Below are positions 1 to 64,000 of a DNA stretch of 64,000 nucleotides, piece by piece; the stretch's first letter is position 1, and the number at the start of each line of letters is the position of its first letter. The DNA comes from Mycoplasma sp. SG1. Lineage in GTDB: Bacteria; Bacillota_I; Bacilli_A; Mycoplasmatales; SG1. The translations under genes and the position numbers were made by a program. Where the stretch lies: contig NZ_CP076852.1 of NCBI RefSeq assembly GCF_023612375.1, positions 541,475 to 605,474 on the forward strand, in the 5' to 3' direction. The notes beneath the pieces are model-generated. The model was not told where the DNA came from, did no database searches, and saw only the letters and a list, made by a program, of their open reading frames with translations.

Positions 1-571
1 TTAAATTTAACGAAATCTCGCCATACGTTCCACGTGCTTTTTTATCTAAAAAAATAGTAACTAATTTTTTAGTATCACTTAAACTATTTTTTTCAAATTG
101 TTGTAAAGAATCTTTTACATTAATCAAAGAATTAGAAATTTCTTGATATTTTTGGACTAATGTTTTTGTTTTCTCATCTTCTTCAATAAACTTTTTTGAA
201 ACACTTTGAAAATTTTCTAAAATTGGTTTTAACTTATCCGTATTTATTTGTTGAAATGATTGCTCTGTTTTGGTTGATAATTCAGTTAAAGTTTTCGAAA
301 CGTTTTTATCATTATTAAGAAGGGTGGTAATATGTGCTTCTAAAGTTGCGTTGTTTTTAATTAAATCCGACATCGCTTCATATTGATTTTTATATTGTTC
401 TTTTAATAGATTCATTTCATCCTTTAAAGGATTTGAATCTGGATTTAATACTTGATTTGGATAAGGAACAGATTTAGAACGTTTTGTTATTAAAATATAT
501 ATTAAAAATCCTAATAAAACAATCGTGCACGTTGCTAGAAAACCTAAAATTAAATAAATAACTGTAGACAT
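1..571 (-). CDS. rmuC: RmuC family DNA recombination protein (3' end cut off by window)
   Basis: The first 190 codons are visible, starting at an ATG at 571; the gene runs off the left edge. The protein opens with one hydrophobic membrane segment (about residues 3-26), followed by a long charged coiled-coil region rich in Glu, Lys, Gln and Asn, and ends here with KARGTYGEISLN, which matches the start of the conserved RmuC nuclease-like domain (usual form G-x-W-G-E-x-x-L). In characterised bacteria RmuC limits recombination between short inverted repeats; its mechanism is not settled. The identification rests on the N-terminal architecture plus the GEISL motif, since the catalytic-like domain lies outside the window. 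Confidence 0.8.
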   Translation of the reverse strand, partial: MSTVIYLILGFLATCTIVLLGFLIYILITKRSKSVPYPNQVLNPDSNPLKDEMNLLKEQYKNQYEAMSDLIKNNATLEAHITTLLNNDKNVSKTLTELSTKTEQSFQQINTDKLKPILENFQSVSKKFIEEDEKTKTLVQKYQEISNSLINVKDSLQQFEKNSLSDTKKLVTIFLDKKARGTYGEISLNL

Positions 572-581
572 TGAAAATTAT

Positions 582-1679
582 CTATCAAACCTTTGCTAAT
601 TGGTGATACATTTTTTCATCTAGTTGTTCTAAGAAAATTGTAATTAATTTAATTGCAGCTTCAACATCTGCAAGTGAACATACTTCGTTATGGGTATGAA
701 GGTAACGAGATGGAATTGAAATGGTTATTGTTAAGACCCCTGTACCTGATTTATGAATTGACCCAGCGTCAGTTCCACCAGAAGTTAAAGGATCAAGGTT
801 ATAAGGAATTTTATGATCTTGACAGATTTGAATAAATTTATCAACTAAAGTTGGAGTACAAATACATGTTCCGTCCATAATCGAAATAGCGACCCCTTTA
901 TTTAATTTGGTATCGTTATCGCTTAATGGTTTGAAAGTATCATCTGTTACGGTTGTATCAATCACAACAGCGATTAAAGGTTTAACTAAATTGGCTGTTG
1001 TCATGGCTCCCCTAATCCCAACTTCTTCTTGCACAACTGCAGCGCCATAAAGATGAAAATTAGGTCTTTTATTCGCAAAATGTTTCAGAACTTGGTCAAG
1101 AATTGTAATCCCAACACGATTATCAACAGACTTAGTGCAGGCATAAACGCCATTTGATAATAAAAGTGAAGTATCATGTTTAACAATCGGATCTCCAATA
1201 TTAATCCCAAAACTTTCAACTTCTTGACGAGATGATGCTCCAATATCAATGAAAATTTTATCACGATCCATTAGTTTTGTTCTTTGTTCAACTGAAAGTA
1301 AATGAATCGGAGGGGCACCTATGATGCCGATAATATATTTATTTAATTTACGTGAATAGATTTTAACTTTTTTTCCGATTAAGACATGAACTCATCAACC
1401 ACCAAGATTACCGAATTTAATCAATCCATGCGTTGTAATCTCGTTTATAATAAAACCAATTTCATCAGCATGAGCATCTAATAAAACCCGATATTTTGAA
1501 TCTAATTTACCTTTTTTAACAGCAATAAGGCTTCCTAAATTATCACTAATAAACTCATCAACATATGGTTTAACATTTTTAGAGAACATATCAAGGACTG
1601 GTTTTTCAAAGCCAGATGGTCCAAATTCTTCGCCATAGTTTTTTAAGATATTAAATAAGTATTGATATTTACTAGTCAT
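582..1679 (-). CDS. M42 family metallo-aminopeptidase (glutamyl/deblocking aminopeptidase, FrvX/YsdC type)
   Basis: 365 aa, ATG start at 1679, stop TAG at 582-584. All the metal-site signatures of the M42 family are visible: DAHADEIGF (His and Asp ligands), VQEEVGIRGA (catalytic Glu pair), DTTVTDDT, GGTDAGS and a C-terminal HTHNEV. The family forms dodecameric cytoplasmic peptidases that trim N-terminal residues from peptides taken up or produced by proteases. The coding frame contains a tandem UGA-UGA at about 1389-1394, in the GG-W-W-V-H-V stretch just before the beta-strand that follows the first ligands, and a UGA as the last sense codon. In the standard code it would appear as two broken pieces. 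The start lies one base from the end of the upstream dUTPase gene, so the two are probably co-transcribed. Confidence 0.92.
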
Positions 1680-1680
1680 G

Positions 1681-2256
1681 TTAATAATTATTTTGTTGTC
1701 TTTGATAATTTATTTTGTTTTTATCTTTGTATGATTGAAACAGAACTGCTCAATCAATTTTTAAAGCAAAAATTAATTTTAAAAAATCTTGAAATAAAGT
1801 TGTAAATAAAATGTTTATTTTATCTGATTTTTTTGGAAGATTATTTTCTTGATTTTTTATTTCATTAAATAATAAACTTGAAGCAAGAAAAAGATTTAAA
1901 AAAGAGATTGTAACTTCAGATTGATTATGTTCTGCCTCATTTTTAAAGGTTGAAAAATTAAAATTAAGTGATAGCCCTATGCTGATTAAAAAATGTAAAC
2001 AATCAGCGGTTTCATCTAAGATAATATTGAACTCACTTGAAGGTTTTTGCGATCAATACTTAAAAGATCTAGTTTCATTTGCAAGTTCAGCAACTTCAAC
2101 TTGAAACGCTAAAATCTTTTTTTCAAGATAAAAGGAAATTGGTTTGTTGATATTTTTTAAAATATAGTTGTCTAATTGCAATTGTTCATTAACAATTGTC
2201 AATAAAATAGTTAAAAAGTCAGATTCTGGTTTTGGTTCTAGATTATCTTTTAACAC
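1681..2256 (-). CDS. Dimeric (MazG-fold) dUTP diphosphatase
   Basis: 191 aa. The motif FQVEVAELANETRSFKYW followed by ILDETADCLHFLISIGLSL is the signature of the all-alpha dimeric dUTPase family (two E-x-x-E-like metal motifs), which hydrolyses dUTP to dUMP and keeps uracil out of DNA. The start is taken as GTG at 2256 because an in-frame TAA lies immediately before it and no ATG occurs before the first conserved motif. The C-terminal half holds the usual helices, then an Asn/Gln-rich tail. Two UGA codons encode the W in FKYW and the W in KIDWAVL. It is unrelated in fold to the trimeric dUTPase. It sits between the infC ribosomal operon and the M42 peptidase. Confidence 0.85.
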
Positions 2257-2284
2257 TTATTCGATTTTTTTTAAGCTAAAATGA

Positions 2285-2662
2285 CTATTTAACGTTTTTT
2301 ACTTGTTCGTTCTTTAATCCGTCTTTAGCTTTTAAAACTAATTCTTGAAAAACAGAAGGTTGATGAATCGCTATTTCTGATAAAAGTTTTCTATTCAGAT
2401 TAATATTAGATTCTTTTAAACCGTGAATAAATTTAGAATATGAAAGGTTATCTGTTTTTAAAGCAGAATTAATTCTTGTTATCCATAGTCTTCTAAACTG
2501 CTGTTTTCTTTGTTTTCGGCCTTTATAGGCATAAACTAAGGAATTAAAAACTTGTTCTTTGGCAGTTCTGTATAAACGATGTTTTGAACCGAAATAACCT
2601 TTCGCTTGTTTTAAAAATTTTTTTCTACGATTTCTTGTTATGACTGAATTGGATATTCTCAT
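2285..2662 (-). CDS. rplT: 50S ribosomal protein L20
   Basis: 125 aa, ATG start at 2662. The N-terminal basic stretch with KKFLKQAKGYFGSKHRLYR and the central RRLWITRINSA are the L20 signature. L20 binds 23S rRNA early in large-subunit assembly. It is the last gene of the infC-rpmI-rplT operon found across Firmicutes and Mollicutes, starting 19 nt after rpmI. In other bacteria L20 represses this operon by binding the leader or intergenic RNA; I could not identify a convincing binding site here. The length is normal, with a short Lys-rich C-terminal extension. Confidence 0.97.
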   Translation of the reverse strand: MRISNSVITRNRRKKFLKQAKGYFGSKHRLYRTAKEQVFNSLVYAYKGRKQRKQQFRRLWITRINSALKTDNLSYSKFIHGLKESNINLNRKLLSEIAIHQPSVFQELVLKAKDGLKNEQVKNVK

Positions 2663-2681
2663 GGTAATTTATCTTAGTAAT

Positions 2682-2891
2682 TTATCTTAATTTATTTAAT
2701 ATTCCTCTTAATAATCTTTTACGATCTGTTTTATCAATAACTGTTTCTTTCGCTAAATGACGACGTTTTGAAGGATTTTTAGTTGTAGCAAGATGACTTT
2801 TAAAAGCACGATGACGCATTATTTTATTTCTGGCTGTGATTTTAAAACGTTTTGCAATTGATTTTCTTGTTTTAAGTTTGGTTTTTTTCAT
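2682..2891 (-). CDS. rpmI: 50S ribosomal protein L35
   Basis: 69 aa, strongly basic. The segments KTRKSIAKRFKIT, KIMRHRAFKSHL and KRHLAK match ribosomal protein L35, a small structural protein of the large subunit. The ATG start at 2891 lies inside the 3' end of infC, with 20 nt of overlap, so translation of the two is probably coupled. Middle gene of the infC-rpmI-rplT operon. Confidence 0.96.
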   Translation of the reverse strand: MKKTKLKTRKSIAKRFKITARNKIMRHRAFKSHLATTKNPSKRRHLAKETVIDKTDRKRLLRGILNKLR

Positions 2892-3495
2892 TTTTGTTAT
2901 TTAAATTTGATTTAGGCTTTTTTTTATTAACAACTATCGGATTTAAAACTGTTTGATAAACATTTTGGGCAAATTTTACTTCTGGAACGATTTTTAAATA
3001 ATCTTTAACTTCGTTAATAATATTATTTATAATCGTTAATCCTTTTTCTTTGTTTAAGACTTCTCTGCCCCTGAACATAACTAAAACTTTTACTTGATGT
3101 CCTGCTTTTAAAAAAGATACAATTCTTCTCGTTTTAGTATTTAAATCTCCTTCACCTATTTGTGGTCTTAATTTTATTTGTTTCAGTTTCTGCCTTAAAG
3201 TGGCTGCATTTTGTTTTCTTTGCTTTAATTTTTGCTGATATTTAAACTTCCCATAGTTCATAATCCGACAAATCGGAATATCAGCTTTTTTCAAAGAAAC
3301 ACAAACTAAATCCAGACCTTGAACTTTAGCTTGATCATCAGCAACCTTTGAAGCAATTTTTATTAACTTATTTTTACCAGTTTTTTCATCATCTGGAGAA
3401 ATCAAAAGAATTTCTGGGAATTTACTAACAATTTCTTCGTTGATTAATTCATCATTTTGATGTTTAATTGGATTGGTTTTAATAAATTTTTTAAT
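2872..3495 (-). CDS. infC: Translation initiation factor IF-3, predicted ATT start
   Basis: 207 aa. IF-3 signatures: INEEI near the N terminus, ICRIMNYGKFKYQQ in the linker region, then the C-terminal domain IKLRPQIGEGDLNTKTRR and VKVLVMFRGRE. IF-3 binds the 30S subunit and checks the initiator tRNA and start codon. No ATG, GTG or TTG lies in frame upstream of the conserved INEEI. The best start is an ATT at 3495, preceded by a good Shine-Dalgarno AAGGAG with 5 nt spacing. infC classically starts with ATT in Escherichia coli, where this lets IF-3 regulate itself. The C-terminal tail is Lys/Asn-rich and overlaps rpmI by 20 nt. Confidence 0.93.
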   Translation of the reverse strand: MKKFIKTNPIKHQNDELINEEIVSKFPEILLISPDDEKTGKNKLIKIASKVADDQAKVQGLDLVCVSLKKADIPICRIMNYGKFKYQQKLKQRKQNAATLRQKLKQIKLRPQIGEGDLNTKTRRIVSFLKAGHQVKVLVMFRGREVLNKEKGLTIINNIINEVKDYLKIVPEVKFAQNVYQTVLNPIVVNKKKPKSNLNNKNEKNQT

Positions 3496-3590
3496 AATTA
3501 CTCCTTCACTTTTTAGAGCTATTTTAATTTCAATTTAAGAATAAATAAATTATTGTCTTATCATAAAATAAGAATAATTTTATCTTTTAT

Positions 3591-3596
3591 ATTATA
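3591..3596 (-). promoter_or_regulatory. Possible -10 box for the infC operon
   Basis: A perfect TATAAT on the minus strand lies about 95 nt before the infC start, in the 180-nt gap after thrS. No convincing -35 box was seen. In this AT-rich background such a hexamer can occur by chance, so this is only a candidate. Confidence 0.3.
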
Positions 3597-3677
3597 TATA
3601 AACTTTAAAAATTTTATAACTTTTAATATTTTTAAAACCACCTTAATTAATAAAGGATCAAAAATAATTTAAAAAAT

Positions 3678-6110
3678 TTAAGATAAAAATGTTTTTATTT
3701 CGGTTTTTAAATTATTTAAAAAATGACTCAATTTTGCTTTGGTGGTTTTATTACTACGACATTGTCTAAATGAAATTAAAGCATTTTCAAACTCAAAATG
3801 ATTTTCAAAACCGCTTTCATGAAGTTCGTTTTGACCAATAATTAATTGATATGGAATTTTTTTGATTTGTCCATAACGAATTTTATAATTTAAACGTTCT
3901 TCTGAATCATCATATTTAACTCTAAACCCTTCATCTATCAAGACATTTGAAATATGTTTTGAATAGGTTGAAATTTTTTGTGATATTTTTTCATCTTGTT
4001 GTAAAACTGGAATAATCTGAATTTGAACTGGAGAAATAAATAACGGTAAAAGTCCTCCAAACTGTTCTAACAAAACACTAATAAAACGTTCAAAAGTTCC
4101 TATTATCCCGAAATGAATCAAAACAGGATGTTGTTGTTGGTTGTTTTTATCAATATAAATGACATTCAAATGATCAGATGTTGGAAGAAGATAATCAAGT
4201 TGTAATGTAGCGATTGTTATTTCATGATTTCAAATCGTATTTATTTGGAGATCGATCTTAGGACCATAAAAAGCTGCTTCACCATAATTAACAACATAAT
4301 CAATTTTTTTCTGAGCTTTAAACTGTTCTAGACAATTTTTTAACATTAATTCAGATTGATGCCATAAATCAGAATGTTTATCTGCTCCATCATCGCTATC
4401 ACCAAGACTTAAGGAATAATAAAATTTAATTTGAAACTTATTTAAAACTTCTGTAATTAAATGGAGTAATTGAAGAACTAATTTTTCGATTTGTTGATGT
4501 AAACAAAAGATATGAGCATCAAATAATTCCATCCCTCTTACTCTTTCAAGTCCAGATAATGCTCCGCTATATTCATGTCTGAAAAGAGGCGATTCTTCAA
4601 CCAACTTTACTGGTAAATCTTTATAACTAGGTTTTAAATGATTAAATATCAAACAATGATGAGGACATGTCATTGGTCTTAGAAAAAATGTATTTTCAAT
4701 ATCTGAATTTAATGATTGAAAATTACCATCTAACTGAGCATGATCTTTAATGTTAATTTCTGAAAACATGCAATTGTAATAACGTTTTAAATGACCAGAT
4801 TTTAAATACAAATTTTTTGAACCAAGGACAGGAGAATTAACAAACTGAAAACCGTATTCTAAGTATTTTTTTCTTAGATAAACTTTAATTTTATCTTTAA
4901 TGATTGTTCCATTCGGTAGTCAAATTGGAAATCCTAGTCCAACATTTTTTTCAAAAAAATATAAATCAAGTTCTTTCCCTAAAAAACGATGATCAATTAA
5001 AGCGTTTTTATTATATAAATCTAGATTTTCTTTTAAGTTTGTTTTTGATGGAGCACAGGTTCCAATTAAAGAAATTTCAAAAACTGGTTTTAAAATTGAT
5101 TTACCATAACAGATTTGAAAAGCGTTTAAAATCTTTGCGTCTGTAATTTGAACTGCTTTAAAAGAATGGTTAAAAATACTAAAATGGCTTAATTCATGAC
5201 AATTTAAAACGACCGGTTTATTAACAGGATCAACGACAGAACCTAAACAAGACTCTTTTAAAACGATTGTATGACCGCAAAATTGTTTACAATTATCATA
5301 TTTTTGATTTTGAAAATGAATCTGTTTTGTATGTTCTTCAAAAATAATATTAAAAAATTTAGCATCAAAAAATGAGTTATGTTTAGAATTTAAAATCGCT
5401 TTTAAAATGGGGGCAATATCTTTTTGTAAACTTTTGATAAATCTATTATCTAAACTATCAGAAATAACATAGAACTTAATTTTAAATTGCTTAATTGATT
5501 TTGATTTAGTAATTAATTGAACTGATGGATTAATTAAAAGTTTTTCAAAAGATTCAACTAATGTAGAAATATTTTTTTCTCAATCTTTCGGTTTTATGTT
5601 AAAAAGTGAAAATAGTTTTTTAAATCTTTCTTCATCTTTATTATTAAAAAATAAAGATTGGTATGGATCAAAAAAATAATTTTCTTGATCAGAAGTAGGT
5701 TTAAATTCAACTGCTTTAGCATGTTGTTGAATTAACAATAAAGCAAGTAGTCCTGCTGAATTATTTAGTAAATCTAAATATGAAAGATCATTTTTATCAA
5801 CGATAAAATCTAATTTATAAATTTTTGATGATTGATCATTACAAAACGTTTTATCATAAAATGATAAAGTTTGTCCAATTCCAATCGTGTCCTTGTTATT
5901 TATCTGAACAGCGATGATTTGTTTTAAGGTTTTCTCATTAAAATTAAAATGATTCGCTTTTTTTATCGATTCTTTAATAAAATCAGGTAAAAAAGATTTG
6001 CTTTGATCATTTAATTTTAAAAAGTAAAAAAAGAAAGGAAGATCACGACTTATTAAGAACTCAACGTTATTGACGATAACTTTTGATAAATTCTTGTTTT
6101 GATAGTCCAT
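3678..6110 (-). CDS. thrS: Threonyl-tRNA synthetase with enlarged N-terminal region and lost editing-site histidines
   Basis: 810 aa, long for the family (about 640 in E. coli). The catalytic half is intact: RPMTCPHH (zinc Cys), FRHEYSGALSGLERVRG (motif 2), ELFDAHIFC (zinc His), YGEAAFYGPKIDLQI and PVLIHFGIIGTFERF (zinc His plus motif 3), then a C-terminal anticodon-binding domain. The enzyme charges tRNA-Thr. In the N-terminal half, the editing-domain signature that normally reads H-S-x-x-H-L-L is N-S-A-G-L-L at residues 117-122, so both histidines are gone, and about 260 residues separate it from the DHRFLGKELDL that opens the catalytic part. The start is ATG 6110, 70 nt after pyk. No T-box leader was seen. 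Confidence 0.95.
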
Positions 6111-6180
6111 CGTTTATTCCTTTATAACATCTTTTGGTTGCTAATATTACTATTATTTGTTAAATAATAAATATTTTAAT

Positions 6181-7623
6181 TTAAATTAATGATACATTTC
6201 CAGCATCATAAAATAACATTTTTTTAACTCAAACGTTGTTGCTTATGCTATTTTTATAATAGTGATTCATACAATAAGAAACTAAAAATTTATTTATGTC
6301 ATCTTTTGTTTCTAATTTTTCACTAGGCTCATTTACAACAACAAAGCCAGCAGATAAATATGCTAAATTATTGAAATCTTTATTTTTAAAGATAAAAATT
6401 GGAATATGTAACTTGAAAGAGCTTAAAATTTTTAAGTCAGTTTCTGTATAAGTTTTTAGAAAAATTGCTCCAATGTCATTGTATTTTTCAATCAATCCCA
6501 ATCAAGAATTTATATCCTTGTTATTTAAACGTAAAAATCATTTATAAAATTGACTTTGTTTAAACTTAAAGAATTTAGATTCAGTATAAAAAATGATTTT
6601 ATTCATCGCTGATGCTGCTATAACTGGATATTTTCCAGAAGCTGTTTCAGCAGATAACATAGTAGCAGTTGCACATTGCATAATCGCAACATAAACATCA
6701 TTTGCTTCTGCTCTTGTTGGAATAAGATTATTGGTCATTGATTCTAACATATGAGTTGCAACAATAATTGATTTTTGATGTTTTAGTGCTAAATTGATGA
6801 ATTTGAATTGATAATCTGGTAATTTATAAAAAGGGATTTCAAGCCCTAAATCACCACGAGCAATCATAATCATATCTGAAAATTTTAAAATTAATTCAAA
6901 ATTGCTTACTGCTTCAGCGGTTTCTATTTTTGATATTATTTTAATATTTGGTTTATTATTTGCTTTTAAAAAATTACGAATTGTAATAACATCACGATGT
7001 GTTTTTACAAAAGAAATCGCAACAAAATTAAAGTCATTTTCACAAGCAAATTTAACATCTGCTTGATCTTTTTCAGAAAAGAAATTTAATGACAATGAAG
7101 TGTTTTTAGCAGTAACACTTTTATGATCTGTTAATGCATGTGTATTTTCTGCAACTGCTATGATATAGTCATTTTCAATTTTTTTAATTTTTAGTGAAAA
7201 TTTACCATCATCGACTAATATTTTAGTATCACGATGAGTAATGTCATTTCCTAAACCACTGTAGTTTACTGAAAATTGTTCTTTATCTCCAACCACAGTT
7301 TTTGCTAAATGGATTTTTATAGTTGAACCTTTTTCATATAAAACTTTACCATCTTTGAAAGTATCAGTTCTTACTTCTGGTCCTTTGGTATCTAACAATA
7401 AACCTACGTTAACATCATAGGTTTTTTCAATTTCACGGATTTTAGCAATCTTATCTTTTATGCCTTCATGAGTTCCGTGTGAACAATTAAAACGAAAACA
7501 ATCAACGCCGTTGGCTATTAATTCATGAATTATTTGAGGTGTATCAGAAGCAGGTCCAATAGTTGCAATAATTTTCGATGATTTAAGATAACGTTTTAAC
7601 ATATTTTTTTTAATTTCATCCAT
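6181..7623 (-). CDS. pyk: Pyruvate kinase
   Basis: 480 aa, ATG at 7623. It converts phosphoenolpyruvate and ADP to pyruvate and ATP, the main ATP-yielding step of glycolysis in mollicutes. Visible family signatures: KIIATIGPAS at the N terminus, FRFNCSHG, LLDTKGPEVR, FVAISFVKT, KIISKIET with the catalytic Lys, MIMIARGDLGLEI, and MLSAETASGKYPV. The C-terminal domain is read through UGA codons around 6500-6540, ending in a TAA at 6181. Length is normal and the typical extra C-terminal PEP-utiliser domain of some Bacilli is absent. It is followed 70 nt later by thrS on the same strand. Confidence 0.96.
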
Positions 7624-8039
7624 ATTATTATTGATGTATTTTAAACTTTGATTTGATTTTTGATTTATTTAAGTATTTTATTAATTTTTTGAAACTTTGA
7701 ACCAAAATTAAATTACTTTACTATAAAAAACTTTTAGATTATTTTTAACTTGATTTTTTGAAATTTTATTGAATCCTTAAAAAATCCAATATTACAACTA
7801 CACTTATTTATGTACATAACTACGAACAATCACAACATCTTAAATATACGAAAATAATTTAATTTAGTAATATGCATTTAATATTAATTAAAAAAAATAT
7901 ATTCTAATTTTTAAACAAGATAAATAAGTAAAAATATTGGTCAAAAAAATTTTTTTTATTTATATAGAAAATTATAAAATAAAAAAATAAAAAAGTAAGA
8001 AATAGTATAAAAAAACATCAAATAGTATAAAAAAATAGA
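7624..8039. other. Intergenic region between pyk and pnuC, no gene seen
   Basis: Very AT-rich, with no frame open and no protein or RNA signature. It contains a short direct repeat, aatagtataaaaaa, twice around 8001-8034. The part next to 7623 should hold the pyk promoter, but no box pair stands out. Confidence 0.5.
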
Positions 8040-8068
8040 AGTTGTAAGATAAAAATTATCGAACAACT
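8040..8068 (-). terminator. Probable rho-independent terminator of pnuC
   Basis: On the minus strand an interrupted hairpin (AGTTGT / GATAA, loop, TTATC / ACAACT, with a 2x2 internal loop) lies 20 nt after the pnuC stop and is followed by CTATTTTTTT. Confidence 0.6.
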
Positions 8069-8088
8069 AATATTTAAGTAAATATAAG

Positions 8089-9033
8089 TTAATTTACCGT
8101 TTCTTTTATCTGATGGTGGTGATGTGATCTATAAAGTTTTAGATGCGGTAAAAATCAAAGAATTAAACCGTTTATTGCAGTACCAAAATATAAAAGATAC
8201 ATAAACATTAAATTAAATGTTGAAAAGTCTCATTGCCCATCGTGTACAAATTTCCATGGTCCTCATAGTAAAATTAGAAATACATCTGACAGCAACCATA
8301 ATGCATATTGCTCTCTTTTTTTAAATAATGCCAAAGTTTGGGCACAAATAAAAATAGATGTAGATATAGCATCAAAAATTCTTCTAGTGATAGCAGAAGT
8401 CCCTGTTTGAACCCCACCTTTGTCAAAGAAATAACTTAATCCAGCGCTTTCAAAGTATAAAAATATTGTTAATAAAGCTCAAACGTATGCAAGCATAACT
8501 CATTGAAATTTATCCAACTTACCAGGTTTAATATCCCTGCTTTCACCTTTAAATTCTCCTAATTCTTTTTTTCAATGAAAATAACTATAAACATTGATAG
8601 GAAAAATATAGAAAAACATATTTTGAAAATTCAGTCATGTATTAGTAGAGATAGCAGATAAGCCAATCAAGCATACATTAAATGCTCCTCAGAAAAAATT
8701 TGTAACTTTTCTATTCATTAAAAGCACAACACATACAACACCTGTAACAACCGATATTACACTTACAACGCTCATTACAGTTGCGAAATTTCAACCATTT
8801 TTAGACTGTCAAATTCACGGTCCTAACATTTCTGACTTTTTTCCGCTGATTATAAATTGCCAATTAACCAAAGAGTTAACGGCTAATAATACAGCTAGGG
8901 TTAGCATAACAGTTCAGAAGAACCAATGTAAATCTAATATATCTTCAATCATCATTCGTACCCCTTTTTTGATAGAGTTTACGAATCTAATACCAAGATT
9001 ATCTAATTTTGGATCTGCTTTATTGATAATCAT
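8089..9033 (-). CDS. pnuC: PnuC-like nicotinamide riboside transporter
   Basis: 314 aa multi-pass membrane protein with about seven or eight hydrophobic segments, many of them carrying UGA-encoded tryptophans, so the gene is invisible under the standard code. The ATG at 9033 is preceded by AAAAGGAAA. Hallmarks of PnuC are the Trp- and Asn-rich helices: NFFWGAFNVCLIGLSAIST, the NVYSYFHWKK stretch before the central loop, and the LDKFQWVMLAYVWALL helix. PnuC moves nicotinamide riboside by facilitated diffusion, trapped inside by phosphorylation; it would feed NAD synthesis in an organism without the de novo route. The C terminus has a cluster of four histidines (SHHHHQ). The call rests on overall pattern rather than a unique catalytic motif. 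Confidence 0.75.
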
Positions 9034-9201
9034 TAAATATTTTCCTTTTAATTTTGAAATATATATTTTTTTGCTTTTTTCAGTACTATTAAAAAAATAA
9101 TTTTAATTTTTTAAAAAAATAAATCTAATTAAAAATAAAAATAAACTGGAAATAAAAAATTATTTCTGCTATTTTTCTGAAAAAGACAAAATTTAAAAAT
9201 C

Positions 9202-9244
9202 ACTTATTTTTAAGTTTAAAATAAGTTCTTTTATTATAAAAGAA
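9202..9244 (-). promoter_or_regulatory. Two adjacent inverted repeats in the pnuC upstream region
   Basis: ACTTATTTT at 9202-9210 pairs with AAAATAAGT at 9218-9226, and TTCTTTTAT at 9226-9234 pairs with ATAAAAGAA at 9236-9244. The second is a perfect 19-bp palindrome whose minus-strand centre reads TTTATAATAAA, so it also contains a TATAAT-like box. They lie 170-210 nt before the pnuC start. They could be an operator, a leader hairpin or chance in AT-rich DNA. Confidence 0.35.
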
Positions 9245-9272
9245 TAATCATACCTAAAATTAATTTTAATAA

Positions 9273-9310
9273 AAAAAATAACTAGGTTATAAAAAACCTA
9301 GTTATTTTTT
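9273..9310 (-). terminator. Rho-independent terminator after the P-type ATPase gene
   Basis: A perfect 16-bp stem (AAAAAATAACTAGGTT and its complement) with a 6-nt loop, ending in a run of T on either strand. It lies 18 nt past the stop of the ATPase gene, so it ends that minus-strand transcript. Confidence 0.9.
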
Positions 9311-9328
9311 GAAACGACTGAAAACAAT

Positions 9329-11632
9329 TTATTTATCTTTTCTTTTTGAGGGATTTATTTTTATTTTTCAAAAAGCAAAAATAGCTGCAAATATTAATAA
9401 AAATATATCTGAAAAAATCATTAAAAAAGATGATATGGCTGGTAAAATAGGTGCTGAAATAAACAAAGTGATAACTCCAGATGCTAAAAGCAAGGCACAA
9501 CAAATGTTATAAATAACTGCTCAAAACATTGAAATATAAATAAATCGATTCGTTAATTTTAAAAGTTTGAACAAATAAAAAATATTTAAAAGATTGTTGT
9601 TTGAAAGAATAACATCAGCATCAATTCTTGAAATATCTACCCTTGAACCTAATCCAATTGCGATATCAGCAGATTTTAAAGCTAAAACATCATTCACCCC
9701 ATCTCCTACATAACAAACATTTTGCTTATCTTCAGATTTTAGTTTTTCAATGATTTTCGCTTTTGAAGCGGGTTTTATTTTAGTAAAAATATTATTTGGA
9801 TTAATATAATAATTTATCTTTTTATCATATATCCGATCATCGCCTGTAATGATATATAAATTATAATTTTGGGCTTTTAATTTTTCTAAAGCATCTCAGG
9901 TTTCATCACGATAAAGAAGATCAAAATCGAAACCAACGACAATTTGGTTATCTAAAACCATAACAATTTTATTTTGAATCTGATTTGTTTTTAGATTTGG
10001 AAAATTTTCAGTGGCATATTTATAACTTGTTACTGATATTTTCTCATCATTAGTAGTTGTTCCAAAAACGCCAATCCCTAATTTTTCTTTTCTATCTTTT
10101 AATTTAGCGGTTTTAACTTGAAGCATATTGTTTAACAATGCATGAGCTAAAGGGTGGGATGACTCCAATTCTAAAGCTTTTAAATAACTTAAATATTTTT
10201 GATTGTTTCCGAAAACATTAAGATTGTGAACCATGATTTCATTTTTTGTCAAAGTTCCTGTTTTGTCAAAAACAATTGTCGTTAATTTTGAAACTTTACT
10301 AATTAACTCTTGATTATTAATTAATATGTTATGCAATCTTGCTTTATTTGCTGAAATAACTGAAATTAAAGGAATTGTAATTCCAAAAGCGCAAGGACAA
10401 AAAGCAACCAAAACAGAAATAGTAATAATGAAAGCGTTGACAAAAATTTGCCCAACACCAACATCACCTGTTTTAGCAATAAAACCATAAACTACCCAAC
10501 CTATAAAAGTTAACGCACCAAATATTAAAATTATGTATGATAGTTTTTTGCCAATTTTATTTGCTAATTTATTGAGCGAACCTTTTGGTTTAGAAAAACT
10601 AGAAACAGAATTTAAAAAATAAGTCAAGGAAAAGTCTTTATAACTTTTCGTTACCCTTATCTGAATTTCAGGTCCTAAATTGATATCTCCACTCGCTATA
10701 TATTCATTTTTTTTAGCAGATTTTGGAAAAACATCGCCTGTTCATAATTTTGTATTTAAAATTGTTGGTTGTTCTGAAATTATATATCCATCGCATGGTA
10801 CCATTTCATTAGTGTGAACTACAACAATATCATTTAATTTTAAAGTTTCGACAGGAACATTATTAATTTTATTATTAAATAATAATTTTGCTTCTTTTGG
10901 GATGATTTCTTTAATTTTTTTTGAAAAGTTATTAGTTTGTTTGAAAACCACATCTTCTAAATATTCACCAAATACAAATAAAAAAACTAAAATTCCAGCA
11001 GAAAAAAAGATAACGGAAGTATGTTTAGGCGGTTCGTTAAAATGTGTGATGTAATTAACAATCGAATAAATAATTAAAAGAAGACTTGAAACAGCAATAA
11101 TATTGTTAATTGAAAATTGTTCCCCTTTTTTGGTTAGAAACAGTTTTAAAATAATTGGAATAAGGAGAAAACAAAAAATAACAAAAATTGAAATTCAATC
11201 TAAAATAAAATAGTTAAAAATGATGTTATTAAAATGCTTTTTATCGATAAAATTATTTACAATTAAAAAAATAAAATCAAACATAAACCATAAAAAAAAC
11301 GGCAAACAAACTAAAAGAAATTTGTTTCTATACTTATCATAAAATTGAACAATTTTACTAATTCGTGTTCTAAATGCTCCATACTTGGCAGTATCTGAAG
11401 GATTAATGGCACAATGTCCATGATGATGACTATGATCATCGTCATGATTATCGTGAAGACCTTCGTTTTCAGTGTCAGAATCTTCAGAACACATATCACA
11501 ATGATCTTTATCTGAATCTGAAATGACTTCTTCTGTTGATTGACTTAATTGAGGTAAATTAAGTTCCTTTGTATCATCTGATGCGTGATTGGAAACATCA
11601 GACTTTGTTTTAATGTCTTTTAGATCTAACAT
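9329..11632 (-). CDS. P1B-type heavy-metal ATPase, Cu+-exporting type
   Basis: 767 aa. Order of parts: an acidic cytoplasmic N-terminus with a metal-binding-looking cluster (DHCDMC at about 43-48, then DHSHHHGHC) in place of a standard heavy-metal domain, paired membrane helices, an actuator domain with TGDVFPK (usual TGE is TGD here), helix with the metal site AFCPCAFG, phosphorylation motif FDKTGTLTKNE, SSHPLA (the His-Pro of P1B pumps), and GDGVNDVLALKSADIAI. The CPC motif points to monovalent copper or silver, though related pumps vary. It would export excess metal using ATP. ATG start at 11632. Several UGA codons interrupt the frame in the standard code. A strong terminator follows. Confidence 0.9.
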
Positions 11633-11697
11633 TTGATTAAAATTAGATTTCTATATAGGTAAAAAAGTTTTTCTAAATAAATTATATTAATAATTAT

Positions 11698-12576
11698 TTA
11701 ATTTTTGGTTTTTATATTTTTGATAAAATCTAAATCATTAGACAGCTTATGATACGCTTTTTCTGCTGCTTTTTTTTCTGATAATTTTTTTGATAAATCA
11801 AAAGCAGAAGCAACAACTTCATCATTAACAATAATACTTGTCATAAAAAACTTTTTTTTAGAGTTTGAAGCATCATCTAAAATGAAATTATTAACCGTTT
11901 TTGTCGTATATTTGACTTTAACATCTTTAAAGCGATGAAAGAATTCTTGGAGTTTTGTTTTATAGTCTTCAAGATATTCATTATTAGTTTCAATTAATAA
12001 TTTATTAATCATTGGAAAAAAATAATTTTCAAGAAAACTTCTCGTTCCGCTAATCCCAGAAGTCAAAAAAACAGCCCCTGTTAAAGCTTCAAAAACGTCA
12101 GAAAAAATTTTACTTGAAAATTTATTTATTTTCTTAATTTCACCATATCCTAGAAAAATAAATTCATTTAAGCGAAGATTTTTTGAAGCTTTAATTAAAG
12201 TTTGTTTTTGAATTAATTTAGATCTTAGTTTTGATAATTCCCCTTCATTTAAATTGACATAATTTATAAAAATATATTCTGAAACTAAGTGATTTAAAAT
12301 GCTATCGCCCATAAACTCTAATCTTTCATAATCTTTTAACTGAGAAAAAAAATTCGATTTATTTTCGTTTAAATATGATGAATGAATAAACGCAGAAAGA
12401 AAAATAAACGGATTTTTTTTAACGTTAGCGATTTTTAAACTAATAAGATGTTGTAATAGACGTTGTGAGTTGTTAAGAAAATGTTGATCAGGATAAGATA
12501 ACTTACTTTTTTTGTTATGATTATCTGATTCTTTGCCAATCTGTTGTTTTGGAATTGATGGGTCTTGATTATCCAT
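11698..12576 (-). CDS. rnc: Ribonuclease III
   Basis: 292 aa, ATG at 12576. The catalytic signature ERLEFMGDSILNHLVSEY and the second acidic site FSDVFEALTGAVFL are present, followed by a C-terminal double-stranded RNA-binding domain (about residues 205-285, ending KKLSEKKAAEKAYHKL). RNase III cuts double-stranded RNA in rRNA precursors and some mRNAs. A polar N-terminal extension of about 40 residues precedes the nuclease domain. The gene lies just downstream of plsX (52 nt), an arrangement common in Firmicutes (plsX-rnc). Confidence 0.95.
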   Translation of the reverse strand: MDNQDPSIPKQQIGKESDNHNKKSKLSYPDQHFLNNSQRLLQHLISLKIANVKKNPFIFLSAFIHSSYLNENKSNFFSQLKDYERLEFMGDSILNHLVSEYIFINYVNLNEGELSKLRSKLIQKQTLIKASKNLRLNEFIFLGYGEIKKINKFSSKIFSDVFEALTGAVFLTSGISGTRSFLENYFFPMINKLLIETNNEYLEDYKTKLQEFFHRFKDVKVKYTTKTVNNFILDDASNSKKKFFMTSIIVNDEVVASAFDLSKKLSEKKAAEKAYHKLSNDLDFIKNIKTKN

Positions 12577-12628
12577 TTAATTATTGTTCTGTTTATATAG
12601 TAAATTTTTTTGGTTTATCTATAGTAAT

Positions 12629-13699
12629 TTATTTAGCATTATTTATTTCAGCATAAGTTTTTATAAAAGCAACCGAAGATTTTAAACTTTGATAAATACT
12701 TTCTTCTTTACTGCTTCCATGTGCTTTGATACAAATTTGATTTAACCCTAATAAACAAGCCCCGGATGGTGTAAAATGCTCAACTGTTTTTTTAAGATAA
12801 TTTTTTGATAATTTTAACCCGATTTTAGTTAATAATGATTCTTTTTTAAGGTTAGCTTTTAAATAAGTTAAAAAACCTAATACTCCACCTTCAAGAGATT
12901 TTAATGAAATATTACCAGTTCAACCTTCGCAAATAATAATATCTGCATCGGTTACAAGCATATTTGAACCTTCTATTTTACCAGAGAAATTATTTGCGTA
13001 TTTTTTGGTTATTTCTTTCATTAAATCATTGATATACTCAATCCCCTTATTATCTTCTGTTCCGTTGGCTAGAATAACTATTTTAGGAGTTTCAATGCGA
13101 TGAATTATTTGACAATATTTAATACAAAAGTCTAAATGATAAACTAATTTATTTGGTTTAAGGAACGGACTTGCTCCTAAATCTAAAAATAATCTTGGAA
13201 TTGCTTTATTACTAGATGGCAAAAGTCCTAAAAAAACAGGAGAAATATTATTATCCTTTTTTAGTTTTAAATAAGCATACAATGTATAAACTGAACTATT
13301 TGCAGCTGATACTAAAGCTGAGGCTTTTTTTTCGCTTAAAAAATTAATAGCTTTTACTAAACTTGCATTTGGTTTATCACGAAAACTTAAAGCAGAATCA
13401 GATTGGGCAATAAATTCATCACAAACTATAAACTGAATATTAGAAGGATATGATTGTTTACTATAGGCTTTATTTTGATTTAAAGTGTCAGTAAAAATAA
13501 CCAAATTCCAATCTGTACATTCATATGCAAATCTTAGACCAGCATTAATGGCTTCGATAGGTTCAAAATCTCCCCCAAGCGAATCTAAAATTATTACTTT
13601 TGATGGAACTTGAAATTTAAAGTCTAAAGAATTATTAAGTGGTTTTAGGTCATCTTTAGGATTCTTTTTTTGAACTAAAACTTTTTCTTTTTCTATCAT
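12629..13699 (-). CDS. plsX: Phosphate acyltransferase PlsX
   Basis: 356 aa. PlsX makes acyl-phosphate from acyl-ACP (or, in fatty-acid scavengers, works on acyl-phosphate made by Fak), the first step of phosphatidic acid synthesis by PlsX/PlsY. Recognised by IILDSLGGDFEPIEAINAG near the N terminus, SALVSAANSSVYTLYA, FLDLGASPFLKP, IVILANGTEDNKG and DIIICEGWTGNISLKSLEG, the last with a UGA Trp. About 35 N-terminal residues precede the conserved start of the family; the ATG at 13699 is the first in frame. The fakA-like gene lies 39 nt upstream, giving a plausible fatty-acid use operon with rnc behind it. Confidence 0.93.
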
Positions 13700-13738
13700 A
13701 TAGATAATTTTTGGTTTTTATTTGAACAATTATTTTTA

Positions 13739-15510
13739 TTACTCTGCGCAGAATTCGATTAACTTAGAGTTATAAAGTTTAACAAATGAAAATTTAATCG
13801 CATTTAATTTATATTTTTTGTCTTGAATAATATCTAAAAAATTTTTTTTAATTTTTTTATATTTTTCGTCAATTAAAATTGTTAAAAATTCTGAATTGTT
13901 AATCTTAATATTTTTTAATTGATTAACGAATAAAGTCATAATATCAGATGAAGATAATACATCATTATTCAATTCATTAATTAATAAATAACTGTCATTC
14001 GTTTTAATTTTATTTTTAAATTTGAGCGTTAATTTTTTGCTGTTTTCGATGATATAACTATAATCAATGTTTGAAATTAATTCATTAATTTCACGAATAT
14101 TTTCTCTAAATGTTCAATCTGCATTTCAATAAGAAACTATAAAATATAAAACAACTAAACTATCAATAAAAAATAATCTTTGTTTATTTAATTTATATTC
14201 TTTTTTCTTTTTAAGTAAATATTTATTAATTGTATCGATGGTTGTTAAAAAAATAATTTCTTTACTTTTTTCTTGCCTAATTTCTTTATCAATCCGTGTA
14301 AGTTCATCATCTGTTAACTCATTGTTTTTAAATGTAAATATCTTTAAATTTTTATAGTTAAGTTCCTTTATTCAATCGTGAATAATGTTATTGTTAATAA
14401 AAATATAAAGCTTTGGTTTTTTATCGTTAATGTTTGTTGTTAAATCGGTTAAACAATCAGTTTTAGAAGGTAAAAAACTATCATCTAAAGTTATATCTTT
14501 AATTATTTCTGCATCTGAAGGAATTTTATTTGTTTCAATTTCAGATTGTGAAAATAAAGTATGAGATTCAGGTTGATAATTCATGTTTTCGATTTTAATT
14601 TTTAAAAGTTGACCATGTTTACACGCTTCTTTTAAAAATAAATCAGGAGATAAACTATGTGCGTGTAATTTGATTAAGTTTGTGGTATTAACAATACAAA
14701 TTGAATCCATTCCTAATTTTTTTAAAACGGTTGAAATTTCTTTTTCAAAAAATGAATGTTTTTCATCTTTCGATTCAATTAAAACTTCACAACAATAACC
14801 ATGATCTTTACTATCATCAGTTATTCTTGCTAAGTTAATTGTATTTGTAAGTTGATTTTGTTTATCTGCATTTATCCCAAAAGATGATATATCGGTAATA
14901 AAATTTAATTCCTTACCAACTAATTGAAAACAAAAACCTTCCCAAAACCTAAAAAATCCTAAAGCGCCAGAATCAAAAACCTTTTCTCCGTTTGAATCAG
15001 GGTAAACTTTTGCTGTTAGCTTTAATTCTTTTTTTAAATATTTTAAAAATATTTAACATCTTTCATTACGTTTTTTGAGATGTTATATTTATATTGCTTA
15101 TATGCACTAGATAAAACTGAAATAATACTAAATTTTGCAACTTTTATAACTGATTTTTTTGAAGTTTTAACAGCATAATTTAATAATTTTGTCAGATTTT
15201 TATACGTAATTTGTTTACAATTTTCACTAATACCTTGATACATCCCATCAAATATTTGAGATAAAATAATTCCAGAATTACCTCTTGCACCAAAAAAAGC
15301 GCCTTTGCTAAATAACTCTAAAAGAACCTTGCAATCGTCGCCGTTATATTCATTAAAAAAAACATAAGCATTGATTGCTGTAATTGCCATATTAGTTCCT
15401 GTGTCTCTATCAGGTACTGGAAAATAATTACAATCGTTGATAGTTGTCTGATTATTGACTAAATTTTTGACTCCGTTAATTAATGCTTTTTTTAATAATA
15501 TAGCGTTCAT
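13739..15510 (-). pseudogene. FakA/YloV-like DhaL-domain protein, frameshifted
   Basis: The N-terminal piece (ATG 15510 to TAA 15043) is a DhaL kinase domain: NCNYFPVPDRDTGTNMAIT-type start with the D-x-D-x-G-x-N nucleotide/metal motif, then FGARGNSGIILSQIFDGMYQG. The frame then ends at TAA in a run of five T. The matching rest, KVFDSGALGFFRFWEG (usual D-[SA]-G-x-G end of DhaL) and a long middle and C-terminal domain, continues to 13739 in the -1 frame with no other break. One extra T in the run at 15045-15049 would restore a single 590-residue protein. FakA-type proteins phosphorylate fatty acids bound to FakB and feed PlsX, which is the next gene. It could be a real pseudogene, programmed or polymerase slippage, or a sequencing error; the long intact downstream frame argues against old decay. 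Confidence 0.8.
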
Positions 15511-15998
15511 AGTTCATTAGATCTTAAATTTCGAAAAAAGAAAAAATATTTAAGTTAAATAAAATTGAAAAGAACAAAACATACTATTAAATTCCAACTA
15601 AATACTTAAAAAATTTCTTATTTTTTATATTATTTATATTATTTAAATTAAAAACGATATGCTAATCCCAATTAAAAATATTATTTAATTTTGATAATTT
15701 CTAAACGATACGACGATCCCAAAATATAAAAACAATGAAAAATTTCTCAAGAAAAATATTTTCTCTTTATGAAAAATTATGAAAAAACATCTTGAAATCT
15801 ATTTTAAATAATAAATATTTTTATAAAATTAAAAAATAAGTTCTTACAAATTATATCAAATAAGATTTTAATAGAAAACTTTATTTTGTAATTTTGTAAT
15901 TTTTTAATCTGTCAACCAAATAAAATAACTAAATATAAGAAGTTATTTACTTATTTTAATTATTAAATCCCCTAGCCCCTTTTTTAATTTCTAAATAA
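15511..15998. other. Intergenic region upstream of the fakA-like gene
   Basis: No gene seen. It contains an imperfect direct repeat of 19 nt (15 matches), AAACGATATGCTAATCCCA at 15652-15670 and AAACGATACGACGATCCCA at 15703-15721, spaced 51 nt. Their meaning is unknown. Confidence 0.45.
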
Positions 15999-16247
15999 TT
16001 TTTAATTGATTTTAACGTTGAATACAACTTTGCTAAATTTTTAATCGATGAGTTAAAAAAAGAAACTAAAATTCATAATTTAAAAGAAGCTGAAATTAAT
16101 CAATTTTTAATTGAAAAAATCATTAATGATTATAAATCTTTCATTGATGTTAAAAAATATCAGTTAAATTTATCTGATAAAAAACCATCTATTATTTTAG
16201 TTGCAGGTGTAAACGGATCAGGCAAAACGACATTTTATTGATGTTAA
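15999..16247 (+). pseudogene. Remnant of ftsY (signal recognition particle receptor)
   Basis: An open stretch on the plus strand encodes the N-domain helices and the first GTPase motif of FtsY: KKPSIILVAGVNGSGKTT, which matches the family's P-S-V-I-L-V-x-G-V-N-G-x-G-K-T-T. It then breaks off after the P-loop into an unrelated sequence (F-Y-W-C-stop). There is no start codon: an in-frame TAA lies at 15996. FtsY is essential, so a full copy must exist elsewhere and this is a broken-off duplicate. It is on the opposite strand to its neighbours. Confidence 0.8.
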
Positions 16248-16702
16248 ACTTCATAACTTTATTTTTATCAATACTATTTTTTAAAATATCATAAATAAAA
16301 TTGCTTACAAAATCAGAGGTAAAAACTGTGACGTTTTTGTCTTTTTCAAAAAGGTTAATTCTATCTAACTCTATACATATTTTGAACTTCATTTCTTTTG
16401 TTTTATAAATATTTTTACTATAAGTTATGTTTGTTATGTTAAAACAAAAGAATTTTAGAAATAGGGAAAAGAAGTAAAAAGAATTTTATTATATCTACCT
16501 CTATTTATTCCTTTAGTTTCATCAAAATCGCCCTTTTAGTTATGTCCGTTTTTTGACAAGTAAATAAAAAAACACCCTAAAAAAGATGTTTTTAATTATT
16601 TATTTATCAAAGCAACTTGATTAATTAGAAAATAATTTTGATGATAGAATGACTAAAATTGAAAATAAATATTTATTATATTAAAGATATATTGAATAAA
16701 AA
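16248..16702. other. Degenerate intergenic region
   Basis: Holds a 66-codon minus-strand frame (16192-16392) that runs across the junction with the ftsY remnant and resembles nothing I know; I do not call it a gene. At 16418-16440 is a 23-nt stretch, ttttactataagttatgtttgtt, repeated with two changes at 18191-18213. A weak hairpin with one mismatch (around 16570-16592) might be a terminator. Confidence 0.4.
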
Positions 16703-16954
16703 TTAATCCAATAATTTAGTATTTTTCATTTGTTTTAATTTTTTAATGTATATATAAGTCTTAATTCCAAAAAATAATACTGAATAACATAATAATAATA
16801 TGGAAAAAGTTATATAAACATTAGTGTAATTCGGAAATTTTAAATAAATAAATATTAAAAATGCTGTACAAAGAACTATGATAAAATAATGATAAATAGA
16901 TGCTAATATATATCAGAATTGTCATTTTTTTAAAAAGGAAAAAATATTTTTCAT
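16703..16954 (-). CDS. Small hypothetical membrane protein
   Basis: 83 aa from ATG 16954 to TAA 16703, read through two UGA codons near the N terminus (KKWQFWY). Two hydrophobic segments (about residues 17-37 and 45-66) are followed by a Lys-rich tail, giving a likely hairpin topology in the membrane. No family recognised and no clear ribosome binding site. The first 20 or so bases of this gene recur at 17160-17179 without a following frame, so part of this locus was duplicated. It might be a small intact protein or a fragment. Confidence 0.45.
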
Positions 16955-17300
16955 AATAGTATTATTAATTTTATTTTAAAATTTTGTTTTGAAAGTATGA
17001 TAGATTGCAAAACATATCATTTACTATCTCATATTTACATCGTTAAATAGTGTTTAAGCGGTTTCAGAACACATTCATTAAAACTCTTAAACCCCCTTTT
17101 TTTTATATTATAATCAAAAAAATAATATAGAATAAGAAAAAAGTTTTATAATTTTTTAAAAAGAAAAAATATTTTTCATGTGATACACTTATATATTTAT
17201 TTTTTTGTTGATAATATCTTCGCTTTTTTTTATTTTTGATATTTATTTCATATTAAGATATATAAAATGAAAAAACAGAAACAAAAATATAAAAAATGAA
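16955..17300. other. Intergenic region with a partial duplicate of a gene start
   Basis: AT-rich, no gene. Around 17160-17179 the sequence repeats the start of the small membrane-protein gene (minus-strand ATGAAAAATATTTTTTC) but runs into a stop after six codons. Confidence 0.4.
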
Positions 17301-17690
17301 CTAGATCCCAACATTAAAGATTCATAAAATATAAAATATGCCAAAAAAATACCAAAAAACATCATAACCAGTATCGTCTTCCATAATTGCTCTTACGTAG
17401 GGAATTCCAACCGTGGTTACTAAATCCATTAAAATTCCTAAATATGGTTATTCCCCATAATTTCTTTAAGAATTTCTCCAACACCTTCTTCTAAATCTAA
17501 ATCTCTTAGAGCAGTTTTACATTGATTGCTAGTTATACAAAAGGCATATTCTCGTCAGTATGCAATATAGAAATTCTAGAATTACAAGTACATCCTTTAA
17601 CAGGCACTCAAGCTACATTTTTATCAGAATGAATTTTATCCAACTGATTTAATATTTTGAATATTTAATGTAATTTCTTAATAAAAAAAT
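17301..17690 (-). pseudogene. Decayed gene of unknown function, at least two frameshifts
   Basis: On the minus strand three consecutive open pieces in three frames give protein-like sequence of less AT-biased composition: first DKNVAWVPVKGCTCNSRIS, then EYAFCITSNQCKTALRDLDL with EEGVGEILKEIMGNN, then YLGILMDLVTTVGIPYVRAI with a C-terminal hydrophobic segment [14 protein letters not shown] before TAG at 17301. The pieces abut in order, as expected for one gene broken by small indels. The Cys pairs (C-T-C, C-x6-C) hint at a small Cys-containing protein. Not recognised. Confidence 0.45.
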
Positions 17691-17805
17691 ATATAAACTT
17701 TATTACTTAATTACTCAAAAAATTCATAAAAAGAAATGTTAAAATAATTATTTAAAAATAATCAGCTTTACTCTTCTTTAATTATTTTTTAAAAAATAAA
17801 AACAT

Positions 17806-17833
17806 TATAAAATATCTAAAAACTTAGATATTT
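17806..17833 (+). promoter_or_regulatory. Promoter with palindrome, lipoprotein relic A
   Basis: A -10-like TATAAAAT (17806-17813) is overlapped by a perfect inverted repeat AAATATCTAA / TTAGATATTT (arms 17810-17819 and 17824-17833, 4-nt loop). The same element stands before copies B and C of the lipoprotein family, about 60-70 nt before the start codon. Confidence 0.55.
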
Positions 17834-17894
17834 ATATTTATCTATAAATAATTCATTGAATAATTTATTGTTAAATAAAAAATAAAATTAAAAA

Positions 17895-18191
17895 CTGAAA
17901 AAAATATTCAGAAAAATTAAAAGAAGAAGCGCAAAAATAATTCCAGCGACTGTAGCTACTGTTTCTGTTTTTGGTGGATGTGGCAGCGAAGAAGAAAAAG
18001 AAGATATTACTGTAACAAAAGAAGAAGAAAATACAAATGAAGCCAAAAATAATCAATCTAATAACCTATACGAAAATGAACAACAAGCTGAAAAAAATGA
18101 AAATCAACAACCTAATAACCTCAATTTATTGTACAAATTTTTAATTGAACAACACTTAATTGGAAGTTCATGGCTTTTAGTTTATGGATAA
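17895..18191 (+). pseudogene. Lipoprotein family copy A, truncated and without ATG
   Basis: 98 codons. The start of the family (M-K-K-I-F) is here CTG-AAA-AAA-ATA-TTC, so the ATG has become CTG, with in-frame stops just upstream. The signal peptide and lipobox are still intact (KIIPATVATVSVFGGC), followed by an Asn/Gln/Glu-rich linker that matches copy B (QQPNNLNLLYKFLIEQ), after which the frame diverges and stops. CTG can serve as a start in table 4, so weak expression of a short lipoprotein is possible, but loss of the C-terminal domain suggests a relic. Confidence 0.65.
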
Positions 18192-18348
18192 TTTTACTGT
18201 AAGTTATATTTGTTCTAACCGTTTTTTAAATATCTACAAAAATAGACTTTTTTATCTTTTTCGATTGTTATCATTATTGCTTTAAATAATTCTCTAAAAA
18301 AATAAAAAAATGTGATAAATTTTAATGTTTTTTTATTTTCAAAAATGT

Positions 18349-18374
18349 TATAAAATATCTAAAATTAGATGTTT
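18349..18374 (+). promoter_or_regulatory. Promoter with palindrome, lipoprotein gene B
   Basis: Extended -10 (TG-T-TATAAAAT, TATAAAAT at 18349-18356) overlapped by the family palindrome, arms 18353-18362 and 18365-18374. One arm base differs from copies A and C (TTAGATGTTT); in RNA this turns an A-U into a G-U pair, so the hairpin is preserved. Confidence 0.6.
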
Positions 18375-18436
18375 ATATTTACTTATAAATTTTATTTATA
18401 AATAGTTTATTACTAAATAAAAAATGAAAATAAAAA

Positions 18437-19372
18437 ATGAAAAAAATATTCAATAAATTTAAAAAAAGAAGCGCAAAAATAATTCCAGCAACTGTAGCAG
18501 CTGTTTCTGTTTTTGGTGGATGTGGCAGCGAAGAAGAAAAAAAAGAAGAAAAGCAAGTTGTTTCTGATAAAAATAACAAAGAAGAAAATAAAGACGTAAT
18601 AGATAATCCTGATGAAAAAAAAGAACAAGTTGTTATTGAAACTGAAGATGAAGAAGATAATCCTGTTGAAAAAAACGAAGAAAAGACAAATGAAGTTAAA
18701 TATAATCAACCTAATAGCCTAAATGAAAATCAACAACCTAATAATCTCAATTTAATGTATAAATTTTTTGTTGAACAAGAAATTGAACAAGAAGTAATTA
18801 AAAAATTAAAAATTTATATATTTATTAAAACTAGAGAAAAATATACTCAAGATGGTTTTGGGAGAATGCCCAAAGCATTACAGGATTTGGTGAAAAAAAA
18901 TATAAAAAATTATTTAAAACCTAATAATTGAGTAAGTATTATCGAAAATATAGATGATTTAATTATTGATCAATCAGAAGAACCAATACCAGAAATATTA
19001 GACAATCCAGATGATGAAAAAACAATAAGACAAAATAAATTAAATAAAGATTTAGTGTATTTAAATTTAAAAGTATCTAATATACAAATTCATCCTCTTG
19101 AATCATTATCAATCAGTGATAGTCAAAAAAATATAACAATTGAAGCTTTTCAATTTGAAAAAATTAATGCAAATATACAAATTCGTTTAAAGAAAAGTGA
19201 TTTAAATCAAATAAAATCTTTGACTGATAAAAATGAATTTTACAAACAATTGAAAGGTAAAAGAATATACTCGATTGTAAATATACAAAACTATGATGGA
19301 AATGCGATCAATCTCCCAGATATTACAATTATTGATAATAAAGCGCAAGCGGATAATCCTGATCAATCATAA
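18437..19372 (+). CDS. Putative surface lipoprotein B
   Basis: 311 aa, ATG 18437, stop TAA 19370-19372. Signal peptide: basic N-terminus (KKIFNKFKKRS), a hydrophobic core KIIPATVAAVSVFGG and a lipobox Cys (FGGC) at residue 31, so it should be lipid-modified and face outward. A low-complexity Glu/Lys/Asn linker follows, then a UGA codon at about 18932 inside the frame, and a C-terminal domain with IHPLESLSISD, IEAFQFEKI and IKSLTDKNEFYKQL that is shared with copies C and D. The function is unknown; mollicute surface lipoproteins of this kind often contact the host and vary between strains. It lies in a tandem array on the plus strand. Confidence 0.75.
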
Positions 19373-19453
19373 CTTTAAATAATCTAAAAAAATAATTATT
19401 TAGAACTACAATTCATTCTGCTCTTCTTCAATGTTCTTTTAAATAAAAAATGT

Positions 19454-19479
19454 TATAAAATATCTAAAATTAGATATTT
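19454..19479 (+). promoter_or_regulatory. Promoter with palindrome, lipoprotein relic C
   Basis: TG-T-TATAAAAT (TATAAAAT 19454-19461) overlapped by the perfect palindrome, arms 19458-19467 and 19470-19479. It is nearly identical to the element of copy B, including the AT-rich stretch up to the start region. Confidence 0.6.
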
Positions 19480-19533
19480 ATATTTATTTATAAATAAAAT
19501 TTATAAATTGTTTATTACTAAATAAAAAATAAA

Positions 19534-19887
19534 GATGAAATAATCATTCAGCAATCAGAAGAAGCGAGACCGAACAATGAATATAAAATGTATTGAAACA
19601 TTGAAATGTCTAACATACGATTCCATCCTCTTGAATCGTTAACGCTAAGTAATAATGAAGCAATTATAAAAATTGAAGCTTTTCAATTTAAAAAAATGAA
19701 GACAACTATAAAACTTATATTTAATAAAGAGAAATTTAATGAAATAAAAACTTTAACCGATTCCAAAGAATTTTATAAAGAATTAAGTAATTCCTTATTA
19801 GGGTTTGAAAGCAAAATTTATCAAGATAATAATGGTGAATCTGAAATTATAATTCTCCCAGATATTACAATCAAAAAATATAATTAA
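19534..19887 (+). pseudogene. Lipoprotein family copy C, signal peptide deleted
   Basis: The conserved upstream region of the family joins directly to the middle of the gene: the frame resumes at DEIIIQQSEEA (copy B: DDLIIDQSEE) and goes on through SNIRFHPLESL, IEAFQFKKM and IKTLTDSKEFYKEL to LPDITIKKYN and TAA at 19887. The whole signal peptide and linker are missing. In-frame ATGs occur at 19588 and 19606, so a cytoplasmic fragment of about 93-99 residues could be made, but the protein could not be exported as a lipoprotein. Looks like an internal deletion between the leader and the C-terminal domain. Confidence 0.65.
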
Positions 19888-20084
19888 AATCCAGGTAATA
19901 ATCCTAACAAATCATAATATTAAATGATTGAAAAATAATGGGATAAAATAATAAAATTTTTTTTTAAACAGCTAAGATTTTGGCTAATGTTTGATAATTT
20001 TTTATTTTATAGAATTATCATAAAATAATTTATTAATTTTTTTACATAAATTTAACTTTTTAATATCAGAACCAAGTATTTAAG

Positions 20085-22223
20085 ATGAAAAAACTATTCA
20101 ACAAAATCAAAAAGAAAAGCGCAAAAATAATTCCAGCAACTGTAGCTGCTGTTTCTATTTTTGGTGGATGTGGTAGCGAAGAAGAGAAAAAAGAAAAAAT
20201 CAAAATCCAAGAAAATGCAAAAAATACAAATGATAAAAAGTCGGGAACAAAATTAATTCCTGACGAATATCGTTTATCAAATAATTTTATATCATTAAAC
20301 AACGAAAAATTTTACCAATATAAATATTTCTGGGATATTATTGATCAAAAAATAAAAGACACATTATCAGATGAAATAGAAAAATCGCTTAATTCAATTG
20401 AAAAAAATTATGATCTAAATCTATTAATTGAAGGAACTTTAAAAGGATTATATTCCAACAAAGAAAATGCTTCTAATCATAACAGACCTGAAAATATTTT
20501 ACCAATAACATCGATTCAAGTTCAAGAAAACGATGATAAAATAACATTTACTATCAATAGCGTTTTAAAAGAAATAATAATTCCAATCGAAAACAACCAA
20601 TATACTTTTAAAACTAAGAATTCAGAAGTAAATATTCATTTTACGCTTCCTAAAATGTTACATGAAAAAATGTTAGAAAGCGAAATATTTAATCTAAATA
20701 TTGAAAATATTAAAGTCGTATTCCAATCTGATTTTGTTGAAATAAAAAAAGATGATAAAGTGTTATCTATTTTAGAAAAACAATTGGGGCAAGAATTTCT
20801 TATAAAAGAAACAAAACAATATATTATTCAAAAATTAACTGATCAAATTATTTATGAATATGAAGATAAACACAAAATAGAAATTTTCTATCAAGTAATT
20901 AATCAACTAAAGTTAGAAATAGAAAAAAAATTTATTAGTAAATCTATTAAAATACAAAATATCGAAACAATAAAAAATGATGATCTTTCATCATCATTTA
21001 AAATTAATTATCGTTTTTTCTTTGAAAATATTGAAAATGATCAAATTGAAACTATTGATGAAAATGGTGAAAAAAGATTATGATTATTGTCTATGATCAA
21101 CTCTTTCACTGAAAATTTTTATATCACTGTTGACCAAACAACAATAAATCAAATTGAACAAGATATTGTTCCATCCCAAACATATTTAAATGAAATTGAA
21201 ACAGAAGATGTTAATGATTGATTCACACTGACACAATTGGCTAATGAAAAAGAAATGCAGAAAACATTTGAATCTAACAGAGATTTATTACAAAGTTTGC
21301 TTGAAGAACGTTTAGAAATTGTTCATGATCACGAATTGTCTTCTAATATAAACCATATCGATAATGATTTTAAATTCTTAAATTTTTTTGAAGTTGATAA
21401 GATTGAAAAAGCTGAATTTGATGAAACGGATTTTTCTAAAATAATAACATATTTTATTAAATGAAAGCTGAAAGAAAATCAAAGTCCTGAAATTAATCAA
21501 AATTATCGCTTTTTACAAAATGATGAAAGATATACTCTTTTCTTTCAAAACTTAGAAGAAAATAATTCAGAATTAATAATCGATCAAAATTTAAACACTG
21601 ATGTATTTTTTAATAATAAAAAAGTAAATATTAATGGTTTAAAATTAACAGGTAATTTAAAACTAAAAATATCAAAAACTCCCTTAAAAAACTTAATTCA
21701 ATATACACCAAGGGCGATTGATAAAAGTATTAATGATTTAATTGAAAAAGAATTAGTAAAAGAGTTGTCTGCTAAGCTTAAAAATGAACTTATTCAGCAG
21801 TATCATAAAATAAAATTTCCTATAACAGAAGAATTAGAAGCATCAATTGATCAACAATTAAAGACTTATTTTGAACGTAATGAACATCCAATTAAGAACA
21901 TTGATCAAGTGATAGTTTCAGAAATAGAATTAAAATCGCTCGATGATGAAGAAGTATCTTGAATATTTTCAACAATATCAGAAGTTGAGGTTGCTCCAAT
22001 TGATCGATTTGAAGTTGAACATAATTTAGAAAAAATAACAATACAACCTTTTAATTTGGGGAAAGTAAACATAACTATAACCTTTGAGACCCTAAAAAAT
22101 TATTTTGAAATAATCAAAATTATGACCGATAAAGAAGAATTTCTTAAGCTTTTAAATAACGTAAATGTAACATTTCAAATCGATAAAGATGATTTTCCAA
22201 GTGTGACTGTAACTAAAAGATAA
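20085..22223 (+). CDS. Large putative surface lipoprotein D
   Basis: 712 aa, ATG 20085, TAA 22221-22223, read through UGA codons at 21081, 21219, 21462 and 21960. The signal peptide is nearly identical to copy B (KSAKIIPATVAAVSIFGGC, lipobox Cys at residue 31), but the rest is a long, mostly helical charged region, with a C-terminal stretch (IQPFNLGKVNITITF, IKIMTDKEEFLKLL) recognisably related to the C-terminal domain of B and C. So the family keeps its two ends and varies the middle. No enzyme motif seen. Its upstream region lacks the palindromic promoter of A-C. It is followed by a strong bidirectional terminator. Likely an anchored surface protein. Confidence 0.8.
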
Positions 22224-22239
22224 AATTATCGTTAAATTA

Positions 22240-22274
22240 AAAAAAACCATAGCAAGTTATGCTATGGTTTTTTT
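22240..22274. terminator. Bidirectional rho-independent terminator
   Basis: A 14-bp perfect stem, AAAAAACCATAGCA at 22241-22254 with its complement at 22260-22273, 5-nt loop, flanked by A and T runs. It sits between the convergent lipoprotein D and PTS genes and can end both transcripts. Confidence 0.92.
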
Positions 22275-22298
22275 AAAATAAAGAGTTTTTTTTCTTGA

Positions 22299-24146
22299 TT
22301 ATTCCTTAGAATCTAATTTTTTGTTATTATTAGATATTTCAGGATCATCTTTCTCTTTAGATGCATGGTTTAGTTTTTTTTCAACTTCAGCTTGTTGCTC
22401 GCGTTTCTCTGTTAAATATTGATTCAATTTAACTGTAATTATTTCAGCTTTTGGACCAAAAATTAACTGATAGTTTTTGCCAACCAGAAGAACTTTAAAG
22501 CACCCTAACTCTTGAATTGCCTGTTCGTTAACGACAGTAGTGTCTTTAACATCGACTCTTACCCGAGTTGCACAATTTGATGCAGCTAGAATGTTTTCAG
22601 CTCCGCCTAACGCTTCACCTAATTGAGAACCAATACCGATGGTACGCATTTGTTTTTTAGCTTGTTTTACATCTGTTGTTTGTACTTGTCCGCCAACGAT
22701 TGCTGGAATTTGTACTTTACGTCATTTCATGTAATAGAAAAAGACAGCAAAATATATAGGGAAAAATACAGCAGCAAGAATAATAACTAAATAACATTTT
22801 GTACCAAAACCATTAATATCAGGTATTAAACCATAAAAAATTCAGTCAAGGCCGCCACAACTAAAGGCAGATCCCATGTGACCACCTAAACCGTAAGCGA
22901 CAGCAGCCCCAATTCCACACATAATTGAATTAAAACCAAAGAATAATAACGGTGCTATCAGAATATAACTTCAGAACATCGGTTCAGTTACCCCGATTGA
23001 AACTGATGAAACATAAGCACTTATCATCATTGCAGAGATTTTTTTTCTATGTTCTTTTGGTGCTCTAGCAATAACTGCTAAAACTGTTCCAAGATATCCA
23101 CCGATCATAAATGGATAGTTTGGACCAATAAATCGACCTGGATCTAATGTTAATTTGTTGTTAGCTGCATCAAATAATTGGGCATTGAAAGGAACCCCGT
23201 TTTGATACATTCAGAATCAAATATGTTGATCACCTTGAATATCAGAAGCAGGCCCTGCATATCTATGCCCATTTAGCATAAAATGTGAACCAGCTGGAAT
23301 CTCTCCTCCAGCGGATGTTCATCATAGAAGTGAATAAAAGGCATGGTGAACTCCAAATGGTGTTAAAACTCTCCAAATGAAAGCAACGATTCCTGAATCA
23401 ACCCCAGGACCTAATTTCCCAGAATTTGCGCCTAATCATGATAATCCAGCCCCAACAAAAGGCCATAATATCATGAATATGAAGGACAAACCCATAGAAA
23501 AAAATGTAAGAATTATTGGAACAAATCTATTTCCAGAAAAAAATGATAGGAAAGATGGAAGTTGTATAGTTTTAAATTTTTTATAACATCATACAACTAA
23601 CACCCCAACTAAAATCCCTCCAAAAACACTAGTAGAAAGTGATAAAATCCCAAGATTCAATGCTAAAATTGAATCTGGGATTTTAAGTCCTAGAAAATCA
23701 AACGAACCATTCTGATCAGAAGGCATATTTACTACTCCAACGAAAGCTAAAATAGAAGCTTGAGTTACCAAGAATATTAAATAACCTCATATCGCTGATA
23801 CAGCCGAAATACCTTCTCCTGTAAAAACAACAACAATCGCAATCGTAAAGAATATGGGCAGATTGTTAAACAACGCTCCCCCAATCTGATTAATGAAATT
23901 CCCGATTTTTCAACCAATTTCATTATGATTAACAATCTGACCTGTGATTGACGCTCCAACCCCTAGCAAAATACCAGCAAATGGCATTATAGCTATAACA
24001 ACAAAAAAAGCACCACTTAGTTTTGTTAAAAACTGTCTAATTTGGTGCTTACTAATTTTTGTTTTGGTAGCATCCCCTTGATGAACAGATTTTTTACGAG
24101 TAAAAATACTTGCGACTCTCTTAAAATCTATTTTTTTCAAATTCAT
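22299..24146 (-). CDS. PTS glucose/N-acetylglucosamine-family EIICB permease
   Basis: 615 aa. An N-terminal EIIC membrane domain (about ten helices, with GDQHIWFWMYQNG, GRFIGPNYPFMIGG and SVSIGVTEPMFW typical of the Glc family) is followed by an EIIB domain whose phosphorylated Cys lies in AASNCATRVRVDVKD (Cys about residue 525). A charged Lys/Glu/Asn tail ends the protein; no EIIA domain is fused. It imports and phosphorylates a hexose using phosphate from HPr/EIIA encoded elsewhere. Exact sugar cannot be told. Start ATG 24146. A second permease of the same family is at 54231-56195. Confidence 0.92.
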
Positions 24147-24284
24147 TAAAATTTATTTTATTGTTATCTTTGTAATACTTTATATAAAATTTGAGTTTAT
24201 TGTTAGTTAAATTGTCTATTTTATGTTTTAAGAAAATATTTTTTAATATATTTAATTTAGATATAGAAAAAACAAGAAAATAAA

Positions 24285-24305
24285 AACACTTAAAACAACA
24301 CTTAA
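24285..24305 (-). repeat. Short direct repeat upstream of the PTS gene
   Basis: AACACTTAA occurs twice (24285-24293 and 24297-24305), one helical turn apart (12 nt start to start), about 140-160 nt before the PTS start in a 283-nt gap to rbgA that holds no gene. It could be a regulator binding site; nothing else supports this. Confidence 0.3.
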
Positions 24306-24429
24306 CTTCATATAGTATATCATTTTTAGAATACCTGTTTTGAAATAAACTATAAATGTAAAAAAAGGAATAATTACGTTATTAATTTAAATTATTAGGT
24401 TATTTTTATGAATAAAAAAAGAAAAGTAA

Positions 24430-25260
24430 TTAAGAATTAAGATTAATTTTTTCTCAAGTTATCGGTTCTTTAATTGCTTTAAAAGAGTTAAAAATATAAA
24501 CTTCTGTAGCTTCAAGGCTTGAAAAATGTTTTTGGGCTTTAACTTGATTAAGAAACTCAAGATAGGTTATTGTTTCTTCAAATCGATTACAAGCAAAAAT
24601 TTTAGTTAAAACTTTTCGGTAATTTTCGAATAAATAACTGAAAGCAAACTGATTAATGCTTGATATTTCTGCTACTTTATGTGATAAAGTGTTAACTAAA
24701 TTGGCGATAATCCATTGTTTGGAATCACTAAATTTTTTGATTGTAATCCCAGGAAAGTCAAAAATATAAAATTTTTCATTTATTTTTAAAAGTTGGGGGC
24801 GTTTTGTCACCCCTGGTTTATTAGCTGCTTGAACGATATTTTTTCGATATAAACGATTTATTAAGGTGCTTTTACCGATATTAGGAAAACCCATCACTAA
24901 AATTGTATAAATTAATGGTATTTTTAGGTTGTTTTTTTGATAAGTTTTAATAATCAAATCAAAAAGTTTATTAATTGTTCCTTTGCTTAAACTTTTTGAA
25001 AGATCAAGGGAAATTGTTGGTATTTTTTTACTTTGATTAAAATAATTTAAAAATAGATTAAGTTCTCTTTTATCTGCTAAATCTGATTTTGTTAAAACGA
25101 GAATGTGAGTATGGTTTGGAAATTTTTTAAAAATATCAAAATCAAGTGTAGCGATTGGAGCCCTTGCGTCAGCTAATGTAATAATAACATCGTATTTATC
25201 CTGATTCTTAACAAAATAATCGTTATATTTTTTCATATAACCAGGATATCATGTATTCAT
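24430..25260 (-). CDS. rbgA: Ribosome biogenesis GTPase RbgA (YlqF)
   Basis: 276 aa. Circularly permuted GTPase: N-terminal WYPGYMKK (usual W-F-P-G-H-M), ADARAP, G4 motif TKSDL, then G1 GFPNIGKSTLINRL, NKPGVTK (G2) and FDFPGI (G3). RbgA acts in late maturation of the 50S subunit. The conserved W-Y-P-G is UGA-encoded, and the true start is ATG 25260, 24 nt before the position a standard-code reading would choose. Ends with a UGA Trp near the C terminus (PITWEKINLNS) and TAA at 24430. Confidence 0.92.
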
Positions 25261-25303
25261 ATGTTGTTCTGTTAAATTTTAATATTTGCGATTTTAAGAT
25301 AAA

Positions 25304-26176
25304 TTATTGATGAAATTGCTTTGATCTAATCATTTCTATTTCTTCCTTATAAGGTGGTTTATTGTCAATATAAGGGGTTTCTAATATTTTTGGAATACCA
25401 TTCAATTTTGGATGATAAATAAAATTTATTAAAGGTTGAAACCCAATATGACCATGCCCAAGATTTTCGTGGCGATCTTTGTGGGCGCTGATTGGATTTT
25501 TTGAATCATTAACATGAATTGCGATGACTTTATCAACCCCAACAATTCGATCAAATTCATCAATAACATGATCTAAATCATTGATTAAATCATATCCTGC
25601 ATCATGTAAATGACATGAATCAAGACAAAAACCAACTTTTTCTTTTAACTTTAAATTGTCATAAATATATCTTAAATGTTCAAATTTAAAACATATCTCA
25701 TGTCCTTTTCCAGCCATCGTTTCAAGGGCAACTTTACATTTCATATCCTTCGTTAAAGATTCATTCAAAGATTTAATACATGTCTTAAGGCCATCTTCTA
25801 GGGTTCCTGAGACATATGATCCAGGATGTACAACTAAAACTTTTGCTCCGATTGCTTCAGTTCGTTTAATTTCCTCTTTCAAAAATTTAACTGCAAATTC
25901 TTGTTTAACTGGATCAACTGGATTGGCTAAATTAATGATATATGGAGCGTGAACAATGATATGCTCTAAACTAAAATTTTCTTTTAATGCTAACTCTTTA
26001 GTCTCTTTAATTTTAAACTTATTAATGTCTGTTCTAATCGTGTTTTGGGGAGCGCCTGTGTAAATCATTAAACAGTTCGCTTTATTGGCCAATGAAAACT
26101 TTAAGCTTCCTAAAAGATAGTCAGGAGCGGTTAATGGGGTATGCGATCCAATGATCAATTTATAGTTATTTTTCAT
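25304..26176 (-). CDS. nfo: Endonuclease IV (apurinic/apyrimidinic)
   Basis: 290 aa. A trinuclear zinc TIM-barrel enzyme that cuts DNA at abasic sites in base excision repair. Metal-ligand motifs are complete: VHAPYIINLANP, VVHPGSYVSG, ALETMAGKG, FCLDSCHLHDAGYD, IHVNDSKN and KDRHENLGHGHIG. ATG 26176 is chosen because the family starts just before IGSHTPL; a longer reading from an in-frame TTG adds nine residues without support. It is 43 nt upstream of rbgA and divergent from the next gene. Confidence 0.95.
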   Translation of the reverse strand: MKNNYKLIIGSHTPLTAPDYLLGSLKFSLANKANCLMIYTGAPQNTIRTDINKFKIKETKELALKENFSLEHIIVHAPYIINLANPVDPVKQEFAVKFLKEEIKRTEAIGAKVLVVHPGSYVSGTLEDGLKTCIKSLNESLTKDMKCKVALETMAGKGHEICFKFEHLRYIYDNLKLKEKVGFCLDSCHLHDAGYDLINDLDHVIDEFDRIVGVDKVIAIHVNDSKNPISAHKDRHENLGHGHIGFQPLINFIYHPKLNGIPKILETPYIDNKPPYKEEIEMIRSKQFHQ

Positions 26177-26310
26177 ATTATTGGTTGTTATTTTCAAAAT
26201 CAAAATCTTCTACTTTTTCTTATTCAAAAAAATGCTTTAATCAAAGAACATTAAGGAAATGAATTTTATACATCCATATTTGTTTAATTAAATGGTTTTT
26301 ATAGAAAAAT

Positions 26311-27339
26311 ATGAAAGAATTTTCTAAATATAAATTAAAAATAATTAGTAAAGGTTGAAATTTTTGAAATATTCCAGCCAGCGGATATCCGTTCGGTGAA
26401 ACAACATTGTACCACGGATTAAATGGTAATGATAATGATATAAAACTTTTTACTGATATTATTAACCAATACCTTTCATATATAAGTCCTAAAAAAATTC
26501 AAATTAAAAATATCGATAAATCTATTTTTGCAGAAAGTAAATTAATTATATCAACATGAGAAAAAAGAAATATAAATGATTACTTAAAAGCAAGAATGAT
26601 AGGATGATATAAATTTACGACATTTCAACCATTAAAAGAATTTGTCGGGGTTTTAACAATTTTAAAAGGCAGTAAAAATTTTGGTTCAATCGTTGTTTGC
26701 TTTAATTTTAGACTTGATAAATTAGGTAATATTAAAGCGCTTGAAGAAATAGAATTTGATGAATATGGTTACTTTCATCATTTAGAAAGCGATTTTTTAG
26801 CCAAAAGTTTTTTAGGTATTGATAAAAATTATTGAAAAATTCATACTTTATATACAAACGAAATGATCAATTTAGATCAAAATGGTAGTCTTTTAAATTT
26901 AGCTAAAAGTAAATATTCAAAAAATCTTAAATTATTAAAATTAAAAAATAAAAATATTGACGATCTAAAATTGGAAATAAAATTTAAGAATTTAAGTAAT
27001 TTTAAAAATTTAGCAGGAATTATTTCACGAATCGATAATCTTGATTCTAAAATTGTTAAAACTCAAAATTATTTAATGAATATTATTCTAACCGCTGATA
27101 TTATTTTTTTAAATCCCAAAACTTGATATGGGGAAAATAAAGAAACTGCTAAAAAACATTATTCTAATAGTTCATGTTATGTTAAAAAGATTATTTATAA
27201 AAATATCAGAATCAATCATAATCATAAAAAGAACCATTTTAATGGCGATTTAATATATGAGTTAGATGATTTATACAATAAAAATCTTTTTGCAGGAGAA
27301 AAAATCGAAATATCTTGTTCAAATAAAATTAAAAATTAA
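26311..27339 (+). CDS. Hypothetical protein, unrecognised
   Basis: 342 aa, ATG 26311, TAA 27337-27339, with UGA codons at several positions (for example IISKGWNFWNIPASG). It has no signal peptide and no clear membrane segment, is basic and Lys/Asn/Ile-rich, and contains an N-terminal NIPASGYPFGETTLYHG segment that looks like a conserved loop. The middle is Lys-rich and helical. No family recognised. It is alone on the plus strand between divergent nfo and convergent polC; its stop codon overlaps the polC stop. A continuous 342-codon frame with UGA in plausible Trp places supports a real gene. Confidence 0.7.
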
Positions 27340-30300
27340 TCGTTAATAATATTTAAGTTCTTAAAAATTTTTAACTGTGTTTGGTTTAAAATTTTTGCTT
27401 CTTTAAATAATTGATGATTAAAGTCAGGATTACTTTTACGAAATGCGACAATTTTTTTACCAACTATATCACCAAGACCTTTAATTGATCTAAATGGTAA
27501 AATTAATGAATTTCTTTCATGATCAATAATAAATTTATAGGCATCTGATTTTTGGAGATTAACTTGTTCAAAACTAAAACCCCTTGCTATAAACTCTAAC
27601 GCACTTTCATAGGATGTAATTAAATCTTTTTCTTCGCTTGTTTGTCTTTTTTCATCAATTGCCTTTATTTCATTTAAGCGTTTTTTAATTAAAAAGGGGT
27701 CCTTTAAAATTAAAAATTCTGGTTCAAAATGAGTGCAACGAACTGAAAAATAAACTGAATAATATTCAAGAGGATAATAAATTTTAAATCATAAAATCCT
27801 TCACGCCATCATAACATAGGCTGTAGCGTGCGCTTTAGGGAAAAGATAAGTTATTTTTTTACATGATTCAATATATCAAGAAGGAATTTTTGCTTCTTTT
27901 AAAATATGTTCATAATCAGCATTTAAACCTTTCCCCTTTCGAATTGATTCCATGATTTCGAAAGCTAAATTACGATTTACTCCTGCATCGATTAAATTAA
28001 TCATGATATCATCTCTACAGGCAACAACATCTTTTAATTTATGATTTTTCTTTAAAATTAAATTTTTAGCATTATTAATTCAAACATTCGTTCCATGTGA
28101 TAGACCTGAGATTCGAACTAGATCAGAAAATTTAGTTGGCTTACCATCTAATAACATTTTTCTAACAAAATTTGTCCCAAATTCAGGTGCTCCGATAACA
28201 CCAATTGAATCATTTACCAAACCTTTAATTTTATAACCTAACGCTTCAGTTGATCTAAATAAAGAAAGAATCTTTTTATCATGAAAACTGATTTGATTTA
28301 ACAAAGCGCTTTTATTAACCAGTTTCGTCATAATTGAAATTACCTCAGGATCTAAATGCCCTAATAAATCTAATTTCAAAAGAATATCGTGAATAACATC
28401 AATATCAAAATGAGTAATTTTGAAATCAGCCTTTCTATCATCGCCTGGATAACAAACTGGTGTAAATTGATTAATGTTCATCCCTTTCGGAATAATAACA
28501 AATCCGCCTGGATGTTGTGAAGAAGTTTTTTTAATGCCAGTTAATTTTTTAATGATTAAACTTTTATTTAATTGATAAACTTTTTCTGGATTATTCTCAG
28601 CATATTCCATAAAATAACTATAAGCTAATTTATCTTGAATTTTAGAAATTGTTCCTGCTCTAAAAACTTGTTTAGGTGAAAAAAGATCGACAACAAATTG
28701 ATGGATTTTATTTTGATAACTACTTGCAAAGTTTAAATCAATATCAGGAACTTTATTTCCATCGATTCCTAAAAACGTTTCAAAGAAAATATTATGACCA
28801 TCGCCGACCATTTGGTTTGAACATTTAGGACATGGAATGATATCTAAATCAAAGCCTGAATCAATGTTTTTATCAACGAAATGATGATAATGACAAGATG
28901 GACAAACATAGTGAGCAGGAAGCGGATTAACCTCTGTGATGTTTAGTAAAAAACCAACAAAAGATGAGCCAATCGATCCTCTTGAACCAACTAAGTATTT
29001 ATCTTTCAAAGATTTATTTACGATTAAATTTGAAATTAAAAAAATATTTGCATAATCATTTCGAATAATAATTTTTAACTCTTCTTCAAGACGGAAAATA
29101 ATCAATTTATCAGGATTTTTACCATAGATCTTTTCAAGTTTACGATAACAGATCTTTTTAATTAAATTTGATGCATTTTCATCGATAACAACAGGATATA
29201 GTTTACTTTTAATTGGAATTAAGTCATTGCTTATCTGATCGCTTATTTTTTTTGGATTGATAAAAATAATTTCTTCAACTAGATCTTTATCATTTAAAAA
29301 GTCAAATTGATCAACAAGTTTTTTTGTTTCATATAAATGGGCTTGTGGAGATTTTTGATCATTATCGTATGATTTTAAATAATGGGTTCATGATTTATTT
29401 TTATAATTTTTAATTAATAAATCACGAACTGAATAATCTTCTTCATCAAGATAAAAACAATTTGATGTAACAATAACAGGTTTATTAATTTTTTTTGCTC
29501 ATTTGATGAAAGTTTTTATGATATCTTGAATTAAGGTGATTGATTTAAATTTATTATCGCCTATAAAATTAAGATATGCACGAGGTGGATTTAATTCAAG
29601 ATAATCATAGTTAAGAGCAAATTTTTTAAAATCTGAAAAATTATTTTGAATAACAGAATTAAAGACTGGACTTCTAAAATCGCATGAAGTTAAAATAAAA
29701 TGTTCTTTCATTTTTTCAATATTTTCAAAGAAAATTTTAGGACGCTTAAAACAATAATCGGTTGAAGCTAATGATAATAACTCGTAAAGTTTTTCAATTC
29801 CTGCTTGATTTTTAACATAAATATTAATCGGCCAACCTCTCGTTGTTTCATAATACTTTAATAAATTTACTGATCGATTATCATTATCATCAATTTTAAT
29901 TTGACAAATATCTTTAAAGTCATTCAATCCATTGTTTTCTAACAGTTCTAAAAGTTTTAAAAAACAAGCATATAAAACCTCTGCATCATAACCTGCCCTG
30001 TGCGCATTTGTAGTTGGTCCTGAATTATCGTTACTTTTTTCTAATGATGGACTATTTTCAAGATACTTAATCTTAAAATAACCAGCCAATGATTTTAAGC
30101 TAAATTTCTTTTTATCAACTAATATAAATCTTGCTAATGAATAAGTGTCTAAAACTAAATTTGATAAAACATCATCTAAATATTTTAGATAATATGATTG
30201 TAAAAAGCTATAGTCAAAAAGAGCGTTGTGGGCAACTAAAAGATAATCACCGATAAATTCTTTAATTTTAAGAATTCCAGATTTTGGATCATAACCATCT

Positions 30301-31871
30301 TTAAGCATTTCATTACTAATACCGGTTAAATTTTGAATAAAATCATTAATAGGTTGAGAAGGTTTTAAAAAAATTTCTAGTTTATCAACGATTTTACCAT
30401 CAACGATTTTTATTCCAGCAAACTCAATTATTTCATTAACAGAAGCATAAAAGCCTGTTGTTTCAAGATCAAAAACAATAAATTGTTTAATCTTTTTAAA
30501 ATTAAATTCTTCAATTTTTTGATTAATAAAAATATCAGGAACTTTTGGAATAACATTTAAAGATAAACCATAAATCAATTTAAATTGTGGTTTGTTTTTT
30601 AACTTTCAATAATAAGCAGATGGGAAATTTTGAACCGAATTATTATCAGTAATTGCTAATCCATCTAAATCATACTCAACCGCTCTTTCAAGATATTCTT
30701 CGACTTTATTAACTCCATCCATCATTGACATGTTGGTATGAACTGATAATTCTGTTCGCTTTAAATGATATTTGCTATATTTTTTTTTAACTTTAGGTTT
30801 TTTTTGCAAAATTTCAAAATCTTTTAAAAAACCGCATTCCTGTTTTAAATAAGAATCATGCCGGTAAGTTGAATCAACAACAATATAATCGTCATTTTGG
30901 AGTTTTTTAAACTTATTAAAAAAGGTCGAATGTGATGAGCTGGTTTTAAAAAATTTTTTAAAGCATAATCTTTCAGTGCCGTCATTTAAATAAAATTGAA
31001 ATATTGTTCAATCTTTGGGGGTGGTTTCTTGCAAATCAGTAACAGTCCCTGTTAAAAAAAATTGTTCATTTTCATGGACGTTTGATAATACATCAGAAAT
31101 TTTTTCAAATCTCAATGTATTAGAGTTTTTTGTCACTATTTTTGAACTTTGAAAAATTAAATTAGGATTTGATTGACTATTATCACTATCATTCTTGGTT
31201 TTCTTTTCATCAATAATTAACGGGTTTATAAACCTGTTTTGAAAAGAATATTTTTCACCGTTTGATAATATTTTTTTTTTAGGTTGAGCAAGTTTAACAT
31301 GATTGTATTTTTCTTCAATCATTTCCTTATTTGATCCTTGATTAACTTTTTCAGAAGATTTAGTTTCTGTTAATGTTGTGTTACTTTCTGATAGATCTTT
31401 ATTTTCAACAAATGGTTTTGAATTTAAAAAATATTCCCATCCATAATGACCAATTAAATATTGATCAAAATCAGAATTTAAGATTTTTTGAAAATTTATT
31501 AAATCATCTTGAGAGCTGAAATTAATCTGGAATAGATCTTTATCTTTTTTGTGTTTAAAATCTAAAAATTTAAATGATGAAAACTTAAGTTTTAAATCAG
31601 ATTTAAAATCTTTCGTAAATTGGGTGTTAATTTGATAATTACAAATAATATCAATATTTTGTAATTTTAGGTTTTCAATAAAATTTTTGATTGATTCGTA
31701 TGAAAAGTAATGAAAAACTTTAAAAACAATTTGGATTGTATTATCTTTTATTTCGATTGTTTCAAATTGAAACTTTTCTCAAATATTTATTTCTTCAGGT
31801 GATGGTTGATATTTAAAATAAAGAAAAAAATTCTTTATTCTTGGGTCTAACTTTTCTGTATCATCTAGCAT
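27336..31871 (-). CDS. polC: DNA polymerase III alpha subunit, PolC type
   Basis: 1511 aa, slightly longer than usual for PolC. Order: N-terminal domains I/II with an Asn/Ser/Lys-rich stretch, a PHP domain (HTNMSMMDGVNKVEEY, about residue 380) interrupted as usual by the 3'-5' exonuclease (FIVFDLETTGFYA, about 468), further exonuclease motifs (AHNALFDYSF, HRAGYDAEV), a zinc-binding CPSCHYHH / CPKC pair (about 985-1015), the polymerase palm PDIDLNFASSYQ (about 1043) and the C-terminal thumb and helix-hairpin-helix region. PolC is the replicative polymerase of low-GC Gram-positives and mollicutes. ATG 31871. Stop overlaps the stop of the convergent plus-strand gene. Confidence 0.97.
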
Positions 31872-31909
31872 TTTATTAAGGTAAAAGAAAATTTAAATTA
31901 TTATTTACT

Positions 31910-31915
31910 ATTATA
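31910..31915 (-). promoter_or_regulatory. Possible -10 box for polC
   Basis: TATAAT on the minus strand 39-44 nt before the polC ATG, in the 113-nt gap after the giant repeat gene. No good -35 box. Confidence 0.3.
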
Positions 31916-31984
31916 AAAAATGTAGAAAAGATATTAGAAAAATGTATTCTATTATTTAATCTTAAATATGTTTAGGTTGAGAAA

Positions 31985-34900
31985 TTAATTTAAAAGTGGT
32001 CTGTGTATTTTTTTTGGTTTGTTAAGGCGATTCAAAAATTTATTCATAGTTTTTGAAATAACCGATATTTTATTCTCATCAAGAATTAAAATTAATTTTG
32101 TATGAGCTGATACTATTCTTGTTTGTGCTGATAATAAACTTTCTTGTTGATCTAAAGAATATAAAAGAACTGTTTGGAAAATGCTGTCAATGAATTGAAA
32201 AGTATTTGATGAATAAATTAATTCTTTAGCTAATCTAAAATTATTCATTTTATGTTCATAAATTTTAATAACTCCAGCATTTTCATGTCTATCAATGTTA
32301 TATAAATATTTATTAAAGCTTTTGATTTCTATTTTTTTGAAAATTTTAGCAGCTTTGTCATAGATAGTAACAACACATTGCGTATTGTTTGGATCTTGAA
32401 CTATTTTCACTTTAAAACCATTTTCTAAGAAAAAGATAAAATCAAATGGCCCGATCGCTTTTCAAACAACCACTTTATGATTTGCTCCATCAACGTTAAT
32501 GAAGAAATGCTCATCGGTTCTTTCAAATTTTAAAACAAAACAAAGACAAAATTCAGTTCAAAAAAACTGTTGAATCAATGAATCTTTGTAATAAAGATTT
32601 ATCTTGCTGTTTTGATCAAGTTTGAATTTATACAATTTTTCATTATTAATCACTTCAGGGTTAATGTCATGGAAAAATCATTTAACTATTTCTTGATTAA
32701 CTTGGATTAATTTAGGGGGGTTTTTTGGAAAATAATATTCAAATACCCTGTTTAATAGTTTTTGGTTGATTTTATTAATTTGTTTTGATAAATGGTAAAC
32801 TTGCTCAATATTTTGTTTTGTTAGTTTTTCGCTGATATTAAAACGTGGAATTGATTCATTATCTAGTAAAAAAGCATCATGATTTATCGTATCAAATGGT
32901 CAAATAATCGATAAATCTTGTAGTTTTTGATCAATATCTAGTTTATGATAATACTGTTTAAAAATTTTACTTTGTTCTTGGTTAAAGTTTAAAATTTGTT
33001 TGTGTAATCTTTCAAAATCAAGTTCATTTAAAAAGTCAATCCCTTGCAGATTAGGAAGTTTAGCAGTTAAAGGAGAACCATCTAAATATGATTTAAATCC
33101 TAAATCATTAATCGTATCAATCAAGGTTTGAAATTTTTGATCAAGGAGTTTTTTTTGCTCATTATTTCAAATTTTGCATGTTTTAATATAATTTATAACT
33201 TCTTCTTTTAAATTTAAACTTGTTATATCTAATAATAACGGATTGACGATATTTAAACTACTATTAAAATCTGTTTTTATTAATCTTGGAATCTGAGTTT
33301 TTAATTGTTCTAATAGTTGGTTTTGCTCATTGTTATAATCCCTAATTTGAGATTTAAGGGTTAATAGTTCTTGTTTTAAAAATATATTTGCTAAATCAAC
33401 ATATGGTTGTGAATAATCTAATGGTAAATTATTATTTTTAGCAGTAAAACCAAGATTATTAACAGGAGGGATTGTGTTTTTTAAATTTTCTAAAAGATAT
33501 TTTTGTTCATCGTTTCACTTATTAACTTTATTTGCGATAAAATGAACTTCTTCAACTGAACGAATATGAGATAAGTCAAATAAAGGTTTTTTTTGCGTTA
33601 TGCCGTCTTCATAGGTAAAACCATAATCAAGCATCTCAGGAATAGATTTTAAACAATCCTGAAATATTTTTTTCTGTTCTTGGTTATAAAGGTTGATTTG
33701 CTGTCTTAAAACCAAAATTTCTTCATAAGTTAATTCGCGATTAGAACAAATATCTGAAATTTTTGGAAGCGGATTTTTTAAAGGTGAACCATCTAAATAT
33801 TTATCGATTGAATATCCTTTGATTTGTTTTAAACATTCATTAAAATGATCTTTAAAAATTGATACTTGTTCTTGGTTAAAGGTTAAAATATTAACTATTT
33901 GAGCATCGATTAAATGTTTTTGGATTTTATTTTTAGATTTAAAAATTTCTAATTTATCACGACTGACAGATAAGGCTGAACCATTAAATTTTGAATAGTA
34001 ACCTAAATCTTTAATTGGTGGTATTTTTGAGTAGAATTTATTTAATAATTCTCTTTGTAAATTATTTCAACGTTCAATATTAGATTGATGAATTTTTATT
34101 TTTTCAACATTATCTAGAACATTTGTTCCTAAAATCGTTGGTTTAGGGATATTAATACCATCTTCTTCTATAAAACCATAATCAAGGATTTCTTTTGTAT
34201 TTAAATTAACTAAGTTTAAAAGAAATTTTTGTTCATTATTAAAACTTTCAATCGATTCTTTTACATTTAATCATGAATGATAATCTATAATTTCGTCAGG
34301 TTTATAGTGTGGAACTTGATGTTTCACCGGTTCGTGCGTGACTGGATTTTCTTTGATATGATGATCTTCAATAGCAGGAATTTCTTTTAAATGCTCTTTT
34401 AAAATTAATTCTTGTTCATCATTAAAATTTTTGATTAAAGCGATGGCGTTAATAATATCTAATTTATTTTCAAATACTTCACTACTTAAAAGCGGGAAAT
34501 TATATTTTATTAATTCTCCTGTGTAATAATGTCTGAAACCTTTATCAATTATTTTCGGTATTTTTTTTAAAAGAATGTTTCTACATTTAGTTTGAAAATT
34601 ATTCCAGATTTTTACTTTACTACTTAATTTAATAAATTGATTATATTCGTTGAACTTAACGACAGGCTTACCAAACGGAGCCATATCTTCTTGAACTGTA
34701 AAACCAAAGTCAAGAACAGGATCTAATAATTTTAAATATTGCTCTCTAGCTTTTATTTGTGATTTATTAAATTCTTTAATTTTATCAATAGCTAATAAAA
34801 TATTTGTTTTATTTTTGAAAGTTTCTTCATCTAAATATTTATCAACTTTTTCTATAATTTCTCCAGATGGAAAATGTGGAATTCCATAATCTACAACCTT

Positions 34901-37900
34901 AGGAATTAATTTTTTATATTCTTTTAAAATTGATTTTTGCTCTTCGTTAAACTGAGTAATTGATCTTTCAATTTTTTCAAAATCATATAAAGTCTTAATA
35001 AAGGTAATATTTATCTCTGGTTTTTTATGTTGTAATGGTGCGCCGTTTGGATAAATAGTAAATTTTAAATCATTAATTGGAGATAGAAGTTTATAACAAT
35101 TTAAAATAATTTCTTCTTGTTCCTGGTTAAAGTTTAAAATTTTATCTTTTATTTCATCGCATTCAACTTTATCGTGGATGTTTTCTGGAACTATTCTTGG
35201 TTTTGGGTATTTTAGTTTATTACCTAAATGGTCTATTTTAAAACCTAAATCTTTAATTTCAGGCAATGTTTTTATAGCGTAATCTAAAATACTTTTTTGT
35301 TCTTCATTAAAATCGTGAATTTGTTTTTTGATATTTTGAAGATAATCGTCTTCTTGAATTTGTTTAAGATCAAGAATTGGTCTTTTATATTTTATTGGTT
35401 CACCAGAAAAATAAAATCTAAATCCTAAATCATATATTTTTAAAAGATTTTTATACTGATCTCTAATAACAGCAGCTTGTTGATTATTTCAAGCTTCAAT
35501 TTCATTGAATAATTTTAATAATTGTTTGCCGTCTTTATACTCTTTTAAATATCCTAATCTTTTATGAACATCTGGTTTATAAATTTTCTGAGATGTTATT
35601 GGATCATAAGCAGATATTCCATAATCAATCAAAGCAGGCATATTTGCTATGTAATAATCTCAAATCCGTTGTTGTTCTTTGTTAAAATTGATAATTTTAT
35701 CAAGGGTTTTTGAATAAGTATCTTTGTCTTTGATTTCAATTTCAGATAAATTCGGAGGAGGAGTTAAATTAAACCCATATTCATTTTTTCTAAATTTAAG
35801 ATCAATTATAGGTGTAAGCTCTTTTAATTTTTGTAATAGAATTTGTTCTTGGTCGGTATTAAATCTTCTTATCCCTTCGATAATTTCAGAAATCTGGTCA
35901 AATGTTATTGTTTCTCCCTTATCGTCTTTGAATGTAGTAGGAAACGGAACAGAAGCGCCATCTCCTTCATCAAATCCTAAATACTTAACTTTAGGAACTT
36001 GAAGCATAAACTCATTCATTAAATCAACTTGTTCTTTATTAAAGTTAATGATTTTTGTTTTTAAGGTTTCAAAAGATAAATTACCTTTATAAAAATGATG
36101 AAGGTTATACTTCAACGGAGACCCATCTAATTTTGAAACAAAACCTAAATAATGTAATTCAGGTAAATCTTTATTTATTTTTGAAACATTTAAAATCGCT
36201 TCTTTTTGAAATTGAATTAAAACTTTTAAATATTTTGCAAGAGCATATATATCATTGATGATATTTTCCTGTGATAGTCTTGTAAGTGAGGTTTGCGTTT
36301 CAACATAAAATATCTCTGTTCCAACTTTATGTCTAACTAATTTATCAAAAATTTCTTTTAAGTTTGATTTAAATTTAAAGTTTTCTGGATTTGTTAAGAA
36401 ATCAGATTTTGAGTTAAATAAATCAAAAACATGATGAATAAATTCTTCTAATACTTTATCAAAAATAACTTGATTTTTCTTTAATAAACCTATTTCTTTA
36501 ATATCATCAAAATAAAATAATTTGTTGACAAGATCCATTCCAACAATTGTAAAATCGATTAAAAAAATTGATTTTATTAATTTGATTTCATTTTCATCAA
36601 ATAATTGTTTTAAAAAATTAATGAAATAAACGTGAAGTTGAATGTATAAAAATTTCTTGGTATTAAAAAACTGTAAAAAACTTTTTGCTTTAAAGTGATC
36701 TAATAGATTTTTTGCAATAATTTTATGTTTTCTAATTTTCGTTACTAAAAATTTATTAATAATATTTTTAGCAAATTCATTTAATTGAAAGAAATCATAA
36801 AAAATAATGTTTTTTTCAAATTCTGCAGAATTATCAATGACTGTTAAAAATAATGTTCAATCTTCTATTTTAAACTCTTTGCCTTGATAATCAATAATTT
36901 CTTTAATGGTTTGATAAACAGATTTAGCGATGTTTATCATTATTCCGATTTTTAAGAAATAACAATTGCTAGAAGTAAGTTGATATAAAGCATCAGGTTT
37001 TTCTGGACAAAAATTAGAAATATTTGAATAAATTAAATAAAAATAGTTAACCATCGGATCAATGGCGTATACTTGATTTAATTTATTTTTAGGTTGAAGA
37101 TATTGATGTGGGAAAACAAAATGATCAACTACATGATTAATAGTTGGAGATTTAATATATAAAAATGATTCAGCATTTTGAAATGTATAACTAACATCAT
37201 TTAATCATTTATTAACGTTCGCTCCAAAGAATGCTTTTTGAAAATCCTCGATAATTAATGGTAATTTTTCAAATATTATTTTTGAAGATTGAGCTTTAAA
37301 ATCAAGGTTATGTTTTGTAAAACTATTTAACAAAATCTCACTAATTTTTTCATACACTTCTAAATAATAGTAATCAGAAAATAAACTTGAATTAATTAAA
37401 GATTGATAAATTTTACGTTTTTTTAAATATGTATTATTTTGTAAAAAATCAAAATATTCAGGTTTTAAAAAAATACCATTTTTTAAAGTTGCATACTTGG
37501 ATATAAATATCGAAGATAAAATTTTTAAAAAGTTTTTTTCTTTTAAAGTCCTAAAACCATAGGTTTTTTTCAAGACAACGTTAGTTATCTTGCTATAAAT
37601 ATCAAATGGAACAAGAATAGATTGTTCTTCGATTGGTTTATGTTGAAATTCATTAAGCTTATCTAAAAATGATTTATTAGAAATTGCAGCTTTATTTTTA
37701 AACTGCATCGCTAACTCATCGTTTTGTCTGATGATTGATTTACTTAAATCAATTATCATTTCCTTCGTTTTGTGAGAAAAATCTAATGGAATAAAAAAGT
37801 TATCATTTTGATATTTTAATTCATAGTTGATTCTTCCGACTATTGTTTTTGTCGCAAAACAGTTAACAGCTTGAAATGTTAATAAACTAATAAGATAAAT

Positions 37901-38356
37901 AAAATTAAATATTTTTTTTTCGCTTCGATGAGTTTTTTGTAAAGTCAATCATTCACGATAATTGGCAAAATTATTTATTAAAGGGTTTTGAATAAAATAA
38001 ATTATTTTTTTAAGATTTGTTTTATTAATAAAGCTAACTGTATGATTATCTGTAAGATTTGATGAAATAATCTGAAAAATAAATTTTTTAAAAATTTTAT
38101 CTACTTCTGAGATAACTAATAAATTTTTAATTTGATAATCCGTTTTTATGAAATGATTTATTTCTTCTTCAAGAGTTGTTAAATTGATTGAAAATTTTTT
38201 ATTTTCTAATAAGAAATTTTCAGGATCTTTAACTTTTTTAATCGCTGTAAAAAATATTGCTTTTAAACTTAAATAAAAGTATTTGATATTTTCTTTTATA
38301 TGTTGATTAATATCGTTGTTTATATTAATTTTTTGGTAATTTATTTTATTCTTCAT
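31985..38356 (-). CDS. Giant protein with about 18 tandem 60-residue repeats, unknown function
   Basis: One frame of 2123 codons under table 4, from ATG 38356 to TAA 31985. Three parts: an N-terminal region of about 730 residues, helix-rich, Phe/Ile/Lys-rich, without signal peptide or clear transmembrane helix; a repeat region (about 731-1800); and a C-terminal region of about 320 residues, partly beta-like. Each repeat begins with a P-x-I-x-D-L-G-F-like turn, then D-G-x-P-L and a Pro, and ends in F/W/Y-N-x-E-Q, with 18 such end motifs spaced 60 residues on average. The lack of export signals suggests a cytoplasmic or scaffold role. Size and repeats recall mollicute cytoskeletal or gliding-machine proteins, but I see no homology to them; that is only analogy. 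polC follows after 113 nt. Confidence 0.85.
32957..36166 (-). repeat. Protein-level tandem repeat region of the giant gene
   Basis: Encodes residues about 731-1800 of the giant protein. The repeat-end motifs seen are FNKEQ, FNTDQ, FNKEQ, WNNQQ, FNEEQ, FNQEQ, FNEEQ, FNKSQ, WNNFQ, FNDEQ, FNNEQ, WNNLQ, FNQEQ, YNQEQ, WNDEQ, YNNEQ, WNNEQ and FNQEQ in order, from residue 772 to 1791. A more divergent FQKEA at about 716 may be an extra first unit. The repeats are diverged at DNA level, so they are old and selected, not a recent expansion. Confidence 0.85.
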
Positions 38357-38608
38357 TTCCCTATATTTAACGCCTTTAAATAAAAAAAATTGATGATTTA
38401 TTTTTAGTAATTTTTATGTAACAACTTTTTTAATATTTTATGTTAAAAAAAAATAAAAAAAAATAGGTATATTTAATATATTTTCTAAAAATATGCGTAA
38501 TTTTAGGGAAAATAAAAAAATAAAACCTTATTTTCCGTCTATAAAACAACAAACATTTATTAAAAATAAATTATCAAAAAGATAAATATTTTAAAAATGT
38601 ATTATTTT
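38357..38608. other. Intergenic region upstream of the giant gene, with a hairpin
   Basis: No gene. A 9-bp inverted repeat, GGAAAATAA at 38507-38515 and TTATTTTCC at 38528-38536, lies in the middle; it has no T run on the minus strand and so is not an obvious terminator. The giant gene's promoter must be here or it is read through from the hydrolase gene. Confidence 0.4.
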
Positions 38609-39895
38609 TTAATTATAGTCACTTGACAGTGCTTTTAAAAAATCTTTTCTTGATTCTGCTCCGTTAGCGATAGACTGTTCAAAAAAATACACGAAATGAT
38701 TATTAACTGCTCTGTTTCAAAAGAACGAATCTGCATGAGAAGAACCTGGAAGAACTGTAAAGTTAAAATATGGTATTGGTCTTTTGATTTTGCCTATGGT
38801 TTTAACTTTTGTTCAAAATAGTAAACTAATTCCGTTGTAGTAGGAAAAAAGCAATGGTTTGAAATTATCACTATATGGGACAAATGTATCTGCTGTCCCT
38901 TGAACAAAATACATCGGAACAATACTTCGTGCAATGTTATGCGCTGGATTTATTGAATAAGGGTTTCATATGTTCGCTATTATTGTCGAACTTATAGCTC
39001 CAAAATATACTAATCATAATGGGATATCGTAGGTATCTCATAAAACATGTTCAACTTCAGCCATAAGAGAAGCATATCCGCTGTCTTGAATAATATAATC
39101 TAGTTTAGAACCTTCTGCAACATAATCTCTATTGCCGTATAGATCTGAAAACATCATAACCGTAGCAGCACCCATGCTTGCTCCATAAATACCAATTGTA
39201 GAAGCATCTGCTCTTTGACTTATTTTTTCATATACTGCCTGTAATCCATACGCTTCAAAAAGTCCAAACGCAACCCCTCCGGAACCAGTTGTTCCATGAA
39301 AACCAAAGTTATCAATTTCATGCGACATAACTGAATAGTTATCATAAACAACAATATTTATCCCTAATTCTAATAATTTTAAACCGATAATTAAAGAATA
39401 AGTTCAATCAGAAAGAATGCCGTGAACTAAAATAACTCAATGATTAGCATATTCAGGATGTTCTGGCGAAGGTTGAAATGGCGATTTTATTGTATAGCCT
39501 GAAATAACATAAGAAGGATAGGTACCTGGTCCTTTAACATTTAAATAAAAATGATTAATTAATGGCGAAGGTATACTTTTATATTTTTTATTAAGTAGCA
39601 ACCCATCAATATTTAAAGCCTTTAAAGTCTCAATATCTAAATGGCCATTTTCTGGTTGAGGTGGTGATGAAGAAATGTTTTTTTTAATAGGAGGTGGTGG
39701 TGGTATATTGGGTGAAAATAAATAATTAACATTTTCTAAATTACCTTTACAGGCATCGATTTGACATGAAGCAAATTGTTGCGGTAGATAAACGCCGATA
39801 ATCGGTCCAACCGCAATGTTAGCGAATATATATATTCCTGCTATAAAAGCTAAAATTAAACAGATTACTTTACTTTTTTTTGACTTTAACTTCAT
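38609..39895 (-). CDS. Membrane-anchored alpha/beta hydrolase
   Basis: 428 aa, ATG 39895. One N-terminal hydrophobic segment (about residues 8-35), then a Pro-rich stretch with five consecutive prolines (about 64-70), then an alpha/beta-hydrolase domain: VILVHGILSDW (oxyanion strand), nucleophile elbow GIYGASMGAATV (Ser), an acid in FVQGTADTFVPY and a His in LPGSSHAD. This is the order Ser-Asp-His of the fold. Substrate unknown; related mollicute proteins are annotated as esterase/lipase or serine aminopeptidase. The anchor suggests it acts outside the membrane, perhaps on host lipids or esters. Frame contains many UGA codons. Confidence 0.85.
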
Positions 39896-39951
39896 GAAAA
39901 TAATAAAAATGATTGTTCTAAAAATTAGAAATTAAAAAAGAAAGATAAATA

Positions 39952-40425
39952 TTAAGTTATTTTAACATAAGTTAAAATTTTATCTTTACTTAATTCTAAA
40001 ACCATATATGATTTACCAACTAAAGATCGCGGATATGCTAAAGATCCAGGGGAAATAATTCTAACCCCATCAACCTCTTGATCAAACAATTGATGAATAT
40101 GACCGTGTAATAAAACATTACAGTTATATTGTTTTGCAAACTTAGCATACGCTTCTTGGTGATTAGATCTTTTATAAGTTATGATATCACCATGTACAAC
40201 AATAATATTTCAATTATAAATTTTAAAAATTTCAAATTCAGGGAATTTAAGATCTATGTCATTATTACCACGAACACAATAAGTAAAATCTTTTTTAATC
40301 GCTTCATAACTCATCATAGAATCGCCACAATGAACTTTAACACTACAATGAGGTTCCTCTTGGAGAACTTTTTTAATCATCGATCTATCACCGTGATTAT
40401 CTGAAACTAATAATATTCTTATCAT
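39952..40425 (-). CDS. YfcE/MJ0936-family metallophosphodiesterase
   Basis: 157 aa. Small calcineurin-like phosphoesterase with the five metal motifs in order: VSDNHGD (D-x-H), VHCGDSM (G-D), VRGNNDID (G-N-H/N-D), VVHGD and LHGHIH. The family hydrolyses phosphodiesters in vitro; the physiological substrate is uncertain. Full length for the family. ATG 40425. One UGA Trp in IYNWNIIVVHG. Confidence 0.9.
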
Positions 40426-40516
40426 AAAATTAAAATATTTAAGGAAAACTTATATTTTTCTAATTATATAAAATATTTGAAATTTAAAATTAAAAAAATC
40501 TATTTAAAATCCTTTT

Positions 40517-42130
40517 TTAAATAATTGAAGATAATTTTCTGAAATACGTAATGGCGTAATTATGAGCTCGATCTTGTAATAAAGTAATGAAATTTTTTAA
40601 TTTTGGTTCAGATGATAATAAAATCGCCTCATCATCTGAATCGATTAATAATTTATAAGATCGATGCTTAGCATCTTTGGAAACAGAAATAATTTTTGAA
40701 GATAAATATCCTTGTAAAATTTTTTTAGCAGCGTTTAATTGTTGCTTGCCCCCATCAATAATGATAAGATCAGGAATAACTAAACTGCTTCCAGATGATA
40801 TATATTTCTTTTTTAAAGTTTCTTGAATAGCAAGCGGATCATTAGATGAAGTGATTATTTCGCTAAGATTATATTTCCTGAAATTACTTCAAAAGAAATG
40901 ATTATTTTTAAAACTAATAACTGCTCCAACATAATTAAGACCACAAAAATGCGATGTATCGATAAAGTCAATATGATTTAAATGGGTCAGTTGGAGAATA
41001 TTTTTTAAATAGTTTAAGGGATGTTGATACTTTTCTGCATCTTTTACAACTTTTTCAAAACTAGTTTTAAAGTAAATTTTGTTATTTTTGTTAACTAAAT
41101 CCAATAGTTTTCTAAATTTACCTTTTAAAGGGGCTAAAATTTTAATTTTTTTAGCATGATTTGATTCATCGTTATGAAAAAACCAAGCGTCTTTAAATTC
41201 TTTTTCACAGATAAAAATATCAGGTAAAATATTAATACTATATAAATTGGATAGTTGTAATTGTAGCTCGCTGAATCAATCAACTTTTATTTGAAAAATT
41301 TCTTCTGTTTTTGAAAAGAAAGAACCTTGATAAAAGAAATAAATGGTTCAAGCTAAATAATTATCTTTAATTTCTCAACTTAAAACGTGATAGTTTTTTT
41401 GGCTTTTAATTTCAATTAATTGTTGACTTAAAAGTGATTTTATTTTTGTTTTTAAATCTAAATATTCTTGTGCTTTTTCAAAATCTAAATTATCGCTATG
41501 TTCTTGAATTAATTGATCTATTTTTTTAATTAAAGATGTATCTTTTTTTCTAAAAAAATTGGTTAGTTGGTCTTTTAAAGGAATGTAATCTTTTGCTTGA
41601 ATATTTTTGTTAATACATGGCGCTCAACATTGTTTTAAATCAAAAAAAATACATGATTTTTTAGGCAATTTAACACATTTACGAAACGGAAGTTCAGCGT
41701 TTAAAAAATTAATAATTTTTCTTGCTCAAAATCCATCTGGAAACGGACCAAAAAAAATACCATTTTTTTGTTTTATAGTTGGATTACGAAGATAAATTAA
41801 ACGCGGATATTCTTCATTCGTTAAATGAATATATGGATATGTTTTATCATCTTTTCATAAAACATTGTATAACGGTTGGTGTTTTTTAATTAATCTTTGT
41901 TCAAGAATTAAAGCTTCTATTTCTGAATTTGTTACATAAAAAATAACTTTAACTATCTCAGAATAAAAATTATGTAATAAGCGGTGGGGGGTTGTAAAAT
42001 GTTGCTTAACCCTTTTTTGAATGTTTTTTGCTTTACCAATGTAGATAATCTGGTTGTTGTCGTTTAAAAAACAATAACAACCAGATAATGCTGGTAAAGG
42101 TTTGATTAATTGCGCTTGAAGAGTTGTTAT
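40517..42130 (-). CDS. uvrC: UvrC excinuclease subunit, predicted ATA start, no C-terminal HhH
   Basis: 537 aa. It makes both incisions in nucleotide excision repair. N-terminal GIY-YIG nuclease ([24 protein letters not shown]), a Cys-containing region (KQCWAPC), a UVR segment ([12 protein letters not shown]) and a C-terminal RNase H-like nuclease ([48 protein letters not shown]). It stops right after that, so the usual tandem helix-hairpin-helix DNA-binding end is missing. Between an upstream in-frame stop and the conserved [14 protein letters not shown] there is no ATG, GTG or TTG. The likely start is ATA 42130, overlapping the ftsK stop in ATAA, with AAAGG 7 nt before. Confidence 0.92.
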
Positions 42131-45093
42131 CTTAGAACCTTTCTTGGTCTTGACCCATCTTGGGGACCAATAACTTTATCTTTTTCTAATTGATCGATAA
42201 TACTTGCAGCGCGGTTAAAGCCGATTCGATATTTTCTTTGTAAAAAAGAAGAAGAAATTTGTGTTAATTCAGTTTCAACTCATGCTTTTATTTCTGGATA
42301 TAAACTATCATTAAAGTTTTGACTTGATGTATGACTATGATCTGAAAGTGAATGAGTTTCATCGTTTAAAAATTGAGGTGATCGTTGATTAATAATAAAA
42401 TGAGTAATTTCATTAATTTCACCATCAGTTATGAAAGGACCTTGAATTCTAACTGGATGAGGAATAGATGGAGATTGATACAACATATCACCATTCCCTA
42501 ATAAGTTTTCAGCACCACCTTGATCTAAAATTATTTTAGAATCGATTGCTGAACCGACTTGAAAACTAATTCTTGCTACAATATTTGCTTTAATAACTCC
42601 AGTGATAATATTAACAGATGGTCTTTGGGTTGATAAAATTAAATGAATTCCAGCAGCACGACCAAGTTGCGCAATTCTTAAAATATATGTTTCAAAAACT
42701 TTTCCAGAAGTTAACATTAAATCAGCTAACTCATCAATAATAACAACTATATAAGAAAGTTTATGTTTTGAATTAGAACAACTACGGTTATAATCAGCAA
42801 TATTTTTAAAACCAACTTGGGCTAGGAAATGATATCTATCATCCATGATCTTAATAAGTCTGATGAATGCTGATTTAGCTTTATCGGTTGTTTTAATAAC
42901 AGGAACAAGAAGATGAGGAATATTTTGATAAGCGGTCATTTCGACTTTTTTAGGATCAATCAAAATTAATCTCAAATCATTTGGCGAATTTGTAAGCAAT
43001 AAAGCGATTAAAATGGTATTAATACAAACTGATTTACCAGTCCCCGTCGCTCCTGCTATTAAAAGATGTGGTAGTTTTTTGATATTTAAAACTTGACATT
43101 TACCGTTAACATTTCTTCCAATTGGCAATGTTAAGGTTGTTTCGTTGTTGATTAATATTTGTTCTTGAATTAAAGTTTTTAAAGATATTAATTCATTTCA
43201 TGGTGATTCAGTCTCAATTCCAACCATCGACATTCCAGGAATCGGAGCTTGAACCCTTAAACTTTTGACAGCAAGTCCTAATTTTAAATTATTTTGAATT
43301 TGTAAAACACGACTAAGATTAACATTTTCAGGTAAACGTAAACGGTATTGAATAAGTGAAGAAGAAATATGGGCTTCGATACTTAAAACTTCCATGTTAA
43401 AAGCTTTAAAAGTATTAACAATAACATCTTTTTTTTGTTTTACAAAAGTTTCTTTTTCAAGTTTTGGAGATGGACTTTTAAAAACTTTTAAAAAATCAAG
43501 TCTTGGGAATTTATAATTTGATAAATCATAAGCAAAATAAACTATATCTGGATTATCTTCAATCGCTTTTTCAATTGAAAGTTTTTTTGAAGATTTAGAA
43601 TTAGAGACAACAGGCGCATGACTTTCATCTTCTTCTTGATCAACATTTAATTCTTTAATACTAAAACTTTCATTATTTAATCGTTCATTCTTTTCTTGAT
43701 TTTCCATTACTTCCTCGGTTGACATTCTTTTAAATGGCGTAAGAATAATGTCATCACCAAAAATCGCAGATCTAATTTTTGCTTTTTTAGCTTTTATTTT
43801 ATTAGGTAATGAAAAGATTTTTTTCCGATCAACTTCATCGGTTTCTAATGATTGGAAGAAATTGATTTTTTCAGGTTTAGGCATTTGAGTATCAATCGTA
43901 TTTGTTACTATTGTTTTAGTTTCATCGATTAATTTTTTATTATGTTCTTTTACTTCTTCAGGAAGTTCAAAAAGACCTATTTCTTTTTCATCAATTAAAT
44001 CAGCGCCAGCAAATTTATTTTCTAATTTACTTCCTGGTTGAGAATTAACTTCATTTTCAATAACTTTATCGCCATCTTCTTCAATAAATACATTTTTATT
44101 GATCGTTGGAGCAGATAAACCTTGATCGGTTATAATATCCTCTTTCGCTGGTTTACGATCATAATGTGCTTTTCTTCAAATTTCCTCTGTTATCTTGCTT
44201 TCACTTTGTAAAGAATTAGGAGTAGCTTCAGGAAAAGGATGAGTAGAAATTACCATCTCATCAGAATTATTATTTTTATTTCTTAAAAATTGTTTTGAAT
44301 CATTAAAATTTGGTTCAGGCGATGGTTGAGAAGCAAATGTTGGCTGATTTTCTTCAATTTTAGATTCTAACTTTGAATATTTTTTTTGAAGAAGAATTTG
44401 TTGTTTTTGTTTCTTTAGAAATGCTTCTTTTTCTTTATGGACTAATTCAAATTGATATTTTTTAATTGCTTGTTTATAAATAGACCTTTTCCGATATCAA
44501 TAAATTAAAAATGTAAAGCATCAATAATATAAATAATAAGAATGATTAGTTAATAAAACACTAAAAACTATTAAAAAGAAAAGAATATTTACGACAGATG
44601 CAAGAACGACTGACAAACCATGAATCGGAATTAGTAAGAAAAAAGCAACATAAACGGTTTGCAAAACACCACTGGTTATAGTTTTGTTATTCTCTCAATC
44701 CTTGATAAATTGATTTAAAGCTTGTGAAGAAGTGTGTGAACCCATTAATTTAGCCATTGCAATAAAAATGGTAATAGAAATTGTCAGCATCGCTAAAGAG
44801 ACAATTTTACGATTAATGATTGGATGGGCGCTACGCCGGAATATTTCTAGGATTAAAAATCAAAATGAAAAGAAATAAAATATATATCTTCCGATAGAAC
44901 CAAATAAAAGATTATAAGTATAGTGGTCTACTTTTAAAGATTTTAAAAAAATTGAGACAAAACTAAACGTAACAAAGACCAATAAAAAAAGGGCTAAAAC
45001 TTGTCATTTTATCGACTTAAAAAATGATTTATGGCGTTTTTTAAATTGATTGGATCTATTATTGATTTTATTTAATCGTCTAACTGCTTTCAA
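42127..45093 (-). CDS. ftsK: FtsK/SpoIIIE DNA translocase
   Basis: 988 aa. N-terminal membrane domain with about four helices (to residue 200), a long Glu/Lys/Ser/Asn linker (to about 400), then the motor: the alpha/beta RecA-like parts with LIAGATGTGKSVCINTIL (Walker A), VVIIDELADLM (Walker B), LSTQRPSVNIITGVIKANI and a C-terminal gamma winged-helix (RIGFNRAASIIDQLEKDKVI). It pumps chromosomal DNA through the division septum. The start is taken as TTG 45093, because an in-frame TAA lies at 45118-45120 and no ATG occurs before the first helix. The stop overlaps the uvrC start by 3 nt. Confidence 0.93.
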
Positions 45094-45190
45094 GATAACA
45101 TTTTTTGTACTCTCGCTTTATTAGGAATATCTACAAAATATTCCAATATTTATTATCTTAATTATAAGTTTTAAATAATAAAAATAAAAC

Positions 45191-46888
45191 CTAAATAATA
45201 AAAAAATTAACTTCTATTATTGGCGATTTTTTAAAGTTCGTGAAAATAAATTTTTGGATTAATTTGGTTAGTTGATTCCGACTTTCTAATAAAATTTTTA
45301 ATTTATCAGTTTCTGGTATGTTATCTTTGATTTGAATTAAAGCGCCGTTAACATTTGTCTTAATAAGTTCTTTAATTTTTTCTTTAGATTGAGGTAAAAT
45401 ATCTAAATCTATTCCCTTAGTTTGAAAATCAATATTCGTAACGATTTGATTTTTTTCAAAATTAATCCCCAAACTTGTTGCTAATAGACCATCATTTAAT
45501 AATGTAATTCTGTCAGTTAAAATATTATCTGTAATCTCTTTTTGTTGAAATGATTGTAAAAATAATGAATCAACATCAATTTGTTTTTCTAAAACAACTG
45601 CTGAATTTTTATCAAAAACAATACAGTCGCCGTTTTCTACTAACAGGCCTTTAAAAGGATAATTTTGACTGTTAATCCTTTTTACTGTTTCAACTGCTAA
45701 ATTATAATGAAGCGAAACAGGAACAAAGTAGTCTGGATTTATATATTTTAAAACTGTTAAAATATCATAGCGTGATGGATAAACTGTTGAACATGTTTTT
45801 GGAAGAAAATAAAATGTTATGTCCTGTTTAATAAATTCATTGTAAATTTCTACCCCTAATAATTCAAAACCAACTAGTGGTCTTGTTAATGAAACAAAAA
45901 CATCGCTTTTTGTTATTTGTAATATTTTTGGTGAATATAACAATAATAAAATGTCTTTTAAAATTTGGGGATTTTTTCCGCTTAATAAAATGATGCTATT
46001 TTCATCTAGTTCATTGTGGTTTGATATTATTTTTAAATGTTCAAAAGAAAAAAAGTTGTTTTTTTCTAAAAATTTTAAAAATTGGAATAATTTGTTATTA
46101 GCGAAAAATAAACTTCTTTTTTTAGTTATCGCCAAATGAATAATTTCTTTGATTACTAAAAAATCATAGTTATAAACTGAAATAAAAATTTTTTGATTTA
46201 TATGATTGTTAAAGATGTTTGCTATAAATTCTCTAATCGAAGAATTAAAACAAGCGAATTGTTTATTTACATAACCACTAGATGATGAAATTACCAGTGA
46301 TTGTTTTTCAGTAATCGGTTTTGAATTCTGGTAAAGAAATTCTAAATTGGTCAACATTTTTAAAGGTTTTAAAGATGTTGCTTCAAAATTTAAAAAATAA
46401 TCATTTAAATAAAATATTTTTCAATTATCAAAATCAATTAAATAATTATAAGAATCAAACATATTTGTATCTAAATTGAATGGTGTTATCTTAAAATAAT
46501 TAAAATTGATGGTTTTATTGCTTTCTATTTGATGAAAATTAATATTTTTAAAAATTTGATTATTTACATCATGTCCTTTTAGTCAATCGATTGTTAATTT
46601 TGATGCATATATTGGTGTTTTAAATTTAGAAAAAAAATAACGGTACCCACCAATATTATTTTCAGACATATTAGTAAAAAAGATCGCTTTGATATGATTG
46701 GCTTTTTTTAATAAATATTTAATATTGGAAATTTTAATATTTATGCCTAAATTATTGTTTGGGCTTGGATAATTACCATAGTTAAAAATTACTATTTCGT
46801 TGTTATATTCAATGAAAAAGCAGTTTTTTGCTATTTCTGTAAAACCACCCAATGCATAAATTTTTAGTTTGTTTGAATTTGTTATCAT
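45191..46888 (-). CDS. RNase J-like protein without metal-binding motif (probably catalytically inactive)
   Basis: 565 aa with the full RNase J layout: N-terminal beta-lactamase half (KIYALGGFTEIAKNCFFIEY, as G-G-x-x-E-I-G-K-N in active enzymes), beta-CASP middle and a C-terminal domain. But the catalytic T-H-G-H-x-D-H-I-G is T-N-M-S-E-N-N-I-G at residues 72-80, and later ligands (H-x-S-G-H-A, P-V-H-G-E) read P-K-T-C-S-T and P-V-S-L-H-Y. So no zinc site can form. RNase J processes and degrades RNA; many Firmicutes have an active J1 and a weak J2 partner, and this looks like an extreme J2-type subunit. It lies 72 nt downstream of pnp, with which RNase J interacts in Bacillus. Confidence 0.85.
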
Positions 46889-46960
46889 TTTAAGTTGGTG
46901 ATGTTTTAAATTAAAATTTTATCATTTTCGTTTATTTAAATTTAATTCAACTTTTAAAAA

Positions 46961-48838
46961 TTAAAGATTAAATAATGAATCTGCAGCTTCAGTTAAAATC
47001 GCTGAATTAAAGTGAAAAAGAAAAATGATTGTTTTTTGGTTTTGTTTAAAGTGAAAAAATTTTAAGTATTTAAATTTACTATTTGTTGTTAGATTTTTAA
47101 AAGATAAAGAAAATTTGTTGATAAAGTTATTGCTATCGTTAAAAACAAGTTTTTTATATTTAATTAAAGTATCAGGTAATGGATTCGGTTTCTTAATTGT
47201 TAATTTAATTTTATCAATTAATTTTAAATTTGTCTTATATCCGCAAACTAAAATTTTTTTAATTAAATTGAGATCAATTCCTTCTTTTGTCTTAACATCA
47301 ACCTGAACTCCCCTTATCCCCTGTTCACTTGCAGCAATTTTAAAATCCATCAATCCAATTTCATCTTCAAAAGAATTAATATCTAACAGTAAAACTTCTT
47401 TTTTTTGTTTAGAGATTAAACCAATCGATATTCCTGTTACAATTTCTTTTAAAGGAACGCCAGCATCTAATAATGCAATAGAAGTAGCAGAAATAGAAGC
47501 CTGTGATGTACTTCCATCGCTTGCTAGAACATCATTTACAGATCTAATAACATATGGAAATTCCAAAGTTGAAGGTAAAACAGATCTAATAACATTTTCA
47601 ACAAACTGACCATGCCCAATTTCACGTCTTGAAGAAAACCCAGAAAAATCTTTAATTTGATTAGTTGAGAAACTATTAAAATGATAGGAATTAAAATAAT
47701 ATTTTTTTGTAACTTGATCTATTGAATTTAATTGTTTAAAACTATCAAGCGATGATAAAGTAACACAACTTAAGACTTGTGTTAATCCCCTTTCAAATAA
47801 TCCAGAACCATGGATTGAAGGAAAAATACGTTTTTCTACATCTATCTTTCTTAATTCTAAAAATTTTCTTCGATCTATTCTTGAAGATGTTTCAATGATT
47901 TGATTAATAATTTTTTCTTTTTGCTGTTGAAAAAATAATTTTTTAAATCTATATATGTCTAAATCATCTAAATCTTTTTTTAATGTTTCTTTAAAATTTA
48001 AAAGTCCGTTTTCTAGTTCTTGATTTAAAGATTTTTTTAGATTATATGAAGTAAGGGTTTTTGAAAAATCAAAACTCTTAAATGGATAGTTTGAAATAAA
48101 TTTATTTACTTCATCATCAGCAGTTAATAGTTGTGGAGAAAATAATTCTTTTTTTAACGATTTAAAAATTTTTATTTGAAATTTTATTAACTGGTTAATG
48201 TAAGTTTTAGCGACTTCAACGGCCTTATTTAGCTCATCTGCTGTCAAAGGTGAACCATGATAGTCAATCATTGTGATATTAACTTTATTTTTTGTTTTAA
48301 CACCACTGATTAAAACTCATTGTTTTTTGTTGTTGATGTAATTTTCTGATAATTCTAATTTTCATTCTTTTTTAGAATAAACAAGAACAATCGCTCCAGT
48401 GGGTTTAAAATATTTATCCCCTAAAGTTAAATAAAGGTTTAGAGATGTCGCAAAAATTGCTGTTCAATAAAAGTTTAGTTTATTATTAAATGAAAATAAA
48501 TCAATTGTTGATTGGATCTGATTTAAAATGTTTGATTCAATTAATGGTCTAATGGAACGATCAATTAAACGCGAAGTTATGACAGAAAAAAGTGAATTTT
48601 TATCTTCATCGCGATTATAATTGGTTGGAATTTTATTAATAGAAAAAAAATTTTCTGATATAGAAACTTTGTAATTTAAAAAGCCAGAAACCTTGTGCTG
48701 ATTGGTTTGAAAAACTGATGAAACCAAAAAGATGGTGTTTTTAAAAGATAAAGAAAAACTGTTGTTTACTAATTTAGCGTATTTGTCAAAAACTAATTTT
48801 AAAGATGAATCAGAAAAATTTAATGAAATATTTTTCAT
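46961..48838 (-). CDS. pnp: Polynucleotide phosphorylase with divergent or missing KH/S1 end
   Basis: 625 aa against about 700 in the family. Two RNase PH-like domains: the first degenerate (NRDEDKNSLFSVITSRLIDR is its recognisable part, usual R-E-G-R-x-x-x-x-x-x-L-x-x-R-L-I-D-R), the second well kept: GHGQFVENVIRSVLP, ASDGSTSQASISATSIAL, VLLLDINSFEDEIGLMDF with the catalytic acids. The last 80 residues replace the KH and S1 RNA-binding domains with a short divergent stretch. PNPase degrades RNA 3' to 5' using phosphate. Downstream of rpsO, as in most bacteria. ATG 48838. UGA codons at several sites. Confidence 0.9.
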
Positions 48839-48859
48839 TAGAAACTTAAACTGATAATC

Positions 48860-49144
48860 CTAAATGTTATCTTTCAGATTTAGTTTTTTAATTAACTCAT
48901 AATATGTTGGTCGGTCATTTTTTTTAAGATAAATTAAAAAACGACGTCTTTGACCAATTTTCTTCATTAATTGGTATTTAATTAAATTATCTTTGGGATA
49001 TAACTTTAAATGCTCGGTTATATTTTTGATATTATTTGTTAAAAGTGCGATTTGAACAGAAACAGAACCTGGATTTTTTAAAGATCCAAATTCACTTATA
49101 ACATCAGTTTTGGTTTTTTGAGTGTAATAATAATATTTTTGCAA
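48860..49144 (-). CDS. rpsO: 30S ribosomal protein S15
   Basis: 94 aa. The core EFGSLKNPGSVSVQIALLT and the C-terminal KIGQRRRFLIYLKKNDRPTY are typical of S15, which binds 16S rRNA helices in the platform. The N-terminus has an unusual run of four Tyr before the conserved helix. Start TTG 49144; no ATG lies upstream in frame near the conserved part. Precedes pnp by 21 nt, the conserved rpsO-pnp pair. Confidence 0.95.
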   Translation of the reverse strand: MQKYYYYTQKTKTDVISEFGSLKNPGSVSVQIALLTNNIKNITEHLKLYPKDNLIKYQLMKKIGQRRRFLIYLKKNDRPTYYELIKKLNLKDNI

Positions 49145-49233
49145 GATAGTGATTTTTGATTAGTTATAATATTTGTTTTTTGAATTTAAGGTTGTTTTTA
49201 AAAAGAAAACGTTCTTATAAATTATATATATTT

Positions 49234-50307
49234 TTAAAAATTTACATATAAATTACCAAGTAATTTCTTCTCTATTTCCTCATTTGTTATATTTTGAAGC
49301 ATTTTCAATCTTTTTTCTGTCTTGGAGATGAAAAGTTTTGCTTTTTTTATGTCATCTTTAATTACATCTAATAATTCAAGTTGAGATGAACAAATTTGAT
49401 CGTGCCGTAAAAATTTTAAAAAATAAACGGTAAGTTGTTTGATATTTAACAAAGTATTTTCAAAATTATTTTCTGAAATACTATAATTTGTTCTTGCTGG
49501 TCATTTAAAAAGATGAACTTCAATTCTTGAGTTTTTAAGGTTTAGCATAGTTGGCGATTTACCAATGTAAATTAAAGATCAAAAAAATTTATCAAGATCT
49601 TTTAGATAAACAATTCCAGTATATATACCATCGATAGGGATTAATTTATTTTTTGGGATTAACAGATTAAGGGTTGAAATAAACATTTTTGTTCCAATTT
49701 GAGTACCAGGAACAACCTTACCTAATAAAAAATATGGATGTCCTAAAAAAAGGTTAATATCTTCAATTGGATAATTATTTTGAAAGTGATTTTTAACTAA
49801 TGAGGTTGAAATATTTCTTTTTTGATCAAAAGTTAAAAGTTCAACTTCTTTAACTTTAAAATGTTCTTTTAATTCTGTAATTGAACCGGTTTTATCTTTC
49901 CCATAAGTTGTATCTTTGGTGCAAATAAAAGTATCAACTAAAAAATATTTTTTAATAAAATTAATAAATTGTTGCGATGTTGTTTTATAAAGTCATTTAT
50001 CAACTTTAATAATAATTAAGTAATTCAATCCAGAATGTTCAAAATAAAGAATTTTTTCATTAATCGTTGTAAAATTTAAATCGTTTTTGTCTGGGTTGGG
50101 AGATTTTGGAAACGTAAAAACTAAACTAAATAATTTATGGCGAATTGCGTATTGTCATAAATTGTTTAAAAAATAACAATGTCCTTTATGTAAACCATCA
50201 AAAGTTCCGATTGTACAAACAACTTTTAAAGGGAGCGGATTAGTTTCTAGTTCTTTTATTTCTTCATTTAGATAAATACTTTTACAAGATATTTCAATAA
50301 TTTTCAT
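49234..50307 (-). CDS. ribF: Bifunctional riboflavin kinase / FAD synthetase
   Basis: 357 aa. N-terminal FAD synthetase (nucleotidyltransferase) with GTFDGLHKGHCYFL, CTKDTTYGKDKTGS and RNISTSLVKNHF; C-terminal kinase domain with FLGHPYFLLGKVVPG, IYTGIVYL and SPTMLNLKNSRIEVHLF. It converts riboflavin to FMN and FAD. A C-terminal Lys-rich helical tail of about 40-50 residues (after ICSSQLELLDVIKDD) is longer than usual. ATG 50307, 13 nt after rbfA. In many bacteria ribF lies in this infB-rbfA-rpsO neighbourhood; truB, usually beside it, is absent here. Confidence 0.92.
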
Positions 50308-50320
50308 AACTTAAATCTTA

Positions 50321-50665
50321 TTATTTTTCAGCATCTTCAATGATTTTATCAATGTCAAAAGCTTTTTTTGTTTGATCATCAAACGAGAATTTAATTCTTG
50401 TATATGGACTAAGACCAAGCATAACAGCTAATCGTTTCGCAATAAAAGATGAAGCGTTATTCAATCCTGTTTCAGCTTTATTGCGGTTATAAAAAGTTGT
50501 AAAAAAAACTGTTATATTCCGTTTATCTTTTGATACTTTAAGCGATGAAATCGTAATAAATTTAACATTAGCGTTCGTAACATCATTATTAATAATTTCT
50601 GCTAAAGTTCTAGTAATTTGAGAAATTAATTTTTCCTGTCTATAAGGAGATGTGTTATTGGCCAT
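50321..50665 (-). CDS. rbfA: 30S ribosome-binding factor A
   Basis: 114 aa. KH-fold protein recognised by RQEKLISQITRTLAEII at the N terminus, FITISSLKVSKDKRNITVFF and the C-terminal YTRIKFSFDDQTKKAFDIDK. It binds the immature small subunit and helps 16S rRNA maturation, particularly in the cold. ATG 50665, directly downstream of infB (56 nt), as in the canonical nusA-infB-rbfA operon. Confidence 0.94.
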   Translation of the reverse strand: MANNTSPYRQEKLISQITRTLAEIINNDVTNANVKFITISSLKVSKDKRNITVFFTTFYNRNKAETGLNNASSFIAKRLAVMLGLSPYTRIKFSFDDQTKKAFDIDKIIEDAEK

Positions 50666-50721
50666 AATAACTATATTTTAAAGATTAATAACCCTTGAAT
50701 AAAAATAAAGATAAACTTAAA

Positions 50722-52617
50722 TTATTTTTTTGGTTTAGTAATTTTATAAAAATGAAGTTCATCGCCTTGTTCAACGCTGTCAAAATCTTTTAAAGCTAGT
50801 CCAAATTCAACCCCGTTTTTAACCGATAAAACATTTTCTTTTAAATGTTTTAGTGATTTAATAAAACCTTGAAAAATAGTTTTTTTATTCCTTACGACAT
50901 GAACTTTATGACTTCTTTCGGCCAGTCCTTCAGTCACAACACAACCAGCGATTTGGCCAACCCCTTTAAAATCAAAGATATTTAAAACTTTCGCTTTAGC
51001 TGCTAATTCTCCAAGATTATCTTTTGAAGCAGAACTTAAATCTTTGATTCAACTTGTTAATTCATCAAATAATTTATAAATGATATTATATTCTTTAATA
51101 ATAATTCCGTTTTGTTGTGCAAAAGCTTTGACATCATTTGATGTTGATGTGTTAAAAACAATAACTAACGCTTTTGTTACAATTGCTAAAGTTAAATCAC
51201 TTTTTGTTAACTGCCCTGAACCTTCATGAACGATTTTAATTTTGAGATTTGTTTGGTTAATTTTATTTATTCCTAACTTAATCGCATTTAAAGATCCTAA
51301 AACGTCAGTTTTTAAAACTATATTTAAGTTATCAACTTTTTTTGAATTGATTTGGTTTGAAAGTTCACGGAAAAATAAGTAAGTTTTTGATTTTTTACCT
51401 TGTTCTGATAATCTTTTATATTCTTCTGTGTAATTAATAGCATCATCTTTGTTTTGAAAAGCAATAAATTTTCCGATCGTAGTTGGAGGGGTTTTAAAGC
51501 CAAAACATTGAACCGCTTGTGATGGATAACATTCATTAATTGATTTTGCAAACTGATCTTTTAATAACTTAACTCTTCCGTATATGTCATTAATTACGAT
51601 ATAATCATTAATTTTTAAAATACCATTTTGAACTAAAAGATCAACATTAGGACCAAAATTTTTATCAAGGTTTGATTCAAAAATAATCCCGGTTGGAACA
51701 GCGTTATAATCAGATTTTAAATCTAAAAGTTCGCTTTGAAGTAAAATATTATCTAATAATAGATCAATATTAATCCCTTTTTTGGCTGATAAACTAACCG
51801 CTAAAGTATCTCCACCTAAACTTTCTGGAACAATTTCATATTCAGTTAATTGATTCATAACATGTTCTGGTCTTGCTCCTGGAAGATCAATTTTATTGAT
51901 AACAAGAATTAATGGTTTATTAGCGGCTTTAATATGATGAATCGCTTCGATTGTTTGCGGTTTAATCCCGTCATCAGCGGCAACAACTAATAAAATAATA
52001 TCAGTTAAGTCAGCCCCCAAACTTCGCATTTCAGTAAAAAGTTCATGTCCTGGAGTGTCAATAAAAGTTATTTTTTGATCTTTATAAATAATTGATGAAG
52101 CTCCAATATGTTGTGTAATACCACCGTGTTCACTTGAAATAATATTCGTTTTTCTGATTTTATCTAAAAGGGTTGTTTTTCCGTGGTCAACGTGACCCAT
52201 AACTGTAACGATGGGAGGGCGTTGATGGATATCTGGTTTATGATCGGATTCGATTGATCTTAAATATAAAAAATCTATGCTGTCGATATCTTCTAAAACA
52301 TCATTGTTATCATTTTCAACCAAACTTATTGAAAAATTTTGACAAAGTTTTTCTATTTCTGTTTTAACAATTGAAGATCGATTAGTATAAATTTGTTTGT
52401 TTTGAAAAAAATAAGAAAGAATGTTGTTAACTGGAATCCCTGTTTGTTTTGAAAAATCAGAAATTATGACAGGTTTATTTTTGTAAACAAAATTGTGAAA
52501 TTTCTTTTTATTGCTTGCAAAGGCAGAAGTTGATAAGTTTACATTACTTAAACTTTTTTTTAATTTATCAAATCTTTTTTTAACTACTATGTGATGTTGT
52601 TTGGTATTTTTTGGCAT
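50722..52617 (-). CDS. infB: Translation initiation factor IF-2
   Basis: 631 aa, a compact IF-2 with a short N-terminal region (about 135 residues). GTPase motifs: [12 protein letters not shown] (G1), DTPGHELF (G3) and VINKIDLP (G4), then domains II-IV; the last ([19 protein letters not shown]) is the formyl-Met-tRNA-binding part. It delivers initiator tRNA to the 30S subunit. A UGA Trp at 51049-51051 splits the gene in the standard code. ATG 52617, 10 nt after nusA. Confidence 0.96.
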
Positions 52618-52627
52618 ATTTTATATT

Positions 52628-53983
52628 TTATGAATCTTTAATATTGGAATCTAGCTCATTATCCTTATCTTTATCAGGAGTTTGTTTTTTAGCATCTAAA
52701 TTAAAAATATCTTCTTCATCTTCATCAACTAAATATTGGTGAATAATGTTTTTATATTTATCATCGATAGCGTTATCATCTTTTTCTTCAAAAGTTTTTA
52801 GATTTGATTGTTCTGTTTCGATGGCTTCAAACTGAATAGACTCAACTATATTATCATTCTCTTTTTCTTTTTTAGCAAAAAAGTCAGATGAAATGAATTT
52901 TTTATCAATCGCATCTTCTAAAGTTAACATTAAATTTCTTGTTCCTAATAATTTATCAAGCAAACGGTTATTAATATAACGTTTCCCCAATGCTTTACCA
53001 AAATCTTCTTTGTCAACAATAATACAATATCCGAGTTTGTCGGTTTCAGAAAAATAATTAAAATATTCGCTTGTTTTTAAAGGAAGAATTTGGTAAATTG
53101 TAACATTATTAAAAAAGTTAGAAATTAATTTTTTTTCATCTTCGACAAATTCAACAAAATCAATTCTTTCAGAATTAATATATTGTGAAACATTTTTTAA
53201 TCTTTGCGCCTGAGGTCCGATACATGCTCCAACAGGATCAATGTTTGAATAACTAGATGCAACTATAACTTTGCTTTTTTCATCAGGGCAACGAACAACA
53301 TGTTTAATTTCAATGAAACTTGTTTCAATTTCTGGAATTTCTTTTTTTAAAATTTCAGCAACAAGTTCAGGAGCAGTTCTTGATAAAATAATTTTTAATT
53401 TATTATCTTGATGTTCAATTGCTTCAACATAAAAATAATAGAATTTTTTTGGTTGAAAAGTTTCAGACTTAAGTCAATTTTTTTTCGGTAAAATCATTCT
53501 TAAAAAATCATAAACAATAATAGCTTTATTAAAGTGCAACTCTTCAAGCTCAGCTCAGATTACGGTATGTAGTAATTTATTTGCTTTGTTAATATCATTT
53601 TTATGTTTAACATCATACAGCGAAGTAGTTAAAAATTGCCGAAAGTATTGAACAAAGTAATGACTAAAATCATCAAAATTAACAATTTTTTTAACCATAT
53701 CACCTATTTTAGCAGATGGATTTGTTTCAATTGCTGTTTTTAGATTTATTTCATCTAATTTAACATCTTTTGTCTTATCACTTACAACTTTTGCAAGAAT
53801 AAAGATGAATAAATCTTTTGTTTTGTCGTTTATGTCAATGGTGTAAGATGCATCAATATCTAAAACTTTTTTTGTTGTTTTAGTTAAAACTTGACAAAAA
53901 TAATCTGCAAATTCAGATTCAACGATCCCATTATTTTTAATAATAGATCTCATTAATAAATATATTTTTTTTGTGTGTTGCAT
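52628..53983 (-). CDS. nusA: Transcription termination/antitermination factor NusA
   Basis: 451 aa. N-terminal RNA polymerase-binding domain, S1 region, and KH domains with ILSRTAPELVAEILKKEIPE (usual S-R-x-x-x-x-L-v), DPVGACIGPQAQRL (the NusA KH signature) and GKALGKRYINNRL. A very acidic C-terminal tail of about 95 residues replaces the repeat domains. NusA binds RNA polymerase and modulates pausing and termination. ATG 53983; an internal ATG at residue 11 is a less likely alternative. First gene of the nusA-infB-rbfA-ribF-rpsO-pnp cluster. Its promoter should lie in 53984-54146, where nothing clear was seen. Confidence 0.94.
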
Positions 53984-54149
53984 GTTTTGAATTATGTTTT
54001 AAAATTTTATGATTTCATATAACTATATATTAAGTATATAGTTGTGTTGAAAAAAAGAACCATATTCAAAAGAAAAGGAAGGATCATAAATTAGATTGTA
54101 ACCTTTAATTTTGAACTTATCTGCTATTTTATAGAACATTAATAAAAAA

Positions 54150-54167
54150 GAGAGGAAAAATCCTCTC
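54150..54167 (-). terminator. Rho-independent terminator after the second PTS gene
   Basis: Minus-strand hairpin GAGAGGA (7 bp) with a 4-nt loop followed by TTTTTTATT, 64 nt after the PTS stop and before the nusA operon. Confidence 0.88.
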
Positions 54168-54230
54168 CTTTCTTTTCTCTATGTTTTTATTATAAACATA
54201 TGAATAAAAAAACCAAAGTTTTTTAATAAA

Positions 54231-56195
54231 TTAATTATTATCTGTATTATCTGGTTCTTTCTTTTTAAAAGAATCAATGTCAATACCTTTAGTTTTTTCG
54301 ATAACTTTGTTTCGTTTTGGTGTGAAATTAAATAATTTTTTGATCTTACTTATTTTATTTTTTGGTTTTTGAGTATTAGCATCATCTGATTTATCTTGAG
54401 TAAATAATTCAGGATGTAAAATTTTATCAATTTCTTTTTTAATACTCAATACTTTTTCACGGTAAACAACTTGATAGAAATTATCATCGCGAGGCACTAC
54501 TGTAATAACATTAGGATCAGTTTTTCAAACACTGTATTTTAAGTGATTGTAATCTTTAAATGTTACACGAATACTTGTCGCACAGTTAGTTACCGTCTCT
54601 ACATTTTCCTTACCTCCCGCGGCCTCTATAAATTTATTCGCGGACTGTTCTTCTGTTGAATGAACATTAGTAATATTTCCGTGATCATGAGATGAACTAA
54701 ATAATTCAACTTTAAATCCTTTTATTCAGAAGTAGAACAAGGCAAAGAAAATAGGAACATAACATATACCAACGATAGGAACTCAATATGAGTTGGCTTT
54801 TAGACCATTAATATCAGGTAAGGCAGCATAGAAGATAAAGTCAATTAATCCACCAGAGTACATAGTATTTAAATGTGCTCCAACATCTTTCATTACAAGA
54901 CCAACACTAGCAACTAAAATTGAGTATGGGCCTCAGTAAAGTAATGGAGATGTAAATAGGAATGAAAATTCGATTGGTTGGGTTGTTCCGGTTATAAAAC
55001 ACGTAGCAATTCCTGAACCTAAAATACCGGTGGCAATTTTCCGATTCCCTTTTGGAGTTGTAAGTCACATAGCCACAGCAGCTGCAGGTAAACCAAACAT
55101 CATAAATGGAAATCTTCCTGACATATAACGTCCAGGAGAAATTCCTACCAAACTAGGTAAATTTGAATTAAGCGCTTCAAAAGATGAATCATATGGAAGG
55201 TGGGCATTTTGAAAGAACAACCATATATGTTGGTCACCATTACCATAAGTGCTTAATCAACTTGATATTTGATCTGGAGAAAAATGCTGAACTTTTGTAA
55301 ATCACTCCATTAAGTGCATATGTTCGCCGTTATACAAAATTGCAGTATTATTTATCATATTTTGATCAATATGACCACCAGCTTGTGTTCAAATTAACGT
55401 ATAGAAAATAAGAACATGAAGACCAAACGGAACTAATAATCTTTCAAGTCAGTTACCAATGAATACATCAAATCCATATGGTAAATGGTTAGAAGAAGTT
55501 CCAATCCAGTTTAGACCAAGACCAATGGCTGGTCATATAACTAGCATTATAAATGCCAATGGGATCATTAATCCTGTTACTAAGAACGGAATTAGACGAT
55601 TCCCTTGGAAAAATGAAATCATGTTGGGTAATTTTCATTTAACTCCACGTTTAAATATTCATGCAGTTATCATCCCAACAATAATTCCACCGAAAATAGA
55701 TGAGTTTAGAAAGACATACCCGGGCTTATTACCACTTGGAAAACCTGTTGTTAAGGCGTCAAAAATATACTGAGGTAAGTTTTTTCAAAAGAAAATTGAA
55801 AAATCGCCCCCAGAAGGATTTTTAATAAAAGGGGTTTGAATAACAATGAATACAAAAAATCCTAATGCTGCAGAAAATCCAGCAAAAGCGTTATTTTTTG
55901 TTAAAGCCATCGCGGTTGCCATGGCGAAAAATACTGGTAATAATCAGAAAAGAATATTACCAATATAACTCATAAATTGGCCCAAAGCGTAACCAGCATA
56001 TGCAGGATCCTGCACTTGATTGGTTAGCGTTGTTCCAATCCCTAATAAAATTCCAGCTAATGGTAAAATGGCTATAGGTAAAAGAAACGCAAATCCAATA
56101 TTTTTAAAGAAAGCTTTTGCAGCCCCTTTTTTTGGATTTGGATTGATATCTTCTGCTCTATTTCGTCATTTTGTCAGTTTAGAGAGTTTTATCAT
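54231..56195 (-). CDS. Second PTS glucose/N-acetylglucosamine-family EIICB permease
   Basis: 654 aa. EIIC domain with about ten membrane segments (LPIAILPLAGILLGIGTT, GDQHIWLFFQNAH, ISPGRYMSGRFPFMMFG, ITGTTQPIEFSFLF) followed by EIIB with the phospho-Cys in VTNCATSIRVTFKD (Cys 538). A Lys-rich linker and a C-terminal extension of about 75 residues follow; no EIIA. The sugar is unknown, but glucokinase is the gene immediately upstream (17 nt), suggesting glucose or a glucose-yielding sugar. ATG 56195. It is only moderately similar to the other permease at 22299-24146. Confidence 0.92.
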
Positions 56196-56212
56196 AAATT
56201 AATTTTTATATT

Positions 56213-57169
56213 TTAAGATTTGTTTTTTAATCCTTGGATTGCAGTTCATGCAGCCCCATAAATTCCAGCTTGATTGCCTAATTGACAAACTTTAATTGGA
56301 ATTTTTTTATACACGAAATCACGTGCGTATTGTTCAATTCAATAATGAATATGTTTTAAAAGATAATCACCAAGAGCAGATGGGCCCCCGCCGATTAAAA
56401 CAACATCAGGGTCAATTGAATACATCATAATAGCAATATGAGATCCTAAAGGACGTAGACAATATCTTAAAATTTCTGTTGTTTCCTTATGATCTTGTTT
56501 AATCATTTTTTGAACATCAAATATTGTTAATGGATGGTCGATATTTTTTTGTAATTTTGCTAAATCAGAATTAGGATTTTTATCAATATATTGACGCATA
56601 TATTTTTCAATTCTAACAGCACTACTTAAACCTTCCATACAATGTGGCAAACCGCATGATAAACAGTCATATTCATCTTGCATATGGCCGCCGTGACCAA
56701 ATTCCCCAGCTCAATAATGTGAACCGTAATAAATCTTATTATTAAGAATTACGCCACCGCCAACGCCAGTTCCTAAAGTGTAACCAATGACATTTTTATA
56801 TCCCTGGCCAGCGCCTTTTCAAAACTCACCAACAATTGCAGCACGTGAATCATTTGTTAAATAAATAGGTTTTTTAAAATATTTTTTACAAACTTCAAGT
56901 GCAGGATAATTCACTCAATTAATTTTTTTTGCCATTAAACTGATCCCTTTTTCTGGATCGATTGGACCAACGCAAGCAAAACCAATTGATGAAATATCTT
57001 TTTCAATCGTTAAATTAAGGGTTGATAATCATTTTTTAACAGAGTTGTGAATTTCTTCAATTACTTTTCCAACTACAGTGTCACAAACATGAGTGTGAAG
57101 CAATTTACCATCTTTTGTGAACAAACCAAGCTTTGTGGTTGTTCCACCTAAATCAATTGCAAGAACCAT
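56213..57169 (-). CDS. glk: ROK-family glucokinase
   Basis: 318 aa. N-terminal phosphate-binding LAIDLGGTTTKLGLF, catalytic LTNDSRAAIVGEF (Asn-Asp), GYTLGTGVGGGVI, and the ROK zinc motif GEFGHGGHM / CLSCGLPHCMEGL. It phosphorylates glucose with ATP to glucose-6-phosphate; ROK proteins also include N-acetylmannosamine kinases and repressors, but no helix-turn-helix is present. The ATG 57169 has a strong AGGAG 6 nt upstream. Forms a two-gene operon with the PTS gene. A structured leader lies in front (see 57199-57320). Confidence 0.93.
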
Positions 57170-57198
57170 TTTTAGCTCCTTATAATATTGAAATTTTA

Positions 57199-57320
57199 AA
57201 CAGGAATAAACACTCTCATAAATATTAAAAATATTAATATAAATAAATTAATAATTAATATATTTTCTTTTTAGAGAAAAGAAAATATGTTTATTTCTAC
57301 CTGTTCTGTTTTAGATTATA
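57199..57320 (-). promoter_or_regulatory. Promoter and nested inverted-repeat leader of the glk-PTS operon
   Basis: A perfect -10 box TATAAT at 57315-57320 (minus strand) is followed at once by a large inverted repeat. Outer arms: AACAGG (57199-57204) with CCTGTT (57300-57305), and AATAAACA (57205-57212) with TGTTTATT (57288-57295). Inside is a perfect 12-bp hairpin, ATATTTTCTTTT (57260-57271) with its complement 57277-57288, 5-nt loop. The transcript of glk and the PTS gene would start with this structure. It resembles an RNA switch or antiterminator target; no known riboswitch was recognised. Confidence 0.5.
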
Positions 57321-57359
57321 AAATATATATCCCTTGTCTGCCTTAAATATGATTATGAA

Positions 57360-58541
57360 TTAGGTTGTATAAAATTCTTTTATTAGTTTATTAACTAATA
57401 TTTTTAATTCATTTTTTTCTAAAAAATAATTTAAGCGAACAAAAAAACGATAATCAGAACCAAAATCAATCCCAAATAAAGGAAATATACCAATTTTAGT
57501 AAATCTTTCTTTTAATTGATTAGAATCTTGAACAAGATTTGAAAAATCAAGCCATGCTAAAGTTGTCGCTTCACTTTTTGTTACGATAATTTTTGTTTTA
57601 GATTCAATGCTGTTCTTTAAATATTGAAATGAATCTTTTAAATAATTTACCTTATATTTCAATCATTTTTTATTTTTAGGATTTAAATATGCTGATTTTA
57701 AAAGAAGATAATTAAAAAAAGAAGAAGATGGATACCAATTAAGTTTGTTATCTGTTATTTTTAACTGATCAATGATTTTGTTACTCCAAGATAATAAATA
57801 ACCAAATTGAATGGTAAAAAAATTAAAAGTGGTAGCAGGAGATGAAATAGAAATAGCATATTGTAATAAATCATCATTGTTTGTTGCTTTTATCAATGGT
57901 GTAAAGTTTTTGCTATAAAAAATATCTTGTCAAATTTCATCACTAACAAGATAAAAATTATACTTTTTTGCTAATTTAAGTAATTTAACTAAATCTTCTT
58001 TAGAAAAAACTTTTCCGGTCGGATTATGAGGATTACAAAAAATATAAACTTTAGGACGGTATTTGATAATTTGTTGTTTTAAAAGATAAAAATCAATATG
58101 ATATTCTTGATTAATGTTTACTAATTTATTTTCAATTAAATTTAAACCTAAACTGATGATTGAGCTAATAAATGGTTTGTAAGCTGGTGTATTAAGAATA
58201 ATGTTATCGTCTTTTTCTGCAAATGTTAATAAGCAAAGTTGAATAAGTTGAATAACTCCCGTTCCAGGAAGATAATTTTGAACCGAAAGTTTTTTCTGCT
58301 TAAATTTATATCAATTATTGATTGCATCTACATCTTGTTGATGGTAATAAATATAAGGGAAAACACTAATTTTTATTCCAGATAATAAATCTTTAATAAG
58401 ATAAGGTGATGTTTCACAATCAGCATCAGCAACTGTTAAATGAAATTGATCTGAACTTGTTCGATTAAGATAACGTTTTGTAATTAATCTGTCTTGATTC
58501 TTAAAAAAAGGATTGAATTTTAATAATTTCTTATTTTCCAT
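57360..58541 (-). CDS. PatB/MalY-like aminotransferase-fold protein lacking the PLP lysine
   Basis: 393 aa. Fold type I aminotransferase of the cystathionine beta-lyase (PatB) group: VADADCETSPYLIKD at the N terminus, LNTPAYKPF, FCNPHNPTGKVFSKEDL, LVSDEIWQDI (Asp that binds the PLP ring) and a C-terminal RFFVRLNY (substrate Arg). At the position of the PLP-binding S-K-T-F-N, however, the sequence is A-T-T-F-N (Thr 237 for Lys), so no Schiff base can form. Probably inactive or with a changed role. Full length otherwise. ATG 58541, 21 nt after the helicase gene upstream, so they may be co-transcribed. Confidence 0.85.
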
Positions 58542-58562
58542 AGATAGGATTTTAAAAGTTAT

Positions 58563-61500
58563 TTAAAACATTTTTAAAATTTCTTTTATTTCGTTAATTA
58601 TTTTATCTTTTTTTAATGGATGCCATCAATCGATTGAAGAAACTCAATAGAATTGTCAATCATGTTCAAAGAAATAATTTAATCTGTATCAATCACGTTC
58701 TTTAGGTGAAAGATTACTATTAAGTTTATCACCATCACACTCTATTACTAAAACAAAATAACCTGTGTTCTTGTTATAAATAAGAATATCAAATCTGGTG
58801 TCCTCGCCAATCCAAACACCAACTTTTATTTCAAATTTTGAAGGAATCGCTTCTTTTAATTCTTCTGAAACAGCTTGTTCAAATTCAGTTACTCCCAGTT
58901 TTTCTTGAACTAAATTTTTATGATACTCTAAAAATAACTGTTTTTTTCTATGATTGGAATCTATTTTAGTTGCTGAAAGTGCTTCGATATATTCTAGGTA
59001 TTGTCCAAAAACTATATTCCCGGAAGACATAGTCGCTTGATCGGTATTTGCAAAAATATCTTGAGATTTTAATGATTTTATAATAATCAATTGTTTTCTA
59101 GCTCTTGTAACAGCAACATTAACCCTTTTATCGCCGTTTGCCCTTGAAATAGGTCCAAAGTTTCGAATTAATTTACCGTCAGCGTTTTTAGCAAAGGCAA
59201 CTAATAAAATGATAATGTCTCTTTCATCGCCTTGAATGTCTTCAATATTTTTAATAAAAAGCGATGATTGATCATCGAACATTTCATTTCCTCAAGTAGT
59301 TTCTCGTACTTTTTTGTTAAAAAAATTAGCTTGTTCTTTATTAAATACAATAACTCCAACTGAATCCTTTTCATCTTTGTTCTTATAAACTTCTTCTAAA
59401 GTCTTCATCCCGCTTTCAGAAACTTTTTGATTTAAGCGGTTTTCATAAACTCCCGTAACTTGTTTTAAATAAATTGGAGGCTTAATGTCTTCTTGGGCAG
59501 GAACAGGAAGCGCCGATGTATCTAAGTTAAGATAAGGAGCAAAAACTAATTCATTGTTATAAAAATGTTTATTTGAAAAATTAATTAATTCAGGATAAAA
59601 TGAACGATAGTGATATCTTAAAAGGACTTTTTCTAATTTTGGGATAAAAAAATCTAATAATGAAGTGTTTTCAAGATAAACATCTTCTTCATCTTCATCA
59701 AAATTATTTAATGATGAAATAGTTCTTAAAAAGAAATTGGTTGGTTGTAGTTGTTGCTCATCGCCAACAATAATAAATTTAGTAGCTCGATAAATACTTG
59801 TAATCGCGTTTTCAAAATAAATCTGTGATGCCTCATCAAAAATAAGATAATTAATGATGTGTTTTTGAAGCGGAAAAAGATATGGAATAACAGAAAGATT
59901 AAGAATTAAAATTGGACATAAATCAATTATGATTTCAAAATATTTTAGAAAAAAAGAACGAATGTTTATATATTTTTTTCTTTCCTCAATTGTTTTTGTA
60001 CATTTTTTAAATAACATTCGATATGCCGCACTTGTTTGAGATTTTTTAACAATTAATTTTTTTCTTTCCTCACATAAATAAAATGGAATAAGTTCGTTTG
60101 TTATTTCGATTTTTTTATCAATTAAAACTTTTATTTTACTAACTCAATTGCTGTCTTTTATTCTTAATTTATCAAAATTATGTTTTTCATAATGAAGAAT
60201 AAAAACTCGGCTAATTAAATTTTTCAATTTAATTTCTGTATTTGTAGCTAAATTAATTTTTTCTAAAAGTTCTAAAGCGTTGAACTTTTTACTTTTTGAA
60301 TATTGATTTAATAATTCTTTTTCAGTGATAGAAATTTTTGTTAAATAATCAACAAAAGCTTTTAGTTGCTGATCACTAAACTCTGTTTTATTTTTGACCC
60401 CCCACCCTTTTAGAGATGAAAGGTGCTGAACCAATTTGTTTGTTTTTAGATAATAAAGAAAAGATTTTCAAGCATCTGAACACTTTGATCAATCAAAGTT
60501 TAAAAATTCCTCATCTAAACCATAAGTTAAAAAAACTTCTTTAAACGGAAAGTCATTGACAAATTTAACAGCTGAACTTGCTAATTTAATTTGTGAGAAA
60601 ATTCTATCAATATTTTCAAAATTGTAAAGATATTTTTCATTAATAACTGGGTGGTTTAATATTTCTGACTCTAAAGCTGTGTCAAAAACGACATTTAGGT
60701 TTTTTAAAGTATCAATATATTTTTTAAATTCATATGAATCAGATAATTCTCGATATGAATTGATCTGTTCAAAAGTTAAATCTATTTCCTTGTTAACATC
60801 AAATAACATTTTTTTAATCTCATCTGATTTAAGAGTTGTTTGTTGTGGTTTAACAAAAAAATCAAGATTATTTTTTAATTGTTCTAAAATCGCTGATTTG
60901 TTTGTAAAAATATCATCTACTTTTAAAACAAATTTTTTGTAATTTTGTTCTAGTTTTTCATAAACTACATCGCTGGCTACTTTTTTTTCAGTAGAAAAAA
61001 CGGTAAATTCGTTATTTCACAAATTATTAATTAATAAATTTGCTATTGTTTGCGATTTTCCAGTTCCTGGGGGACCTTGAATAATAATTGAATTTTCAAA
61101 TCCTTTTAAAATTGCCTTCTTCTGTGTAAAATCTAATGGACTGATTTGAATTAAATCGCTCTCTTTAAAATCAAATTGTTGATCTTCTTCAATAATTATT
61201 TTTTCATTGTTAATATTGTTTAAATCAGCAAGAAATTTATCAGCTTCTTTGTTACTAAGTGATTTTAAGTCGTGGATAACTCCTTCAATATCAACTTGAT
61301 ATAATCCTAGTACTAAGTTAGGATGAATTTCAAATTCATTTAATTCCCCTTTTCAATTTTGAGCAAATTCAAACTTATTTAAATCAGAATATAAAAATTT
61401 GTTAATATTGAAAAAATTTAAATTTTCAATATCTTTAAAATTGGTAATATTGATACTTAAAAGTTTTCTAAAAACTATATTATTTAACTCTTGTAACGTT

Positions 61501-62228
61501 TGATTAATTACTTCGATTTGTTTATCGCGACTTAAATTATTAATATTATTTAATGAAATTTCTAAGTCTTCGAAATTATTGTAATCTAAAGTTTTTTCGT
61601 TTGAAAAAGCTAAAAATTCTAAAAGAATAAAATTAAAATTAATTTGTAAATCTTCTAATAATTGTAGATTAATTGAATATTTTCCGATTGTTTGTTTATT
61701 TATCAAAACCTTTAAAAACAGCAAAGGAGATCTTATCGGAATAATTTTATTAAAAAGACTAACCGATCCAATTAAATGAATAAAACCAAAATTTAAAACA
61801 TTGATCCCTGTTTCGCTGATATGAAAATGAGCGTAATGAATCATGGTTTTTAATCTTTTATGCAATTCAACTCATTTATAGTTTAGAAGCCAATAAGTAA
61901 AATTAGTTTTTGTATAAGTTGTCTCTTTTTTTCTTTTTTTTAACTCTGATCACAAAACATACTCTTTAAATAAAGATGGATGCTTTTCTTCAATATCTTC
62001 AATGGTATTTAACCCTTCAAGAACTTTTTTACAATGAACTGGCGAAAAATCAAAATTAATCTTTTTTGTTTTTAAAGCATCTTGAAAAAAGGTTTCATCA
62101 ATAACCAAAGATTCTATTAATTCAAATAAATCAATTCTTTGAATAGACTTACTAGAAAACCTAGAAAAAATTATTGAATTATTCTGATAACGATTAATTA
62201 CTCTTGAGATAATATCTTGTAATCTCAT
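58563..62228 (-). CDS. Large SF1 helicase with C-terminal nuclease domain
   Basis: 1221 aa in one table-4 frame. N-terminal region of about 380 residues, helical and resembling the extension of DUF4011-type helicases. Helicase: Walker A IIQGPPGTGKSQTIANLL (about 385), a large helical insertion, LIFDEASQI (about 797), VGDEQQLQPT, RYHYRSFYPELI, IEDIQGDERDIIILL and NVAVTRARKQLI, the DNA2/UPF1-like set. C-terminal nuclease: VGVWIGEDTRFDILIYNK then VLVIECDGDKLN and ERDWYRLNYFFEHDWQFYW with IDWW, matching the REase-like domain found at the end of such helicases (MTES_1575 type, D...E-C-D). Family members occur in phage-defence settings and also alone. ATG 62228. Confidence 0.88.
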
Positions 62229-62367
62229 TTATTCATCTCCTAGGGTTATTTTTTGTTCAAACTATTATTACTAATATGCATATTATTTTTTATCTATTGA
62301 TATTTTACTAAAATGTTGTCTTTTTTATGAATTAATGACTATTCAATTTTTCCATTATTATAAAATG

Positions 62368-63147
62368 TTAAAATAAGCCAAGATCGTGCAATAAAACGAT
62401 AACAAATAATGATAGCAATAAGCTAATCCCGATTAGATTAATAATTGTTTTCATTTTTATTGACATTTCTTTGCCTCTAATTTTTTCATATGTAGCCTCA
62501 ACCATTTTATAACCATCAAGTGGCGGTATAAAAAAGAGATTGAAAATAAATAAATTAAGATTGATTACAATTAATAAATTAATAAAAAAGAGTCAAGATG
62601 AGGCAGTGGATGCTTTTGAAAATAAAGAAAAAACACCAGAAATGCTTTTAAAATGACCTGAAAAAATATTACCTATCGCTAAAAAAATAGCACATAATCC
62701 TCGTCCTGTAACAATAAATGATTGAATAAAAAAATTACTATCACCTTTAACTAAAAGAACAATTAAGATGATTAAATAAGCAAGGATTAAATTAAACAAT
62801 ACCCCATTAACTAGATAAAAAAGCTTTTGTCAATATTTTATATCATCATATGCCTTTAAACTTGATTTAAAAATAGGGACTGGTGTTTTTTCTTCTTTGA
62901 GAATTTTTTTAAGTTCTTTGCTCATAACAAGAACATAACCACCGATTGGTACCGCTCTAAATGAATAAGTTGTGCTATTCTTAGTCCAAGATTTTAATCT
63001 ATAACCAACCCCAATAGAAAATTCATAAACTTGAATTTTTTGAAGTTTTGCCATTGAAAAATGACCCAATTCATGAATGGTAATTGAGATTAATAAAACA
63101 ACAAGGACTAATACAATTTTTAAAATGATGTTTAAAACGTGGAGCAC
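62368..63147 (-). CDS. rseP: Site-2 (M50) metalloprotease, short RseP form
   Basis: 259 aa, against about 420-450 for usual RseP. The zinc site TIHELGHFSMAKL is in the first membrane helix and NLFFIPPLDGYK (the N-P-D-G-type second motif) in a C-terminal one; AVPIGGYVLVM lies between. No PDZ domain is present. It cuts membrane-embedded substrates such as anti-sigma factors or leftover signal peptides. The start is GTG 63147, since an in-frame TAA at 63175-63177 lies upstream and no ATG is available. It follows cdsA by 38 nt, the common cdsA-rseP pairing. Confidence 0.85.
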
Positions 63148-63185
63148 TTTTAATAAATTTTTTGTTGTTAATTTTTAAAAAATCA

Positions 63186-64000
63186 TTATCCAAGAAAAGA
63201 GAAAAAAAGAAAATAAAGAAAAATAAAAAAGATAAGCGAATCAAAGCGATCGAATAAACCGCCATGTTCTCCTAATAAAGTAGAAAAATTCTTTTTAAAG
63301 CAACAACGTTTAAAAAATGAAAAAAAGAAATCACCAAACTGAATTGATAAAACAAAAAAAAGTAATAAAAGAATTAAAATAAAATAAAATCCTTCTTTTA
63401 AAGAGGTTTTAAAGTTCAGTAAATAAAAAATTGACTGCGGATAACTGTGTAAATTATTTTGGATAAAATCTTCACTGACAAAATTTTTTAACAATGCGAT
63501 ATATAAAAATGCAACACTAAAACTAATCAAAAAACCACTTATAGCACCGATTCATGTTTTATTTGGACTTACTTTTGGAAAGATTTTTTTCTTTCCGAAG
63601 CATTTACCAATTAAATATGCTGATGTATCTGAGATAAAGGGCAAAAAGAAAATAAAAATGATTGCTAGTAATCCAAGATATAAACTAATAAATAATAAAA
63701 TTTTAAATAAAAGAACAATTAATAATGCGAAAACAACTTCTAAAAATAATTTGTTTGATAATTGATGATTAAAATAAGCATAAATTATTGCTCCAATTAA
63801 TACTGCAGCTAAAGAAACGCAAAAACCAATAGCGCTAAATGTCGTTAAATCCTGACCTAATAACCAAACTAATAACCTTTGATGACCGATAGTTGATGCT
63901 GAACCAGAATTATCTTGTCATAAAAACTGCAAAATGAAATATTTAGATGTTAAGAAATAATTAACAACAAAAAAGATTGAAAAAATAATGGTAAAAAAAA
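63186..64000 (-). CDS. cdsA: Phosphatidate cytidylyltransferase (5' end cut off by window)
   Basis: The last 270 codons are visible, up to TAA at 63186; the start lies beyond 64000. Many membrane helices and the CdsA signature: VSPNKTWIGAISGFL, QFGDFFFSFFKRCCF, and STLLGEHGGLFDRFDSL (usual P-G-H-G-G-x-x-D-R-x-D; here G-E-H-G-G). It makes CDP-diacylglycerol from phosphatidic acid and CTP, the branch point to phosphatidylglycerol and cardiolipin, downstream of the PlsX pathway seen at 12.6 kb. UGA Trp in NKTWIG. Presumably operon with rseP. Confidence 0.93.

What the first reader, a model, noticed from the sequence alone, without database searches (positions are those of the whole stretch)
31985..38356. 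A 2123-residue cytoplasmic-looking protein with 18 repeats of 60 residues
The gene is a single UGA-read frame 6.4 kb long, about a tenth of this window. Its centre has 18 end motifs of the form F/W/Y-N-x-E-Q with a mean spacing of 60 residues (772 to 1791), each preceded by a D-L-G-F turn and D-G-x-P-L. The repeats are strongly diverged in DNA but keep the pattern, so selection has held the architecture for long. I see no signal peptide, no membrane helix and no enzyme motif. The alternation of F-N-x-E-Q and W-N-n-x-Q suggests two repeat subtypes. Inference: a long rod or scaffold, possibly part of a mollicute cytoskeleton or motility apparatus, or a binding surface for nucleic acid or partner proteins; nothing proves any of these.
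Basis: partly seen in the sequence, partly recalled or inferred. Interest (0 to 1): 0.8.

Follow-up and report, generated by a model that had tools for sequence, protein, structure and literature searches.

The report
Mollicute giant protein with frozen repeats
A very small wall-less bacterium devotes 1% of its genome to one giant protein built from 18 copies of an undescribed 60-residue helical repeat, and one distant relative carries the same 18 copies in the same order, which suggests that the length and order of this internal rod or scaffold matter to the cell.

Summary
The repeat protein is real. A 2123-codon frame (UGA = Trp, no TAA/TAG) lies on the MINUS strand, 38356 to 31985. It holds 18 [FWY]NxxQ motifs 55-65 residues apart (about 1.3 expected by chance) plus a degenerate repeat in front. 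Pfam, NCBIfam, PHROGs, PADLOC and PDB sequence searches find no family. AlphaFold2 on four repeats is confident (pLDDT 86): one 27-residue helix plus an extended loop per repeat; Foldseek finds no known fold. Among 320 genomes of the order, plus samples of class and phylum, only one other genome (G002, another family) has the gene, at the same end of the same nusA-infB-ribF-rnj-ftsK block. Its 18 motifs match the window's one for one: same-rank repeats resemble each other more than any shifted pairing (5 of 200,000 permutations), repeat lengths correlate, and Trp versions sit at ranks 4, 12 and 17 in both. So the array was complete before two deep lineages split and has kept its number and order. 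Best reading: a cytoplasmic solenoid or rod scaffold of defined length; function is inferred, not shown.

The parts
31985..38356 (-). Whole gene, 2123 codons, code 4 (13 TGA = Trp)
36266..38356 (-). N-terminal region, residues 1-697; basic (pI 9.2), rich in F/I/K/N; no relative found, absent from the G002 ortholog
36086..36262 (-). Degenerate first repeat, residues 699-757; matches the first repeat of the G002 protein
32906..36097 (-). Array of 18 repeats of 55-65 residues, residues 754-1817; each one helix (about 27 aa) through FNxEQ plus an extended loop
31988..32905 (-). C-terminal domain, residues 1818-2123; weakly similar to the 263-aa ORF that follows the array in G002 (local z 3.1, 17 of 2000 shuffles)
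42127..53983 (-). Upstream block shared with G002: nusA, infB, rbfA-position ORF, ribF, (pnp), rnj, ftsK
   Evidence: rnj named from its sequence
38609..42120 (-). uvrC, a YfcE-like phosphoesterase and an alpha/beta-hydrolase-like membrane protein, standing between ftsK and the repeat gene here but not in G002
27336..31871 (-). polC, next gene downstream here; not beside the ortholog in G002

Best explanation
A single-copy, chromosomal, probably cytoplasmic giant protein made of a new family of about 60-residue helix-plus-loop repeats. Shown: 18 repeats plus a degenerate first one, no known family, a confident predicted repeat structure, and one ortholog in another deep lineage with the same repeat number, order and chromosomal position. 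Inferred: the repeats stack into one continuous solenoid or rod; the near-invariant Asn and Gln in mid-helix make a side-chain ladder between neighbouring repeats; the diverged outer faces hold different partners at different ranks. The array would thus work as an internal scaffold or spacer of fixed length with unlike end domains. That it organises the cell interior or pole in these MreB-less cells is a guess.
For: 18 motifs against 1.26 expected; AlphaFold2 pLDDT 85.8 with the same helix-loop in each of four repeats; Asn invariant and Gln at least 90% conserved in 23 repeats of two species; same-rank repeats more alike than others (offset 0 best, 2 of 100,000 permutations; 5 of 200,000 after centring); length correlation r 0.67, p 0.003; Trp at ranks 4, 12, 17 in both; same gene block in G002; no signal peptide, membrane helix, enzyme or nucleic-acid-binding family; no MreB in either genome, the profile hits being DnaK and an FtsA-like protein beside ftsZ.
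Against: No localisation, expression or partner data. The stacking of repeats could not be inspected (coordinates not available; pTM only 0.66). Only two genomes have the gene, so it is not a general mollicute structure. The basic N-terminal 697 residues are missing from G002. The G002 frame is broken by one base in repeat 17, so that copy may be decaying or mis-assembled.
Confidence: 0.5

Rival explanations
1. A surface or secreted host-interaction protein, exported by a non-classical route, with the repeats as a stalk or as host-protein mimics.
For: Giant repeat proteins of bacteria are often surface proteins (general knowledge; Gli349 in PMC7052211); lineage-restricted; in G002 the next gene encodes a protein with an apparent signal peptide and C-terminal membrane helix (sequence).
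Against: No signal peptide, lipobox or membrane helix in either protein (and sequences); array frozen in number and order, unlike typical variable surface stalks; the G002 membrane neighbour has no homolog in the window's genome or in 55 other relatives.
Confidence: 0.2
2. A nucleic-acid-binding or chromosome-organising protein, the repeats tracking DNA or RNA in the way TAL or Pumilio repeats do.
For: Neighbours are ftsK and polC; the N-terminal region is basic (pI 9.2).
Against: The array is about neutral (net -4 over 1120 residues, pI 6.7); no nucleic-acid-binding family matched; the basic N-terminal region is absent from G002 and the G002 C-terminal piece is acidic (pI 5.0).
Confidence: 0.12
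3. Cargo of a phage or other mobile element that inserted near ftsK.
For: Patchy distribution: 2 of 320 genomes in the order.
Against: Same chromosomal block in both lineages; no PHROG family; no relative in viral contigs, a pattern-limited scan; codon usage is the genome's own.
Confidence: 0.05

Closest known systems
Uncharacterised 1117-aa protein of genome G002 (P0002, same order, other family) with the frame-broken 263-aa piece that follows
   Same: Same repeat, 27% identity over 1100 residues in one collinear alignment (E 2e-77), same 18 ranks, same gene block
   Different: Lacks the 640-residue N-terminal region; frame break in repeat 17; only weak similarity in the C-terminal domain
Gli349, gliding leg protein of Mycoplasma mobile (PMC7052211)
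   Same: Giant mollicute protein, also described as having 18 repeats
   Different: Repeats of about 100 residues, N-terminal membrane segment, surface location, gli123-gli349-gli521-gli42 neighbours; none of these here
Alpha-solenoid scaffold proteins (HEAT, ARM, TPR, ankyrin class)
   Same: Long arrays of degenerate helical repeats in a cytoplasmic-looking protein; works-like resemblance only
   Different: No match to any such family; one long helix per 60 residues instead of helical hairpins of 33-40 residues; no Foldseek match
Staphylococcal protein A / Z domain
   Same: Best PDB profile hit (3s1k, E 0.094); similar length and an FNKE...P stretch
   Different: Not significant; only 27 positions aligned; three-helix surface domain

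Membership tests
Ortholog group with P0002 (G002) | Significant full-length similarity of the array | tested here: met
   E 2e-77 over 1100 residues
Ortholog group with P0002 (G002) | Same repeat number and order | tested here: met
   18 motifs each, counting through the G002 frame break; rank test
Ortholog group with P0002 (G002) | Same chromosomal context | tested here: met
   nusA-infB-ribF-rnj-ftsK block upstream in both; three extra genes between in the window
Gli349-type gliding leg protein | Repeats of about 100 residues | tested here: not met
   Mean spacing 59.9
Gli349-type gliding leg protein | N-terminal membrane segment, surface protein | tested here: not met
   No signal or membrane segment; best hydropathy 1.65 at residue 149
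Known alpha-solenoid repeat families | Match to the family profile | tested here: not met
   No Pfam or NCBIfam hit to P0001 below E 0.05; sub-cut-off E 0.0029 hit for P0002 over 31 residues to an unrelated family
Known alpha-solenoid repeat families | Structural match | tested here: not met
   Foldseek PDB best E 1.2
Protein A / Z domain | Significant profile match over the domain | tested here: not met
   E 0.094, 27 positions
Cytoskeletal scaffold (functional class) | Cytoplasmic location and filament or scaffold formation | not testable with these tools
   Only the lack of a signal or membrane segment could be seen

The most novel reading that the evidence does not exclude
The repeats form a new solenoid class (one helix plus one extended return segment per turn), and the fixed 18-repeat array is an intracellular length-setting ruler or pole scaffold in two deep mollicute lineages that lack MreB.
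Probability: 0.15. Interest if true: 0.8.

Novelty: new variant of a known kind. Interest (0 to 1): 0.5.

Why it matters
A repeat family with no sequence or fold relative found here has kept its copy number and order across two families of a genome-reduced order, although repeat arrays commonly gain and lose units. That points to a length- or rank-dependent job inside some of the smallest cells known. If it is a scaffold, it would be a new structural element of wall-less bacteria, whose internal organisation is largely unexplained.

Tried and rejected
Weak order-wide hits to the repeat profile (E 5e-6 to 0.01) in 35 other genomes: those inspected are single chance matches in a helicase-like protein, a permease fusion, a TsaB-like protein or non-coding frames. 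The N-terminal-region hit in G002 (E 5e-4) lies out of frame within another gene, era. No repeat gene behind ftsK in eight other genomes, as far as the fetched stretches reach. IF-2 and FtsK trees neither support nor reject G000+G002 as sisters (p-AU 0.47 and 0.39); a first IF-2 tree used wrong-strand rows and is discarded. AlphaFold2 of the C-terminal domain failed (pLDDT 41), and its Foldseek hits to OspA are disregarded. A six-repeat alignment (A3) slid out of register and was not used. A programmed frameshift in G002 was considered because the break sits on A_AAA_AAG, but no structure lies downstream (z +1.5). MreB as partner: profile hits are DnaK and FtsA-like.

Full report
OBSERVATION. 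The window lies at 541475-605474 of a single-contig 622,752-base genome (G000) that stands alone in its family among the genomes held. The frame is on the minus strand, 38356 down to 31985: 2123 residues, 13 TGA read as Trp, no TAA or TAG. Codon-position GC (0.36/0.20/0.15) and codon usage (r 0.97 with polC) are those of an ordinary gene of this genome. Eighteen [FWY]NxxQ motifs occur from residue 772 to 1791, mean spacing 59.9; shuffles give 1.26, maximum 5 in 200. A 60-position repeat profile recovers all 18 with 27-64 bits each and a degenerate copy before them at 699-757. The repeats are diverged: about 28% residue identity, 49% base identity against 32% expected from composition, no tandem DNA repeat. 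Two details of the finding are overstated: exact D-G-x-P-L is in 2 of 18 repeats, and the aromatic position reads FFFWFFFFWFFWFYWYWF, not an alternation.

ANATOMY. Residues 1-697 are a basic (pI 9.2), F/I/K/N-rich region without relatives. Residues 754-1817 hold the 18 repeats (net charge -4 and pI 6.7 for 698-1817). Residues 1818-2123 are a C-terminal domain; a two-sequence AlphaFold2 run gave only a hint of a beta-rich core (pLDDT 41 overall). No signal peptide or lipobox is seen, and the best hydrophobic stretch reaches 1.65 on the Kyte-Doolittle scale, so a cytoplasmic protein is most likely (inference).

REPEAT STRUCTURE. Across 23 repeats from two species the consensus is roughly IxxxNxEQxxxLxxxxKxxPxIxDLGFxxxxxG...P; the Asn is invariant and the Gln at least 90% conserved. 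AlphaFold2 on four consecutive repeats, with six non-overlapping four-repeat rows as alignment, gives pLDDT 85.8 and pTM 0.66: in each repeat one helix of about 27 residues through the FNxEQ motif, then an extended stretch with short strand contacts. Foldseek finds nothing in the PDB (best E 1.2) or among viral proteins (best E 1.0). A polar Asn/Gln pair fixed in mid-helix suggests a ladder of contacts between stacked repeats; this is inference, as coordinates could not be inspected. Stacked side by side, the array would be about 20 nm long; laid end to end, up to about 80 nm (rough arithmetic).

RELATIVES. Pfam, NCBIfam, PHROGs, PADLOC and PDB sequence searches give no significant match to the window's protein; for the G002 protein one Pfam hit below the curated cut-off (E 0.0029, 31 residues) is taken as chance. 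Of 320 genomes of the order, only G000 and G002 (647,830 bases, another family) have real arrays; the other hits inspected are single chance matches. Samples of 395 genomes of the class and 392 of the phylum add none. The gene is single copy in G000. In G002 the frame of 1117 aa is broken by one base at an A run inside repeat 17; the repeats and a C-terminal piece (263 aa from its first start) go on in the next frame. I cannot tell an assembly error from a real split; a programmed -1 slip is conceivable but lacks a downstream structure.

FROZEN ARRAY. Counting through the break, G002 also has a degenerate first repeat and 18 motif repeats. Same-rank pairs (16 tested) score 52.5 on average against 37.3 for other pairs, and offset 0 is the best of all offsets. 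After removing row and column means the excess is z 4.1, reached by 5 of 200,000 permutations. Repeat lengths correlate by rank (r 0.67, p 0.003). Trp stands at ranks 4, 12 and 17 in both, and a shorter DGI loop at rank 11 in both. So the array had its present number and order in the common ancestor. Both genes stand downstream of the block nusA-infB-ribF-rnj-ftsK; in the window uvrC, a phosphoesterase and a hydrolase-like gene lie between ftsK and the repeat gene. Eight other genomes examined have no such gene behind ftsK. IF-2 and FtsK trees leave both lineages on long, unplaced branches and do not reject a sister relation; one origin, with or without losses elsewhere, fits, and independent transfer is unlikely given the synteny.

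MECHANISM. Committed reading (0.5): an internal scaffold or spacer of defined length, with unlike ends, whose rank-specific repeat surfaces hold partners at set places. Shown: anatomy, intact frame in the window, predicted repeat fold, ortholog, conserved number and order. Inferred: stacking, cytoplasmic location, partner binding, structural role. Neither genome has MreB (profile hits are DnaK and an FtsA-like protein beside ftsZ), so there is room for an unusual structural element, but no direct evidence for one. Rivals in order: surface stalk, nucleic-acid organiser, mobile-element cargo.

NOVELTY. A new repeat family within the known kind of solenoid or rod scaffold proteins. The coincidence with Gli349 (18 repeats, PMC7052211) does not extend to repeat length, membrane anchor or gene neighbours.

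Noticed in passing
L004:13808-13820 (G002 ortholog): The repeat gene's frame breaks at CTAAAAAAGTAA, a perfect A_AAA_AAG slippery heptamer directly before the zero-frame stop; the rest of the protein continues in the -1 frame. Homopolymer error, decay or programmed slip cannot be told apart; no stem-loop downstream.
   Followed up: partly
window 13739-15510 (-): The fatty-acid kinase FakA/YloV homolog is split: DAK2 part in 15043-15510, rest in another frame at 13739-14710; a frame break or assembly error.
   Followed up: partly
window 58563-62228 (-): A 1221-aa helicase-like protein matches the C-terminal halves of anti-phage families ProA and Hhe well below their cut-offs: a reduced relative of DUF4011-type helicases.
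   Followed up: no
window 38609-39895 (-): Alpha/beta-hydrolase-like protein with an N-terminal hydrophobic segment and a GASMGA nucleophile elbow; no Pfam or NCBIfam match, but homologs (E 1e-6 to 2e-14) in 15 of 56 relatives.
   Followed up: partly
window 40517-42120 (-): The uvrC frame extends upstream of its listed TTG start, with a GIY-YIG-like part, up to the end of ftsK; the real start codon is unclear.
   Followed up: partly
window 26311-27339 (+), 18437-19372 (+): Plus-strand ORFs of 342 and 311 aa without any matched family, in a window that is otherwise almost wholly minus-strand.
   Followed up: no
L004:14928-16850 (G002): Next to the G002 repeat gene lies a 640-aa protein with apparent signal peptide and C-terminal membrane helix, found in no other of 57 genomes searched.
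   Followed up: yes
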